Below are positions 1 through 57,467 of a DNA stretch of 57,467 nucleotides, piece by piece. The stretch's first letter is position 1. Each line of letters starts with the position of its first letter. The notes below the pieces were generated by a model, which worked only from the letters and a program-made list of their open reading frames with translations, ran no database searches and had not been told where the DNA came from. The translations under genes were made by a program, and so were the position numbers. The stretch covers positions 1 through 57,467 of the forward strand of contig CACGGD010000005.1 in assembly GCA_902572605.1 (NCBI GenBank), written 5' to 3'. The DNA comes from an uncultured Pelagibacteraceae bacterium (GTDB lineage Bacteria; Pseudomonadota; Alphaproteobacteria; Pelagibacterales; Pelagibacteraceae).

Positions 1-1335
1 TCAAGTTTAATCAATTTTACAAATGATCAAGTTGATGCCTTTGGAAACAGCCTTTTTAGTTATATTAGTTTACTTGCAGAAATTTTAGTTGCGATCGGCA
101 TCATATCAATTTTACTCTTTTTTGAGCCACAAAGTACTTTATTGATATTAAGTCTTGCTTTGATATTTGGCCTAGTTTTTTTTCTTTTATTTAATAAAAA
201 AATATCTTTTTTAAGCGCAAAGAGATTGGAAAATAAAACATTAAAAATTAAAGATTTGCAGGAAGGGTTTGGCGCAATAAAGGAGATCAAAATTTATAAT
301 AAAGAATCTTTCTTTATCAGAATATTTAAAATCCATAATTACTCTGTTTTTGAGATTGAAGCTTTTGAAGATTTTATTAAAAGACTTCCAAGGTTATGGT
401 TTGAGTTTTTATCGGTATTAATATTCATCTCTTTTTTAATGTTTTTAGTAATATTTTATGATTATGATTTTATAAGTATTACTCCAACACTTGGCTTATT
501 CGGTGTTGCTTCCGTAAGACTTATACCGTCAATAAACAGAGTAATTATGGCAATACAAACTATAAATTTTTCTGAAGCGGGAATAAATGTAGTCTCTCAA
601 AATATTGCTTCGATAAAAGATATAAAAAGTGGATCTATTCAAAAAATTAAAAATGATTTTAAAGATAAAATTGTATTTAAAAACGTCAGCTTCTCTTATG
701 ACTCGAATAAAAAAATTTTAGATGATATAAATTTAGAAATTAAAAAAGGAGACTTTATTGGCGTATTTGGAGAAACTGGTTCTGGTAAATCTACTTTTTT
801 AAATATCTTATTAGGTTTAATTTTTCCAAACACAGGAAAAATTTTAATGGACAAAAAAGAAATATTATCTGACTTGCCTAACTGGCAAGCCCAAATTGGA
901 TTTGTTCCACAATCTATTCATTTGCTTGATGATAGTATAAAAAATAATATAGCATTTGGTTTGGGTGAGGATGAAATTGATATTTTATCTCTAAAACAAG
1001 CAATAAAAGATGCTGAGTTGGATAATTTCGTTAATAGTTTGAATGATAATTTTAATACAAAAGTAGGTGAGAGGGGCGCTAGAATATCAGGTGGGCAACT
1101 ACAGAGAATAGGAATTGCTAGAGCTCTATACAAGAGTTCGCAAGTATTAATTTTTGATGAGGCTACTGGATCACTAGATAGTGAAACTGAGTCGAATTTA
1201 ATGAATACTATAAATAAATTAAAAAAAGATAAGACAATTATTTTTGTTTCTCATAAAAAAAAACCGATGGAATTTTGTAATAAACTTTTTGAAATTAAAC
1301 AGGGTAAGATTTTAGAAAAAAAACAATATGAATAA
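1..1335 (+). CDS. ABC transporter, fused membrane-ATPase exporter (5'-truncated)
   Basis: The frame is open from base 1 with no stop, so the gene starts upstream of the window; the ATG at 142 is internal. The visible 444 residues hold the last transmembrane segments (roughly residues 20-65 and 120-170) and a full ATPase domain: Walker A GETGSGKS near residue 257, Q-loop GFVPQ, signature SGGQLQR near 363 and Walker B LIFDEATGSLD near 383. This is the MsbA/PglK-type exporter layout. At the edge of a sugar island, flipping of a lipid-linked glycan is the likely job (inference). It overlaps the next gene by 8 bases, so they are co-transcribed. Confidence 0.88.
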   Translation, partial: SSLINFTNDQVDAFGNSLFSYISLLAEILVAIGIISILLFFEPQSTLLILSLALIFGLVFFLLFNKKISFLSAKRLENKTLKIKDLQEGFGAIKEIKIYNKESFFIRIFKIHNYSVFEIEAFEDFIKRLPRLWFEFLSVLIFISFLMFLVIFYDYDFISITPTLGLFGVASVRLIPSINRVIMAIQTINFSEAGINVVSQNIASIKDIKSGSIQKIKNDFKDKIVFKNVSFSYDSNKKILDDINLEIKKGDFIGVFGETGSGKSTFLNILLGLIFPNTGKILMDKKEILSDLPNWQAQIGFVPQSIHLLDDSIKNNIAFGLGEDEIDILSLKQAIKDAELDNFVNSLNDNFNTKVGERGARISGGQLQRIGIARALYKSSQVLIFDEATGSLDSETESNLMNTINKLKKDKTIIFVSHKKKPMEFCNKLFEIKQGKILEKKQYE

Positions 1336-2095
1336 TTATCTTAAACTAATCAATAAACTTTCAAGAAGAAATAATAAACTATATAATCTAAAAACAGAGT
1401 CAATTTCACAAGTTATATTCTGTCGCATTTCCTATTTAATAACTCCTATTTTTATTTATTTAAAAATATCTCCCAATATTATTACATTTTTAAATTTTAT
1501 AATTTCTATTTTTTCAGTAATTTTAATTTTCTTAGGCGATGTAACATTTTTTAATTATGGAATATTTTTATACTTTCTTTATAGAACTATCGACTTTTGT
1601 GATGGTGGAGTTGCAAGACATAAAAATATTTCAACATTTTATGGAAGATTTATTGATGCGGTAGCTGATATTTTCTTCAATTCATTCATCTTATTTTCTT
1701 TATCATTTTTTGCATATGAATATTTTGATTCTAAAATTTTATTAATTATAGGAATAATAGCTTCAATTTTAACATCCTATGATAGTTTTATTTATGATAA
1801 ATATTCATCTCTCGCAAGATGGTCTAATTCTCAAAATAAAAAGAAAATCTTACCATATATTAAAAAAACATTTTTGCCCAAAATATCGTTTATGTATAAT
1901 GATATAATTACAGTAACTATTCTATTGTTACCTTTCTTAATTTTGAGCAGTGAGCTTTTTTATTTTGCTTTTTTTCTGGTATTTATTGTTTTTATCCTTT
2001 CAGCTATACAAACATTTTTCATCCATATATATTTTGGCTATACCTACCTAAATCTTAATGCATCCGACAAAAACAGTAAGAAAAAAGCCAAATAA
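1328..2095 (+). CDS. CDP-alcohol phosphatidyltransferase family membrane protein
   Basis: The 255-aa protein carries the complete family motif DGx2ARx8Gx3Dx3D, with D92-G93, A96-R97, G106, D110 and D114 all present. These aspartates bind metal and the CDP-linked donor. Several hydrophobic segments flank the motif (about residues 30-85, 115-140 and 190-245), as expected of an inner-membrane enzyme that moves a phospho-alcohol from a CDP donor. The exact acceptor cannot be told from sequence. Position between a flippase-like ABC protein and a glycan regulator suggests building or decorating a lipid carrier or surface polymer rather than bulk phospholipid (inference). Confidence 0.8.
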   Translation: MNNYLKLINKLSRRNNKLYNLKTESISQVIFCRISYLITPIFIYLKISPNIITFLNFIISIFSVILIFLGDVTFFNYGIFLYFLYRTIDFCDGGVARHKNISTFYGRFIDAVADIFFNSFILFSLSFFAYEYFDSKILLIIGIIASILTSYDSFIYDKYSSLARWSNSQNKKKILPYIKKTFLPKISFMYNDIITVTILLLPFLILSSELFYFAFFLVFIVFILSAIQTFFIHIYFGYTYLNLNASDKNSKKKAK

Positions 2096-2116
2096 TTGAT
2101 GCAAACAAAAAAAATC

Positions 2117-2146
2117 TTTACAAAACTCCTCTTTTTTAATTATATG
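2117..2146 (+). promoter_or_regulatory. Putative promoter of the EPS-regulator gene
   Basis: TTTACA at 2117-2122 is a good -35 box. TATATG at 2141-2146, or the overlapping TTATAT one base earlier, is a plausible -10 box with 17-18 bases between them. The -10 overlaps the start of the palindrome at 2145. This 75-base gap is one of the few real spacers in the first 27 kb. Confidence 0.5.
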
Positions 2147-2161
2147 TTCAATATTTGAACA
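2145..2161. promoter_or_regulatory. 17-bp palindromic operator candidate 1 (TGTTCA-N5-TGAACA)
   Basis: TGTTCAATATTTGAACA is symmetric: TGTTCAA and TTGAACA are reverse complements around TAT. It overlaps the -10 box and lies 10 bases before the ATG of the MarR-type regulator, a position suited to autorepression. The same half-sites with the same 5-base spacer recur at 18526-18542. Confidence 0.65.
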
Positions 2162-2170
2162 AAAGAACTT

Positions 2171-2485
2171 ATGGAAAACAATAGAGAAGATGACCTGGAT
2201 GTTTTAAGAAAAATTAAGAAAAATCCCTCATCATCACAAAGAGAATTAGCCAAGGAATTGAATTTTAGTTTAGGTAAATTAAACTATTGTTTGAAATCTT
2301 TGAAGAATAAAGGATTTATAAAAATTAATAATTTTAGAAAAAATCCCAATAAATTAAATTACGCTTATGTTTTAACTCCAAAAGGTATTGCTGAAAAAAC
2401 GAAATTAACAATAGCGTTTATGAAGAGAAAAATGAATGAGTATGATGAACTTAAAAGAGAAATAGATAGTGATGAAAAAAAATAA
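2171..2485 (+). CDS. MarR-type EPS-associated transcriptional regulator
   Basis: This 104-aa protein is essentially one winged helix-turn-helix: the QRELAKELNFSLGKLNYCLKSLK stretch spans the recognition helices and the wing follows near residue 50. Length and pattern resemble the small 'EPS-associated MarR' family found in exopolysaccharide and O-antigen loci (recognised from memory). A perfect palindrome lies just upstream over the promoter, which suggests dimer binding and autoregulation. The following gene overlaps its 3' end by 14 bases, so the regulator is co-transcribed with the island genes. It likely also acts on the matching palindrome at 18526 (inference). Confidence 0.8.
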   Translation: MENNREDDLDVLRKIKKNPSSSQRELAKELNFSLGKLNYCLKSLKNKGFIKINNFRKNPNKLNYAYVLTPKGIAEKTKLTIAFMKRKMNEYDELKREIDSDEKK

Positions 2486-3980
2486 TTATAAACCAATAGT
2501 ATCTCTTAAAAAAGGATTTGAATTAAGAAAAAAAATTTTTTTCAATAGAGCATCAGCAGTTTTTCCTATTTTCATAACAAATAAAAATGATTTTTTTATA
2601 GTATTTTTTAATTATTGGAAAAATAAAAATAAGATAAATACTGATCAAATTAGTTTGATAATTAATATTTACGATGAAGATGGAAATTTAATAAAAAGAA
2701 ATGAAAAAAAAATAGATGAATTTCATAATCAGTTTTCTATTAAAGAATCTCTAGAGAAAAAATATACAAAAAATTTTTCAGGTTCTGTAAATATAGAAAT
2801 CTTATCACTTGTAAAATTAGGTTTTCCATTCCCCGCAATAATAGGTGTTTATAAATCTAAAAATCTTTATAGCTCAGTTCATAGCGCCGGGCGAATAAAA
2901 GGTGCGAATGAGAGACATGATGTAAATTATACAGATGAAACCAATTGGAGCTGCAAATTCAAAAAAGGGATAACTCCTTTTTTTCATTATTTTAAGGGAC
3001 CAACAGAACCAAGAATAAAAAAAATCAAAGTAAGTTTATTGTCTCACAAGAAAAAGGTAAAAAAAATAAAAGAGATAGATGTAAGTAAGATAAATCCTTT
3101 TGGATCCAAAATTTTTTATATTAAAGATATCTTTAAAAAAACGAAGTTTTCTAATTTAGATTTTGTTTCTGTAAAAGTTGAACATAATTCTGTTTTTCCA
3201 AGACTAGTAGTAGGAAATTTTCATAATAAAAAAAAATTTTTTGAAGTTACTCACTCTTTTCCTGCAATATACCATAAGGACTACTGTCCTTTAATAAAGG
3301 AGAAACCTGTTCAATCAAAGTTAAGCGGTTATAGAGTAAAAGATTTAAACTTAGATTTAAAAGTATTTCCAACTAATTGTCCTGGTTTTTTCAAAGCAAT
3401 ACCATTTGTAAAAAAATTTAACCAAAAAAAACTTTTTCCATCAAGTAAAATTATAAAATTTTCTCCGAAGGTTTTATCTCAAACGAATATTTTTAATGTA
3501 AAACATGAGGATCAGTTTTTATCACTTAAAATGTTTGGGAAAAAAATTCCTTCTAGATTCAATGCCTCTTTTATTTATAAAGTTAAAGATAAAAAAACAG
3601 AATATTCTGTAGATATTGCTGATGGAGCAAGATCATGTGTAACTCCGGCAAAAACGAGTCATTGGGGACATGGGTATATAGGAGAAAAGTATGAGACAAT
3701 TGTTTTAATAATTAATGATAATTATCAAATTAATAACCATGAAGCTGCAGAAGGTGAATTAAATATATATTCTTCAAATTTTAAAGATAAAAAGAAAATT
3801 AAAATAGATGCAGATTCTATAACAGCAATTAAAATTTCAGATTTTGATAAATCTAAAATACTTAGAAAAAAAAATAATTTCTTTAGTTGGTTTTTAAAAA
3901 TGAACAAACCTGGGTGCGAAGCTTTCTGGTTAAGCTATCGAAAATCAGATGGAGCAATATTTGGGGATCATAGTTTCTAA
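2472..3980 (+). CDS. Conserved-looking protein of unknown function (502 aa)
   Basis: I do not recognise a family. An in-frame GTG lies directly before the chosen ATG at 2472. There is no signal peptide or clear membrane helix, and it looks like a soluble basic protein. Possible functional spots are the His/Gly-rich segment SHWGHGYIGEKYE near residue 395, followed by NNHEAAEGELNIYSS, and conserved-looking histidines and cysteines (NCPG, SCVTPAKT). The gene overlaps the regulator and is followed 2 bases later by legB, so it belongs to the same transcript. A role in glycan assembly or carbohydrate binding is possible but is guilt by association only. Confidence 0.75.
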   Translation: MKKNNYKPIVSLKKGFELRKKIFFNRASAVFPIFITNKNDFFIVFFNYWKNKNKINTDQISLIINIYDEDGNLIKRNEKKIDEFHNQFSIKESLEKKYTKNFSGSVNIEILSLVKLGFPFPAIIGVYKSKNLYSSVHSAGRIKGANERHDVNYTDETNWSCKFKKGITPFFHYFKGPTEPRIKKIKVSLLSHKKKVKKIKEIDVSKINPFGSKIFYIKDIFKKTKFSNLDFVSVKVEHNSVFPRLVVGNFHNKKKFFEVTHSFPAIYHKDYCPLIKEKPVQSKLSGYRVKDLNLDLKVFPTNCPGFFKAIPFVKKFNQKKLFPSSKIIKFSPKVLSQTNIFNVKHEDQFLSLKMFGKKIPSRFNASFIYKVKDKKTEYSVDIADGARSCVTPAKTSHWGHGYIGEKYETIVLIINDNYQINNHEAAEGELNIYSSNFKDKKKIKIDADSITAIKISDFDKSKILRKKNNFFSWFLKMNKPGCEAFWLSYRKSDGAIFGDHSF

Positions 3981-3982
3981 TA

Positions 3983-4978
3983 ATGAATGTTTTAATAACA
4001 GGTTCAGAAGGGTTTATAGGCTCACATCTAGCGGAAGCTCTTGTTAGGAAGGGACACAACGTAAAAGCTTTAGTTTTATATAACTCTTTTAATTCTTGGG
4101 GTTGGCTTGAACAGATAGATAAAAATATTTTAAAAAATATAGAGGTAATAACTGGTGATGTTCGTGATGAATATTTAATCCGAAAAATTATTAAAAAGAG
4201 AATAGACGTTGTAATAAATTTAGCTGCTTTAATTGGCATACCTTACTCATACCGTGCTTCAAAGTCGTACCTAGATACAAATGTTTATGGATTACTAAAT
4301 ATTTTAAATGCTTGTAAGGATTTTGGGATTAAAAAAATTATACATACTTCCACAAGTGAAGTTTACGGTACTCCAAAAATTATTCCTATAACAGAGTCAC
4401 ATCCAGTATCGGGACAATCACCTTATGCTGCAAGTAAAATCGCAGCAGATCAACTAGCTTTATCTTATGAAAAGTCATTTAATTTACCAGTTACAGTATT
4501 ACGTCCGTTTAATACCTTTGGTCCAAGACAATCAGCTAGAGCTATTATTCCAACAATTATTACTCAAATCTTAAGAAGCAATACTTTAAAATTAGGATCA
4601 TTATTTCCTACTCGAGATCTTACATATGTAGAGGATACAGTAGCGGGTTTTATTAACTCTATTAATAATAAAAAAAATATTGGAGAAATTATAAATATTG
4701 GTAGTGGATTTGAAATATCGATCAAAAAGCTATCAGAAATTATTTCAAAATTAATGAACAAAAAAATAATCATTAAATCACATAAAGAGAGGATAAGACC
4801 AAAAAACAGTGAGGTAAAAAGACTGCTTGCTTCAACAAAAAAAGCTAAAAAAATAATTAATTGGAAGCCTAAATATTCAGGCAAAAAAGGATTTGAACAT
4901 GGATTAAAGAAAACAATCCATTGGTTTTCTAAAAAAGAGAATCTTAAGTTTTATAAAACAAATATTTTTAATGATTAA
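3983..4978 (+). CDS. legB: NAD-dependent 4,6-dehydratase, LegB type
   Basis: Extended short-chain dehydrogenase of 331 aa, with a Rossmann motif GSEGFIGSH at the N-terminus, active-site segment TSTSEVYG at 122-129 and catalytic Y148xxxK152 (YAASK). The NTFGPRQSARAIIPTII segment is typical of the LegB subgroup that removes water from a nucleotide-GlcNAc to give the 4-keto-6-deoxy sugar. It is the first committed step of legionaminic acid synthesis (GDP-GlcNAc in Campylobacter). The co-located aminotransferase (16292), epimerase (7918) and synthase (6921) support the assignment over a generic epimerase. Confidence 0.85.
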   Translation: MNVLITGSEGFIGSHLAEALVRKGHNVKALVLYNSFNSWGWLEQIDKNILKNIEVITGDVRDEYLIRKIIKKRIDVVINLAALIGIPYSYRASKSYLDTNVYGLLNILNACKDFGIKKIIHTSTSEVYGTPKIIPITESHPVSGQSPYAASKIAADQLALSYEKSFNLPVTVLRPFNTFGPRQSARAIIPTIITQILRSNTLKLGSLFPTRDLTYVEDTVAGFINSINNKKNIGEIINIGSGFEISIKKLSEIISKLMNKKIIIKSHKERIRPKNSEVKRLLASTKKAKKIINWKPKYSGKKGFEHGLKKTIHWFSKKENLKFYKTNIFND

Positions 4979-4987
4979 AAAATAAAG

Positions 4988-6028
4988 ATGAAGAAAATAA
5001 ATATTTTAGTTACCGGTGCAGGTAGTGGTGTTGGTCAGTCAATTATTAAGTCTCTTAAAATTTCTAAGATTAATTGCAATATTATTTCTGCAGATATTAG
5101 TGAGTATAATGCAGGATTGTATAGAACAAAAAAATCTATTTTGGTTCCTAAAGTTGAAAAAAAAGGGACTCTTAGATGGTATATTAAAAATTTGAAAAAA
5201 TTAAAAATCAATATTTTAATGATTGGTTCTGAGTTTGATATTAATTTTTTTTCTAAATACAAAAATATAATTAAAAAAAAAACTAATTGTGAGGTATGTG
5301 TTGCTGATCAGGAAGTAATTAAAATGGCTAATGATAAATATTTAACACAAATTTTTCTAAAAGATAACAATTTACCTTTTTTAAGAACGTATGCTCCAAA
5401 AAATTTAAAAGAGGCTATAAATTTTTCAAAAAAATTAAATTTACCTTTTGTGCTTAAGAGTAGAATAGGCACTTCATCAAGAAATGTATATGTTATTAAA
5501 AACCTAAAAGATTTAGTTTCTTTATTTCATTTTGTAAAAAAACCTATTTTGCAAGAACATATTGGTTCTTTAAAAAATGATTTTAAAACTGAGTACACTT
5601 GTAGTTTTTTTACTACAAAAAATAAAGAAATTATGGGACCTTTTATTGCCAAAAGAAAAATTTTAAATGGAACTTCGTGGATAACAGAAGTTACAAAAGA
5701 TAAAAAAATTTCTGATCTAGTAATACGTATTGCAAAGTTAATCGATAACAAAGGAAGTTTTAATATTCAATTAAGAAAAAGTAATCGAGGTCCCATTCCG
5801 TTTGAGTTTAATCCAAGGTTTTCAGGAACGACATCAATAAGATCAAATTTTGGATTCAACGAACCAGAAATGTTTATAAAAAATTTTTTTCAAAACAAAG
5901 CTTTAAAAAACCCAAAAATAAAGAGAGGAATTTGTTTGAGATATATTGAAGAGATTTTTTTAGAGGGGATAAACAGATCTAAAATGTCAAAAAGTTTTGG
6001 GAAAGGTCAAACAAGAAATTGGTTTTAA
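4988..6028 (+). CDS. ATP-grasp ligase-like protein in the nonulosonate cluster
   Basis: The 346-aa protein has an N-terminal nucleotide-binding-like fold (VTGAGSGVGQS), then an ATP-grasp core with NLPFVLKSRIGTSSRNV as the ATP-contacting loop and PFEFNPRFSGTTSIRSN as the metal-binding end, as in carbamoyl-phosphate synthase large-chain relatives. ATP-grasp enzymes join a carboxylate to an amine or similar through an acyl-phosphate. The substrate is unknown. Sitting between legB and legI, it may attach an amino acid or other acyl group to the sugar, possibly replacing the missing LegH-type N-acetyltransferase (inference). Confidence 0.8.
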   Translation: MKKINILVTGAGSGVGQSIIKSLKISKINCNIISADISEYNAGLYRTKKSILVPKVEKKGTLRWYIKNLKKLKINILMIGSEFDINFFSKYKNIIKKKTNCEVCVADQEVIKMANDKYLTQIFLKDNNLPFLRTYAPKNLKEAINFSKKLNLPFVLKSRIGTSSRNVYVIKNLKDLVSLFHFVKKPILQEHIGSLKNDFKTEYTCSFFTTKNKEIMGPFIAKRKILNGTSWITEVTKDKKISDLVIRIAKLIDNKGSFNIQLRKSNRGPIPFEFNPRFSGTTSIRSNFGFNEPEMFIKNFFQNKALKNPKIKRGICLRYIEEIFLEGINRSKMSKSFGKGQTRNWF

Positions 6029-6930
6029 TGAAACATATCGGATTAACTGGAGCATCAGGATTATTAGGAAAACATGTAATTTTTCTATTACTTAAAAAAA
6101 ATTATAAAGTAATAGCTACAAGTAAAAAAAAACCCTCAATTAATCACAAAAATCTTATATGGAAAAAAATGGATTTAAGTAAAAATCTTGAAAATTCCAG
6201 CTTAAAAAAAATATATGAAAAAGTAATTTGTTTAATCCACATTGGGGCTTTCGTGCCCCATGCTGAGGAGAAAGTAGGATTAAAGCAGATTAATCAAATT
6301 AATGTTATTTCCTCTTTAAAGCTAGCTAGCTGGTCTAAAAAAAATAATAAACATTTCATTTTTATCTCTGGTTCAGTGTTATATAAAAATCAAAATTCTA
6401 AAAATAAAGAAATTTCCCCTATTTTAAAAAATAGTGAAAATTCATACATAAACTCAAAAATTCTAGCTGAAAGGAAATTATCATTTCTTAACAAAAATAA
6501 ATTTAAATTAACAGTATTAAGAGTTTCTTCTTTATATGGATTTGGAATAAAAAAAAAAAAATTAATTTCAAATTTAATAAGAAAGATATCAATTGGTAAA
6601 GATATATCAATTTATAATAATAATAAAACCGAGGTAAATTTCATACATGCTAAAGATGTTTCAGAGGCAATTTTAAATTGTATAAAATATAAAAAGTTTG
6701 GAATTTTTAATATTGGAGGAAATAAAACTTTAAATTTTTTTAAAATTGCCAATATAATTAAAAAAGAAAAATATTCAAAGAGTAAGATATTCTTAAAAAA
6801 AAGCAAATCTAATGAAACATTAAATAGACTTGACGTAAATATTAAAAAGTCAAAAAAAATTTTAAATTGGAAACCTAAAATTGAATTTAAAAAAGGTTTA
6901 AAAATGATGATAAAAAAACAATGTATTTAA
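6028..6930 (+). CDS. NAD-dependent epimerase/reductase (extended SDR)
   Basis: Rossmann motif GLTGASGLLGKHV at the start, an ISGSVLY active-site serine segment and a YINSK catalytic Tyr-Lys pair mark an extended SDR sugar enzyme of 300 aa. I chose the ATG at 6028, which overlaps the upstream stop as TAATG, over the upstream in-frame TTG at 6019. The FIHAKDVSEAI and NWKPKIEFKKGL stretches are typical of the C-terminal substrate domain. The exact sugar is unclear. It is likely a C4 epimerase or 4-keto reductase serving the nonulosonate or an adjacent sugar. It overlaps legI by 10 bases. Confidence 0.8.
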   Translation: MKHIGLTGASGLLGKHVIFLLLKKNYKVIATSKKKPSINHKNLIWKKMDLSKNLENSSLKKIYEKVICLIHIGAFVPHAEEKVGLKQINQINVISSLKLASWSKKNNKHFIFISGSVLYKNQNSKNKEISPILKNSENSYINSKILAERKLSFLNKNKFKLTVLRVSSLYGFGIKKKKLISNLIRKISIGKDISIYNNNKTEVNFIHAKDVSEAILNCIKYKKFGIFNIGGNKTLNFFKIANIIKKEKYSKSKIFLKKSKSNETLNRLDVNIKKSKKILNWKPKIEFKKGLKMMIKKQCI

Positions 6931-7934
6931 AGAAAACTTACATAATTGCCGAAGCTGGAATAAATCATAAAGGAAATTTTGTAATAGCAAAAAAATTTAT
7001 TCGAACAGCTAAAGATTGTGGCGCAGATGCTGTAAAATTTCAATCATTTGATCCTAAAGAAGTAGTTACTAAAAATCTTAGTCTTGCAGGTTATCAAAAA
7101 AGAAATTTGAAAAATAAAAAACTAAAGATGCTAGAAATGATAAGTAAATATTCTCTTTCAAAAAAAGAACAAATAAAACTTTTTAAATATGCTAAGAAAG
7201 TCAAGATCGACTTTATTTCTTCTGCTTTTGATTCGGACAGCCTTGATTTTCTAATAAATGAATTAAAAATTAAAATTTTAAAAATACCTTCAGGTGAAAT
7301 TACCAACTTTCCTTACTTACAAAAAATAGCTTCTACTAAAAGAAAAATAATATTATCTACGGGAATGTCCAATTTGAAGGAAATCAAACAAGCTTTAAGT
7401 ATTTTAGAATCAAAAGGTTTAAAGCGAGATAATATTACAGTTCTTCATTGTAACACAGCTTATCCCACTCCTGTTTCTGATGTTAATTTGAATGTTTTAA
7501 ACAAAATTAAAAATCAGCTTAATGTAAGAGTTGGTTATTCTGACCACACTTTAGGAATTGAAATTTCAATTGCTGCAGTTGCTTTAGGTGCAGAAGTTAT
7601 TGAGAAACATTTTACACTTAATAAGTCTTGGGATGGTCCTGACCAAAAATCGAGTCTTAATGCATTAGAACTTAAGAATATGATTTTAAGTATCAGAAAT
7701 ATTGAAAAAGCTATGGGATCCTTTGTAAAAAAAATTACAGGATCTGAGCGAAAAAATATTTTATTTGCACGAAAATCAATAGTTGCGAAGAGAAACATTT
7801 TTAAAGGTGAAAAATTTTCAAAACATAATCTTACAGTTAAAAGACCAGGAAATGGAATTTCTCCTATGATGTGGATGAAAATTATTAATAAAAAATCAAA
7901 AAGAAAATTTAAAATAGATGATCAAATCAGGTAA
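6921..7934 (+). CDS. legI: N-acylneuraminate/legionaminate synthase (NeuB family)
   Basis: The 337-aa protein has the NeuB TIM-barrel signatures in order: IIAEAGINHKGN, AVKFQ, KIPSGEITNFPYL, STGMSN, HCNTAYPTP and GYSDHT, with EKHFTL near the metal site. A C-terminal SAF antifreeze-like domain follows (RKSIVAKRNIFKGE to the end). The enzyme condenses a hexosamine derivative with phosphoenolpyruvate to make a nine-carbon acid. Paired with LegB and LegC rather than a ManNAc pathway, the product is probably a legionaminic acid derivative. Sialic or pseudaminic acid are the alternatives. Confidence 0.9.
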   Translation: MYLKKTYIIAEAGINHKGNFVIAKKFIRTAKDCGADAVKFQSFDPKEVVTKNLSLAGYQKRNLKNKKLKMLEMISKYSLSKKEQIKLFKYAKKVKIDFISSAFDSDSLDFLINELKIKILKIPSGEITNFPYLQKIASTKRKIILSTGMSNLKEIKQALSILESKGLKRDNITVLHCNTAYPTPVSDVNLNVLNKIKNQLNVRVGYSDHTLGIEISIAAVALGAEVIEKHFTLNKSWDGPDQKSSLNALELKNMILSIRNIEKAMGSFVKKITGSERKNILFARKSIVAKRNIFKGEKFSKHNLTVKRPGNGISPMMWMKIINKKSKRKFKIDDQIR

Positions 7935-9096
7935 AAATATTTGTATAATTACAGGAAGTAGAGCGGATTATGATTTACTTAAACCCATAATAAAAGGTCT
8001 TTCAAAAATTAAGAAATTTAACGTTAAAACAATTATAACCGGCTCCCATTTTATAAAATTTCAGACATCAATAAATTTAATTAAAAAAGATAGAATTAAG
8101 ATTTTTAGAGAAATTAAAGTTCCATATAAAAATGACTCTAATTCTACAATTCTTAAATCAATAAGTCTAGGAATTGAAAAATTTGATGAAATATTTAAAA
8201 AAAATAAATTTGATCTTTTAATCGTTCTTGGTGATAGATACGAAATTTTTTCTGCTGTAATTAGTGCAAGTTTTTATAGAATCCCTATAGCCCATCTTTC
8301 AGGAGGAGAGGTTACGGAAGGAGCCATTGATGAGTCATTAAGACATTCAATAACTAAATTTTCTACTTTTCATTTTGCAAGTAATCAAGTTTATTTAAAA
8401 AGAATTAAACAGCTTGGAGAAAACCCAAAAAATATTTTCCATGTCGGTAGTACTACTGTTGAAAATGTTAATAAGGAAAAATTGTATTCTAGAAAAGATT
8501 TAGAAAAAAAACTTAATTTTGACTTTAAACAAGAAAATTATTTAATTACTTTTCATCCAGTAACTTTTCAGGAAGACTATGGCCTCAGAGATTTTAAAAC
8601 AATATTAAGTTACTTTGAAAAAAGAAAAAATATAGGAATAATATTTACAATTCCGAATTCGGACACAAAAAATTTTTTTATTTCTAAAATGATAAAAAAG
8701 TTCATTAAAAAAAATAAAAATTCAAAATATTATGGAAGCTTAGGAAGAATTAAATATTTTTCAGTTATTAAAAATGTAGACGCAGTAATTGGTAATTCTT
8801 CCAGCGGTTTATCGGAAGTTCCTAGTTTAAAAAGACCAACAATTAATATTGGAACAAGACAAAAAGGTCGACTTAGATCAAAAAGTGTAATTGATATCAA
8901 GAAAGTCACTTCAAAAAACCTTAAGGACTCTCTAAAAAAAATAAAAAACAAAAAATTTTTGAGGTTAGTTAATTCTTCCAGAAACCCTTATTTCAAAAGT
9001 AACACTACAAAAAATATTTTAAAGATAATAAGAAATTTAAATTTAAAAAAAGTAAATCAAAAAAAATTTTTTGACATGAAAGGAAATTTTAAATGA
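7918..9096 (+). CDS. legG: UDP/GDP-sugar 2-epimerase, hydrolysing (NeuC/LegG family)
   Basis: GT-B-fold epimerase of 392 aa with NeuC hallmarks: GSRADYDLLKPI at the N-terminus, LGDRYE, HLSGGEVTEGAIDESLRHS with the histidine-glutamate active-site cluster, FHPVT and GNSSSGLSEVPSL for nucleotide binding. It removes the nucleotide and inverts C2 to give the mannosamine-type substrate for LegI. In this locus the likely substrate is the diamino sugar made by LegB and LegC. The start overlaps legI by 17 bases and its end overlaps the amidotransferase by ATGA. Confidence 0.9.
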   Translation: MIKSGKNICIITGSRADYDLLKPIIKGLSKIKKFNVKTIITGSHFIKFQTSINLIKKDRIKIFREIKVPYKNDSNSTILKSISLGIEKFDEIFKKNKFDLLIVLGDRYEIFSAVISASFYRIPIAHLSGGEVTEGAIDESLRHSITKFSTFHFASNQVYLKRIKQLGENPKNIFHVGSTTVENVNKEKLYSRKDLEKKLNFDFKQENYLITFHPVTFQEDYGLRDFKTILSYFEKRKNIGIIFTIPNSDTKNFFISKMIKKFIKKNKNSKYYGSLGRIKYFSVIKNVDAVIGNSSSGLSEVPSLKRPTINIGTRQKGRLRSKSVIDIKKVTSKNLKDSLKKIKNKKFLRLVNSSRNPYFKSNTTKNILKIIRNLNLKKVNQKKFFDMKGNFK

Positions 9097-10211
9097 AAGA
9101 TATATTTTGGTGTAAAAATTGTGTTACCATGTCGACACGACCTAGAATAACTTTTGATAATCGGGGTTTTTGCAGTGCTTGCCAATGGAGTGAAGAAAAG
9201 AAAAAAATTGATTGGCAAAAAAGACAAAATAAACTTGAAACACTTTTAAAAGAACATAGATCAAATGGTTCAAAGTACGATTGCATAACAACAGTTAGTG
9301 GAGGCAAAGATGGATCTTACGTAAGCTATAATATTAAACATAAACATAAGATGAATCCTCTTGCAGTTACTTTTAGACCAATTATGGAAACTGAAATTGG
9401 CAAGAAAAATTTACATTCTTTTATTGATAGCGGCTATGATCATATTCATGTCACTCCTGACAAAGAAGCTATGAGAACCATAAATAAAATTGGATTAATT
9501 GATATGGGCTTTCCATATTATGGTTGGTTAATGGGTATTCATACAGGAGTTTTAAGAGTTGCTTTACAAATGAATATTCCTTTAGTTTTTTACTCGGAAG
9601 ACGGAGAGGTGGAGTATGGAGGAGACGCAAAATTTAAAGATCAAGGAGTGTATGATGTTGAATATCAGATTTCTAGATATATGGAAGGAGGATATCAAAA
9701 AATTATAGATAAGGCTAAAGATGAAGGAATGACCAATAGGCAACTTTATTGGTTTACCTACCCATCAAAAGAAGAATTAAAAAATTTTAATTTACAATTA
9801 ACACATTACGGTTTTTATGAAAATTGGGATCCTTATAGAAATTATGTATTAGCAAAAGAGAAATGTGGATTACAAGAAAGCCAAACTCTCAATCAAGGAA
9901 GTTATACAAATTTTGCTCAAACAGATCAAAAAATTTATGAATTACATGTTTATTTTATGTATTTAAAATTCGGATTTGGAAGAACAACTCAAGACGCAGG
10001 AATAGACGTAAGAAGAGGAGCAATGTCTAGATCTCAAGCAGTTCAATTAGTTCAAATGTACGATGATATTTATCCGGAGAAATTATTTGAGGAGTATTGT
10101 GATTACTACAAAATGAACATGAAAGATTTTCAAGAAAATATTGATAAGTGGGCAAATAAAGATTTATTTGAAAAGAAAAATAGGTGGGTGCCAAAATTCA
10201 AAATTAAATAA
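9093..10211 (+). CDS. N-acetyl sugar amidotransferase (PtmG/WbuX/PseA family)
   Basis: The 372-aa protein has an N-terminal zinc-ribbon-like pair of CxxC motifs (C7/C10 and C27/C30) and a PP-loop ATP pyrophosphatase motif SGGKDGS at 69-75. Members of this family activate the acetyl group of an N-acetyl sugar and replace its oxygen with nitrogen from glutamine, giving an acetamidino group. The two genes immediately downstream encode HisH- and HisF-like partners that supply and channel ammonia, the standard three-gene set known from WbpG/HisH2/HisF2 and WbuXYZ. Base and codon use look less extreme in A-tracts than in the neighbouring genes. Confidence 0.9.
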   Translation: MKDIFWCKNCVTMSTRPRITFDNRGFCSACQWSEEKKKIDWQKRQNKLETLLKEHRSNGSKYDCITTVSGGKDGSYVSYNIKHKHKMNPLAVTFRPIMETEIGKKNLHSFIDSGYDHIHVTPDKEAMRTINKIGLIDMGFPYYGWLMGIHTGVLRVALQMNIPLVFYSEDGEVEYGGDAKFKDQGVYDVEYQISRYMEGGYQKIIDKAKDEGMTNRQLYWFTYPSKEELKNFNLQLTHYGFYENWDPYRNYVLAKEKCGLQESQTLNQGSYTNFAQTDQKIYELHVYFMYLKFGFGRTTQDAGIDVRRGAMSRSQAVQLVQMYDDIYPEKLFEEYCDYYKMNMKDFQENIDKWANKDLFEKKNRWVPKFKIK

Positions 10212-10214
10212 GAT

Positions 10215-10853
10215 ATGACAGATTTAAAAACAAAAATTGGAATTATTAATTGTGATTTTGGAAATATTGCATCTCTTATAAATGCAATTAAACATCTAAA
10301 ATATAATTATGAAGTTCTTAAGAGACCTTCTGATCTAAAATTTATAACACATCTAATATTACCAGGCGTTGGATCATTTAATAAGTCAGCAAAAAGAATT
10401 AGAGAAACTGGATGGTCTGACGCAATTATTGATCACACTGCTAAGAAAAAGCCTTTTATGGGAATATGTTTAGGTATGCAACTAATGTTTGAAACGGGTT
10501 CAGAAAATGGAGAAGAGTCAGGAATTGGTTTGTTCAAAGGAAGATGTGAAGAATTTTCTAATAAAAATGAAATTAAATTACCCCATATGGGTTTTAATCT
10601 AGTGAGTCATTCTAATTCTAAAATTTGGAAAGATATACCTAACAACTCACCATTTTATTTTGTGCATTCGTATCGAATAGTAAATGACAAAAAAAATTGT
10701 GATAAAGAAGAATATATTTCAAATACATATTATGGAGAAGATTTTATATCATTTATTGAAAATGATAATATTTTTGGAGCACAGTTTCATCCAGAAAAGA
10801 GCCATAAAATTGGCCTTAAACTAATAAAAAATTTCGCAGAGATAAAAAACTAA
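10215..10853 (+). CDS. HisH-like glutaminase subunit for sugar amidotransferase
   Basis: A class I glutamine amidotransferase domain of 212 aa: nucleophile C85 in GICLGMQ and the H192/E194 pair in FHPEKSH complete the triad, and the PGVGSF oxyanion segment lies at 50-55. It releases ammonia from glutamine. Although it resembles the histidine enzyme HisH, it sits between the sugar amidotransferase and a HisF-like gene with no other histidine genes around. It therefore most likely belongs to the acetamidino-forming complex. Confidence 0.88.
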   Translation: MTDLKTKIGIINCDFGNIASLINAIKHLKYNYEVLKRPSDLKFITHLILPGVGSFNKSAKRIRETGWSDAIIDHTAKKKPFMGICLGMQLMFETGSENGEESGIGLFKGRCEEFSNKNEIKLPHMGFNLVSHSNSKIWKDIPNNSPFYFVHSYRIVNDKKNCDKEEYISNTYYGEDFISFIENDNIFGAQFHPEKSHKIGLKLIKNFAEIKN

Positions 10854-11638
10854 TGATTTACAAAAGAATAATTTATGCCCTTTTATATAGTCGTGGAGAA
10901 TTTCATTTGAGTAGAAATTTTAGACTGCAAAAAGTAGGAGATGTAAAATGGTTAAAAAATAATTTTGGATTTGGAGAAACTTGTGATTTTATTGATGAAT
11001 TAGTAATTATCAATGTTACTCCAAATCCAAGCGAAGCTGATTTTAATAATTTTTTTAAAGATATAAATGAATTAAGAGAAAAAATATTCTTGCCAATTAC
11101 TATTGGTGGTGGAATTAGAAAATTAGATCATGTTAGAAAATGTTTTGAAAATGGAGCAGATAAAATATTGGTAAATTTTCTAGCTCATAAAAATAAATTG
11201 GTTTGTGAGCAAATAGCAACAATATTTGGAGAGCAAGCTATATCAATTATGGTTGATTACAAAAAAGATGAAAAAAATTTGAGTTCCTATATTAATAGTG
11301 GAAAAGTCTTTTCTAAGACATTAAAAGAATTTATTGACTCTATGGAAAATTTAAAATTTGGGGAACTAATTTTAAATTCAATAGATCAAGATGGAACGGC
11401 TGCGGGACTGGATTTAGATTGTTTAGATTTAATTCCAAAAAAATTTAAAAATCCCATTTTAGTTATGGGTGGTGCAGGAAAACCAGAGCATTTTATTGAT
11501 GCATTGAGTCATGAAAAAATCTCTGGGGTTATAACTGCAAATCTTTTCAATTTTTTAGGAAAAGGATTGCAAGAAGCAAGAAATTTTTCAATTAAAAAAA
11601 ATATAAGACTAATAAAATTTGAAGGGGTAAATATATAA
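10853..11638 (+). CDS. HisF-like subunit of the acetamidino-sugar complex
   Basis: The 261-aa TIM barrel of the HisF family keeps PITIGGGIRKLDHVRKCFENGADKILVN and ILVMGGAGKPEHF phosphate-binding loops. The first strand reads IIYALLYSRGEF where true HisF has the catalytic aspartate of its DV segment; that residue seems replaced, while MVDYK keeps the second aspartate. This fits the WbuZ-type branch that only channels ammonia to the sugar amidotransferase. Its ATG overlaps the hisH-like stop as TAATG, so the two are translated together. Confidence 0.85.
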   Translation: MIYKRIIYALLYSRGEFHLSRNFRLQKVGDVKWLKNNFGFGETCDFIDELVIINVTPNPSEADFNNFFKDINELREKIFLPITIGGGIRKLDHVRKCFENGADKILVNFLAHKNKLVCEQIATIFGEQAISIMVDYKKDEKNLSSYINSGKVFSKTLKEFIDSMENLKFGELILNSIDQDGTAAGLDLDCLDLIPKKFKNPILVMGGAGKPEHFIDALSHEKISGVITANLFNFLGKGLQEARNFSIKKNIRLIKFEGVNI

Positions 11639-12718
11639 ATGCCAAATTTAAAAAAATTTTTGATTAATAAAGATAGAAAAATTAAAGATGCTCTTAAACT
11701 AATTGACAAAAACGGAGAAAAGACTTGTTTAGTTTACGATAAAAATAAAAAACTTTTTGGCTCTTTAACAGATGGAGATATTAGAAGAAAGATCTTAAGA
11801 AAAGGTAAAAGTATAAATGAAAGAATATATAAATTTTGTAATCGCAAAACTATATTCATAAAGGAAGGTAAAATTAATAAAAAAAAAATTAAACAGATTT
11901 TTTTAAGCAAAAAGATTGAAATACTTCCTCTTATAAATAGAAATGAAAGAATAACAAAAATAATATTAAAATCCGATATTTTTAAGAGAGTTCAAAGAAA
12001 AAAATTTAATAAAAGTATTTTATCTAAAATTAAAGTAGTTGTGATGGCTGGCGGAAAAGGTCAAAGGCTAGATCCTATTACAAGAATATTTCCAAAGCCT
12101 CTAGTTCCGATTAAAGATAAAACTGCAATAGAAAATATTATTGATAGTTTTTTTAAATTTGGAGTTAGAAAATTTTTCTTTGTAGTGAATTATAAAGCAG
12201 ACTTAATCAAGGCATATTTTAAAAACAAAAATTTTATGGGTAAAAAAATAGTATACATAAATGAGTCTAAGCCTCTTGGCACTGCTGGAGGTTTAGAAAA
12301 ACTTCGAGGAAAAATCAAAGGAAATTTTGTTGTTACAAATTGTGATGTTATTTTTGACTTTAATTTTAATGAACTTATAAAAACACACGTAAATAAAAAA
12401 AATGACTTAACTCTTGTTACTTCTAATCAGACTTCCATTCTACCTTATGGTGTTTGTAAAATTAATTCCCAAAATGAATTAATAAAAATACATGAAAAAC
12501 CAAAATATAAACATTTAATTACAACTGGTCTGTATATACTTAATTCTTCAATATTAAAATTAATACCTAAAAATAAGCTTTTAGACATGAATCAACTTAT
12601 TGAAATTTCAAAAATAAATAAAAAGAAAATTGGTATTTTTAAGATCAAACAAAAAAACTGGCAGGATATAGGCCAGCTACAAGAATATAAAAAGAAAGTA
12701 AATTTATTAAGTGTATAA
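11639..12718 (+). CDS. ptmE: Nucleotidyltransferase with N-terminal CBS pair (PtmE-like)
   Basis: Residues about 1-120 form a two-CBS-domain unit (LFGSLTDGDIRRKIL, IEILPLINRNERITKIILKSDI). Residues about 130-355 form a sugar nucleotidyltransferase with VVMAGGKGQRLDPITRIFPKPLVPI and the metal site VTNCDVIFD. The same fusion in Campylobacter PtmE makes GDP-glucosamine for legionaminic acid synthesis. The CBS pair probably senses a nucleotide. Its place between the amidotransferase set and the PtmF-like dehydrogenase supports the match. The exact NTP used cannot be read from sequence. Confidence 0.82.
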   Translation: MPNLKKFLINKDRKIKDALKLIDKNGEKTCLVYDKNKKLFGSLTDGDIRRKILRKGKSINERIYKFCNRKTIFIKEGKINKKKIKQIFLSKKIEILPLINRNERITKIILKSDIFKRVQRKKFNKSILSKIKVVVMAGGKGQRLDPITRIFPKPLVPIKDKTAIENIIDSFFKFGVRKFFFVVNYKADLIKAYFKNKNFMGKKIVYINESKPLGTAGGLEKLRGKIKGNFVVTNCDVIFDFNFNELIKTHVNKKNDLTLVTSNQTSILPYGVCKINSQNELIKIHEKPKYKHLITTGLYILNSSILKLIPKNKLLDMNQLIEISKINKKKIGIFKIKQKNWQDIGQLQEYKKKVNLLSV

Positions 12719-13610
12719 AAAAATTTTAATTATTGGACAAGGTTCAGCAGGTCAAAATCACTTTGGCGCATTAAAATCTATTAATAAAAAAGCTCAAATA
12801 ATTTTGACATCTTCAAGAAATTTTATCAAAACTTTTAAAAATAAAAATTACGAAAAATTAAGAAAATTAAATCCGGATTTATTTGTAGTTTGTTCTCCAG
12901 CGACTACTCATTTCAAATTTATTAAACTAATAGAGAGTCATTTTATAAAAAAAAATATTTTAATAGAAAAGCCTCTTTTTAGCAAAAGAGAAAAAACTCT
13001 TAAAAATTTAAAAAACAATTATTATGTAGGCTATAACTTAAGATTTCATCCAATTTTACAATTTTTAAAAGATTACATAAAAGGAAAAAAGTTTTTTTTC
13101 ATTCGAGTAATTTGTTCTTCTTTTCTTCCTAAATGGAGAAGTAAAAAAAACTATTCTAATACTGTAAGTGCTAATAAAAGATTTGGTGGTGGGGTAAAAC
13201 TAGAATTAAGCCATGAAATGGATTATTTGAGATGGATTTTTGGTAAAATTAAAATTATTAACTCATTCAATAAAAAAATATCAAATTTAAAAATTAATGT
13301 GGATGATGTTCTTTGTCTTCACGGAATAATAAAGAATAAAATATTTTTGAACTTAGATTTAAATTTTTTTTCAAGAATTGATATTAGAAAAATATTTATT
13401 GATGGAAATGACTTTAGCTTAGAAGCAGATCTTCTTTCAAATAAAATCAAGATAATCGAGAAAAACAAAAGAAAGATAATTATTAAAAGATTCAACTTAA
13501 AACAAACTTACATAAATGAACATCTAGATATATTAAAAAAAAGAAAATTTATTTGTACTTTCAAAGAAGCTTTGGAAAATCAAAAAATATTGGAGGCAAT
13601 CAAATCTTAA
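12711..13610 (+). CDS. ptmF: Gfo/Idh/MocA oxidoreductase (PtmF-like)
   Basis: The protein of 299 aa starts at GTG, overlapping ptmE by 8 bases. It has a dinucleotide-binding GQGSAGQNH motif, an EKPLF catalytic-lysine segment and GYNLRFHP, the classic Gfo/Idh/MocA pattern. The second half forms the sheet domain with an ELSHEMDYLRWIFG segment that would place the active-site histidine. The family oxidises or reduces sugar hydroxyls with NAD(P). The name PtmF is by analogy with the ptm locus order, not a proven reaction. Confidence 0.78.
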   Translation: MYKKILIIGQGSAGQNHFGALKSINKKAQIILTSSRNFIKTFKNKNYEKLRKLNPDLFVVCSPATTHFKFIKLIESHFIKKNILIEKPLFSKREKTLKNLKNNYYVGYNLRFHPILQFLKDYIKGKKFFFIRVICSSFLPKWRSKKNYSNTVSANKRFGGGVKLELSHEMDYLRWIFGKIKIINSFNKKISNLKINVDDVLCLHGIIKNKIFLNLDLNFFSRIDIRKIFIDGNDFSLEADLLSNKIKIIEKNKRKIIIKRFNLKQTYINEHLDILKKRKFICTFKEALENQKILEAIKS

Positions 13611-13611
13611 A

Positions 13612-14298
13612 ATGAATATACTTTGTACCATATGCGCTCGAAAAGGATCTAAGGAAATAAAAAATAAAAATATTAAAAATTTATTTGGAAAACCACTGAT
13701 TTTGCACACATTAGATTTAGCAAAAAAAATAAAAGTTTTTAATAAAATAGCAGTATCATCAGACTCTAAAAAAATTCTAAATATTTGCAAAAAAAAAAGT
13801 GATATATTAATTCATAGACCGAGACATCTTTCGAATGATACGATCCCAAAAATTCAAGTAATTAAACATGCTTTAAAATACTCAGAAAAAAAATTTAAAA
13901 CAAAGTATGATGCGATATTTGATCTAGATGTTACTTCACCTCTGAGATTAAAAAGTGATGTATATAAAGCTTTTAAAATTTTTAAAAGAAAAAAGGCTGA
14001 TAATTTAATTTCTGTAAATCCATCGCATAAAAATCCTTATTTCAATATGGTAGAAAAAAAGAATGGAAAATTAAAATTAGTTAAAGAAAATAAGAAAAAA
14101 TATTACTCAAGACAAAAAGCTCCCTCTGTGTTTGAAGTTAACGCCTCTATATATATTTGGAAAAGAAAAGCTTTATTTAAAAGTAAAACTATAATTAATA
14201 ATAATACTGTTATGTTTATAATGCCAAAATTAAGATCAATAGACATAGATAGTGATTATGATTTTAAACTGATAAAAGCTTTAAGAGGTATCAAATGA
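13612..14298 (+). CDS. legF: CMP-nonulosonate cytidylyltransferase (NeuA/LegF/PtmB family)
   Basis: The N-terminus NILCTICARKGSKEIKNKNIK is the CTP-binding signature of CMP-sialate synthetases, and FDLDVTSPLR supplies the metal-binding aspartates near residue 105. At 228 aa it is the compact form without the C-terminal phosphatase-like domain. It charges the nine-carbon acid with CMP, making the donor for glycosyltransferases. It follows the PtmF-like gene by one base and overlaps the SDR gene by ATGA. Confidence 0.87.
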   Translation: MNILCTICARKGSKEIKNKNIKNLFGKPLILHTLDLAKKIKVFNKIAVSSDSKKILNICKKKSDILIHRPRHLSNDTIPKIQVIKHALKYSEKKFKTKYDAIFDLDVTSPLRLKSDVYKAFKIFKRKKADNLISVNPSHKNPYFNMVEKKNGKLKLVKENKKKYYSRQKAPSVFEVNASIYIWKRKALFKSKTIINNNTVMFIMPKLRSIDIDSDYDFKLIKALRGIK

Positions 14299-15083
14299 CA
14301 TATCTGAAAAAATTTAGATTGAATAATAAAAAAGCTTACATATTAGGAGGATCTGGCACTATTGGATTTGAGATATGTAATGCTTTAAATGACTTTGGAG
14401 CAAAAGTGATAAATTTAGATAAAAAGTTTAATTCTAAATTGAAAAAAAATATTAAACAAATTAAATTCGATTTCAGTAATTTGAGTAAAATTGAAAAAAA
14501 ATTAAATCAAATTTTTAAAAAAGAAGGTTTGCCAGATATTTTTGTTAATTGCTCCTATGCCTTTACAAAAGATTGGCAAAGAAGTTCATTTAAAGAAGTA
14601 AATATTAATTCGATTAAAAAAAATGTCGACTTACAATTAAGCTCCAATATTTGGATCTCAAAAATTGTAGCTGAAAAAATGAGAAAAAATAGTATCAAAG
14701 GAAATATTATATTACTAAGTTCTATATATGGAGTTGTAGCTCAAGACTCTGAGGTTTACAAAAACACAAAAATAAAAGTAAATTCGATTTATTCTGCGGT
14801 GAAAGGAGCCTTAATAAACCATACTAAACAATTAGCGTCATACTACGGACAATTCTCAATACGAGTCAATATAATTAGTCCAGGAGGTATCAAAGGTAAA
14901 ATTGCAGGGAAAAGAAATAAACATAGCTCAAAATTTATAAAAAATTATTCAAAAAAAACTGCTTTAAAACGTATGGCTCTTCCAAGTGATATTGCGCCAG
15001 CTGTAATTTATTTAGTATCTGATGCAGGATCGTATGTTACTGGGTTCAATTTAATTATTGATGGTGGTTGGACTATTACTTAA
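14295..15083 (+). CDS. ptmA: Short-chain dehydrogenase (PtmA-like)
   Basis: A classical SDR of 262 aa: cofactor loop LGGSGTIGFEIC, serine in LLSSIYGVV, catalytic YSAVK and NIISPGGIKG downstream, ending in the family-typical IIDGGWTIT. In ptm loci an SDR of this kind accompanies PtmB and PtmF and acts on the amino-sugar route. The exact substrate is unproven. A related SDR lies at 19465, but that copy belongs to the radical SAM group. Confidence 0.78.
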   Translation: MTYLKKFRLNNKKAYILGGSGTIGFEICNALNDFGAKVINLDKKFNSKLKKNIKQIKFDFSNLSKIEKKLNQIFKKEGLPDIFVNCSYAFTKDWQRSSFKEVNINSIKKNVDLQLSSNIWISKIVAEKMRKNSIKGNIILLSSIYGVVAQDSEVYKNTKIKVNSIYSAVKGALINHTKQLASYYGQFSIRVNIISPGGIKGKIAGKRNKHSSKFIKNYSKKTALKRMALPSDIAPAVIYLVSDAGSYVTGFNLIIDGGWTIT

Positions 15084-15087
15084 TTTT

Positions 15088-16281
15088 ATGACAGAAAAAT
15101 TAATTCTTTTACTAATGCCAATTAAGTGTAGAAAGATTGATATAAATCGATATGACATAAAAGAATATGAAAAAATTTTTAATTATAAAGTTGAAATACA
15201 TGAATTAATTAATTTCTTGCATCCTGGTTTTGAAAAGTCTTTCATGAATAATGTTAAAGATAAAAGACTTAAGTCATTTTATAATTTCGAAAAATGGAAG
15301 GAATATTATTTAAAACTTAAGATAAAATATGGAAAAAATATTCTGATCATCAAAAATATAAGTAATAATAATTTAATCTCTTTAAAATTAAATTTATTTT
15401 TAAAAAAAAATAATGCTAAAATTATAGAATATTCTACAAATCAGTTTCCAATAAACCAAGAGAAAAAAAAATTTCTTAATTTAATTGAAAATTTGGTTCA
15501 TAGTTTATTTTTTAATCCTCGAAAAATAGTACTTTATTTTCTGCAAAATTTTTTAATTTTTATTGGTAAACTTTTAAACTTATTTCCGACTTACTTGATT
15601 AAAACAGGCAGCAAAAGTTTTGCGAATATTAAGACTCAAAAAAATATAAAGATCATAAATGGAAATAGTTTTGATTATAACATGTATTTAAAATCAAAAA
15701 TTAAAAAAACAATTAATAAAAATTATGGATTATTCTTAGAAGCACCAACACCACTTTTTTCAGGAGATATTTATATTGATGGAGAAAAATCAAATGCTAG
15801 GGGAACACCAGAAAAATGGTTTCCTTCGCTAGATAAATTTTTTACTAAAATTGAAAAGTTAAAAAAGATAAAGATTATGATTGTACCTCATCCAAAAATA
15901 AAACATAAAAAAAATAATCCAAACTATTATTTTGGTAGAAAAATTGTTTCAGAAAGTTTAGCTAATTTAGCTAAAAATTCTTCAGTCATAATTTCTAGGG
16001 ATAGCGCAGGATTTTCTTATGCTGCAATACATAATAAACCTGCAATTTTCATATATACGAATGAACTTTTAAATAAAAAAAATTTTTTTTTAAGCAACCA
16101 GAGATTTTTTGCTTCAGAGTTAGGCCTAAACCCTATAAATATTGATAATTATCTTAATGATAAAAATTTAGAGCAGCTGTTTAAATTTGATAAAAAAAAA
16201 TATCACTTATATGTAAAACAATATTTGACTAGTAGAAATGATAAAAAAAGTAACTGTGAACTTATTGGTAAATTAATTTAA
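15088..16281 (+). CDS. Putative GT-B-like glycosyltransferase, possibly nonulosonate transferase
   Basis: No firm family match. An upstream in-frame ATG at 15058 would overlap the previous gene by 26 bases; the ATG at 15088 just after its stop is preferred, giving 397 aa. The C-terminal half carries MIVPHPKI and, about 40 residues later, SVIISRDSAGFSYAAIHNKPAIFIY. This HP-then-serine pattern recalls nucleotide-sugar-binding halves of polysialyltransferase and CDP-glycerol transferase relatives. Lying beside CMP-sugar synthesis genes, transfer of the nonulosonic acid is an attractive guess. The N-terminal half is unlike anything I know. Confidence 0.7.
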   Translation: MTEKLILLLMPIKCRKIDINRYDIKEYEKIFNYKVEIHELINFLHPGFEKSFMNNVKDKRLKSFYNFEKWKEYYLKLKIKYGKNILIIKNISNNNLISLKLNLFLKKNNAKIIEYSTNQFPINQEKKKFLNLIENLVHSLFFNPRKIVLYFLQNFLIFIGKLLNLFPTYLIKTGSKSFANIKTQKNIKIINGNSFDYNMYLKSKIKKTINKNYGLFLEAPTPLFSGDIYIDGEKSNARGTPEKWFPSLDKFFTKIEKLKKIKIMIVPHPKIKHKKNNPNYYFGRKIVSESLANLAKNSSVIISRDSAGFSYAAIHNKPAIFIYTNELLNKKNFFLSNQRFFASELGLNPINIDNYLNDKNLEQLFKFDKKKYHLYVKQYLTSRNDKKSNCELIGKLI

Positions 16282-16291
16282 ATTTTTATAT

Positions 16292-17437
16292 ATGAAACAA
16301 ATTGGCCTTCATGAACCTTTTTTTACTGGAAAAGAAAAAAAGTATTTAATTAAATGTATTGATGAAAATTGGGTTTCATCTTCTGGAAAATTTTTAAATC
16401 TTTTCCAAAGGAAATTTCAAAATATAACGAAAGGTAAGTTTTTAAGTCCAGTTTTAAATGGAACAATTGGTCTTCACATTAGCATGATACAGGCAGGCGT
16501 GAGTAAAAATGATGAAGTGATAGTTCCTACCATAACTTTTGTTGCTACTATAAATTCTATTAAATATGTTGGTGCTTCACCATTATTTATGGATGTAGAT
16601 GAATACCTAAATATTGATGAACAAAAAACCATTGAATTTATTGAAAAAAAGACAATTTTTAATAATGGCTATACTTACAATAAAATTACTGGAAATAAAA
16701 TTAAGGCTCTCGTAGTTGTGCATACCTTTGGAAATGCAGCTAGAATAGAAAAAATATTTGAAATTTGTAAAAAAAGGAAAATAAAGTTAATCGAAGATGC
16801 TGCAGAAAGTTTAGGTACAAAATATAACTCAGGAAAATTTAGAAATAAACATACGGGAACTATAGGGGATTTTGGTATTTTTTCATTTAATGGAAATAAA
16901 ATTGTTACTTCTGGTAATGGAGGTATTGTTGTCTCTAAAAATAAAAAAGATAGTCTTAAAATTAATTATCTGATTTCTCAAGCTAAAGATGATAAAATTA
17001 ATTTTATACACAATGAAGTGGGTTATAATTATAAATTATCAAATATTTCTGCTGCATTAGGACTAGCTCAGTTAGAAAAATTAAATTTATTTATTAAAAG
17101 AAAAAAGAGCATAAGAGATTATTATAAAAAAAAAATTGAAACAATTAAAGGAGTTAAAATATTAGAGTCTCCAAAATATTCACAAAACAATAACTGGTTA
17201 AATTTAGTACAGATATCAAAAAAAGAAAAAATGAAAAAAATTATTAAAAAATTAAATTCAAATGGTTTTCAGTCAAGACCTATTTGGCATCCTAATCACA
17301 TGCAACAATCATTTAAAAAAAATTATAAATATAAAATTAAAAAAGCTGAAGAATTTGTAAAAAGTATAATTTGTTTACCATCAAGTGTAAGTCTTAAAAA
17401 TAAGCAAATTGATAAAATTATAAATTTGATTAAATAA
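16292..17437 (+). CDS. legC: DegT-family aminotransferase, LegC type
   Basis: PLP-dependent sugar aminotransferase of 381 aa. Key pieces are the N-terminal EPFFTGKEKKYL...NWVSSSG, VLNGTIGLHI, EVIVPTITFVATINSI, IEDAAESLGT with the PLP aspartate, and FSFNGNKIVTSGNGG with the Schiff-base lysine. The subgroup with this start motif accompanies LegB and adds the C4 amino group to the 4-keto-6-deoxy sugar. It completes the LegB-LegC-LegG-LegI-LegF path inside one transcript. Confidence 0.87.
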   Translation: MKQIGLHEPFFTGKEKKYLIKCIDENWVSSSGKFLNLFQRKFQNITKGKFLSPVLNGTIGLHISMIQAGVSKNDEVIVPTITFVATINSIKYVGASPLFMDVDEYLNIDEQKTIEFIEKKTIFNNGYTYNKITGNKIKALVVVHTFGNAARIEKIFEICKKRKIKLIEDAAESLGTKYNSGKFRNKHTGTIGDFGIFSFNGNKIVTSGNGGIVVSKNKKDSLKINYLISQAKDDKINFIHNEVGYNYKLSNISAALGLAQLEKLNLFIKRKKSIRDYYKKKIETIKGVKILESPKYSQNNNWLNLVQISKKEKMKKIIKKLNSNGFQSRPIWHPNHMQQSFKKNYKYKIKKAEEFVKSIICLPSSVSLKNKQIDKIINLIK

Positions 17438-17438
17438 T

Positions 17439-18515
17439 ATGAAAAATAAATTTCAAAAGTTAAAATCAATAAATAAAATTAAGAGAAATAGGGGAATTTT
17501 CTCTACTAGAAAAAATAAAATTAGACTGGATGCTAATGAAAGAATTTCGAGCTTTGATAAGAGCTTTTTAAAAGTAATTAAAAAAAAAATTTCATCTTTT
17601 CATTTTGCAGCTTATCCAGAAGTGGAAAAAATTTATGATATCTTGTCAAAAAAATATAAATTACCAAGATCTCATTTTTTAATAACATCTGGATCAGACT
17701 TTGGCATAAGGCATTGTTTTGAATTATTTACGCAAAAAAATTCAAAAATTATTACATTACACCCAACTTTTGGAATGGTAGATGTTTATGGTAAAGTATT
17801 TGAGACCAATCAAATAAAAATTAAATTTGATAAAGATCTAAAACTAAATTATTCAAAATTATTAAAATCTATCAACAAAAATATTGGTATGATAATGTTG
17901 GCTAACCCAAATAGTCCGACAGGAACTATTATAGATAGTGATAAAATAATAAAGATTATAAAAAAAGCTAAAAATAACAATTGTTATGTAGTAATCGACG
18001 AAGCCTATTTTGGATTCTATAAAAAAACTTTTTTACATTTTGTTAAAAAATTCAAAAACTTAATAATTTTGAGAACTTTTTCAAAAGCATTTGGATTAGC
18101 AGGAATAAGAGCTGGTTATATTGTATCTAATAAAAAACTGATTAAAAAATTATACTCCTTTAGGCCTATGTATGAAATAAGTTCTCTTTCTTGTTTAATA
18201 ATTGAAGAAATATTTAAAAAACAAAATCTAGTAAATGATTATATATCTTCAACTACAAAAGGAAAAAAGTATCTTATAACCGAATTAAATAAAATGGGAT
18301 TTGGACATTACGAGACCTATGCAAATTTTATATTGGTAGATTTTTATAAGAAACCTTTAGTAAAAAAAATCTATAAAAATTTAAGCAAAAGAGGAATTTT
18401 AGTACGTAAAGCTCCAGAAATAGAGGCAACTCGAACTTGCTTAAGGTTTACATTAGGTCCCACTAATTATATGAAAAAACTAGCTGAAAACCTTAGAAAA
18501 TATAGTAAAAAATAG
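17439..18515 (+). CDS. Class I/II aminotransferase, histidinol-phosphate (HisC)-like
   Basis: The 358-aa protein has the HisC layout: IRLDANE at the start, HFAAYPEVEKIY, LANPNSPTGT, VVIDEAYFGF and the PLP lysine in TFSKAFGLAGIRAGY. It may be a true HisC, but no other histidine genes are near and HisC-like enzymes also act on phosphonate, cobalamin and amino-alcohol substrates. It starts 2 bases after legC and is followed by a promoter-bearing gap. It is thus the last gene of the nonulosonate transcript but adjoins the radical SAM module. Confidence 0.8.
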   Translation: MKNKFQKLKSINKIKRNRGIFSTRKNKIRLDANERISSFDKSFLKVIKKKISSFHFAAYPEVEKIYDILSKKYKLPRSHFLITSGSDFGIRHCFELFTQKNSKIITLHPTFGMVDVYGKVFETNQIKIKFDKDLKLNYSKLLKSINKNIGMIMLANPNSPTGTIIDSDKIIKIIKKAKNNNCYVVIDEAYFGFYKKTFLHFVKKFKNLIILRTFSKAFGLAGIRAGYIVSNKKLIKKLYSFRPMYEISSLSCLIIEEIFKKQNLVNDYISSTTKGKKYLITELNKMGFGHYETYANFILVDFYKKPLVKKIYKNLSKRGILVRKAPEIEATRTCLRFTLGPTNYMKKLAENLRKYSKK

Positions 18516-18520
18516 GTTTT

Positions 18521-18549
18521 TTTACTGTTCACAAATTGAACAATAATGT
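18521..18549 (+). promoter_or_regulatory. Putative promoter of the radical SAM operon
   Basis: TTTACT at 18521-18526 and TAATGT at 18544-18549 are separated by exactly 17 bases. The 17-bp palindrome fills the spacer, overlapping only the last base of the -35 box. The gap at 18516-18565 is the only spacer above 40 bases between 2171 and 27502. Confidence 0.55.
18526..18542. promoter_or_regulatory. 17-bp palindromic operator candidate 2 (TGTTCA-N5-TGAACA)
   Basis: TGTTCACAAATTGAACA has outer half-sites identical to those at 2145-2161, with the same 5-base centre length and a different centre sequence. Identity in the arms and divergence in the middle is what a dimeric repressor site shows. Placement between the -35 and -10 boxes implies repression. 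Confidence 0.65.
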
Positions 18550-18565
18550 AATCTAAACATTAGAT

Positions 18566-19468
18566 ATGACAATACAAGCTTATAAAAGAACTAAGAAAAT
18601 AAACAAACAAATCAAAGTTAATATAGAGAGAAGAACGGTAATTGTTGATGATCAACTTGTTTATTTTAAAGATGTTCCAATTCCAAGTTGGATTGAACTA
18701 AGTCTAATAGACGTGTGCAATAGAAAATGTGTGTTTTGTCCAAAATCAGATCCATCTGTAGCACCTGACACTCATCAAAAAATGAACATGAGATTAATTG
18801 ATAAACTTTCTGAGGAATTAAAAAGAATTAATTATAAAGGTTCTGTCGTTCTTTGTGGTTACGGAGAACCAATGTTGCATAAAGATATTTACTCTATTTC
18901 TAGAAAGCTAGCAGAAGCCTCTTTCGTAGAGATAGTCACGAATGGTGATACATTAACAAAAGACTCGATAAGAAAACTTTACGATTCAAACGTAAATAAA
19001 TTATTAATTAGTTTGTATGATGGACCTGAACAAGTTTCAAAATTTAAAACAATGGCAGACTCAGCTCAGGTACCAAAAGATTTTGTTATTCTAAGAAATA
19101 GATGGTTTGATGAAAAGGAAGATTATGGACTTAAATTAACTAACAGGGCAGGTACAATTAAAGTTGGAAAGCAGGATAGTATAAAAACTTTTTCGCATTG
19201 CTTTTATCCATCTTACTCTGTGTTAATTGATTGGAATGGAGATGTGTTTCTATGCTCTCAAGATTGGCAGAGAAGAAGGACCATGGGAAATATAATGTTA
19301 GAGGACCTTTTTGAAATTTGGACTGGAAAAATGATTTCAAAATATCGAAAAAATCTTCTTAATGGAAAAAGATGTAATAGCCCTTGCACTGAATGCAACG
19401 CAGAAGGAACTGTTTTAGGTCATAAACATGCTGAAGCATGGAAAAAAATTTATAAAATAACGAAATGA
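18566..19468 (+). CDS. Radical SAM / SPASM-type protein A
   Basis: The 300-aa protein has the radical SAM cluster motif C51xxxC55xxC58 (DVCNRKCVFC), a GYGEP SAM-binding segment and VTNGD. The C-terminus holds a SPASM-like start (Cx12Gx4C in CFYPS...GDVFLC) plus CNSPCTEC, enough for at least one auxiliary iron-sulfur cluster. Such enzymes oxidise alcohols or rearrange sugars and peptides. A paralogue lies one gene downstream (20190), with an SDR between them. The substrate is unknown, perhaps a nucleotide sugar or a small precursor of a glycan substituent. Confidence 0.85.
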   Translation: MTIQAYKRTKKINKQIKVNIERRTVIVDDQLVYFKDVPIPSWIELSLIDVCNRKCVFCPKSDPSVAPDTHQKMNMRLIDKLSEELKRINYKGSVVLCGYGEPMLHKDIYSISRKLAEASFVEIVTNGDTLTKDSIRKLYDSNVNKLLISLYDGPEQVSKFKTMADSAQVPKDFVILRNRWFDEKEDYGLKLTNRAGTIKVGKQDSIKTFSHCFYPSYSVLIDWNGDVFLCSQDWQRRRTMGNIMLEDLFEIWTGKMISKYRKNLLNGKRCNSPCTECNAEGTVLGHKHAEAWKKIYKITK

Positions 19469-20193
19469 AAAAAACAACTTTAATAACTGGAGCAGGAAGG
19501 GGAATAGGATTAGAAATAGCTAAAATTTTTGCGTCAAAAAATGAAAATTTAATTTTAACAATTAGAAAATCTAATCAAAAAAAAAATATTCAAAATATAA
19601 TGAAAAATTATAATTGTCGATTTAAGATCTTTGTAGGAGATTTAAATAATTTAAATTTTATTAAAAAAATTGGTAAACAAATAGATTATGTAACAACAAT
19701 AATTAATAATGCTTCAGGAGAAAATCAAAAATACTTTACAGATGTTACCGAAAAAGATCTTACTGAGATGATCAACGTTAATTTGATTGCAAATTTTGTT
19801 TTGACAAAAATATTTGTAAAAAAGATGATAAAAAAAAAGATAAAAGGAAATGTAGTAAACATTGGATCTCAACTTGGGAAAATCGGGGCTTACAACAGAT
19901 CTATTTATTGTATGGCTAAATTTGGTGTTGAGGGACTTACAAAGGCTCTAGCTATGGATCTGGGAAAGTACGGTATAAGAGTGAACTCTGTGTCTCCAAC
20001 AAAAACAATAGTTAAAAAGTCAGAAATTAAAAATTCTAAAAGGTTAAATTTAATTAAGAAAAAAATTCCTTTAGGTAAATTTTCAACCACGGAAGAAATC
20101 GCTAAAATCGTATATTTTCTAACAACAAATTCCGCAGGAAGCATTACTGGAACATCAATTATGTCAGATGGAGGCTGGACAGCAGGAAAATGA
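19465..20193 (+). CDS. Short-chain dehydrogenase between two radical SAM genes
   Basis: A classical SDR of 242 aa with LITGAGRGIGLEIA, INNASG, NIGSQLG (catalytic serine), YCMAK (catalytic Tyr/Lys) and RVNSVSPTKT, ending MSDGGWTAGK. It overlaps both flanking radical SAM genes by the four-base ATGA, so the three are almost certainly one functional unit. It may carry out the NAD(P) step before or after radical chemistry. The resemblance to FabG is only family-level. Confidence 0.85.
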   Translation: MKKTTLITGAGRGIGLEIAKIFASKNENLILTIRKSNQKKNIQNIMKNYNCRFKIFVGDLNNLNFIKKIGKQIDYVTTIINNASGENQKYFTDVTEKDLTEMINVNLIANFVLTKIFVKKMIKKKIKGNVVNIGSQLGKIGAYNRSIYCMAKFGVEGLTKALAMDLGKYGIRVNSVSPTKTIVKKSEIKNSKRLNLIKKKIPLGKFSTTEEIAKIVYFLTTNSAGSITGTSIMSDGGWTAGK

Positions 20194-21086
20194 GTATAGA
20201 AGAAAAGAAATTTTATGATCCAAATATAGATAGAAAGTCTAAAATTTATGATGATTCATTCAAGATTTTAGAAGACGGCACACCATTACCATCTATTATA
20301 GAAATAAGTAACTCAGGAGTATGTAATAGAAAATGTTCGTTTTGTCCTAGAAGTGACCCCAACTATGATCATGTTAATGAATTTTTTCCAAATAGTCTTC
20401 ACGACAAATTGTGTAAAGATTTAGCTAAATATAAATTTAATGGGATTTTTGCCTACTGTGGTTTTAATGAACCACTACTTAAAAAAGATATTTATAGAGA
20501 CATTGCTTTTGTAAGAAAGACATTACCAGACTCAAAAATAGAAATTGTAACTAATGGTGACGTTCTAGATAAAGATAGACTAAAAAAATTGTACGACCAT
20601 GGATTAACTACCATTCTGATAAGTGTGTATGACGGTAAAAAAGAAGAAGATGGCTTTTATGAAATGTGTGAAAGTTTAAATCTAAAAAAAAGCCAATATG
20701 TAATAAGAAATAGATATTTACCTGAAGAGTTAGATTTTGGCTTAACACTTAGCAATCGAGCTGGAAATTTATCAAACGCAGAACATAAAATAGATAAATC
20801 AAATAAATATTCAGATAAACAATGTACTTATCCTAGTTACATGTTTTTTGTTGATTATAACGGAGATGTTTTAATGTGTTCTCACGATTGGTCAAAAGAG
20901 ATGATTTTAGGAAATTTAAAAAAAGATGATTTTTTAACAATTTGGAAATCAAAAAATTCAAATTTTGCTAGAAAAAATCTTAACGAAGCTAATAGATGTT
21001 TTAAACCTTGTAATAAGTGCGATGTTGTAGGAGACTTAGTGGGTAAAAAACATGTAGCTGCGTGGGATAAGGCTTTCAATAAATAA
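20190..21086 (+). CDS. Radical SAM / SPASM-type protein B (paralogue of A)
   Basis: The 298-aa protein has C45xxxC49xxC52 (GVCNRKCSFC), YCGFNEP, VTNGD, CTYPSYMFFVDYNGDVLMC and CFKPCNKC. It aligns with protein A throughout: RNR..., DFGL/DYGL, NRAG and the closing KHVAAW/KHAEAW match. The two arose by duplication and have diverged well, which suggests different steps or substrates rather than redundancy. The mid-region GYGEP of A is GFNEP here. Confidence 0.85.
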   Translation: MSIEEKKFYDPNIDRKSKIYDDSFKILEDGTPLPSIIEISNSGVCNRKCSFCPRSDPNYDHVNEFFPNSLHDKLCKDLAKYKFNGIFAYCGFNEPLLKKDIYRDIAFVRKTLPDSKIEIVTNGDVLDKDRLKKLYDHGLTTILISVYDGKKEEDGFYEMCESLNLKKSQYVIRNRYLPEELDFGLTLSNRAGNLSNAEHKIDKSNKYSDKQCTYPSYMFFVDYNGDVLMCSHDWSKEMILGNLKKDDFLTIWKSKNSNFARKNLNEANRCFKPCNKCDVVGDLVGKKHVAAWDKAFNK

Positions 21087-21092
21087 ATACTC

Positions 21093-22385
21093 ATGATCAG
21101 TACAAGTCAAAAAAAGGTAATATTTTTTTCCAAAGATTTAGTAAAAAAAAAAAATTATGCTCATAGTATTTTTTCTTACTTTGCAATTTTTGAAAAAAAT
21201 CCAGGTTCTTTTCTAATAAAAGCTATCATTAAAAAAAAAAATTATTTTTTTTTAATTATTAGCTCTCTAAGGCATATCTATGGAATAATAAACACAAAAC
21301 TTACAGCTATAAATTGTTTAGATCTAGATTGTAGTTATAAAAACATAATAGTCTCATGGGCTTTTAAAAATAATTTTAAAAAAAATGGTATTTTTTTTGA
21401 CAAATACTTAAAAAAAAGTTCTGCAGAATCAAGCAATATTATTTGGTTACTTATTTATATGGATAAAAAACTACCTGATAAGATTGGAAAAAATATTTTA
21501 CTAGTTCAACACAAAAAAAATTTCTTGAAAGGAATATATTTTTTTTTTAAATATTTTTTTGAATGTTTTAGCAATAATTTATTTAATGGAAATTTTTTTG
21601 GTAGGTTCAACTCTTTTTTCTCTTTTTCAAGTGAATTAACCAAGATTTACAAAAAAAATATAAATTTAGAAAAAATTAAAAATTTTTTAGTAGTTTATGA
21701 AGGTCAAATTTTTCAGAAAGAGCTTATAAAATTTAATAGAAATAATTTCAAAGATATTAAGAATATTGCTTATGATCATAGCGCACCTCCACCACTTCCA
21801 TTAAATTTAATATACGATAAATTTTCACCTGATTTTCTATACGTTACAGGCGGCGCTCAAGGAAAATTTTATAGAAAAAATTTGCTATGGCCAAAGAATA
21901 AAATTAAGATTACTAAACCTTTGAGATTTAAAGGAGAAAAAAAATCAAATTATACAAATAAATTGTTTCTTCCATATGAATTATATGATGAAAAAATCTA
22001 CTTAAAAAATTTAATATTTCTTCTAAATAAGGAAAAACTTAATATAAAAGATTATCATATTAAACTTCATCCTTTAAGATTTGAAAAAAAAAGTCACCTA
22101 ACTTTTTTAAATCAAATAAAAAATATAAATAACAAAAATTATAAAAAGAAAAGTTTTATTAATTCAGTATTTTTTGGACAAACTACGGCAGTAATAATAG
22201 CCCTAGAGTTTGGGATTACTTGTTATCATGTGTGTACGGAGTCGGAATTTGACAGTTATTCTAAAAATTTCTGGCCCGACATTAATATTCAACAATTGAA
22301 TAAGAATGTTTTTAAATACAGATTAAAAAAAAGAGGATCTTTCCTTAATTTTTCATCAAAACAGGATTTTAGCAAGTTATGTTAA
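21093..22385 (+). CDS. Putative GT-B-like transferase of unknown family (430 aa)
   Basis: No family recognised. The N-terminal half is very rich in Lys, Phe and Asn with long A tracts in the DNA. The C-terminal half shows YHIKLHPLRFE and, later, SVFFGQTTAVIIALEFGITCYHV, again a histidine-proline segment followed by a small-residue loop, as in GT-B transferases that bind nucleotide sugars. YVTGGAQGKF may be another loop. It overlaps the methyltransferase gene by 7 bases. Glycosyl transfer is the best guess. It does not look closely related to the orphan at 15088 beyond this pattern. Confidence 0.65.
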   Translation: MISTSQKKVIFFSKDLVKKKNYAHSIFSYFAIFEKNPGSFLIKAIIKKKNYFFLIISSLRHIYGIINTKLTAINCLDLDCSYKNIIVSWAFKNNFKKNGIFFDKYLKKSSAESSNIIWLLIYMDKKLPDKIGKNILLVQHKKNFLKGIYFFFKYFFECFSNNLFNGNFFGRFNSFFSFSSELTKIYKKNINLEKIKNFLVVYEGQIFQKELIKFNRNNFKDIKNIAYDHSAPPPLPLNLIYDKFSPDFLYVTGGAQGKFYRKNLLWPKNKIKITKPLRFKGEKKSNYTNKLFLPYELYDEKIYLKNLIFLLNKEKLNIKDYHIKLHPLRFEKKSHLTFLNQIKNINNKNYKKKSFINSVFFGQTTAVIIALEFGITCYHVCTESEFDSYSKNFWPDINIQQLNKNVFKYRLKKRGSFLNFSSKQDFSKLC

Positions 22386-23245
22386 AAAAAATTTTATCAA
22401 TGATATATCAAATAATTTTGAGGTTAGATTTTTTGATAAAAAAGATATTTAAAAAAAGCTTAGTTTTTAACTTCGTTAAATTTATCATGAAAAATTCTTA
22501 TAAAGAAATTAAAATCAAAAATAATTCCGTGAATTTCTTTTGTCCAAATAGTTTAACAGAATGGAGGGTCAACACTTTCTTTACAAAAGAACCAGAAACT
22601 TTAGAATGGATAGATAATTTTGATGACTCTAAAAAAATTACTTTCTGGGATATAGGAGCAAACATTGGTATTTACTCTATTTATGCTGCATTATCATATA
22701 AAAATATTCAAATAATTTCATTTGAGCCTTCTACGAGCAATTTAAGAATATTAAGTCAAAATATTAGCAAAAATAATTTATCCCAAAAAATAAATATTTG
22801 CCAGATAGCTTTGACTAATCAAAAAAATAAATTTTTAAATTTTAATGAAAGTAGTTTTGAAGAAGGATCTGCTCTCCATGCTTATGGAGAAACCTTTAAC
22901 CATCAAGGAGACCAAATAAAGTTTACAAATAAATATTCTTTATACGGAACTAATGTGGATTTTTTAATTGAAAATAAAATTCTTGAAATACCAGACTATA
23001 TTAAGATTGATGTTGATGGAATAGAACATTTAATACTTGATGGTGGAAGAAATTGTCTTGCTTCAGATAAAATAAAAAGTATTTCTTTAGAACTGAATGA
23101 AAATTTTATTGATCAATATGAAAAATCTTTAAATATTTTGTCAAATGCAAATTTTAAGCTAAAAGAAAAAAAGAGGTCTAATTTAATTGGAGTATCAAAA
23201 GAATTTAAAAATACTTACAATTTTATTTTTGAAAAAACAAAATGA
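22379..23245 (+). CDS. FkbM-family SAM-dependent methyltransferase
   Basis: The 288-aa protein carries the SAM-binding WDIGANIGIYSIYAA motif, IISFEPSTSNLRILSQNI as the acidic ribose-binding strand, and DYIKIDVDGIEHLILDGG, which together define the FkbM family. Members O-methylate sugars and other hydroxyls. Within this run of CDP-sugar and transferase genes it is likely to cap or decorate a glycan. The start overlaps the upstream stop by 7 bases and the stop overlaps the next start by ATGA. Confidence 0.85.
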   Translation: MLKKILSMIYQIILRLDFLIKKIFKKSLVFNFVKFIMKNSYKEIKIKNNSVNFFCPNSLTEWRVNTFFTKEPETLEWIDNFDDSKKITFWDIGANIGIYSIYAALSYKNIQIISFEPSTSNLRILSQNISKNNLSQKINICQIALTNQKNKFLNFNESSFEEGSALHAYGETFNHQGDQIKFTNKYSLYGTNVDFLIENKILEIPDYIKIDVDGIEHLILDGGRNCLASDKIKSISLELNENFIDQYEKSLNILSNANFKLKEKKRSNLIGVSKEFKNTYNFIFEKTK

Positions 23246-24051
23246 CTATGAATGAAATTAATATTAATCATGATGAGTTAAAAAAATATGGAATAGTGAA
23301 AGTTAAAAACTTTTTAACTAATGATGAATTAAAAATTTTAAAAGATATATTAGGTAGCAAACTTGAAAAAAACCATCCAAAAAGTTATTTTTCAAACAAT
23401 TTGAAATTTTTATTATATAAAATTCTAAAATTCAGATTTTTAGATTTTAAAAATCATCTTTACATTTTAAAGCTAGCAAAAAATAAAAAATTAAATAAAA
23501 TTGCTAATAATTATTTCAAAAGAAAGAGTTACGTTAAATTTATAGACTCTTATTATTCCCCAATAAGCGATAAAGATGTATTACCTTGGCATACTGATCA
23601 GGCATATGAAGGAGATGAAAAAAATTATTCTGGTTTTGTTAATCCTGATCATGCACATATTAAATTTTTCGTATATCTCACAGACATAGGTCCAAACAAT
23701 GGTTGTATGAGCTATATACCTGGTTCACATAAAATTGGCTATGTATTGCGAGAAGGGATATTTAATAACAAAATTAAGTATGAAAATTATTATTTATTAA
23801 AAGATTTTAGGTCATTAGTTCAAAAGAATATAGATTATTTATTAAATCAATTAGATGAAAAACTTATAAAAAATTTTTTACAAAATACTGAATTCGCATC
23901 AAAAAATATTGATACTACAAAGTTTGATTATTCACTATCTGCAGGAGATGCCATTATATTTGATGAAGGAGGAGTGCACAAAGGCTCAAAATCACTTAAG
24001 AATGAAAGAATTGTTTTAAGATATCTTTATTCAACAAAAAAAAATACATGA
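23242..24051 (+). CDS. Phytanoyl-CoA dioxygenase (PhyH) family protein
   Basis: A 269-aa non-haem iron, 2-oxoglutarate-type oxygenase: LPWHTDQAYEG gives the HxD iron ligands, CMSYIPGSHKIG is the family loop, and DAIIFDEGGVHKGSKSLKNERIVLRYLY gives the distal histidine and the 2-oxoglutarate arginine. Such enzymes hydroxylate an unactivated carbon. In a sugar locus the target may be a glycan lipid or a sugar substituent (inference). Confidence 0.82.
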   Translation: MTMNEININHDELKKYGIVKVKNFLTNDELKILKDILGSKLEKNHPKSYFSNNLKFLLYKILKFRFLDFKNHLYILKLAKNKKLNKIANNYFKRKSYVKFIDSYYSPISDKDVLPWHTDQAYEGDEKNYSGFVNPDHAHIKFFVYLTDIGPNNGCMSYIPGSHKIGYVLREGIFNNKIKYENYYLLKDFRSLVQKNIDYLLNQLDEKLIKNFLQNTEFASKNIDTTKFDYSLSAGDAIIFDEGGVHKGSKSLKNERIVLRYLYSTKKNT

Positions 24052-25139
24052 TTTATAAAAAATATTTTAAGAATAAAAAAGTTTTAATTACTGGTCATAC
24101 TGGTTTTAAAGGTTCTTGGTTAGCCTTATGGCTAAAAAGTCTAAATGCAAAAGTGTGTGGAATTTCAAAATCAATACCTACTAATCCCTCACACTACAAT
24201 GCTGTAAAATTATCAAATATTATCCAATCTAAATTTGTAGATATTAAAAGTTTTTCCAAACTAAATAAAATAATTTTACAATTTCAACCAGATTATATTT
24301 TTCACTTAGCAGCTCAATCTCTTGTTAAAAAATCTTATGGTGAAACACTTGATACTTGGAATACTAATTTAATTGGAACAGTTAACTTACTTGAAGTATT
24401 AAAAAATTATAATAAAAAAAAGGTTACAGTTGTGATGATTACTAGTGATAAGTCCTATAAAAATTTAGAGATAAAAAGAGGATATAAAGAGGAAGATTTA
24501 CTTGGAGGCATAGATCCTTATGGAGCTTCAAAATCATCAGCAGAATTAGCAATCAAATCTTATGTTAAATCTTTTTTTTCATCTAAAAAAAAGAATATTT
24601 CAATTGCAGTAGCAAGAGCTGGAAATGTAATTGGAGGTGGAGATTGGTCAGAAGACAGACTCGTTCCAGATTGTGTTAAGTCTTGGTCGAGAAAAAAAAA
24701 AGTTTTGATCAGAAAACCGAATTCCACTAGACCGTGGCAACATGTTTTAGAAGCTCTTAATGGCTATCTTATTTTAGCTTCTAAATTAAAAGAGAATAGA
24801 AATAAATATCATGGCCAAGCCTTTAATTTTGGACCAAGAAATAAAAATAATTATAAAGTTATTCAGGTTGTTAGAGAAATGAAAAAAAATTGGAATGTTA
24901 TTAGGTGGAAGGTTGCACAACAAAATAAAAAGTTTTTTGAAAATAATTTACTTAAATTAAACAGCTTAAAAGCAGAAAAAAAACTTAAATGGAGATGTAT
25001 ATTAAATTTTAATGAAACAATATTTTTTACAATAAATTGGTATAAAAATTTTTATAGCAAAAGAAATAATTCCTTAAACAGTTCTTTGTCACAAATAAAA
25101 CTTTATGAAAAATTATTAAACGAAAGAAGAATAAAATGA
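24048..25139 (+). CDS. rfbG: CDP-glucose 4,6-dehydratase
   Basis: Extended SDR of 363 aa with LITGHTGFKGSWLALWL, the RfbG-typical N-terminus, TSDKSYKN (serine/threonine plus catalytic segment) and YGASKSSAE. VIGGGDWSEDRLVPDCVKSW and RPWQHVLE are diagnostic of CDP-glucose dehydratases. It makes CDP-4-keto-6-deoxyglucose from the product of the adjacent cytidylyltransferase. Start and stop overlap both neighbours by four bases. Confidence 0.92.
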   Translation: MIYKKYFKNKKVLITGHTGFKGSWLALWLKSLNAKVCGISKSIPTNPSHYNAVKLSNIIQSKFVDIKSFSKLNKIILQFQPDYIFHLAAQSLVKKSYGETLDTWNTNLIGTVNLLEVLKNYNKKKVTVVMITSDKSYKNLEIKRGYKEEDLLGGIDPYGASKSSAELAIKSYVKSFFSSKKKNISIAVARAGNVIGGGDWSEDRLVPDCVKSWSRKKKVLIRKPNSTRPWQHVLEALNGYLILASKLKENRNKYHGQAFNFGPRNKNNYKVIQVVREMKKNWNVIRWKVAQQNKKFFENNLLKLNSLKAEKKLKWRCILNFNETIFFTINWYKNFYSKRNNSLNSSLSQIKLYEKLLNERRIK

Positions 25140-25828
25140 AAGTTGTTATTTTAGCTGGTGGTCTGGGAACTAGGTTGTCTGAGATCACAAAAACGGTTCC
25201 AAAGCCCATGATAAAAATTAAGAATAAGCCAATCATTTTTCATATTATGAAACATTATTCAAAATTTGGTTTCAATGAATTTTATATAGCTGCTGGATAT
25301 AAACAAAATATAATAAAAAGGTATTTTAAAAAAAAATTTTTTAATTGGAAAATTAAAATAATTAACACTGGTCAAAAGACGATGACAGGAGGAAGACTCA
25401 AGAGGCTCAAAAAATATTTAAATGATGAAACTTTTATGCTTACCTATGGTGATGGCTTATCAAACGTGAATTTACTAAAACTATTAAAATTTCACAAAAA
25501 AAACAAAAGCATGGTCACGATGACCGCTGTAAGGCCACCTGCAAGATTTGGAGGAATAAAAATTAATGGCCCTAAAGTAAAGTATTTTAAAGAAAAATCT
25601 CATTTGGATGAAGGATGGATAAATGGGGGTTTTTTCGTCATGGAGCCTACTATATTTAATTTTATTAAAAACGATCAAACAGTTTTAGAACGACAACCAC
25701 TTGAGCAGGTTTGTAAAGTCAATAAGCTAGGAGCCTTCAAACATTTTAGTTTTTGGCAATGTATGGATACCTTGCGTGATAAGAAATTATTGGAAGAAAA
25801 ATTAAAAAAAAAATTATATAAAAATTAA
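25136..25828 (+). CDS. rfbF: Glucose-1-phosphate cytidylyltransferase
   Basis: The N-terminus VVILAGGLGTRLSEITKTVPKPMIKI is the nucleotidyltransferase pyrophosphorylase loop, and TYGDGLSNVN gives the metal aspartate. GGFFVMEP and FWQCMDTLRDKK at the end are RfbF features. At 230 aa it is shorter than the usual roughly 257 aa. It supplies CDP-glucose to RfbG, encoded just upstream. Confidence 0.9.
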   Translation: MKVVILAGGLGTRLSEITKTVPKPMIKIKNKPIIFHIMKHYSKFGFNEFYIAAGYKQNIIKRYFKKKFFNWKIKIINTGQKTMTGGRLKRLKKYLNDETFMLTYGDGLSNVNLLKLLKFHKKNKSMVTMTAVRPPARFGGIKINGPKVKYFKEKSHLDEGWINGGFFVMEPTIFNFIKNDQTVLERQPLEQVCKVNKLGAFKHFSFWQCMDTLRDKKLLEEKLKKKLYKN

Positions 25829-26727
25829 TGAAAAAAAAAGTTTTAGTAACCGGAGGTACTGGGTTCCTTGGATTTCATTTATTAAAAGAATTAAAAAATT
25901 TTAATTACTCTCTTTATTCATTATCAAAAAAAAAACCGCAAAAAATCAGAAAAATCTCAGGAATAAAATACATAGTATGCGATGTTACAAATAAAACTCA
26001 ATTAAAAAAAAAACTTAAACACGATTTTAATTACGTAATTAATTTTAGTGGATATGTTGATCATTCAAACAAATCAAAAACTATGAATAGTCATTATTAT
26101 GGTTGTAAAAATTTGTTAAATATTTTTAAGAATAAAAATATTAATCACTTCATTCAAATCGGAAGCAGTTTAGAATATGGTAGTGTAAAATCACCACATA
26201 AAGAAAATAGTTTTTGTAGACCTAAAGAAAATTATGGGTTTGCAAAATTTCAAGCTACAAAATATTTAAAAAAGATTGGAAAAAAGTTTAATATATCATT
26301 TACAATTTTAAGACTTTATCAAGTTTACGGCCCTAATCAAACCAACAACAGATTGATTCCAATAGTTATAAACTCTTGTTTAAAAGATAAAAAATTCTCA
26401 TGCACTTCAGGAAAACAAATTAGAGATTTTTTGTATGTTGATGATTTAATAAAATTGATAATTAAAATAATCAAAAAGAAACCAAGGAATAAAATTTATA
26501 ATGTAGGTGCAGGAAATAAATTAAAAGTGAAAAAAGTTATTGAATTAATAAATAAAATGACTGGATCTGGAGAACCTTTATTTGGCAAGATAAAAATGAG
26601 AAAAGATGAGATGAATAATAATTTTCCTGATATTTCAAAAATAAAAAAAGAATATAATTGGAAACCTAATACCAATATAAGATCAGGAATAAGAAATACC
26701 ATTTCATTTTATGAAAAAAAATTTTAA
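25828..26727 (+). CDS. NAD-dependent epimerase/reductase acting after RfbFG
   Basis: Extended SDR of 299 aa: VTGGTGFLGFHLL, IGSSLEYGS and YGFAK. FCRPKENYG and the closing NWKPNTNIRSGI are usual in sugar reductases of CDP-abequose/paratose-synthase type. RfbH, the 3-dehydrase needed for 3,6-dideoxy sugars, is absent from this window. The enzyme may therefore reduce CDP-4-keto-6-deoxyglucose directly to a 6-deoxyhexose, though RfbH could lie elsewhere. It overlaps the GT2 gene by 17 bases. Confidence 0.8.
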   Translation: MKKKVLVTGGTGFLGFHLLKELKNFNYSLYSLSKKKPQKIRKISGIKYIVCDVTNKTQLKKKLKHDFNYVINFSGYVDHSNKSKTMNSHYYGCKNLLNIFKNKNINHFIQIGSSLEYGSVKSPHKENSFCRPKENYGFAKFQATKYLKKIGKKFNISFTILRLYQVYGPNQTNNRLIPIVINSCLKDKKFSCTSGKQIRDFLYVDDLIKLIIKIIKKKPRNKIYNVGAGNKLKVKKVIELINKMTGSGEPLFGKIKMRKDEMNNNFPDISKIKKEYNWKPNTNIRSGIRNTISFYEKKF

Positions 26728-27502
26728 CAATCCCTTAGTTAGCATCATTATGAATTGTCATAATGGTGAAAAATATTTAAAAAAAAGTATAAAAAGCGTA
26801 ATTTCTCAGAACTATAAAAATTGGGAATTAATTTTTTGGAATAATCAATCTAAAGATAATAGTAAAAAAATTTTCAAGTTGTTTAAAGATAAAAGGTTAA
26901 AGTATTTTGAAAGTAAAAAATTTCAAAAACTTTATGAAGCAAGAAACTCTGCTATTAAAAATGCCAAGGGAGAATATATTTGTTTCCTTGATACAGATGA
27001 CTGGTGGGTAAATAGTAAACTAAAAAATCAATTAAATTTATTTTCGAGAGATAGAAATTTAAAATTTATCTATTCAAATTTTTATTTATTTGATCAAAAA
27101 AAAAAAATAACAAAAATTTACTATAAAAATTTATTACCTGAAGGAAATATAACTCAAAAACTTTTAGATAGATATTGCATCGGAGTTCTTACAGTAATGA
27201 TAAAAAAAGAAATTTTTAAGAATGAATTATTCAATAGAAATTATAATATTATAGGCGATTTTGATTTATTTTTAAGATTAAGTATGAAATATAAAATTAA
27301 GTGCATACAACAACCTCTTGCATATTATCGACTACATAATAACAACTACTCTAAATTAAGACTAAAAGAATACGTTGAAGAAGTATCAGTTTGGTTAAAG
27401 AAAATGAAAAAGGAAAAAAATAATAAAAAATATTCTTTTAATAATGTAGAAATTATGCAATTTAAGCTAAAAATAAAAGAGTTTTTAAAAAGAATTTTTT
27501 AA
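26711..27502 (+). CDS. Family 2 glycosyltransferase
   Basis: GT-A-fold enzyme of 263 aa: PLVSIIMNCHNGEKYLKKSI at the start, WNNQSKDNS, ARNSAIKNAKGEYICFLDTDDWW with the DxD-type metal motif, and IGDFDLFLRLS with the catalytic aspartate. It has no membrane helices, so it is a cytoplasmic enzyme adding one sugar to a growing glycan. It is the last protein gene of the island before the RNA genes. Confidence 0.88.
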   Translation: MKKNFNNPLVSIIMNCHNGEKYLKKSIKSVISQNYKNWELIFWNNQSKDNSKKIFKLFKDKRLKYFESKKFQKLYEARNSAIKNAKGEYICFLDTDDWWVNSKLKNQLNLFSRDRNLKFIYSNFYLFDQKKKITKIYYKNLLPEGNITQKLLDRYCIGVLTVMIKKEIFKNELFNRNYNIIGDFDLFLRLSMKYKIKCIQQPLAYYRLHNNNYSKLRLKEYVEEVSVWLKKMKKEKNNKKYSFNNVEIMQFKLKIKEFLKRIF

Positions 27503-27517
27503 TCTTTATTGATTTTA

Positions 27518-27592
27518 GGGCGTGTAGTTCAGTGGTAGAACGCTTCGTTGACATCGAAGAGGCCATAAGTTCAATTCTTATCACGCCCACCA
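27518..27592 (+). tRNA. tRNA-Val (GAC)
   Basis: A cloverleaf can be drawn: acceptor GGGCGTG pairs with CACGCCC, the anticodon stem CTTCG/CGAAG holds loop TTGACAT with anticodon GAC at 27550-27552, the T loop reads TTCAATT, and CCA is encoded. It lies 15 bases after the last glycan gene and about 62 bases before the 5S rRNA. Confidence 0.92.
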
Positions 27593-27654
27593 TTTTTGTT
27601 ATTTAGCGCTACTTTTAAGTTGTTTACAATTTTTATCATAAATATTATAAGTCA

Positions 27655-27774
27655 TTGCCTGGTGATTATTGCGAAGGGGCTACACCCGATCCCATTCCGA
27701 ACTCGGAAGTTAAGTCCTTCAGCGCCGATGGTACTTTGTCTTAAGATATGGGAGAGTAGGACGTTGCCAGGCTT
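27655..27774 (+). rRNA. rrf: 5S ribosomal RNA
   Basis: The internal sequence with CCCGATCCCATTCCGAACTC is a 5S hallmark, and AGCGCCGATGGTACT and GGGAGAGTAGGAC match the alphaproteobacterial 5S core. Terminal helix arms GCCTGG (27657) and CCAGGC (27767) set the ends to within a few bases. No 23S or 16S sequence precedes it. The sequence directly upstream is a tRNA and the glycan island. Confidence 0.95.
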
Positions 27775-27782
27775 ATAAAATT

Positions 27783-27908
27783 ATGAAAGTAGCTAGCTCA
27801 TTAAAATCATTAAAAAAAAGAGATTTAAACTCTAAATTAGTAAAGCGTAGAGGAAAACTTTACGTTATAAATAAAAAAAATCCAAGATTTAAAGCTCGTC
27901 AAGGTTAA
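27783..27908 (+). CDS. rpmJ: Ribosomal protein L36
   Basis: A 41-aa protein translating to [14 protein letters not shown] and ending [12 protein letters not shown]. The alphaproteobacterial L36 pattern is clear: MKVxxSLKSLKxRD, the KRRGKLYVI core and the NPRFKARQG tail. It lacks the zinc-binding cysteines of the other L36 type. It begins a few bases after the 5S rRNA and may be expressed with it. Confidence 0.93.
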
Positions 27909-27923
27909 TTAAAAACTTCACAA

Positions 27924-29021
27924 ATGATAGTAGGTTCAACAACAGAAAATTTATCATTAGAAAAAAGAGTATCAATAACTCCGGAAACTGCAAAAAATAT
28001 TATAAACTTAGGACTAAAAATATGTATCGAACATAATTATGCGGCTCATATTGGAATTCTAGATGAAGAATATAAAAAAGTTGGCGTAGAAATTAAAAAT
28101 TCATCTAAAGAAGTTTTAGATAGCTCTAATTTGTTAGTAAAAGTAAACTGTCCTTCTGACGAGGAGATCTCTGTCTTAAAAGATAAAACCATTTTGATAG
28201 GAATGTTCAACCCATCAAAAAATCAAACTAAATTAAAAGAAATCTCAAAAAAAAATATTAATATTTTTTCTTTAGAATTACTTCCAAGAATAACTAGAGC
28301 GCAATCAATGGATGTTTTGTCTTCACAAGCTAATTTAGCGGGGTACAGAGCTGTTGTTGAGGCAATTTATGAATATGAAAAAGCGATTCCTATGATGATG
28401 ACAGCTGCAGGAACCGTGCCGGCAGCAAAAGTTTTAGTAATCGGAGCTGGAGTGGCTGGACTTCAAGCTATTGCAACAGCAAAAAGACTGGGAGCTATAG
28501 TATCTGCTACAGATGTAAGGGCTGCTTCAAAAGAACAAGTTGAAAGTTTAGGAGGAAAATTTTTAACAGTGGAAGGTTCAGAAAATTTAGAGACAAAAGG
28601 TGGTTATGCAAAAGAAGCTGGAGAGGAATTTAAAATGAAACAAGCTGAAATTTTAGAGAAAGCAGCTTCTAATAGTGATATAATTATTTGTACTGCACTT
28701 ATTCCTGGTAAGCCTGCACCAAGAATAATTAATGAGAAAATGATTGATAACATGAAACAAGGATCAGTAATCTTTGACTTGGCTGTTGTTCAAGGAGGAA
28801 ATGTAGCTTATTCAGAAGTAGATAAAACAGTTGTTAAAAAAGGTGTTAAAATTATTGGGATAGGAAATGTTATGAATAAATTACCCATTACTGCATCAAG
28901 TTTATATGCCAAAAATATATTTAGTTTTGTAAGGAATTTGTACAGTAAAGAAAAAAAACAGTTCGTCGTGAATATGGAAGACGAGATTATTAAGAATACT
29001 TTAATAAAGAAGGGAGATTAA
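27924..29021 (+). CDS. pntAA: NAD(P) transhydrogenase subunit alpha part 1
   Basis: The 365-aa soluble NAD(H)-binding domain I is like the N-terminal part of PntA and alanine dehydrogenase: EKRVSITPETA at the start, RAQSMDVLSSQANLAGYRAV, and VLVIGAGVAGLQAIATAKRLGAIVSATDVR, the GxGxxG dinucleotide fold. It works with the membrane parts encoded next to move hydride from NADH to NADP driven by the proton gradient. The split into three genes follows the Rhodospirillum-type layout. Confidence 0.94.
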   Translation: MIVGSTTENLSLEKRVSITPETAKNIINLGLKICIEHNYAAHIGILDEEYKKVGVEIKNSSKEVLDSSNLLVKVNCPSDEEISVLKDKTILIGMFNPSKNQTKLKEISKKNINIFSLELLPRITRAQSMDVLSSQANLAGYRAVVEAIYEYEKAIPMMMTAAGTVPAAKVLVIGAGVAGLQAIATAKRLGAIVSATDVRAASKEQVESLGGKFLTVEGSENLETKGGYAKEAGEEFKMKQAEILEKAASNSDIIICTALIPGKPAPRIINEKMIDNMKQGSVIFDLAVVQGGNVAYSEVDKTVVKKGVKIIGIGNVMNKLPITASSLYAKNIFSFVRNLYSKEKKQFVVNMEDEIIKNTLIKKGD

Positions 29022-29333
29022 ATGGAAGTTGATCCGTTTATATTTAGATTTAGCATATTTATTTTATCAATTTTTGTTGGATATTATGTTGTTTGGAGTG
29101 TAACACCCTCTTTACACACACCTCTAATGTCCGTAACTAACGCTATTTCTTCTGTAATTATAGTTGGAGCAATAATTGCTGCATTAGCCTCTTCATCTAA
29201 TGATATTTTCGAAATGTCTAATATTTTTGGTTTTTTAGCAATCATTTTAGCAGCAATTAATATATTTGGTGGTTTTTTAGTTACCCAAAGAATGCTTCAA
29301 ATGTACAAAAAAAAGAAAAAAGATAAAAAATGA
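29022..29333 (+). CDS. pntAB: NAD(P) transhydrogenase subunit alpha part 2
   Basis: A 103-aa integral membrane protein with three hydrophobic helices (about 5-25, 33-58 and 66-90), holding HTPLMSVTNAISSVIIVGAI, typical of the membrane half of the alpha chain. It is directly abutted by pntAA and overlaps pntB by four bases, so the three subunits are made together. Confidence 0.93.
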   Translation: MEVDPFIFRFSIFILSIFVGYYVVWSVTPSLHTPLMSVTNAISSVIIVGAIIAALASSSNDIFEMSNIFGFLAIILAAINIFGGFLVTQRMLQMYKKKKKDKK

Positions 29334-30727
29334 TATCTTCTAATTTATCAGCAATATTTTATTTGATTTCAGGAATACTTTTTATTCTTGCTTTAAGAGG
29401 TTTGTCTTCACCGGAAACATCTAGACAGGGTAATTTTTTTGGAATTTTAGGTATGATAATTGCTATAAGCGTAACTTTTTTAACAGTAGGAAATTTTTCA
29501 TCAGCTATGAACTATGTCCTATTATTCTTGGTTATAGGTGGAGCAATAGGTGCTTTTATTGCATTTAAGATACCGATGACAGCAATGCCGGAGTTGGTCG
29601 CAGGTTTTCACAGTCTTGTGGGTCTTGCAGCAGTTTTTGTAGCTATATCAGCTTTTCTAAATCCTCAAGCTTTTAATCTTGGATCTACAGGAAATATAAA
29701 ACTTGCAAGCTTAATTGAAATGTCAATAGGAGCAGCAGTAGGCGCTATTACTTTTTCTGGATCAATAATAGCTTTTCTGAAACTTAGAGGAATAATGTCG
29801 GGATCCCCAATTACTTTTATGGGACAACACTTTCTTAACTTAATTTTAGGGATATTTATTATTGTTCTAATTTATTTTCTATGCAAAACGCAGTCCGAAA
29901 GTTTCTTTTGGGGAATGATGCTAGCATCTTTTTTAATTGGCGTTTTATTAATTATTCCAATAGGTGGAGCAGATATGCCAGTTGTAATTTCGATGTTAAA
30001 TTCTTATTCTGGTTGGGCTGCTGCAGGAATTGGCTTCACTCTAGAAAATACAGCATTAATTATAACTGGGGCGTTAGTTGGATCCTCTGGAGCGATATTA
30101 TCTTACATAATGTGCAAAGGTATGAATAGATCGTTTTTCAGCGTCATACTTGGTGGATTTGGAGGAGATACAACTGTTGGCAAAGAGAAGAAAAAAGATC
30201 AAAAACCTGTTAAGAGTGGAAATGCTGAGGATGCAGCTTTTTTACTTAAAAATGCTTCTTCAGTAATTATAGTTCCAGGATATGGAATGGCTGTTGCCCA
30301 GGCTCAACATGCATTAAGAGAAATGGTAGATACTTTAAAAAAAAATGATATTAAAGTTTCTTATGCAGTTCATCCTGTGGCCGGAAGAATGCCTGGACAT
30401 ATGAATGTTTTATTGGCAGAAGCTAATGTTCCCTACGATGAAGTTTTTGAATTAGACGATATTAATAATGATTTTGCTAATACAGATGTAGCATTTGTAA
30501 TAGGAGCTAATGATGTTACAAACCCAGTAGCCAAAACTGATCCTCAAAGTCCGATCTATGGAATGCCTGTGTTAGATGTAGAAAAATGCAAGTCTGTTTT
30601 ATTTGTTAAAAGAAGTTTATCACCAGGGTATGCAGGGGTTGATAATGAACTTTTTTATAGAGAGAATACCATGATGTTATTTGCGGATGCTAAAAAGATG
30701 ACAGAGGATATTGTTAAAAATATTTAA
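29330..30727 (+). CDS. pntB: NAD(P) transhydrogenase subunit beta
   Basis: The 465-aa protein has many transmembrane helices over residues 1-265 and a C-terminal NADP(H)-binding domain III. Visible motifs are FHSLVGLAAVFVAI with the proton-path histidine, SGWAAAGIGFTLENTALIITGALVGSSGAILSYI, VIIVPGYGMAVAQAQH and HPVAGRMPGHMNVLLAEANVPYD. It supplies NADPH from the proton motive force. Confidence 0.95.
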   Translation: MISSNLSAIFYLISGILFILALRGLSSPETSRQGNFFGILGMIIAISVTFLTVGNFSSAMNYVLLFLVIGGAIGAFIAFKIPMTAMPELVAGFHSLVGLAAVFVAISAFLNPQAFNLGSTGNIKLASLIEMSIGAAVGAITFSGSIIAFLKLRGIMSGSPITFMGQHFLNLILGIFIIVLIYFLCKTQSESFFWGMMLASFLIGVLLIIPIGGADMPVVISMLNSYSGWAAAGIGFTLENTALIITGALVGSSGAILSYIMCKGMNRSFFSVILGGFGGDTTVGKEKKKDQKPVKSGNAEDAAFLLKNASSVIIVPGYGMAVAQAQHALREMVDTLKKNDIKVSYAVHPVAGRMPGHMNVLLAEANVPYDEVFELDDINNDFANTDVAFVIGANDVTNPVAKTDPQSPIYGMPVLDVEKCKSVLFVKRSLSPGYAGVDNELFYRENTMMLFADAKKMTEDIVKNI

Positions 30728-30729
30728 AT

Positions 30730-31431
30730 ATGCCTAAAACAAAAATATTTTGTGATATTGCTGATAGTAAAACAATCAAAGAGTTCAATAAAAAAAAAAT
30801 TGTTGATGGTTTTACTACTAATCCTAGTTTAATGCGAAAAGCAGGGGCAAAAAGCTATGAAAAATATTCAAAACTTCTTTTAAAAATTTGTAGAAAAAAA
30901 CCAATTTCACTAGAGGTTTTTACAGACAATTTTTCTGAAATGGAAAAACAGGCTTTAAAAATAAATTCGTGGGGAAAAAATATTTACGTAAAAATTCCTG
31001 TCATTAACAGTAAAGGAAAATTTACTGGTGAGTTAATAAAGAAATTAAATAAAAAAAAGATTAAACTCAATATTACTGCAGTTTATACTATTGAACAGGT
31101 AAAAAAAATCAATAGGTGTCTTGATAATAAAACTAAGTCTATAATTTCAATTTTTTCAGGTCGTATGGCTGATGTAGGAAAGGATCCCGTTCCAATTATT
31201 AAAAAAGCAGTTCAAATGACTAAGGCTAAAAACAAAGTTGAAATTTTATGGGCTAGCACCAGAGAACCTTACAACTACACACAAGCTAAGCAACTAGGAT
31301 GTCAAATCATAACTATGCCACCAGCGGTTATAAGTAAAGTTTCTAAATTTGGAAAATCATTTGATCAACTTACCAAGGACACAGTAAAAGCCTTTTTAAT
31401 GGATAGCAAAAAGTCAAGATTTAATATTTAA
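30730..31431 (+). CDS. Short transaldolase / fructose-6-phosphate aldolase family
   Basis: The compact 233-aa TIM barrel has KIFCDIADSKTI, VDGFTTNPSLM, ISLEVFTD, IYVKIPV with the Schiff-base lysine, and NITAVYT. The length fits the short TalC/Fsa subfamily, whose members are either transaldolases or F6P aldolases and cannot be split by eye. With transketolase also in this window (38012), a role in the non-oxidative pentose phosphate pathway is likely. It starts 2 bases after pntB. Confidence 0.85.
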   Translation: MPKTKIFCDIADSKTIKEFNKKKIVDGFTTNPSLMRKAGAKSYEKYSKLLLKICRKKPISLEVFTDNFSEMEKQALKINSWGKNIYVKIPVINSKGKFTGELIKKLNKKKIKLNITAVYTIEQVKKINRCLDNKTKSIISIFSGRMADVGKDPVPIIKKAVQMTKAKNKVEILWASTREPYNYTQAKQLGCQIITMPPAVISKVSKFGKSFDQLTKDTVKAFLMDSKKSRFNI

Positions 31432-31453
31432 ACATCTGAACTGATATCAAATA

Positions 31454-31879
31454 ATGACAAAATTATATTTTGCCTATGGAAGTAATCTTAATCACTCTCA
31501 AATGAAAAGGAGATGCAAGGATTCAAAATATATAAAAAAGATTTTCCTAAAAGATTTTAAACTATCCTTTTGTTCAGTCAGAAGAAGTCATGGAGTTGCT
31601 AATGTTGTAAAAAAAAAGGACTCTAAAGTGCCAGGAGGACTATGGAAAATATCTAAAAGTGATGAAAGGGCGCTAGATATATATGAAGGTTTTCCAACTT
31701 TATATACAAAAGATTACTTTCGTTTAAATAATGAAAAGATAATGTTTTATATCATCAAAAGAAAATATTCTTTTAAATCTCCTCAAAGATTATATTTAGA
31801 CACCATAAGAAAAGGATACAAGGACTGTGATTTAGACCTAGAATATTTAAAAAAAAGATTAAGCTATTATGTTTTATAG
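31454..31879 (+). CDS. Gamma-glutamylcyclotransferase-fold (AIG2-like) protein
   Basis: The 141-aa protein begins KLYFAYGSNLNHSQMKRRC; YGSN is the signature substrate loop of the cyclotransferase fold. VPGGLWKISKSDERALDIYEGFPTLY supplies the catalytic glutamate, and YIIKR follows. The family cleaves gamma-glutamyl amides to 5-oxoproline, but many members have unknown substrates. It is the last gene before the tRNA-linked remnant. Confidence 0.83.
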   Translation: MTKLYFAYGSNLNHSQMKRRCKDSKYIKKIFLKDFKLSFCSVRRSHGVANVVKKKDSKVPGGLWKISKSDERALDIYEGFPTLYTKDYFRLNNEKIMFYIIKRKYSFKSPQRLYLDTIRKGYKDCDLDLEYLKKRLSYYVL

Positions 31880-31890
31880 TTCTAAAAAGC

Positions 31891-31944
31891 ATTGGTTGCG
31901 GGGGTAGGATTTGAACCTACGACCTTCAGGTTATGAGCCTGACG
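31891..31944 (-). repeat. Distal copy of tRNA-fMet 3' part (att-like / tRNA pseudocopy)
   Basis: It is identical over 54 bases to 32429-32482. It covers the anticodon arm, T arm, acceptor 3' strand and CCA, but the D arm and acceptor 5' strand are replaced by a degenerate run (31945-31962). It cannot fold as a tRNA, so only the copy at 32431 should be functional. Confidence 0.88.
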
Positions 31945-32017
31945 CACGTACCTTTCTGCCCATAAAATTATCACAACGCATCAAAAAAGCTAGATAAAAT
32001 TTTAAGATTTACTTAAC

Positions 32018-32038
32018 GTTGTGTCAGGGATGTGTCAG
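32018..32038 (+). repeat. Paired 8-mer repeat, left copy
   Basis: Two TGTGTCAG units lie 11 bases apart (32020 and 32031). The 21-base block recurs at 32364-32384 with a single changed base. One-turn spacing near an att-like end resembles recombinase or excisionase arm sites (inference). Confidence 0.65.
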
Positions 32039-32080
32039 TAGACATGGCTTCATAAAAGAGTTAAATTCGTAATAAAAAAA

Positions 32081-32344
32081 ATGGTGAAAAACTTTTTAGT
32101 AATTATATCACTTAGTCTACTTCTTTCATGCCAAAGCCAAAATGAAAAAAACATAAAAGCATGTATAGAAGATTTGAAAAAAAGAACACATACTTCTGGA
32201 CAACTTAATGGGAAAAAAATTACAGAAACTAAAGCTATAAAAATATGTGAAATGTTTGACAGAGATTTACCTGAAGATTTTAAAAAGTATAATGGTGTTA
32301 TGTTGCCTTACTATACAAACTTTAACATATCAGGCGGTTATTAA
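32081..32344 (+). CDS. Small predicted lipoprotein in the remnant
   Basis: The 87-aa protein begins MVKNFLVIISLSLLLSCQSQ: a short positive start, a hydrophobic core and an LLSC lipobox with the acylated cysteine at residue 17. The mature part is about 70 residues, charged, with two further cysteines (KACIEDL and KICEMF) that may form a disulfide, and has no family I recognise. It is the only gene between the two tRNA-derived repeats, so it is accessory cargo or a survivor of it. Confidence 0.65.
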   Translation: MVKNFLVIISLSLLLSCQSQNEKNIKACIEDLKKRTHTSGQLNGKKITETKAIKICEMFDRDLPEDFKKYNGVMLPYYTNFNISGGY

Positions 32345-32363
32345 ACGAAAAAATTCACCTCGA

Positions 32364-32384
32364 GTTGTGTCAGGCATGTGTCAG
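32364..32384 (+). repeat. Paired 8-mer repeat, right copy
   Basis: It matches 32018-32038 at 20 of 21 bases, with TGTGTCAG at 32366 and 32377. It lies 45 bases from the right 54-bp repeat; the left copy lies 74 bases from the left one. Both are in the same orientation. Confidence 0.65.
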
Positions 32385-32430
32385 AAAAACTTTCTACAAA
32401 ATATCTGCAATGAAAAAACCTTGGTATGAT

Positions 32431-32507
<77 letters not shown>

Positions 32508-32512
32508 ATGAA

Positions 32513-32716
32513 TTAAAATTTTTTAATATTTATTGCTTGGAGTTTACTTTTCTCTTCTTTTATATCGAATTTTATTTTTTGTTCTTCTTTTAATACTCTT
32601 AGTTTAGACTCTTCTAAAGCTGAAACATGTAAGAAAATATCCTTATTTGTTTCATCATCCGTAATAAATCCATATCCTTTTTTTGCGTTAAACCACTTAA
32701 CTTTCCCTGATGGCAT
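32513..32716 (-). CDS. cspA: Cold shock domain protein (CspA family)
   Basis: The ATG five codons inside the longest frame is used, giving 67 aa starting MPSGKVKWFNAKKGYGFI. RNP1 (KGYGFIT) and RNP2 (DIFLHVSAL) motifs are present. It is a single-domain RNA-binding chaperone. It lies 25 bases downstream of rpsU on the same strand and probably shares its transcript. The longer start would run back to near the rpsU stop. Confidence 0.92.
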   Translation of the reverse strand: MPSGKVKWFNAKKGYGFITDDETNKDIFLHVSALEESKLRVLKEEQKIKFDIKEEKSKLQAINIKKF

Positions 32717-32741
32717 GATTGATCCTCTCATATTATATAAA

Positions 32742-32936
32742 TTAATACCTATTTTTTAATTTTTGGAGTTTTTTTATTCTTTTCATATTTTCTGTTTGAA
32801 CTCTTTTTTTTCTCTCTGATGGTTTTTCATAAGTACTTTTCATTTTCATGACTTTGAAAAAACCTTCTTTCTGAAGCTTTCTTTTTAAAACTCTTATTGC
32901 TTGTTCAACATTGTTATCTTTAACGTCTATTTTAAT
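32742..32936 (-). CDS. rpsU: Ribosomal protein S21 with apparent ATT start
   Basis: The frame gives KIDVKDNNVEQAIRVLKRKL then QKEGFFKVMKMKSTYEKPSERKKR, a clear bacterial S21 (64 aa). No ATG, GTG or TTG lies at its start. An in-frame TAA sits just upstream, and an AGGAGG Shine-Dalgarno is followed after 5 bases by ATT at 32936-32934, exactly where S21 proteins begin. The next in-frame ATG would lose about half the protein. A 12-codon mini-ORF ends on this ATT with a one-base overlap, suggesting coupled initiation. Confidence 0.85.
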   Translation of the reverse strand: MKIDVKDNNVEQAIRVLKRKLQKEGFFKVMKMKSTYEKPSERKKRVQTENMKRIKKLQKLKNRY

Positions 32937-32970
32937 AAAAACCTCCTGTTAATTTCACGTTAGTTATCAT
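32932..32970 (-). promoter_or_regulatory. 12-codon mini-ORF overlapping the rpsU start (leader candidate)
   Basis: ATG at 32970-32968 opens MITNVKLTGGFY and stops with TAA at 32934-32932, sharing one base with the rpsU ATT. The rpsU Shine-Dalgarno lies inside it. It may be chance, but the arrangement mirrors TAATG-type translational coupling seen elsewhere in this window. Confidence 0.35.
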
Positions 32971-32986
32971 TTGCTTCAGTAATTGT

Positions 32987-33571
32987 CTACATCGAAGCTG
33001 CTTGGGCTTTTTTTTCTTCTCTTATTTTAGCTTTTTTCTCTCTCTCAACTCTTCTTTTAGCTTTATCAAGACTTTTTTGAAAAGCCTCCTGAGTACACAA
33101 AGCTAAAATAACTGGATCTCTCGGTTTAAGATTTGAAAAATTCCAGTAACTTCTTTTTCTTATTAATGAAACTGTACCTTTAGTGCTACCAACCAGTTTC
33201 GAAATTTGTCCATCAGTTAGTTCTGAGGCATTTTTACATAACCATAAAATAGCATCTGGTCTATCTTGTCTCTTAGATAATGGAGTATATTTAGGTTTTT
33301 TTCTCTCTTTAATTTCTACCTCATCTATCTTTTTTAATAAACTCAATTTTTTTTGAGGGTCTTTTGAACAAGTTTCTACTTCACTTCTTGATAATTGACC
33401 TGCCAAAATTGGATTATAAGCTTTAATACTTTTTGCTACGTCTCCATCAGCTATACCTTTAACTTCTAGTTCGTGCAAATTACAAAATTCTGCAATTTGT
33501 TTAAACGTTAGTGTTGTATTTTCTACCAACCAAACAGCGGTAGCTTTTGGCATAAAAGGTGCTTCTGACAT
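32987..33571 (-). CDS. trcR: Cell-cycle transcriptional regulator TrcR (DUF1013)
   Basis: The 194-aa protein begins near MPKATAVWLVENTTLTFKQIAEFC. It carries GIADGDVAKSIKAYNPI and PDAILWLCKNASELTDGQISKLVGSTKGTVSLIRKRSYWN, the two signature blocks of the alphaproteobacterial DUF1013/TrcR family, with helix-turn-helix-like segments for DNA binding. The C-terminus is a charged basic tail. It sits 3 bases from rpmE. Confidence 0.9.
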   Translation of the reverse strand: MSEAPFMPKATAVWLVENTTLTFKQIAEFCNLHELEVKGIADGDVAKSIKAYNPILAGQLSRSEVETCSKDPQKKLSLLKKIDEVEIKERKKPKYTPLSKRQDRPDAILWLCKNASELTDGQISKLVGSTKGTVSLIRKRSYWNFSNLKPRDPVILALCTQEAFQKSLDKAKRRVEREKKAKIREEKKAQAASM

Positions 33572-33574
33572 ATT

Positions 33575-33799
33575 CTATTTTTTTTTTCTAAGGTTACTAA
33601 ATTTTTTATTGTATTTACTTACTCTTCCTTTATCTAAAATTTTTTGAGCTCCACCAGTCCAAGCATAATGAGATTTAGGATCAATGTCTAATTTTAAAGT
33701 ATCGTTCTCTTTTCCCCAAGTAGATCTTGTTTCAAATTCACTGCCGTCAGTCATAACGACTTTTATTTTATGATAATTTGGATGTATATTCTTTTTCAT
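33575..33799 (-). CDS. rpmE: Ribosomal protein L31
   Basis: The 74-aa protein begins [19 protein letters not shown] and contains [28 protein letters not shown], the L31 core in its alphaproteobacterial cysteine-poor form. It is the first gene of an rpmE-trcR-rpsU-cspA run. The 43-base gap upstream (33800-33842) contains AT-rich promoter-like sequence (TTGAGT then TATAAA, 15 apart), but nothing decisive. Confidence 0.94.
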
Positions 33800-33842
33800 G
33801 CTGCGAGTTTTATATTAATAATTTATCTTACTCAATATTTTT

Positions 33843-34622
33843 TTATAACAAATTTATTAGTTCTCTATGTATTTTTGAGTTACTAGCAATAATATCAACT
33901 TTTTCCTTACCAAATTCTTCCCATTTTTTGGTTTCCACAAAGCCACCAGACTCTTTTACTATAATTATACCAGCTGCAATATCCCAATAGTTTAACTCTC
34001 TTTGCCAGTAACCATCATATCTTCCAGCGCCAACATATGCCATGTCTAATGCAGCACTTCCAGATTTTCTTATATGAGCAAATGTTTTCATTGATAATTT
34101 TTTGTATTCCTCAAGAACTAACTCTCTTTTTTTGCTACGAGAGTTAGGGCCTCCGGTAACTAAACATGAATTTTGAAAGTCTGATTTATTTGAAACTCTT
34201 ATTCTCGAATTATTCAAGTATGCTCCGTTTCCTTTTTCCGCAGAAAACATTTCATTTTTAATAGGATCAAAAATTATTCCTGAAATTATTTCCCCATTCT
34301 CTTCATAAGCAACAGAAATAGCAAAATGAGGTAATCCATTAAGAAAATTAAACGTGCCGTCTATTGGATCAATAATCCATCTTTTATTTTTATCTTTCTT
34401 TTCTATAATTCCACTTTCTTCAGTTAAAATTGAATATTCTGATTTTTCAAGTTCGCTTATAATTATTTTTTCTGCCCGCTTATCAGAGGCGGTTACAAAG
34501 TCTCCAGGACCTTTCTCAGAAACTTGAAGTTTTTCAATTTCTCCAAAATCTCTAATCAAAACTTTGGAAGCTTTCTGGCATGCTTTATACATTAAATTAA
34601 ATTGTGGAGAGCTTAACCTCAT
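33843..34622 (-). CDS. suhB: Inositol monophosphatase family protein
   Basis: The 259-aa protein has the lithium-sensitive phosphatase motifs in order: LTEESG, WIIDPIDGTFNFLNGLPHFAISVA and YWDIAAGIIIVKESGG, supplying the metal-binding Glu and Asp residues. It dephosphorylates inositol phosphates or related sugar phosphates such as histidinol phosphate. The symbol follows the closest well-known member and is approximate. It overlaps efp by one base (TAATG). Confidence 0.88.
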   Translation of the reverse strand: MRLSSPQFNLMYKACQKASKVLIRDFGEIEKLQVSEKGPGDFVTASDKRAEKIIISELEKSEYSILTEESGIIEKKDKNKRWIIDPIDGTFNFLNGLPHFAISVAYEENGEIISGIIFDPIKNEMFSAEKGNGAYLNNSRIRVSNKSDFQNSCLVTGGPNSRSKKRELVLEEYKKLSMKTFAHIRKSGSAALDMAYVGAGRYDGYWQRELNYWDIAAGIIIVKESGGFVETKKWEEFGKEKVDIIASNSKIHRELINLL

Positions 34623-35185
34623 TAATTAACTCTCTTTACATATTCTAAAGTACGAGTATCTATTATAATTTTTTCACCGCTTTCAATAAATGGAGGAACA
34701 TCTATTTTTATTCCACAGTCTAATAATGCTGGCTTATAGGAAGAAGAAGCAGTTTGATTCTTTATGGCAGCGTCAGTGCTCTCAATTGAACATTCTACAT
34801 TATTTGGAAGTTCTATCGAAATAGGTTTTTCTTCCATAAAAGAAATAGTAACCTCAAGATTTTCTTTTAAAAGTTTATATTGTTCACCAGTTATTGTTTT
34901 TGGAATTTCAACTTGCTCATAAGTTTTATTGTCCATAAAATGACAATTCTCACCATCGATATATAAAAAGTTAAATTTTTTTTCGTCTACTTCTGTTTTT
35001 TCTACAGTTTCACTTGATCTGAATCTTTCATTCAGTTTTGTACCTTTGATAACACTTTTTAGTTCTACTTGGTTAAAAGCTCCACCTTTTCCAGGTTTGA
35101 CATGTTGTGTCTTTAAAACATTCCAGTACTCATTTTTATGTTCTATAATCATTCCAGGTTTTATCTCAATAGCAGTAATTTTCAT
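34622..35185 (-). CDS. efp: Translation elongation factor P
   Basis: The 187-aa protein has three predicted beta-barrel domains. KPGKGGAFNQVELKSVIKGTKL near residue 30 holds the lysine at the tip of domain I that contacts the peptidyl-tRNA end. YMDNKTYE-like and GLKIDVPPF-like stretches match domain II and III patterns, with the closing GEKIIIDTRTLEYVKR. It relieves stalling at proline runs. It overlaps thiE by 4 bases. Confidence 0.94.
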   Translation of the reverse strand: MKITAIEIKPGMIIEHKNEYWNVLKTQHVKPGKGGAFNQVELKSVIKGTKLNERFRSSETVEKTEVDEKKFNFLYIDGENCHFMDNKTYEQVEIPKTITGEQYKLLKENLEVTISFMEEKPISIELPNNVECSIESTDAAIKNQTASSSYKPALLDCGIKIDVPPFIESGEKIIIDTRTLEYVKRVN

Positions 35186-35784
35186 TTAAATTTCCTTATA
35201 GCAATTTCTGGTTTTAATTTTGGGTTATCCCAAATATAGCTCGATATTGCAATATATTTAGCTCCAAATTTTATAAATTTTTTGTAATTTAAATTATTAA
35301 TCCCTCCTATAGCAACAATCGGTTTTTTTATATTTCTTTTTGCCCACTTTAAAATATTTAGATCAGCTTTTTTAGCGTTAGGTTTTAGTTTTGATTTACC
35401 AAAAGATCCAAAAGCTAAATAATCAACTTTATTTTGCACAGCAATCTTTGCAAAAGATTTAGAATTATGACAAGTTACACCAATAATTTTTTTTTTAAGA
35501 TAATTTTTTGCAATTATTATTTTACTGTCATTTTGTCCTAAATGACATCCATCTGCATTAATAATTTTTGATATGTCAGGATGGTCATTAATTATAAGCT
35601 TAACTTTATATTTTTTCGTAATTTTTTTAATCTCCCTAGCAATTTTAATAATCTTATTTTTTTTTACTTTTTTTAATCTTAATTGAAAAAATTTTACATT
35701 TTTTACAGATAAAACTTTGTTCAAGTCATCATAAAAATTATTGTGAATTTTATTTGGAGAAATTAAATATATTAACCTTTTCAA
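35182..35784 (-). CDS. thiE: Thiamine-phosphate synthase
   Basis: The 200-aa TIM barrel has FFQLRLKK near the N-terminus, INDHPDISKIINADGCHLGQND, GVTCHNS, DYLAFGSFGKSKLKP and PIVAIGGINNLN, the ThiE pyrophosphate and phosphate sites. It couples the pyrimidine and thiazole phosphates to thiamine phosphate. With thiD at 53724 this indicates completion of thiamine from a salvaged pyrimidine. The GSFGKSKLKP loop is somewhat diverged from the usual form, so a TenI-like role is possible but less likely. Confidence 0.85.
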   Translation of the reverse strand: MKRLIYLISPNKIHNNFYDDLNKVLSVKNVKFFQLRLKKVKKNKIIKIAREIKKITKKYKVKLIINDHPDISKIINADGCHLGQNDSKIIIAKNYLKKKIIGVTCHNSKSFAKIAVQNKVDYLAFGSFGKSKLKPNAKKADLNILKWAKRNIKKPIVAIGGINNLNYKKFIKFGAKYIAISSYIWDNPKLKPEIAIRKFK

Positions 35785-35789
35785 TTTAT

Positions 35790-36806
35790 TTAAGCTGCGG
35801 CTTCTTTTTCTAAATTTTCAGACCATTCTCCTTTAGAAGAAAGTCCATTCATTTTAGCTCTATGATCAAAAGCTTTTTGAATATTGTTTTGATTACTTTG
35901 ATCTTTACCAAATGCTTTTAAAGCACTAGCTTGTAAACCTCTACCATATGAAAAGGTAATTAAAAAATTTGTGTCATTAATTTTATTAATTTCATTTAAG
36001 TTTTTACTTGCTTCAATTTCTGATTGTCCTCCAGATAAAAAGGCAATACCTGTTACTTCGCTTGGAACATTTTTTTTTAAACAATCTAATGTTTTTTTTG
36101 CGATCTCTTCTGCACTTGATTTATTTTTTGAGTCTGATCCTGGGATAATCATATTCGGTTTTAAAACTGTTCCTTTTAAATTTACTTTATGGATTTCAAG
36201 CTCATTATAACATTCATTTAATACATCAGTGGTTACCTGATAACATTTGTCAATATCATGAGATCCATCCATTAAAACTTCTGGTTCTACTATAGGAACC
36301 ATATTAGATTCTTGTACAAGTGCTGCATATCTGGCTAGAGCATGAGCATTTGACTTTATAGATTGTAAAGAAGGAAATTTATTTCCAATTTTATAAACTG
36401 CTCTCCATTTTGTAAATCTTGCTCCAAGTTTATAGTATTCTTCTAATCTTTCTCTCAGACCATCTAGACCTTCCGTTACAGTTTCATCTGGTGATCCAGC
36501 AAGTGGTTTAGCACCTTTGTCAACTTTAATTCCTGGAATGGCATTATTGTTAGAAATTAGTTCTGGCACGGTTGGTCCAAGAGTAGTTTTTTGTTTTATA
36601 GTTTCATCAAAAAGAATAACTCCACCAATGTAAGTTTTCATTGCATTCGAACTAAAAAGAGTTTGTCTAAAAACTAATCTATTTTTTTCGGTATTTTCTA
36701 CGTTTATACTTTTAAATCTTTTTGCGATTGTGCCGGTGCTTTCATCTGCAGCTAATATTCCTTTGCCTTTGGCACACATTTTTTTTGCAATCTCTTCTAA
36801 CGTCAT
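35790..36806 (-). CDS. fba: Class I fructose-bisphosphate aldolase
   Basis: The 338-aa class I aldolase is of the eukaryote-like type: GKGILAADESTGTIAKRF at the start, RFTKWRAVYKIG, PIVEPEVLMDG, GTVLKPNMIIPG with the Schiff-base lysine, and FLSGGQSEIEA. It splits fructose-1,6-bisphosphate without a metal. It is transcribed with pgk and tkt, which lie directly upstream in the direction of transcription. Confidence 0.94.
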   Translation of the reverse strand: MTLEEIAKKMCAKGKGILAADESTGTIAKRFKSINVENTEKNRLVFRQTLFSSNAMKTYIGGVILFDETIKQKTTLGPTVPELISNNNAIPGIKVDKGAKPLAGSPDETVTEGLDGLRERLEEYYKLGARFTKWRAVYKIGNKFPSLQSIKSNAHALARYAALVQESNMVPIVEPEVLMDGSHDIDKCYQVTTDVLNECYNELEIHKVNLKGTVLKPNMIIPGSDSKNKSSAEEIAKKTLDCLKKNVPSEVTGIAFLSGGQSEIEASKNLNEINKINDTNFLITFSYGRGLQASALKAFGKDQSNQNNIQKAFDHRAKMNGLSSKGEWSENLEKEAAA

Positions 36807-36815
36807 AGCAGATAT

Positions 36816-38006
36816 TTATTTTAAAACATTGAGGCCGGGCAAGTCTTTTCCTTCAAGAAATTCTAAAAATGCTCCACCTGCTGTTGATAAGTGTGTGAAA
36901 ACAAATTTGTCCTTACTATTATTAATTGCAGAAATAGTATCCCCACCACCTAGTATTGAAATAAGAGATTTTTTTGCTGTCCTTTCCGAAATCTTTTTTG
37001 CTATTGCCAAGGTGCCAGATGAAAAGTTTCTGTTTTCGAAATATCCTGCAGGACCATTCCACAAAACAGTATTTGATTGATCTATAATACTTTCTATACT
37101 TTTAAGTGTTTTTGGGCCGATATCAAGGATCATTTCATTTTTATCTATGGAATTAAGCTGTTTTATTTCTCCAGAATTTTCAAAATTAGTTGAGACACTG
37201 CAGTCTTCTGGAATAAAGATATTACAATTATATTTTTTAGCTTCAGTATATATATTTTTAATTGTCTCTTTAGAGTCTTTTTCAATAAGTGATTTTCCAA
37301 TTTTAAACCCTTTAAAGGTCAAAAAATTATTAGCCATAGCTCCAACGATTATAATATTATTTACATTTTTTATTAAATTAGTAATTACATTAATTTTTGT
37401 TGAAATTTTTGATCCTCCAATAATGCAAGTGACAGGTTCTTTTTTATTTTGAATAATTGAATTAATGGACTCTACTTCTTGTTTTAAAAGTGGTCCTGCA
37501 TATGATTCTTTCACATATTTTGTAATTTTATGAATAGAGGCTTGTTTTCTATGAGAACAAGAAAAAGCATCGTTAATATAAACATCTCCAAGGGAAGCTA
37601 GTTCCTTTGCAAAATTATCATCATTTTCAGTTTCCTCTTTAAAAAATCTTATATTTTCTAACAAAATAATTTCTCCCTCTTTTAAGTATGAAAATTTATT
37701 TTTTGTCTCTTGATTTATTTCTCCCATAAAAAAATATACACTTGTCTCCAGTTTCTCTTTTAAATATTTATATACTGGTGACAGAGACAATTCACTATTC
37801 TTTACACCTTTTGGTCTTCCTAGATGGCTTATGATAATTATCTTTGCTTTTTTTTTTATTAGGTCTTTTAAAAAAGGTAAGCTTGCCAAAATTCTATTTT
37901 CATCCTGAATTTTCTTATCATTTAATGGTACATTTAAATCAAGTCTAAGAATTAATGTTTTGTTCTGAACATCTATATCTTCAGAAAAATATTTTATTTT
38001 ACCCAT
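36816..38006 (-). CDS. pgk: Phosphoglycerate kinase
   Basis: The 396-aa protein has the PGK signatures: LILRLDLNVPLN, IISHLGRPKG, ENIRFFKEE, YINDAFSCSHRKQAS and the C-terminal ILGGGDTISAI nucleotide loop and HLSTAGGAFLEFLEG. It transfers phosphate between 1,3-bisphosphoglycerate and ADP. Glyceraldehyde-3-phosphate dehydrogenase, often between tkt and pgk, is not in this operon or window. Confidence 0.95.
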   Translation of the reverse strand: MGKIKYFSEDIDVQNKTLILRLDLNVPLNDKKIQDENRILASLPFLKDLIKKKAKIIIISHLGRPKGVKNSELSLSPVYKYLKEKLETSVYFFMGEINQETKNKFSYLKEGEIILLENIRFFKEETENDDNFAKELASLGDVYINDAFSCSHRKQASIHKITKYVKESYAGPLLKQEVESINSIIQNKKEPVTCIIGGSKISTKINVITNLIKNVNNIIIVGAMANNFLTFKGFKIGKSLIEKDSKETIKNIYTEAKKYNCNIFIPEDCSVSTNFENSGEIKQLNSIDKNEMILDIGPKTLKSIESIIDQSNTVLWNGPAGYFENRNFSSGTLAIAKKISERTAKKSLISILGGGDTISAINNSKDKFVFTHLSTAGGAFLEFLEGKDLPGLNVLK

Positions 38007-38011
38007 TTAAA

Positions 38012-40000
38012 TTACGTTAATTTTCTAAGCCTTTCTTGAATGCTAAGAACTATTTTTTCCACTGATAAATTAAGATGCTCGTATATTTTTTTGTAAGGCG
38101 CACTTTCTCCAAATCTATCAATACCTAAAGATATACCTTTATTTCCTAAATATTTTTTCCACGACGAAACATTGCCTGCTTCAATAGTAACAATTAGAGA
38201 CTCCTTATCTAAAATATCTTTTTTAAAATCTTCAGATTGTTGATCAAAAAGTTCTTGGCATGGCATAGAAACTACTTTTGACTCAATACTATTTTCTTTT
38301 AATGCATTGTGCACATTTAAAGCTAATTCAACTTCTGACCCAGAAGCAACTAAAGTAACTTTGCTATTGTGGGAAGTCATCTTGACTACATAAGCTCCAT
38401 TTTTACATTTATTTTCTTCTGATAAGCTAGGGTTAATATAAGGTAATTTTTGTCTTGATAAAGCTATTGCACTTGGAGTATTTTTATTTTTTAGAGCTAT
38501 TTCCCAACACTCAAGAGTCTCATTAATATCTGCTGGACGAAACACATTAAGATTTGGAATTGCTCTTAAACCATTTAATTGTTCAATAGGTTGATGAGTT
38601 GGACCATCTTCTCCAAGTCCAATAGAGTCATGAGAAAAAATATAAATTACTTTCAAACCCATCAAAGCTGAAAGTCTTATAGATGGTTTGCAATAATCCG
38701 AAAAAATCAAAAAAGTTCCACCGTAAGGAATTAATCCACTGTATAATGCTAATCCATTCATAACTGCTGCCATTCCATGTTCTCTAACACCGTAATGTAT
38801 ATAATTGCCATCAAAGTTTTTTGAATTAATGACTTTAGAGTTATTAGTTTTAGTATTATTTGATCCACTAAGGTCTGCAGAACCACCAACCAGCTGGGGT
38901 AAAATATTTAAAATACTCTCTATAGCAACAGAAGAACACTGTCTTGTTGCCATGGCAGGCTTAGTCTCAAAATATTTTGCTTTTTCTTTTTTAATCAAAT
39001 TTTCAAGATCTTTTAAATTCGACTCTATATAAGTATCTTTTAATACTGATTTAATTTTAGTGTCTTTTTTATCAAGAGTTTCTAGCCATCTTTGTTCTAA
39101 TTGAATCCCTTTTTCACCAATTTTTCTCCAGGCATTTAGAATATCTTCAGGTATTTCAAATGGTTCTTTGTTCCATTTAAGTTTTTTTCTAACTAAAGCA
39201 ATTTCCTCATCACCTAAAGGAGATCCATGTGAAGAAGCTTTTCCAGATTTATTTGGAGATCCAAATCCAATTATTGTTTTGCATGATATTACGGTAGGCT
39301 TATTAGCTTTAGATGCTTTTGTAATTGCTTTTGAGATTTGTTTTTCATTATGACCATTAATTTCTAAAAAGTTCCATCCATATCCTTCAAATCTTTTTTT
39401 ATAATTATCTGATACACTTAAGGAAGTAGAACCATCAATTGAAATTTTATTATTATCAAAAAAAACTATTAAATTTTTTAGCTTCAGATGGCCAGCTAAG
39501 CTCATAGCTTCATGACTAATTCCTTCCATTAAATCTCCATCACTTGCGATCACATATGTTTTATTATTTATTAAAGTTGGTCCAAATTTTTTTCTCAATA
39601 TTTCTTCAGCGATTGCCATTCCAACAGCATTTCCTAGACCTTGTCCTAAAGGTCCAGTAGTGGTCTCAATACCGGAACCTTTTTCATATTCTGGATGACC
39701 AGCACAAATAGAATTAAGTTGCCTAAAATTTTTTATGCTATCGATTGAAATGCTTTTGTATCCAGTTAAGTAAAGCAAAGAGTATAAAAGCATCGAACCA
39801 TGACCTGCAGATAAAATAAATCTGTCTCTGTTAATCCAGTTGGGATTTTTAGGATTAAACCTCAGGTGGTATTTAAATAATACTGTTGCTACATCTGCCA
39901 TGCCCATAGGCATGCCTGGATGACCAGAATTTGCTTTTTGAACAGCGTCAATCGATAAAAATCTTATTGCGTTTGATAATTGATTAAATTTTAAGTTCAC
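38012..40000 (-). CDS. tkt: Transketolase
   Basis: A full 662-aa transketolase starting at GTG: LSIDAVQKANSGHPGMPMGMADVA, the GHGSML segment, the thiamine-diphosphate motif GDGDLMEG-like (DGDLMEGISHEAMSLAG), YHYGVREHGMAAVMNGLA and DSIGLGEDGPTHQPIEQL. It moves two-carbon units in the pentose phosphate pathway and partners with the short transaldolase at 30730. It is the first gene of tkt-pgk-fba-thiE-efp-suhB, which runs with only tiny gaps. Confidence 0.96.
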   Translation of the reverse strand: MNLKFNQLSNAIRFLSIDAVQKANSGHPGMPMGMADVATVLFKYHLRFNPKNPNWINRDRFILSAGHGSMLLYSLLYLTGYKSISIDSIKNFRQLNSICAGHPEYEKGSGIETTTGPLGQGLGNAVGMAIAEEILRKKFGPTLINNKTYVIASDGDLMEGISHEAMSLAGHLKLKNLIVFFDNNKISIDGSTSLSVSDNYKKRFEGYGWNFLEINGHNEKQISKAITKASKANKPTVISCKTIIGFGSPNKSGKASSHGSPLGDEEIALVRKKLKWNKEPFEIPEDILNAWRKIGEKGIQLEQRWLETLDKKDTKIKSVLKDTYIESNLKDLENLIKKEKAKYFETKPAMATRQCSSVAIESILNILPQLVGGSADLSGSNNTKTNNSKVINSKNFDGNYIHYGVREHGMAAVMNGLALYSGLIPYGGTFLIFSDYCKPSIRLSALMGLKVIYIFSHDSIGLGEDGPTHQPIEQLNGLRAIPNLNVFRPADINETLECWEIALKNKNTPSAIALSRQKLPYINPSLSEENKCKNGAYVVKMTSHNSKVTLVASGSEVELALNVHNALKENSIESKVVSMPCQELFDQQSEDFKKDILDKESLIVTIEAGNVSSWKKYLGNKGISLGIDRFGESAPYKKIYEHLNLSVEKIVLSIQERLRKLT

Positions 40001-40010
40001 AGTTAAATTA

Positions 40011-40039
40011 CCTATATAGACTTAAACTAAGTATATCAA
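40011..40039 (-). promoter_or_regulatory. Putative tkt promoter in the divergent gap
   Basis: In the 61-base divergent space (40001-40061), the minus strand has TTGATA (40039-40034) and TATAGG (40016-40011), 17 bases apart. The plus strand toward 40062 is AT-rich with TATAAA at 40048-40053 but no clear -35. Confidence 0.35.
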
Positions 40040-40061
40040 TAATATGATATAAAATAAACAT

Positions 40062-40385
40062 ATGAGTATTTTTGAAAAAAAAGAAAAAAATTTAAATGAG
40101 TTAATAGATAAATTGAATACTTTAACATCAACTTATTCACATTCTTCATATAATACACAGAAAATAAAAACTGAAAAAAATGAATTACTTAGACAAAAAT
40201 TACAAATCGAAAAAAAAAACCAAGAATTAATAAGAGAACATAAATTTTTAAAGGAAAAGATAGCCAATCTCCAGGAAGAAATAAATACAAAATCAAATAT
40301 GGAAGATAAATTTAATCAAGACATTGAAGAATTGAGTAAAGAAACAGAAAATTTAGTGAGCGAAATTGAAGAATGGCAAACGTAA
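40062..40385 (+). CDS. Coiled-coil protein upstream of zapA
   Basis: The 107-aa protein has almost continuous heptad-like Lys/Glu/Leu repeats (residues about 8-105), no membrane segment and no catalytic motif. A small coiled-coil (DUF4164-like) protein before zapA is common in alphaproteobacteria (from memory). It overlaps zapA by 13 bases, so a role in cell division with ZapA is plausible but unproven. Confidence 0.75.
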   Translation: MSIFEKKEKNLNELIDKLNTLTSTYSHSSYNTQKIKTEKNELLRQKLQIEKKNQELIREHKFLKEKIANLQEEINTKSNMEDKFNQDIEELSKETENLVSEIEEWQT

Positions 40386-40819
40386 GTATAAAATTTAACA
40401 ATAAAGACTATCTTTTATCTTGTGATGAGGGTCAAGAAGAGTCATTAAAAAGCTTAACTAAGTTTCTAGATAAGAAATATAGCGAGCTAAAAGATAAACT
40501 AGGCAATATTGGAGAAAATAAACTTTTGTTGATTACTACAATTCAGTTGATCGATGAGTACTTTGACTTAAAACAAAGAGTTACTCAACAAAAGAAAAAA
40601 TTAGATGAATTAGCAAATAAATTTCATGAACTAAAAAAATTGGCAATTAAGTATAAAGAAGGCAAAGATGAAGAAATCACTAAATTGAATAATGAATTAG
40701 ATAAGTTTCAAAAGATCGTTGAAGAAAATAATACCCTCTATGAGTCAATGCTAGACAAAACAACAAAGTCTCTAGAAAAAATAATTTCAAACACTGAATC
40801 AATTTCTAAAGTTCAGTAA
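40373..40819 (+). CDS. zapA: Cell division protein ZapA
   Basis: The N-terminal domain has VSIKFNNKDYLLSCDEGQEESLKSL then KFLDKKYSELK, and LLITTIQLIDEYFDLKQRV begins the long C-terminal coiled coil. This is the ZapA layout, a FtsZ-ring stabiliser. At 148 aa the coiled coil is longer than in the shortest members. It ends immediately before the folate gene, leaving no room for a 6S RNA, which follows zapA in many proteobacteria. Confidence 0.85.
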   Translation: MANVSIKFNNKDYLLSCDEGQEESLKSLTKFLDKKYSELKDKLGNIGENKLLLITTIQLIDEYFDLKQRVTQQKKKLDELANKFHELKKLAIKYKEGKDEEITKLNNELDKFQKIVEENNTLYESMLDKTTKSLEKIISNTESISKVQ

Positions 40820-41374
40820 ATGCAAAAAAAGGATCGATTAAGAAAAAAATATTTTTTTATAAGAAAAAAAAAATATTTTGATATAAAGCCAAGCTTTTTT
40901 ATTCCACTTATCGAATTGATAAAAAAAAGGTATAAGAAAAAAAAAATTAATTTATCCAGCTACTATCCAGCCTCTTTTGAAGTTAATATTCTTAAGTTAT
41001 TTGATTTAAAAGCTATGGAAAAAGTAAGGATATTTTTACCGGTAATAACTGGAAAAAACTCAATGCAATTTTATCGATGGGAAAAGCACGATATATTACA
41101 AATCAATAAATTTGGAATGCTTGAACCTTTTAGGTCATCCAAAAACGTTGTTCCAAATATCATGCTAATTCCATTATTAGCATATGATAATAAAAATAAT
41201 AGGCTAGGATATGGCGGGGGATTTTATGATCGATATCTTAAAAAATATTTAAAAACTTATAATAGTATTTTGACAATAGGCGTTGCTTTTTCATTTCAAA
41301 AATATCATAAACTTCCAGTATCTAATAGTGATGTAAAATTAGATTATATTTTGACAGAGAAAGGTATTTTTTAA
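40820..41374 (+). CDS. 5-formyltetrahydrofolate cyclo-ligase
   Basis: The 184-aa protein has the family segments: SSYYPASFEVNIL near residue 50, FLPVITGKNSMQFYRW, GMLEPF, and the substrate loop IPLLAYDNKNNRLGYGGGFYDRYLKK. It turns 5-formyl-THF into 5,10-methenyl-THF with ATP. It begins right after the zapA stop, a pairing conserved across proteobacteria. Confidence 0.9.
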   Translation: MQKKDRLRKKYFFIRKKKYFDIKPSFFIPLIELIKKRYKKKKINLSSYYPASFEVNILKLFDLKAMEKVRIFLPVITGKNSMQFYRWEKHDILQINKFGMLEPFRSSKNVVPNIMLIPLLAYDNKNNRLGYGGGFYDRYLKKYLKTYNSILTIGVAFSFQKYHKLPVSNSDVKLDYILTEKGIF

Positions 41375-41380
41375 TTTGAA

Positions 41381-42190
41381 ATGAATATTCTTATTTTAGG
41401 AGATGTTGTTGGACCTGCAGGAGTTAAAGCAGTTAAAGAAAGGCTGCCAAATACAATTAAGGAAAAAAAAGTAGATTTTGTAATTATTAATGGAGAAAAT
41501 GCAGCAGACACAGGTAGAGGTATAACAAAAAAAATATTTGAAGAACTTTTAATAGCTGGAGCAGATGTGATAACGACAGGGAATCATGTTTGGGACCATA
41601 AAGATGCTGAAGAAATTGCTTCTAAAAATTTAAAACTTTTAAGACCTCTTAATTTGCCAAAAGATTCTCCTGGCAAAGGAGAAGGGATTTTCAAAAAAAA
41701 TGGAAAAAATTTTATAGTACTTAATTTAATGGGAAACATTTTTATGAAAAAATGTGAAGATGTTTTTATAGAGGCAAAAAAATTCATTGAAAAATTTAAA
41801 TTAGGAGATGGAAAAACTGATTTTATCATTGTCGATATGCACGGTGAAATTACAAGTGAAAAGACAGCAATGGGACATTTGTTTGATGGCAAAGCAACTA
41901 TGGTTGTAGGAACACATACACATGTTCCAACTTCAGATTATAGAATTTTGGAAAAAGGAACTGCTTATCAAACAGATATAGGTATGTGTGGTGATTATAA
42001 TTCGGTAATTGGAATGAATAAAGATAATTCATTAAAAAAATTTTTAAAAGACTCTTCTGCAGAAAGTCATTTTCCTTCCTTAGGAGACGGAACAATTTCT
42101 GGGCTACTTGTTACGGCTGACAATGAGACAGGTTTGGCTAAAAAAGTTCAACCCATTATTTTAGGCGGATCTTTAGAAGAAAGAATTTGA
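41381..42190 (+). CDS. YmdB-family metallophosphoesterase
   Basis: The 269-aa protein has NILILGDVVGPAG, INGENAADTGRGI, TTGNHVWDH, VDMHGEITSEK, VVGTHTHVPTSDYRILEKGTAYQTDIGMCGDYNSVIG: the metal-binding Asp, Asn and His set of the YmdB/TIGR00282 phosphoesterases, whose studied members hydrolyse 2',3'-cyclic nucleotides. The ends are intact. It overlaps yebC by 4 bases in the same operon. Confidence 0.92.
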   Translation: MNILILGDVVGPAGVKAVKERLPNTIKEKKVDFVIINGENAADTGRGITKKIFEELLIAGADVITTGNHVWDHKDAEEIASKNLKLLRPLNLPKDSPGKGEGIFKKNGKNFIVLNLMGNIFMKKCEDVFIEAKKFIEKFKLGDGKTDFIIVDMHGEITSEKTAMGHLFDGKATMVVGTHTHVPTSDYRILEKGTAYQTDIGMCGDYNSVIGMNKDNSLKKFLKDSSAESHFPSLGDGTISGLLVTADNETGLAKKVQPIILGGSLEERI

Positions 42191-42924
42191 TAATGGCTGG
42201 TCATTCACATTGGGCAGGAATTAAACATAAAAAGGGTCGAGCAGATAAAGAAAGATCAAGAATTTTTTCAAAACTTTCAAGAGAAATTACAGTTGCTGCA
42301 AAATTAGGTGATAAAGACCCCGATATGAATCCTAGATTAAGAACTGCTATTCAAGCCGCTAAGCAAGCAAACATGCCTAAAGACAATATTGCTAGATCAA
42401 TTAGTAAATCAGAAACTGGTAATGATAAAAACTATGAGAACTTAAGATATGAAGGCTTTGGACCATTCAATGTTGCTTTTATAATTGAGACATTAACAGA
42501 TAATAAAAACAGATCTGCTTCTAGCATTAGAACAGTGATGCAAAAGAATGGAGGAAGATTAGGTGAGTCAGGATCAGCCGCGCATTTATTTTATAATTGT
42601 GGAGTTATACATGTAGACAAAAAAAAATGCGATGAAGATGAAATATTTGCAATAGCAACTAATTCTGGAGCTAAGGATTGTTTAAATTTAGATAAATATC
42701 ATGAAATTATTTCTGAAAAAGATGATTTTTACAAAGTAAAAAGCGAATTTGAAAAAAAATTAGATAACTTTATGTACTCTGGTATAGAATGGAGACCTCT
42801 TAGTTATCTAGATTTAAATAAAGAAGAAAGTAAAAAAATCTTAGAAATACTAGAGTCTTTAGAAGAGCTTGATGATGTTCAAAATATTTATACAAATGCT
42901 AATTTAGAAAAAATTAAACTATGA
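42187..42924 (+). CDS. yebC: YebC/PmpR-family protein
   Basis: The 245-aa protein carries GHSHWAGIKHKKGRADKERSRIFSKL near the N-terminus, NPRLRTAIQAAKQANMPKDNI, YEGFGP and NGGRLGESGSAAHLF, the full YebC signature. The first ATG at 42187 overlaps the previous stop region; MAGHS begins two codons later (42193) and may be the real start. YebC proteins act in translation at proline stretches or as regulators. The location before ruvC is usual. Confidence 0.93.
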   Translation: MIMAGHSHWAGIKHKKGRADKERSRIFSKLSREITVAAKLGDKDPDMNPRLRTAIQAAKQANMPKDNIARSISKSETGNDKNYENLRYEGFGPFNVAFIIETLTDNKNRSASSIRTVMQKNGGRLGESGSAAHLFYNCGVIHVDKKKCDEDEIFAIATNSGAKDCLNLDKYHEIISEKDDFYKVKSEFEKKLDNFMYSGIEWRPLSYLDLNKEESKKILEILESLEELDDVQNIYTNANLEKIKL

Positions 42925-43412
42925 AAATTATAGGAATTGACCCAGGTTTAAATGGAGCAATAGCTGTTTTAAAAAATAATAAAGTGCTTAATATTTTTGA
43001 AATACCAGTGATGTCTGAGGGGAAAAAAAATAAAAGACAACTAAATAGTGCTCAATTAGTAAAATTATTGAAGGACAATATTTCAGAAAATGAGGAAGTA
43101 TCTGTGGTTGTTGAGCAAGTGAACGCTATGCCTGGACAGGGAGTTACTAGCATGTTTAATTTTGGTCAAACTTTTGGAGCAATAAAAGGCGTATGCGCAG
43201 CTTTGGGTTTACCAATTTTTTTTGTAAGGCCGTCAAAATGGAAAAAACATTTTGAATTGATAAACGCATCAAAAGACTCAAGTAGAACAAAAGCAATAGA
43301 AATGTATCCCTCTTTGTCAAATGATTTAGCTAGAAAAAAAGATGTAAATAAATCAGACGCTATTTTAATAGCAAGATTTTATAGTGAGACTAGATTAAAT
43401 GAAGGCAAATAA
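42921..43412 (+). CDS. RuvC-fold Holliday junction resolvase, phage-like subtype
   Basis: The 163-aa protein begins MKIIGIDPGLNGAIAVL with the first RuvC aspartate. It continues with VVVEQVNAMPGQGVTSMFNFGQTFG (catalytic glutamate), RPSKWKKHFEL, and DVNKSDAILIARF (last acidic pair). This pattern matches the RuvC-like resolvases seen in phages and plasmids more than housekeeping RuvC, whose linker and Gly-rich parts differ. Yet it sits at the usual ruvC place after yebC. No ruvA, ruvB or ybgC follows before tolQ. Confidence 0.78.
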   Translation: MKIIGIDPGLNGAIAVLKNNKVLNIFEIPVMSEGKKNKRQLNSAQLVKLLKDNISENEEVSVVVEQVNAMPGQGVTSMFNFGQTFGAIKGVCAALGLPIFFVRPSKWKKHFELINASKDSSRTKAIEMYPSLSNDLARKKDVNKSDAILIARFYSETRLNEGK

Positions 43413-43481
43413 ATAAATTAATCATATATTTAACTTTAAAAGCGCCAAATTCATGACACATTCTAAAAGTAATTAACTTCA

Positions 43482-44162
43482 ATGGAACAAGAAATAGCTA
43501 CTCAAGTTGTTGGTTTAGGTGGAAGTTCGGATTTTTCTCTGTGGAAACTTTTTGTACGAGCAGATTTTGTAGTTAAATTCGTTATTATCCTTTTAATTGC
43601 TTGCTCCATTTTTTCATGGGCATTAATATTTGATAAACTAAAATTATTTAAAAATATTAATGCTTCAACAGAAGATTTTGAAAAAAAGTTTTGGAAAGCA
43701 AAATCTGCTGAGGGCTTCAACAATAACCTTCCTACTAATTCAAAAGATCCTGCAACAAGAATATTTAAGATAGCGATGAACGAAGTTATTAAAACAAAGA
43801 GACAATCTTCTGCTATACAAGCAGCAAGAGTTGAACGTGTTTTAGAAATTGCTACAGATGATGAAATTAAAAAAATAGAAAAGAACTTTACTTTTCTTGC
43901 TACAGTAGGATCTACAGCACCATTTATTGGTTTATTTGGAACTGTATGGGGGATAATGAATTCTTTTCAATCAATTGCAATTTCCAGAAATACAAGTTTA
44001 GCAATAGTAGCACCAGGTATAGCCGAAGCTTTGTTTGCTACTGCTCTTGGTTTACTGGCAGCAATACCAGCAGTTGTAGCTTATAATAAATTTAATAGTG
44101 ACTCCAAAAAATATCTTTCCAAAATAGATAATTTTTCCAAAAGATTTTTATCGATTATATAA
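43482..44162 (+). CDS. tolQ: Tol-Pal proton channel subunit TolQ
   Basis: MotA/TolQ/ExbB-family membrane protein of 226 aa with three helices (about 28-48, 133-155 and 175-198). FTFLATVGSTAPFIGLFGTVWGIMNSF and LAIVAPGIAEALFATALGLLAAIPAVVAYN line the channel. With TolR it harvests the proton gradient to drive outer-membrane constriction at division. The 69-base gap upstream (43413-43481) is AT-rich, with no promoter I can call firmly. Confidence 0.93.
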   Translation: MEQEIATQVVGLGGSSDFSLWKLFVRADFVVKFVIILLIACSIFSWALIFDKLKLFKNINASTEDFEKKFWKAKSAEGFNNNLPTNSKDPATRIFKIAMNEVIKTKRQSSAIQAARVERVLEIATDDEIKKIEKNFTFLATVGSTAPFIGLFGTVWGIMNSFQSIAISRNTSLAIVAPGIAEALFATALGLLAAIPAVVAYNKFNSDSKKYLSKIDNFSKRFLSII

Positions 44163-44164
44163 AC

Positions 44165-44578
44165 ATGGCTTTTAAATTTAATCGCTCAAGAAATGAACCA
44201 ATGAGTGAAATTAATGTAACTCCATTTGTTGATGTCATGCTAGTTTTATTAATAATTTTCATGGTAACAGCTCCACTTTTAACTGTGGGTGTTCAAGTTG
44301 ATTTACCAGAGTCTGCTGCAGACTCCCTTCCAGATGATCAAGAACCATTAACAATAACTATTAATTCTAAAGGTGAGGTTTATATTCAAGAACATAAAGT
44401 TAATTATCAAAAAATTGTTCCAAAACTTTTAGCTATTGCAAAAAATAGAACAGATACAAGAATTTATGTTCGAGGAGACAAAACCATAAATTATGGTAGA
44501 GTTTTAGAAGTAATGGGGACTTTATCTGGTGCAGGCTTTTCAAAAGTTGCATTAATATCTGAGCCATACAAAAATTAA
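44165..44578 (+). CDS. tolR: Tol-Pal system protein TolR
   Basis: The 137-aa ExbD/TolR protein has a short cytoplasmic start, the transmembrane helix INVTPFVDVMLVLLIIFMV (with the proton-carrying aspartate in FVDV) at about residues 17-36, and a periplasmic domain with IYVRGDKTINYGRVLEVMGTLSGAGFSKVALIS. It sits 2 bases after tolQ and 7 before tolA. Confidence 0.94.
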   Translation: MAFKFNRSRNEPMSEINVTPFVDVMLVLLIIFMVTAPLLTVGVQVDLPESAADSLPDDQEPLTITINSKGEVYIQEHKVNYQKIVPKLLAIAKNRTDTRIYVRGDKTINYGRVLEVMGTLSGAGFSKVALISEPYKN

Positions 44579-44585
44579 ATGAAAA

Positions 44586-45392
44586 ATGACAAAAAGTTTA
44601 ATTTATTCTCTTATATTTCACTCGATCATGATTTTGCTTACAGTTTTAACTTTACCATTCATGACTAGACAACCAGTAGATTTACCCCCCATAGTTTCTG
44701 TCGAGTTGATTCAAATTTCAGACAAAACAAATATCCCTTTTGCTCCTAAAGCTAGAAAAATTATAGAAGAAACAAAAAAAAAAGAAGAAAGGATAGTTTC
44801 CGAGCAAGCCCCACCTGCTGCTAAAGCAAAAGAAAAACCTGATAGAATTCCATTGCCTGATGAAAAAAAAGAAAAAAAACAAATAGTTAAAAAAAAACAA
44901 AATCCTGAGGAAATAGAACCTCAAATTAGACAGTCTTCTGAATTTGAAAAAAAGGAAATTGTAGATACAAACCAAATTGCAGCTTTGATTGATAAAGCTA
45001 AAGAGGAAGAGGCAATAAAAAAAAATAAAATAGACAAATTAACTCAAAGCAGTGTTAAAAACTCCTTTGCGACAGGTCTAACATTATCTGAGGAAGATGC
45101 TCTAAAAGCTCAGATATTTGGTTGTTGGAGTGTTCCTCTTGGTTTACCTTACGATAAGAATTTATTAGTTAGAATTAAGCTTAAATTAAAAAAAGATGGA
45201 ACAATAATGAAATCAGAAATTCTTGATCACCAAAGAATGAATAAACCAGGACAAAAATTCTATAAAGTATTAGCAGAAAGCGCTCTAAGAGCTGTTAGGT
45301 TGTGTCAACCCCTTAAAGTTCCTCCCACAGGATATGAAAAATGGAAAGATATACAGTTAAATTTTGATCCAACGGAAATGTTAAAAGGATAA
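44586..45392 (+). CDS. tolA: Tol-Pal system protein TolA
   Basis: The 268-aa protein has an N-terminal membrane anchor (residues about 4-25) and a proline-, lysine- and glutamate-rich middle (about 60-150) that spans the periplasm. A C-terminal domain contains [31 protein letters not shown] and [16 protein letters not shown], with the conserved cysteine pair of TolA domain III. It links the TolQR motor to TolB/Pal. Confidence 0.9.
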
Positions 45393-45393
45393 T

Positions 45394-46731
45394 ATGAAAA
45401 AGTTTTTTTTAGCACTAACTATATATTTCATTTCTATAAATTCTTTATTCGCTCTAATAAAAGTTGATATTACAAGAGGTAATTTAGATCCTTTACCAAT
45501 AGCTGTTTCACCTTTACATGTTGATATTCAGTCTGTTGAACTTAAAGATATAAAAGTTAAAGAATTAGGTAACAATATTTCATCAATCATTGAAAAAAAT
45601 TTTAAAAGCACAGGTTTATTTAATCCATTAAAAAAAGAAGCTTTTGTACAAAAACCTGACATAGCTCATTTAAAACCTCGATTTGAAGACTGGAGATTAA
45701 TTAAAGCTCAAGCTTTGGTTACTGGAAAGTTGTTGGTCAAAGATGGAAAACTAAAAGTAGAATTTAGACTTTGGGATTTAACTGCAGCTAAAGAGATGAC
45801 TGCTTTAGCTTTCACAACAACACCTTCAAACTGGAGAAGGGTTGCTCATATAATATCAGATAAAATATATGAACGTTTAACAGGAGAACGAGGGTATTTT
45901 GATACAAGAATTATTTATGTTTCAGAAAGCGGACCTAAAAGTGAGAGAGTGAAGAAGTTAGCAATTATGGATCAAGATGGTGCGAACACAAAATATCTAA
46001 CATTAGGAAATGAACTTGTATTAACCCCAAGATTTAATCCAACTAATCAAATGATAACTTATCTTTCTTATTTTAGAAACATGCCTAGAGTTTATTTGCT
46101 TGATATAGAAACAGGTAGACAAGAAGTAGTTGGAAATTTTCCGGGCATGACATTTGCTCCTAGATTTTCTCCTGATGGAAAAAAGATCATTATGAGTTTT
46201 GCAGAAGATGGTAACTCGGATATTTATACAATGGATTTAGAAACTAGAGTTGTTGAGAGAATTACGAATCATTCATCTATAGATACATCGCCATCTTTTT
46301 CACCAGATGGAAAATATATTGCTTTTAACTCTGACAGAAGCGGTCTTCAACAGCTTTATGTAATGAGAAGTGATGGTAGCAATGTAAAAAGAATTACCTT
46401 CGGAAAAGGAATTTATGGAACACCAGTTTGGTCTCCTAGGGGAGATCTAATAGCTTTTACAAAAATGAGAAAAGGAAGATTTTATATTGGAGTGATGAGA
46501 ACTGATGGTTCAGGAGAAAGATTGCTAACAGAAAACTATTATCAAGAGGCTCCATCGTGGTCACCAAATGGAAGGGTTTTAGTATTTTATAGAGAGACTA
46601 AAGCGGGCTCTAAAGGAGAAGGGTTTTCCGCTACGCTTTGGTCTATAGATATAACAGGTTACAATGAGAGAAAACTAATGACTAAAACAGATGCTTCGGA
46701 CCCATCTTGGTCTTCATTACTATCAAAGTGA
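45394..46731 (+). CDS. tolB: Tol-Pal system beta-propeller TolB
   Basis: The 445-aa protein has a signal peptide (about 1-20), an N-terminal domain ([12 protein letters not shown]...) and a six-bladed propeller from about residue 170, shown by repeats of the SPDGK / FSPDGKKI / DIYTMDLET kind. It is periplasmic and binds Pal. Length fits the family. It starts two bases after tolA. Confidence 0.95.
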
Positions 46732-46775
46732 AGGCGTTTTTTAGGTAATTTAAGGCTTGAATAATGTTTAATAAT

Positions 46776-46789
46776 TTGAAATATTTCAA
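46776..46789. promoter_or_regulatory. 14-bp perfect palindrome upstream of pal
   Basis: TTGAAATATTTCAA is fully self-complementary and lies 20 bases before the pal ATG. A possible -35 (TTGAAT at 46757-46762) stands 17-18 bases before AATATT/ATATTT within the palindrome. It could be a small operator or chance in AT-rich DNA. Confidence 0.35.
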
Positions 46790-46809
46790 CAATAAACCCA
46801 GGGGAAAAA

Positions 46810-47286
46810 ATGACATTTAACAAGAATTTAAAAAATATATTATTAGTAGTTTTTGCGACGTTGATTTTAAGCGCTTGTTCAACAGCTAAAAAATCAGGAG
46901 ACATAGAAGGTGATGTATATACTGGAAAAGAAACAGTAAAATATTTAGCCTCTGGTGTTCCAGACAGAGTATTTTTTGCTACGAACAAATCTTCTTTAAC
47001 AACTGCATCAAGAGCAACTCTAAGAAAGCAAGCAACATTCTTAAGAAAAAATAAAAAACTGAATGTGACAATAGAAGGTCATGCTGATGAAAGAGGAACA
47101 AGAGAGTACAACTTAGCTTTAGGTGAGAGAAGAGCGAATGCGGCTAAAGACTATTTAATGACTTATGGAATTTCAGGAAAAAGAATTACTACAATTAGCT
47201 ACGGAAAAGAAAAACCTGTTAATCCTGCGTCAAGTACTTTAGCTTGGTCTCAAAATAGAAGATCAGTTACAGTAAAAGTAAATTAA
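46810..47286 (+). CDS. pal: Peptidoglycan-associated lipoprotein Pal
   Basis: The 158-aa protein has a lipoprotein signal ending in LSAC (lipobox, cysteine about 22). A C-terminal OmpA-like domain holds FFATNKSSLTTASRATL, VTIEGHADERGTREYNLALGERRANAAKDYL and SYGKEKPV with the diaminopimelate-binding Asp and Arg. A strong AGGGG ribosome site lies 6 bases upstream. It ties the outer membrane to the wall. A hairpin terminator follows. Confidence 0.96.
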   Translation: MTFNKNLKNILLVVFATLILSACSTAKKSGDIEGDVYTGKETVKYLASGVPDRVFFATNKSSLTTASRATLRKQATFLRKNKKLNVTIEGHADERGTREYNLALGERRANAAKDYLMTYGISGKRITTISYGKEKPVNPASSTLAWSQNRRSVTVKVN

Positions 47287-47300
47287 TTTCTTTAAAATTT

Positions 47301-47341
47301 AAGACCCTTTAATAAATACACTATTAAAGGGTCTTTTTTTT
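47301..47341 (+). terminator. Rho-independent terminator after pal
   Basis: AAGACCCTTTAA (47301-47312) and TTAAAGGGTCTT (47324-47335) form a perfect 12-bp stem around an 11-base loop, followed by an unbroken T run to 47341. It is the clearest terminator in the window. Confidence 0.92.
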
Positions 47342-47368
47342 GCCATTTTGTCTATTTAAAGATTCATC

Positions 47369-48337
47369 ATGGAATTAATTAGAAAAAATTTTTTAATTTT
47401 TTTTATATTTTTATTAGTCTCATCTTATTCTTTTCAAAAGCTAGAGGCAGAAGAGGAAGAAATATTACTCCAAGCAGTTGTTGATCAAATTCAAGTTTTA
47501 ACCAAGGATTTAAAAACATTAGAGAAAGCAGTTTATCAAAAATCAGATATTACATCTGCTAACATATCTTCAACTAATTCTAGTGAACTTAATGAAGATA
47601 TTTTAACCAAACATCTTTTAAAATTGAATGAAATTGAAGATCAATTTAGAGAACTCACAAATAAATTTGAAGAAGTTAGTTTTAAATTAGATAAATTATC
47701 CTCAAGAGTTACAAAGATTCAATCTGACAACCAGTTAAGATTTTCTGATCTGGAAAATTCTGGTACAGAAATAAAAAAAGCAAAAAAAAAAGAAAATTTA
47801 CCAGGCTCTAGTAAACCAGCCGACTTTGGGGCAAACCCAGGATATTCTGTTTCTAATTTACCTGAAAAACAACAGACTAATTCTATTGAAAGTGCTCAAA
47901 CTGTAATTACAGAGGAACCAGAACAAAGAGAGTCTTTGTTACCAGACAAATCTCCGAAAGATCAATATGAATTCGCAGTAAGTTTTATGAAAATAGGAGA
48001 CTATGAAACTGCAGAATTTGCATTAAAGGAATTTATAGAAAAAAATAAAGATCATGATTTAGCAGGTAATGCTCAATATTGGTATGGTGAAACATTCAGG
48101 ATTAGGCAACTTTATTCTGATGCAGCTACAGCATATTTAGATGGATATCAAAATTATCCAAAAAGTAAAAAGGCTCCAGACAATCTTTTAAAACTTGGAA
48201 TCACCATGGTTCAACTAGGTGAAAAAGATCAAGGTTGTAAAATGATAAATGGAGTTAAAAAAGAATATCCAAAAGCAAGCAAGTCTGTGTTACAAAAAGC
48301 TCAGTATGAGCAAAAAAAATTCAAATGTAATTCTTAA
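47369..48337 (+). CDS. cpoB: Tol-Pal accessory protein CpoB (YbgF)
   Basis: The 322-aa protein has a signal peptide (about 1-28), a coiled-coil trimerisation region (about 35-130), a proline/serine linker and a C-terminal TPR domain from about residue 195 (YEFAVSFMKIGDYETAEFALKEFI, AQYWYGETFR, APDNLLKLGITM). It coordinates wall synthesis with Tol-Pal. Its end overlaps tilS by 32 bases. Confidence 0.9.
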   Translation: MELIRKNFLIFFIFLLVSSYSFQKLEAEEEEILLQAVVDQIQVLTKDLKTLEKAVYQKSDITSANISSTNSSELNEDILTKHLLKLNEIEDQFRELTNKFEEVSFKLDKLSSRVTKIQSDNQLRFSDLENSGTEIKKAKKKENLPGSSKPADFGANPGYSVSNLPEKQQTNSIESAQTVITEEPEQRESLLPDKSPKDQYEFAVSFMKIGDYETAEFALKEFIEKNKDHDLAGNAQYWYGETFRIRQLYSDAATAYLDGYQNYPKSKKAPDNLLKLGITMVQLGEKDQGCKMINGVKKEYPKASKSVLQKAQYEQKKFKCNS

Positions 48338-49340
48338 AGATTGTTTCAAAGATAACGAAGAATTATCTAATATTTATTCCTCATTCAAAAAACAATTAAA
48401 CTCTTTTAAAAAAAAAACTTTCTTAATCGCTGTATCTGGGGGTCCAGATAGCCTAGCTTTAACAGCCTTAGCTAAAGCTTATAGTTATAAAAATAAATGT
48501 AAGAACTATTATGTTTTAGTAGATCATAATTTAAGGAAAAAGTCTTCAAATGAAGCTAAGTCTGTAAAAAAATTGTTAAAGAAATACCATATACCACTTC
48601 ACGTTTTAAAAAATAAAAAAAAAATTAAAAATAATATTCAAAGTGAGGCAAGAATAGTTCGCTATAATCTTCTTGAAAATTTTTGTAGGAAAAAAAAGAT
48701 TAAAACAATATTGACCGCTCACAATCTTGAAGATCAAGTAGAAACATTTTTTATCAGGCTTTCTAGGGGCAGTGGATTGAAAGGATTATCTTCTATGAAG
48801 CAAATTAATAAGATTAATGGTAATATTAGTTTAATAAGACCCTTATTAGACTATAAAAAAAATCAACTAATAAAAATTTCAAAAATAATTTTTGGTAAGT
48901 ATTTTAAAGATCCGACGAATAAAAATAAAAAATATTTAAGGACTAGAATAAGAAATTTAAAAACTCCGCTCGAAAAAAGTGGAATTAATTATGATAAAAT
49001 CTTCCAGTCTATCAAAAATTTAGCTTCAAGTCGGGATACTTTAGACTATTATTTTAAAAATATTTATAAGGAAATAATTGTGAAAAAAAAAAACAAAATT
49101 TTTATTAATTTAAAAAGATTTAATAAAATTAATCAAGAAATGAAAATAATGGTTTTAATGAAAACAATTAAAGATTTTACCAATTCTTACTACTCAACTA
49201 GATCAAAAAAAATCATCAATTTAATCAACCAAATTAAAACAAAAAAAAATGCAAAATTTACTCTAGGGGGTTGCATTATTTTGAGGGAAAAAAAACATAT
49301 AATTTTAGAAAAAGAGATTAAAAATTACAGATTTTCGTAA
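48306..49340 (+). CDS. tilS: tRNA(Ile)-lysidine synthetase
   Basis: I chose ATG 48306 (MSKKNSNV); a start at 48249 would bury 89 bases in cpoB. The 344-aa protein has the PP-loop SGGPDSLALTALAK, VDHNLRKKSSNEA, SEARIVRYNLL, TAHNLEDQVETFFIRLSRGSGLKGLSSM and RPLLDYKKNQL, all TilS motifs. It converts C34 of the minor tRNA-Ile to lysidine and is essential. A spacer with a promoter follows. Confidence 0.93.
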   Translation: MSKKNSNVILKDCFKDNEELSNIYSSFKKQLNSFKKKTFLIAVSGGPDSLALTALAKAYSYKNKCKNYYVLVDHNLRKKSSNEAKSVKKLLKKYHIPLHVLKNKKKIKNNIQSEARIVRYNLLENFCRKKKIKTILTAHNLEDQVETFFIRLSRGSGLKGLSSMKQINKINGNISLIRPLLDYKKNQLIKISKIIFGKYFKDPTNKNKKYLRTRIRNLKTPLEKSGINYDKIFQSIKNLASSRDTLDYYFKNIYKEIIVKKKNKIFINLKRFNKINQEMKIMVLMKTIKDFTNSYYSTRSKKIINLINQIKTKKNAKFTLGGCIILREKKHIILEKEIKNYRFS

Positions 49341-49360
49341 AAGTGTTATATTTTGTCTTA

Positions 49361-49388
49361 TTTACAACTTAATTCCAATTAATATACT
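49361..49388 (+). promoter_or_regulatory. Putative sigma70-type ftsH promoter
   Basis: TTTACA (49361-49366) and TATACT (49383-49388) are 16 bases apart in the 83-base gap between tilS and ftsH. A CTTG at 49388-49391 could hint at an RpoH site, but I see no matching -10. Confidence 0.5.
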
Positions 49389-49423
49389 CTTGTTAAATTG
49401 AAAATAATGTTTATTTAAATAAT

Positions 49424-51319
49424 ATGAACTTTAAAAATTTAGTTATGTGGGCAATTATAGTCTTACTTTCTGTAGGGCTATTTAATATGTTTCAAGACCC
49501 TCAAAAGATAAATTCTGAAAAAAACAAACTTCCTTTCTCAACTTTCATGAGTGAGGTAGATGCGGGGAGAGTAGTCGAGGTTCAAATTCAAGGAAATAAT
49601 ATTTCTGGAGTTTTATCAGACGGAAAAACTTTTAATACATATTCTCCAAATTATCCAAATTTAGTTGAGAAACTATCGGAGCAAAACATTAGTATAGTTG
49701 CTACTCCACTGGAAGATAAAATGCCCTCACTTTTGGGTATCTTACTCTCTTGGTTCCCAATGCTATTACTAATTGGAGTTTGGATTTTCTTCATGCGTCA
49801 AATGCAAGGCGGAAAAGGTGGAGCAATGGGTTTTGGTAGATCGAAAGCAAAATTACTTAATGAAGCTCAAGGAAAAGTTACCTTTAATGATGTAGCAGGA
49901 GTTGAAGAGGCAAAAGAAGAAGTTGAAGAAATTGTTGAGTTTTTAAAAGATCCAAAAAAATTTAGCAGACTGGGAGGAAAAATACCTAAAGGAGCGTTAT
50001 TGATAGGTCCCCCAGGTACTGGAAAAACTTTATTAGCAAAAGCTATAGCTGGAGAAGCAAACGTTCCTTTCTTTTCTATTTCAGGATCAGACTTTGTAGA
50101 AATGTTTGTTGGTGTAGGAGCTTCTAGAGTTAGAGACATGTTTGAACAAGGAAAAAAACATTCACCATGTATAATCTTTATAGATGAAATCGACGCTGTA
50201 GGGAGAAGCAGAGGAGCTGGCCTTGGAGGGGGTAATGATGAGAGAGAACAAACACTTAACCAACTTCTTGTGGAAATGGATGGTTTCGATACAAATGAAG
50301 GTATAATATTAATTGCAGCTACAAACAGACCAGATGTTTTAGATCCTGCTTTATTAAGACCAGGTAGATTTGATAGACAAGTTGTTGTAGCAAATCCTGA
50401 TATTATCGGAAGAGAAGCGATTTTAAAAGTACACGTAAAGAAAATTAATACTGGGCCAGATGTGAAACTAAGAACAATAGCAAGAGGTACACCTGGATTT
50501 TCAGGAGCAGATTTAGCAAATCTAATTAACGAGTCAGCTTTATTAGCTGCTAGAAAAAATAAAAGAGTTGTTACAATGTCTGATGTTGAAGAGGCAAAAG
50601 ATAAAGTAATGATGGGTGCTGAAAGAAGATCAATGGTGATGTCAGAAGACGAAAAAAAGTTAACTGCCTATCATGAAGGAGGACACGCTATTGTAGCTTT
50701 AAATGAGAAGGCATCTGATCCAATTCACAAAGCCACTATAATACCTAGAGGGAGAGCTTTAGGTATGGTTATGAGACTTCCAGAGAGAGATCAGCTTTCA
50801 GTAACTAGAGAAAAAATGCACTCGGACATTGCCGTTGCTATGGGAGGAAGGATAGCTGAAGAATTAATTTTTGGACATGACAAAGTAACTTCTGGAGCTT
50901 CATCTGATATTGATATGGTAACTAAAATGGCAAAAAATATGGTTACAAAATATGGAATGAGCGAAGAACTAGGCACAATTGCCTATGGAGAAAATGAAGA
51001 AGAAGTATTCCTTGGCAGATCTGTAACAAAACAACAAAATATGTCGGAGGAAACAGCTAAAAAAGTGGATGCTGAAGTTAAGAAAATTGTAGACAAAGGG
51101 TATGCAAGAGCAAAAAAAGTTCTTACTGAAAAAATTGACGATCTTCACAAACTCGCAAAAGCTCTCTTAATATACGAAACTTTATCGGGTGATGAGATAA
51201 GAGATTTAATCTTAAAAGATATAAAGCCAACAAGATCTTTTAAAGAGGATGACCAGGATGATGGCAAATCATCATCAGCTCTTGATTCACTAGGTTTAAA
51301 GCCAAAGCCAGCAATCTAA
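49424..51319 (+). CDS. ftsH: ATP-dependent zinc metalloprotease FtsH
   Basis: The 631-aa protein has two transmembrane helices (about 5-22 and 103-123) around a small periplasmic domain. The AAA ATPase has GPPGTGKT and [17 protein letters not shown], then the RPGRFDR second region of homology. The protease has the zinc site HEGGH (E catalytic) near residue 417, where most FtsH have HEAGH. The C-terminus is short. It degrades membrane and regulatory proteins, including sigma-32 (RpoH), which is encoded nearby at 55825. Confidence 0.96.
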
Positions 51320-51325
51320 ATAATC

Positions 51326-52393
51326 ATGACAAAATATTACACTAGAGCGTGTAATTTTTATTATGGTATTAATGCAAAACTACTAATCAAAAAAAAATTA
51401 GCATTGCCACTTTGCGGAGATAAAAATATTGCTTTTGATAAAGTTGAAATTATTACAAGAAAAAAAAATAAGGTTCTATCAAAAATTATTGAATTAAAAA
51501 AGATCGATAATTTAAATAATTCCTGTAGAAAAAAAGTTAAACAAGATCTGAAAAAGATAGTTTTGAAAAGAAAAAATTTTTTAAACAATATAAACTTTTT
51601 AAAACCATCAATTATGGGAATTTTAAATTTAACGCCAGATAGTTTTTCCGATGGAGGCAAATTTAATAATCAGAAAAAAGCAACAAAACATATCCATGAA
51701 ATGATAAAATCTGGGGCAAATATTATTGATGTTGGAGGTGAGTCTACTAGACCTGGTTCAAAAACAGTTTTAACAAATATGGAATGGAAAAGGATCGAAA
51801 AAATTGTAAAAACTTTTAAAAAAAAACATAAGAAAACATGTTTATCTATAGACACAAGAAAATCAGAAGTAATGATTAACGCAATTAAATACCGAGCAGA
51901 TTTAATAAATGATGTTTCAGGTTTTAATTATGACAGTCTATCTTTATCAAAATTAAACAATTACAACATAGCAAAAGTGCTTCATCATATGCAAGGCACA
52001 CCAAATACTATGCAAAAGAATCCAAAGTACAAAAATGTTTTATTAGATATTTATGATTTTTTTGAAAAAGGTATTAAAAAAATTGATGATAAAAAAATTA
52101 TTATAGATCCAGGTATTGGATTTGGTAAAAATTTGAAACATAATTTGACTTTAATTTCTAAGATATCTTTGTTTCATAGTCTTGGGTTTCCTATTTTGAT
52201 TGGAACTTCTAGAAAAAGATTTATAAGTCAAATATCAGGAGTTAATGATAGCAAGGAAAGAATTGGAGGAACTGTTGCTTCTGTTTTATTTTTATTATCT
52301 CAAGGTATTCAGATTTTTAGAGTACACAACGTTAATGAAATCAAACAAGGAATTTTAGTATTTAAAAAAATCCTATCAAATTTTAAAAATTAA
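51326..52393 (+). CDS. folP: Dihydropteroate synthase with N-terminal extension
   Basis: The 355-aa protein contains the full DHPS barrel from about residue 93: PSIMGILNLTPDSFSDGG, GANIIDVGGESTRPGS, SIDTRKSEV, LINDVSGF, IIDPGIGFGK and LIGTSRKRFI. The first 92 residues are extra compared with the usual roughly 280 aa; such extensions occur in some alphaproteobacteria. It joins the pterin to p-aminobenzoate and is the sulfonamide target family. Confidence 0.92.
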   Translation: MTKYYTRACNFYYGINAKLLIKKKLALPLCGDKNIAFDKVEIITRKKNKVLSKIIELKKIDNLNNSCRKKVKQDLKKIVLKRKNFLNNINFLKPSIMGILNLTPDSFSDGGKFNNQKKATKHIHEMIKSGANIIDVGGESTRPGSKTVLTNMEWKRIEKIVKTFKKKHKKTCLSIDTRKSEVMINAIKYRADLINDVSGFNYDSLSLSKLNNYNIAKVLHHMQGTPNTMQKNPKYKNVLLDIYDFFEKGIKKIDDKKIIIDPGIGFGKNLKHNLTLISKISLFHSLGFPILIGTSRKRFISQISGVNDSKERIGGTVASVLFLLSQGIQIFRVHNVNEIKQGILVFKKILSNFKN

Positions 52394-53723
52394 TGAAAAA
52401 TAAATATTTTGGAACTGACGGAATTAGAGGGACTGTTAATCAAGGCAATATTACTGGTGAAAAATTTTTTAAATTTGGTTTAGCTTCGGGAACATATTTT
52501 AAGAATCAAAAAAAATCTAGGCAAGTTGCAATTATAGCCAAAGATACAAGATTATCAGGATATACTTTAGAACCAGCTTTGGTATCAGGTTTAGTATCTG
52601 GAGGTATGCATGTTTTTACATTAGGACCTTTGCCAACTAACGGACTTGCAATGTTAACAAAATCTATGAAAGCAAATATGGGAATTATGATTACAGCATC
52701 TCATAACCCTTATCACGATAATGGTCTAAAATTATTTGGACCTGACGGTATGAAATTATCAGATCAAATAGAAAAAAAGATTGAAAAATTAATTGATGCA
52801 AAAAATACAACTCAACTAACAAATCCTAAATTATTAGGTAGAGTAAAAAGATTAGAAAATGGAAATGATAAATATATTGAAATTTTAAGAAAAAATTTTC
52901 CTAAAAATTTTCATTTGAGAGGTACAAAAATAGTTTTGGATTGCGCTAATGGAGCTGGATATAAGGCTGCCCCTAAATTACTAAAGGAATTAGGAGCAAA
53001 AGTTATATCTATTGGTATAAAACCTAACGGTTTTAATATTAATGACAAATGTGGATCCATGTATCCGTCAAGAATCAGATCAGCCGTAAGAAGATTTAAA
53101 GCACATGTTGGAATATCATTTGATGGAGATGCAGACAGGATTATCATGTGCGATGAAAAGGGTAAGATTATAGATGGAGATCAAATTATAGCTATGCTTG
53201 CTCGAAGATGGAAATCAAAGAAGATTTTAAAAGGAGGAGTAATTGGAACATTAATGTCAAACTATGGATTAGAAACTTTTTTAAAAAATGAAAAAATAAA
53301 ATTTTTTAGATCAAAAGTTGGAGATAGATATGTAAAAGAAAAAATGAAGAAATCTAATTTTAATCTAGGTGGAGAACAGTCTGGACATATAATTCTGGGA
53401 AAATTTGCAACTACTGGTGACGGATTGATGGTAGCTTTAGAAGTTTTATTTTCTCTAAGAAAAAAAAAACAGGCAAGCGAATTATTAAATGTTTTTAAAC
53501 CTCTTCCTCAAATCTTGGAGAATATTATTGTTAAAGACAAGAATGTAATTAGTAAGGCTAAATGTAAAAATGCAATTAAAAAAGCAAATAAACTGATGGG
53601 AAAAAAAGGAAGGGTCTTAGTTAGAAAATCTGGAACTGAGCCAAAAATTAGAATTATGGCGGAGTCATATAATAAAAGTTTAATTTTAAAATGTATAAAG
53701 ATAATTAAACGATCAATAAAAAA

Positions 53724-53727
<4 letters not shown>
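52393..53727 (+). CDS. glmM: Phosphoglucosamine mutase
   Basis: The 444-aa protein has GTDGIRGTVN, MITASHNPYHDNGLKLFGPDG with the phosphoserine in TASHNP, ISFDGDADRIIMCDE for the metal, GGEQSGHIIL and RKSGTEPKIRIM at the phosphate-binding end. It makes glucosamine-1-phosphate for peptidoglycan and the amino sugars of the glycan island. Its ATG shares one base with the folP stop (TAATG). Confidence 0.96.
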
Positions 53728-56721
<2,994 letters not shown>

Positions 56722-56752
56722 TTTTTTTGATTTATATATTAAATTTAATTTT

Positions 56753-57467
56753 TCAACTACTAAGATTTTTCAATAAATCCAGTAACTTTTTGAAATCATT
56801 AGGTAAATCAGACTCAAAATTAACCCATTTATTTTTTGATGGATGAACAAAACCCAAACTTTTTGCATGAAGTGCTTGACCATTAAGAATGGAGAGTTGT
56901 TTAAGAAAATCCTCATTTATTTTTTTAAATTTTATATTCTTTTTTCCATATTGATTGTCACCTAATAAGGATGAACCTTTATATTTCATATGTACTCTTA
57001 TCTGGTGTGTTCTTCCAGTTTGTAATTCACATTCAATTAAACTAATTTTTGGAATATTCTTTACATTAAACACTTTGATTGTTTGATAATTTGTTATTGC
57101 TTTCTTTCCGTTAAAATCACTCACCATCATTAGTTGTCTATTTTTTTTATTCCTAGAAATTAATGTCTCTATACGACCTTTTAGTGGTCTTACAACTCCC
57201 CAAACTAGACACAAATATTTTCTTGAAATAGAATGTTCGCTAAATTGTTTTCCTAGTTTTGAGTGAGCCAAATTATTTTTTGCGACAACTAATAAACCAC
57301 TAGTTTCTTTATCTATTCTATGAACTATTCCAGGTCTTAATTCTCCGTTAATATTAGATAAGTTATTTTTAAATTTATGTACTAATGCATTTGCCAAAGT
57401 ATTTTCATAATTGCCCGCTCCAGGATGCACAACCATTCCTTTTGGCTTATTTATAATTAGGATATCT
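56753..57467 (-). CDS. rluD: RluD-family pseudouridine synthase (truncated by window end)
   Basis: The frame stays open to the window edge. Before the ATG at 57436 it reads DILIINKPKG, the usual strand before VVHPGAGN, so the true start and any S4 domain lie outside. Visible parts are GIVHRIDKETSGLLVVAK with the catalytic aspartate, SRKYLCLVWG and LIECELQTGRTHQIRVHM. It modifies uridines of 23S rRNA helix 69 (or a close relative such as RluC). The C-terminus is present. Confidence 0.9.
   Translation of the reverse strand, partial: DILIINKPKGMVVHPGAGNYENTLANALVHKFKNNLSNINGELRPGIVHRIDKETSGLLVVAKNNLAHSKLGKQFSEHSISRKYLCLVWGVVRPLKGRIETLISRNKKNRQLMMVSDFNGKKAITNYQTIKVFNVKNIPKISLIECELQTGRTHQIRVHMKYKGSSLLGDNQYGKKNIKFKKINEDFLKQLSILNGQALHAKSLGFVHPSKNKWVNFESDLPNDFKKLLDLLKNLSS

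Follow-up and report, generated by a model that had tools for sequence, protein, structure and literature searches.

BtrN-like radical SAM proteins with apparently exchangeable partner genes in a SAR11 surface-sugar island

Two radical SAM proteins (rSAM1 and rSAM2) encoded in a surface-sugar island of an uncultured SAR11 bacterium are, as judged from their sequences, BtrN-like twitch radical SAM proteins whose closest solved relative is BtrN. In the window (the whole stretch of DNA analysed, a contig of 57,467 nt), two gene modules appear to meet, one consisting of a HisC-like aminotransferase and rSAM2 and the other of rSAM1 and a short-chain dehydrogenase/reductase (SDRx). The reading that we favour, with moderate confidence, is that rSAM1 and rSAM2 oxidise a hydroxyl of a surface sugar to a ketone, which would then be converted to an amine by an aminotransferase or to an alcohol by an SDR, and that the window carries two such modules.

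Gene order and island context

The genome comprises 909,068 bases in 13 contigs, of which the window is one (57 kb), and rSAM1 and rSAM2 are the sole two copies in it (E up to 0.001). The genes of the locus are as follows.

17439–18515, + strand: HisC-like PLP aminotransferase of fold type I (TIGR01141 below cut-off; Aminotran_1_2)
18566–19468, + strand: rSAM1, predicted BtrN-like twitch radical SAM protein, 300 aa
19465–20193, + strand: SDRx, classical short-chain dehydrogenase/reductase, 242 aa (adh_short_C2 match)
20190–21086, + strand: rSAM2, 298 aa, with the same prediction as rSAM1 but in another clade
21093–22385, + strand: g21093 (cluster c8), protein without family (22 members, all in rSAM2-clade stretches)

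The genes for rSAM1, SDRx and rSAM2 (the trio) lie in this order as uninterrupted open reading frames on the + strand, and SDRx, which carries the motifs TGAGRGIG and YxxxK, overlaps the radical SAM gene on either side at an ATGA. This arrangement had been described in a first-pass annotation of the same DNA, which also recognised the two flanking proteins as paralogues (they are 41–42% identical and both match Pfam Radical_SAM) and placed a HisC-like aminotransferase next to them; all three observations were confirmed. The aminotransferase gene ends 50 nt before rSAM1 and scores 237.8 bits, under the NCBIfam HisC cut-off of 276.55 bits, and the nearest other HisC-like copy in the genome is 29% identical to it.

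The trio is surrounded by a surface-sugar island, in which NeuB, NeuC, an N-acetyl sugar amidotransferase (WbuX), a LegC-family aminotransferase, a CDP-glucose 4,6-dehydratase and a MarR_EPS regulator were identified above the NCBIfam cut-offs, and matches to LegB, PseF and PtmA below them. The g21093 gene starts 6 nt downstream of rSAM2. No Pfam match was obtained for the window member of this family, a profile search of the PDB yielded nothing better than E 0.49–0.53, and the structural model is poor (mean pLDDT 49.2). The family has a near-invariant His-Pro, a feature from which a glycosyltransferase might tentatively be supposed.

Family, fold and conserved residues of the radical SAM proteins

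Both proteins match the 67-residue Pfam SPASM profile, which represents one half of the domain only. The general SPASM domain model was passed by rSAM2 alone (27.8 bits against 27), and neither protein reached an equivalog cut-off in the NCBIfam comparisons, which cover the top 25 out of 39 and 30 families. In searches of the PDB, BtrN (2-deoxy-scyllo-inosamine dehydrogenase of butirosin biosynthesis; PDB 4M7S and 4M7T) was the first match of both over nearly their full length, with E values of 1e-20 for rSAM1 (next, BlsE at 4.3e-4) and 6.4e-24 for rSAM2 (next, SpeY (7wzv) at 4.3e-6). An AlphaFold2 model of rSAM1, built from only eight sequences and of modest confidence (mean pLDDT 62.5), also had BtrN as its top Foldseek match (5.6e-10), with SpeY and AbmM next. 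SpeY (PDB 7WZV, 7WZX and 7X0B), a named twitch radical SAM dehydrogenase, provided the third chain in this list; AprD4 is absent among the fold matches listed for rSAM1, which has no bearing on whether the two are related. With VIA-align, the rSAM1 model was superposed on BtrN with Z 15.7 (205 residues, 3.6 Å), and the scores for PqqE, BlsE, DesII and SpeY were 11.3, 10.7, 9.8 and 9.2, respectively. In this model, the predicted fold of rSAM1 is thus nearest to that of BtrN, and SpeY is clearly more distant (Z 9.2 versus 15.7).

Conserved residues were counted in an alignment of 76 SAR11 rows, from which three long-branched rows had been excluded beforehand. The cysteines of the CX3CX2C motif for the SAM cluster (C51, C55 and C58 in rSAM1; C45, C49 and C52 in rSAM2) are present in 76/76 rows, and the columns of BtrN C169, C187, C232 and C235, which correspond to the predicted auxiliary-cluster cysteines C212, C230, C274 and C277 of rSAM1, are occupied by Cys in all 75 scored rows. 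The equivalent of BtrN Arg152, which we take to be an active-site residue, is R194 in rSAM1 and R190 in rSAM2 and is Arg in 75/75 rows, and several further residues are shared with BtrN. Unlike BtrN, to which they are about 23–26% identical, the SAR11 proteins have an extra N-terminus and two arginines without counterpart in BtrN, R177 (76/76) and R179 (75/76), invariant or nearly so, which could bind an acidic group.

Downstream of C230 only C270, C274 and C277 occur, and past C277 there is no Cys in rSAM1 or rSAM2, which rules out the SPASM class with its seven-cysteine motif and second auxiliary cluster. The cysteine pattern of both proteins fits a twitch domain with one predicted auxiliary cluster, and the 'SPASM-like' cysteines of the first-pass annotation were therefore an overstatement. 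The pair has a close characterised relative in BtrN, whose reaction may extend to a SAR11 substrate.

Clades, partner genes and a shared operator

Relatives were found in 19/197 genomes in a search of the order (E up to 1e-20), in 46/397 in a search at the family level (E up to 1e-25), in 26/169 genomes of the same genus and in 29/329 of the genus of G060, these four draws of genomes overlapping one another. Gene orders were compared in 76 stretches, namely the window and 75 around the matches listed; 14 more distant relatives (L007–L020) lie outside this analysis. In the tree, which also holds the three long-branched rows and BtrN and from which a 95-residue fragment (L060) was left out, the rSAM1 clade contains 32 rows, the rSAM2 clade 30 and a third clade 14. 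The trio was found in 3/76 stretches, i.e. the window and L096 and L097, two contigs that, judged by their length, are those of L004 and L003; its members thus represent 3/32 genes of the rSAM1 clade and 3/30 of the rSAM2 clade. In a further genome (G451), rSAM1 and rSAM2 are located ~22 kb apart. By their phylogeny, rSAM1 and rSAM2 appear to be separate old clades that are mostly found apart. A single conserved system, as the trio had been seen in the first-pass annotation, was rejected on these counts, each gene occurring frequently without the other; the accompanying proposal of two separate reactions gains from the placement of the pair in two separate supported clades, which also led us to reject a recent tandem duplication. 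A phage origin was likewise rejected, as rSAM2 has no relative in the viral contigs searched and rSAM1 has one distant partial match (26%, residues 39–137). Outside SAR11, a profile of eight sequences matched 17/299 genomes of the phylum including the source genome (E up to 1e-15), and only G902 and G846 otherwise come near (E about 1e-72); the gene in these two adjoins a Gfo/Idh-type oxidoreductase gene, with no sugar island visible within the stretch.

The partner genes fall into clades of their own. Among the SDRs, the SDRx clade (7 rows, support 100) directly adjoins an rSAM1 gene in 7/7 cases, the SDR-b clade (19 rows, support 99) is confined to rSAM2-clade stretches (19/19), each member of the SDR-a clade (7 rows, support 99) adjoins a KdsB-like and an AroB-like gene, and a PtmA group comprises 4 rows (support 99). 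The SDR of the window belongs to the SDRx clade and therefore goes with rSAM1, not with rSAM2. Similarly, all members of a class-III aminotransferase (AT3) cluster (18/18) are in rSAM1-clade stretches, and those of the HisC cluster (10/10) and of the g21093 cluster (22/22) are in rSAM2-clade stretches. Within six genes of rSAM1 (n = 32), AT3 only was found in 17 cases, SDRx only in 7, both in none and neither in 8, and within three genes of rSAM2 (n = 30), HisC only was found in 9, SDR-b only in 17, both in none and neither in 4 (Fisher p 0.0019 and 5e-5, respectively, values that overstate the exclusivity because partner switches are few and an independent-pair test was not significant and cannot reach significance). 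When the limit is widened to six genes, the numbers for rSAM2 become 9, 18, 1 and 2.

Near sisters can differ in their partner, as in L041 (aminotransferase) and L158 (SDRx) with support 95 and in L054 (SDR-b) and L111 (HisC) with support 87, but the genes counted are related to one another, and the rSAM1 tree can be explained with as few as 3 partner changes, the rSAM2 tree with as few as 4. Of the eight rSAM1 genes with neither partner, L119 is near a contig edge, L175 has AT3 eight genes away and L113 adjoins uvrB outside any sugar island. There are also exceptions: L117 has AT3 plus an SDR of an unrelated clade, L158 has, besides SDRx, a class-III-like aminotransferase of another kind at a distance of two genes upstream, and L055 has a 32%-identical HisC six genes away in addition to SDR-b.

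Several other genes near the radical SAM genes bear on the substrate. A KdsB-like CMP-ulosonate synthetase gene (cluster c9, whose member in L051 exceeds the PRK13368 cut-off) is located within four genes in 22/30 rSAM2-clade stretches, a DmpG-like aldolase gene within three genes in 11/30 and an AroB-like cyclase gene within five genes in 8/30, the last two never together. Four of the AroB-like stretches have HisC (L052, L098, L101 and L103) and four have SDR-b (L053, L104, L110 and L159). DAHP-synthase-like, AroE-like and Gfo/Idh genes are neighbours of the third clade. None of these KdsB-like, DmpG-like, AroB-like or third-clade neighbour genes was found in the three trio stretches. The KdsB-like enzyme was rejected as an exclusive partner of rSAM2, since 22/32 places with close homologues (E up to 1e-50) are in genomes without an rSAM match in the family-level search.

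A further feature of the locus is a palindrome upstream of rSAM1.

2145–2161: the same palindrome ahead of the regulator gene (the sole other perfect copy in the window)
2171–2485, + strand: MarR_EPS regulator, which probably reads the palindrome (TIGR04176, 133.6 bits against 88)
18526–18542: TGTTC-N7-GAACA, a perfect palindrome upstream of rSAM1 and probably an operator for MarR_EPS

If one mismatch is allowed, the window alone has 3 matches to the palindrome versus 1.77 expected, a number that chance can explain (23/100 shuffles reach 3). Over the 76 stretches the palindrome does exceed chance, with 27 perfect copies in 1,212,119 bases, as compared with 0.45 in plain shuffles. Copies with at most one mismatch within 150 bases upstream were found for 16/19 MarR_EPS genes, 9/34 rSAM1-type genes, 4/44 rSAM2-type genes and 30/1041 other genes, several of the last sharing an intergenic stretch with a counted gene. 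The copy before rSAM1 is retained in L003 as TGTTCAAACTTTGAACA and is missing from L004, in which the HisC gene overlaps rSAM1, and four rSAM1 genes are fused to a MarR-like N-terminus (429–436 aa). On this distribution, the palindrome is predicted to be a general operator of the island and not one of the trio's own, and the MarR_EPS protein probably reads it. Of the 'own operator-containing promoter' that had been proposed for the trio, the operator part thus stands and the exclusive assignment does not; a consensus promoter scan gave no promoter evidence (54 sites versus 49.9 in shuffles).

Predicted reactions and substrates

Under the scheme that we favour, rSAM1 and rSAM2 would act on the precursor of a surface sugar by abstracting an H atom from a carbinol carbon, the hydroxyl becoming a ketone as the second electron is passed to the auxiliary cluster. 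The ketone would then be fixed, either as an amine by a PLP aminotransferase or as an alcohol again by an SDR, perhaps with inverted configuration. The HisC and rSAM2 module (with g21093) would accordingly exchange a hydroxyl for an amino group, and the rSAM1 and SDRx module would reset a hydroxyl to a perhaps inverted alcohol. The first-pass annotation had put forward a radical oxidation combined with an SDR and a transamination, an idea that is supported here. Aminotransferases and NAD(P)-dependent reductases both accept a carbonyl and swap beside the same radical enzyme, suggesting that the radical product is a carbonyl, and alcohol oxidation is the likeliest route to it because BtrN is the nearest relative and all of its cluster ligands are kept. 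BtrN oxidises the alcohol of an amino-cyclitol in a two-electron reaction, and its auxiliary cluster is held by four cysteine ligands (PMC9012708). We infer dehydrogenation over other radical outcomes, as well as the order of the steps and their stereochemistry. DesII acts as a deaminase or a dehydrogenase depending on the leaving group, and its lyase and dehydrogenase outcomes are close to each other (PMC11434129); with an outcome that varies in this way, the identity of the product is unreadable from sequence.

The neighbouring outcomes of DesII favour the main rival, an unlikely one in our estimate, in which the radical SAM protein is a radical diol dehydratase like AprD4 and its deoxy-ketone is reduced by the SDR to give a deoxy sugar. 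In the apramycin pathway, AprD4 works with the NADPH-dependent reductase AprD3 (PMC5461906), and this combination of a radical SAM enzyme and an NAD(P)H-dependent reductase acting on a sugar resembles rSAM1 and SDRx in its composition. The AprD4/AprD3 pair carries out dehydration and reduction, whereas alcohol oxidation is proposed here; the swap between aminotransferase and SDR does not discriminate between them, since a carbonyl arises either way. What argues against a dehydratase is that the closest relatives found, BtrN and SpeY, are dehydrogenases and that all four auxiliary cysteines of BtrN are kept. Less probable still is a radical epimerase or other redox-neutral sugar enzyme, in which case the SDR and the aminotransferase would take part in other, unrelated island steps. 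The mosaic nature of the islands, the partnerless genes (8/32 for rSAM1 and 4/30 for rSAM2, the latter within three genes) and the frequent presence of close KdsB-like homologues in genomes without rSAM are consistent with such an enzyme, but each radical SAM clade is trailed by a dedicated SDR clade and the partners are exclusive. That the two proteins mature peptides (RiPPs), as the SPASM profile match and weak hits, far under the cut-offs, on maturase profiles for peptides and metalloenzymes might suggest, is highly improbable: all 32 ORFs of 20–79 aa at 18300–21300 are at least half covered by a longer gene, which leaves that stretch without a separate precursor gene, and both the BtrN match and the sugar context argue against it.

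For the oxidation that we propose, the likeliest substrate would be a surface sugar with an acidic group, of the nonulosonate or ulosonate kind. The KdsB-like, DmpG-like, AroB-like and third-clade neighbours, all seen outside the trio stretches, point to ulosonate-like or carbocyclic acids, and the island of the window is itself a nonulosonate maker (NeuB and NeuC). The CDP, CMP or UDP sugars named in the first-pass annotation may also be substrates. The butirosin route with BtrC, BtrS and BtrN consists of a cyclase, an aminotransferase and a radical dehydrogenase. It is paralleled by the AroB-like cyclase near rSAM2, in half of these cases with HisC, and differs in that the aminotransferase here is HisC-like and the KdsB-like cytidylyltransferase is extra. 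Moreover, the SAR11 genes lie in a surface-sugar island, with no butirosin-type cyclase or DegT aminotransferase partner seen in the window, and the neighbourhood expected of BtrN itself, 2-deoxy-scyllo-inosose synthase with its aminotransferase, was not seen, no AroB-like cyclase being found among ORFs above 80 aa over the initial 28 kb of the window. More tentatively, SAR11 islands might make amino- or carba-ulosonate-like surface sugars with BtrN-type radical enzymes by a stepwise kit. In rSAM2 relatives, an AroB-like cyclase or a DmpG-like aldolase would give a carbocyclic or open-chain 3-deoxy-ulosonate-like skeleton, rSAM2 would oxidise a hydroxyl, HisC or an SDR would complete the change, the KdsB-like enzyme would activate the product with CMP and g21093 would transfer it. 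Such a kit would apply aminocyclitol-style antibiotic logic to the cell surface, and the two modules of the window would be one combination.

The hypervariable sugar islands of SAR11 are thought to be shaped by phages. Few cells in the ocean are as abundant as SAR11 bacteria (PMC7029224), and no description of radical SAM enzymes in their sugar islands was found in the titles and abstract beginnings of the openly accessible literature. The association of each radical SAM protein with an interchangeable second enzyme suggests modular variation of the sugar coat. If this is true, a dehydrogenase followed by either of two exchangeable steps would offer a simple means of obtaining a stable set of different sugars from one precursor, so that the swap of one gene would alter the surface, and BtrN chemistry, known from the making of antibiotics, would extend to that of surface sugars, in named gene pairs whose products are testable in vitro.

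Palindrome and putative MarR_EPS regulon

Among the 76 SAR11 stretches that were fetched around relatives of the radical SAM genes (L041-L180, including the window), the palindrome TGTTC-N7-GAACA was found upstream of 16 of the 19 genes of the island regulator family MarR_EPS, and many island operons also carry it in front. Together, these occurrences mark a putative MarR_EPS regulon. The copies in the window are as follows:
2145-2161, TGTTC-N7-GAACA palindrome
18526-18542, TGTTC-N7-GAACA palindrome

The window also contains a legionaminate-like nonulosonate cluster (3983-17437). Because this cluster includes a WbuX-type amidotransferase gene and HisH/HisF-like genes (the latter named by sequence), an amidino-bearing sugar is suggested as its product.

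Surroundings of rSAM1 and other rSAM genes

In L043, L044, L118, and L170, a MarR-like N-terminal domain is fused ahead of rSAM1, a BtrN-like twitch radical SAM protein, and these predicted proteins (429-436 aa) would join regulator and enzyme in a single polypeptide. An rSAM gene directly follows a 23S rRNA gene in L044, L047, and L059; the island therefore abuts the rRNA operon.

An old-yellow-enzyme-like gene, labelled by reading its sequence, and a gene of ~160 aa with no Pfam match lie close to rSAM1 in a set of stretches (L043, L044, L045, L046, L048, L049, L118, L119, L158, L167, L169, L170, and L173), and they co-occur with one or the other partner type of rSAM1, the class-III aminotransferase or the classical SDR. 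In L113, an rSAM1 gene (71% identical) located outside a sugar island adjoins uvrB and a pterin-type SDR gene, both named likewise.

Other BtrN-like genes

In two non-SAR11 genomes of the same phylum (L210 and L211), a close BtrN-like gene adjoins a Gfo/Idh-type oxidoreductase gene, and no sugar island is visible around it in the fetched stretches. Genes of a third BtrN-like clade adjoin DAHP-synthase-like, AroE-like, and Gfo/Idh genes (L056, L057, L058, L115, L166, L171, L178, and L180); a HisC-like gene and a gene fusing cytidylyltransferase to methyltransferase are also present in some of these stretches. The third-clade gene and its neighbours represent a candidate pathway.
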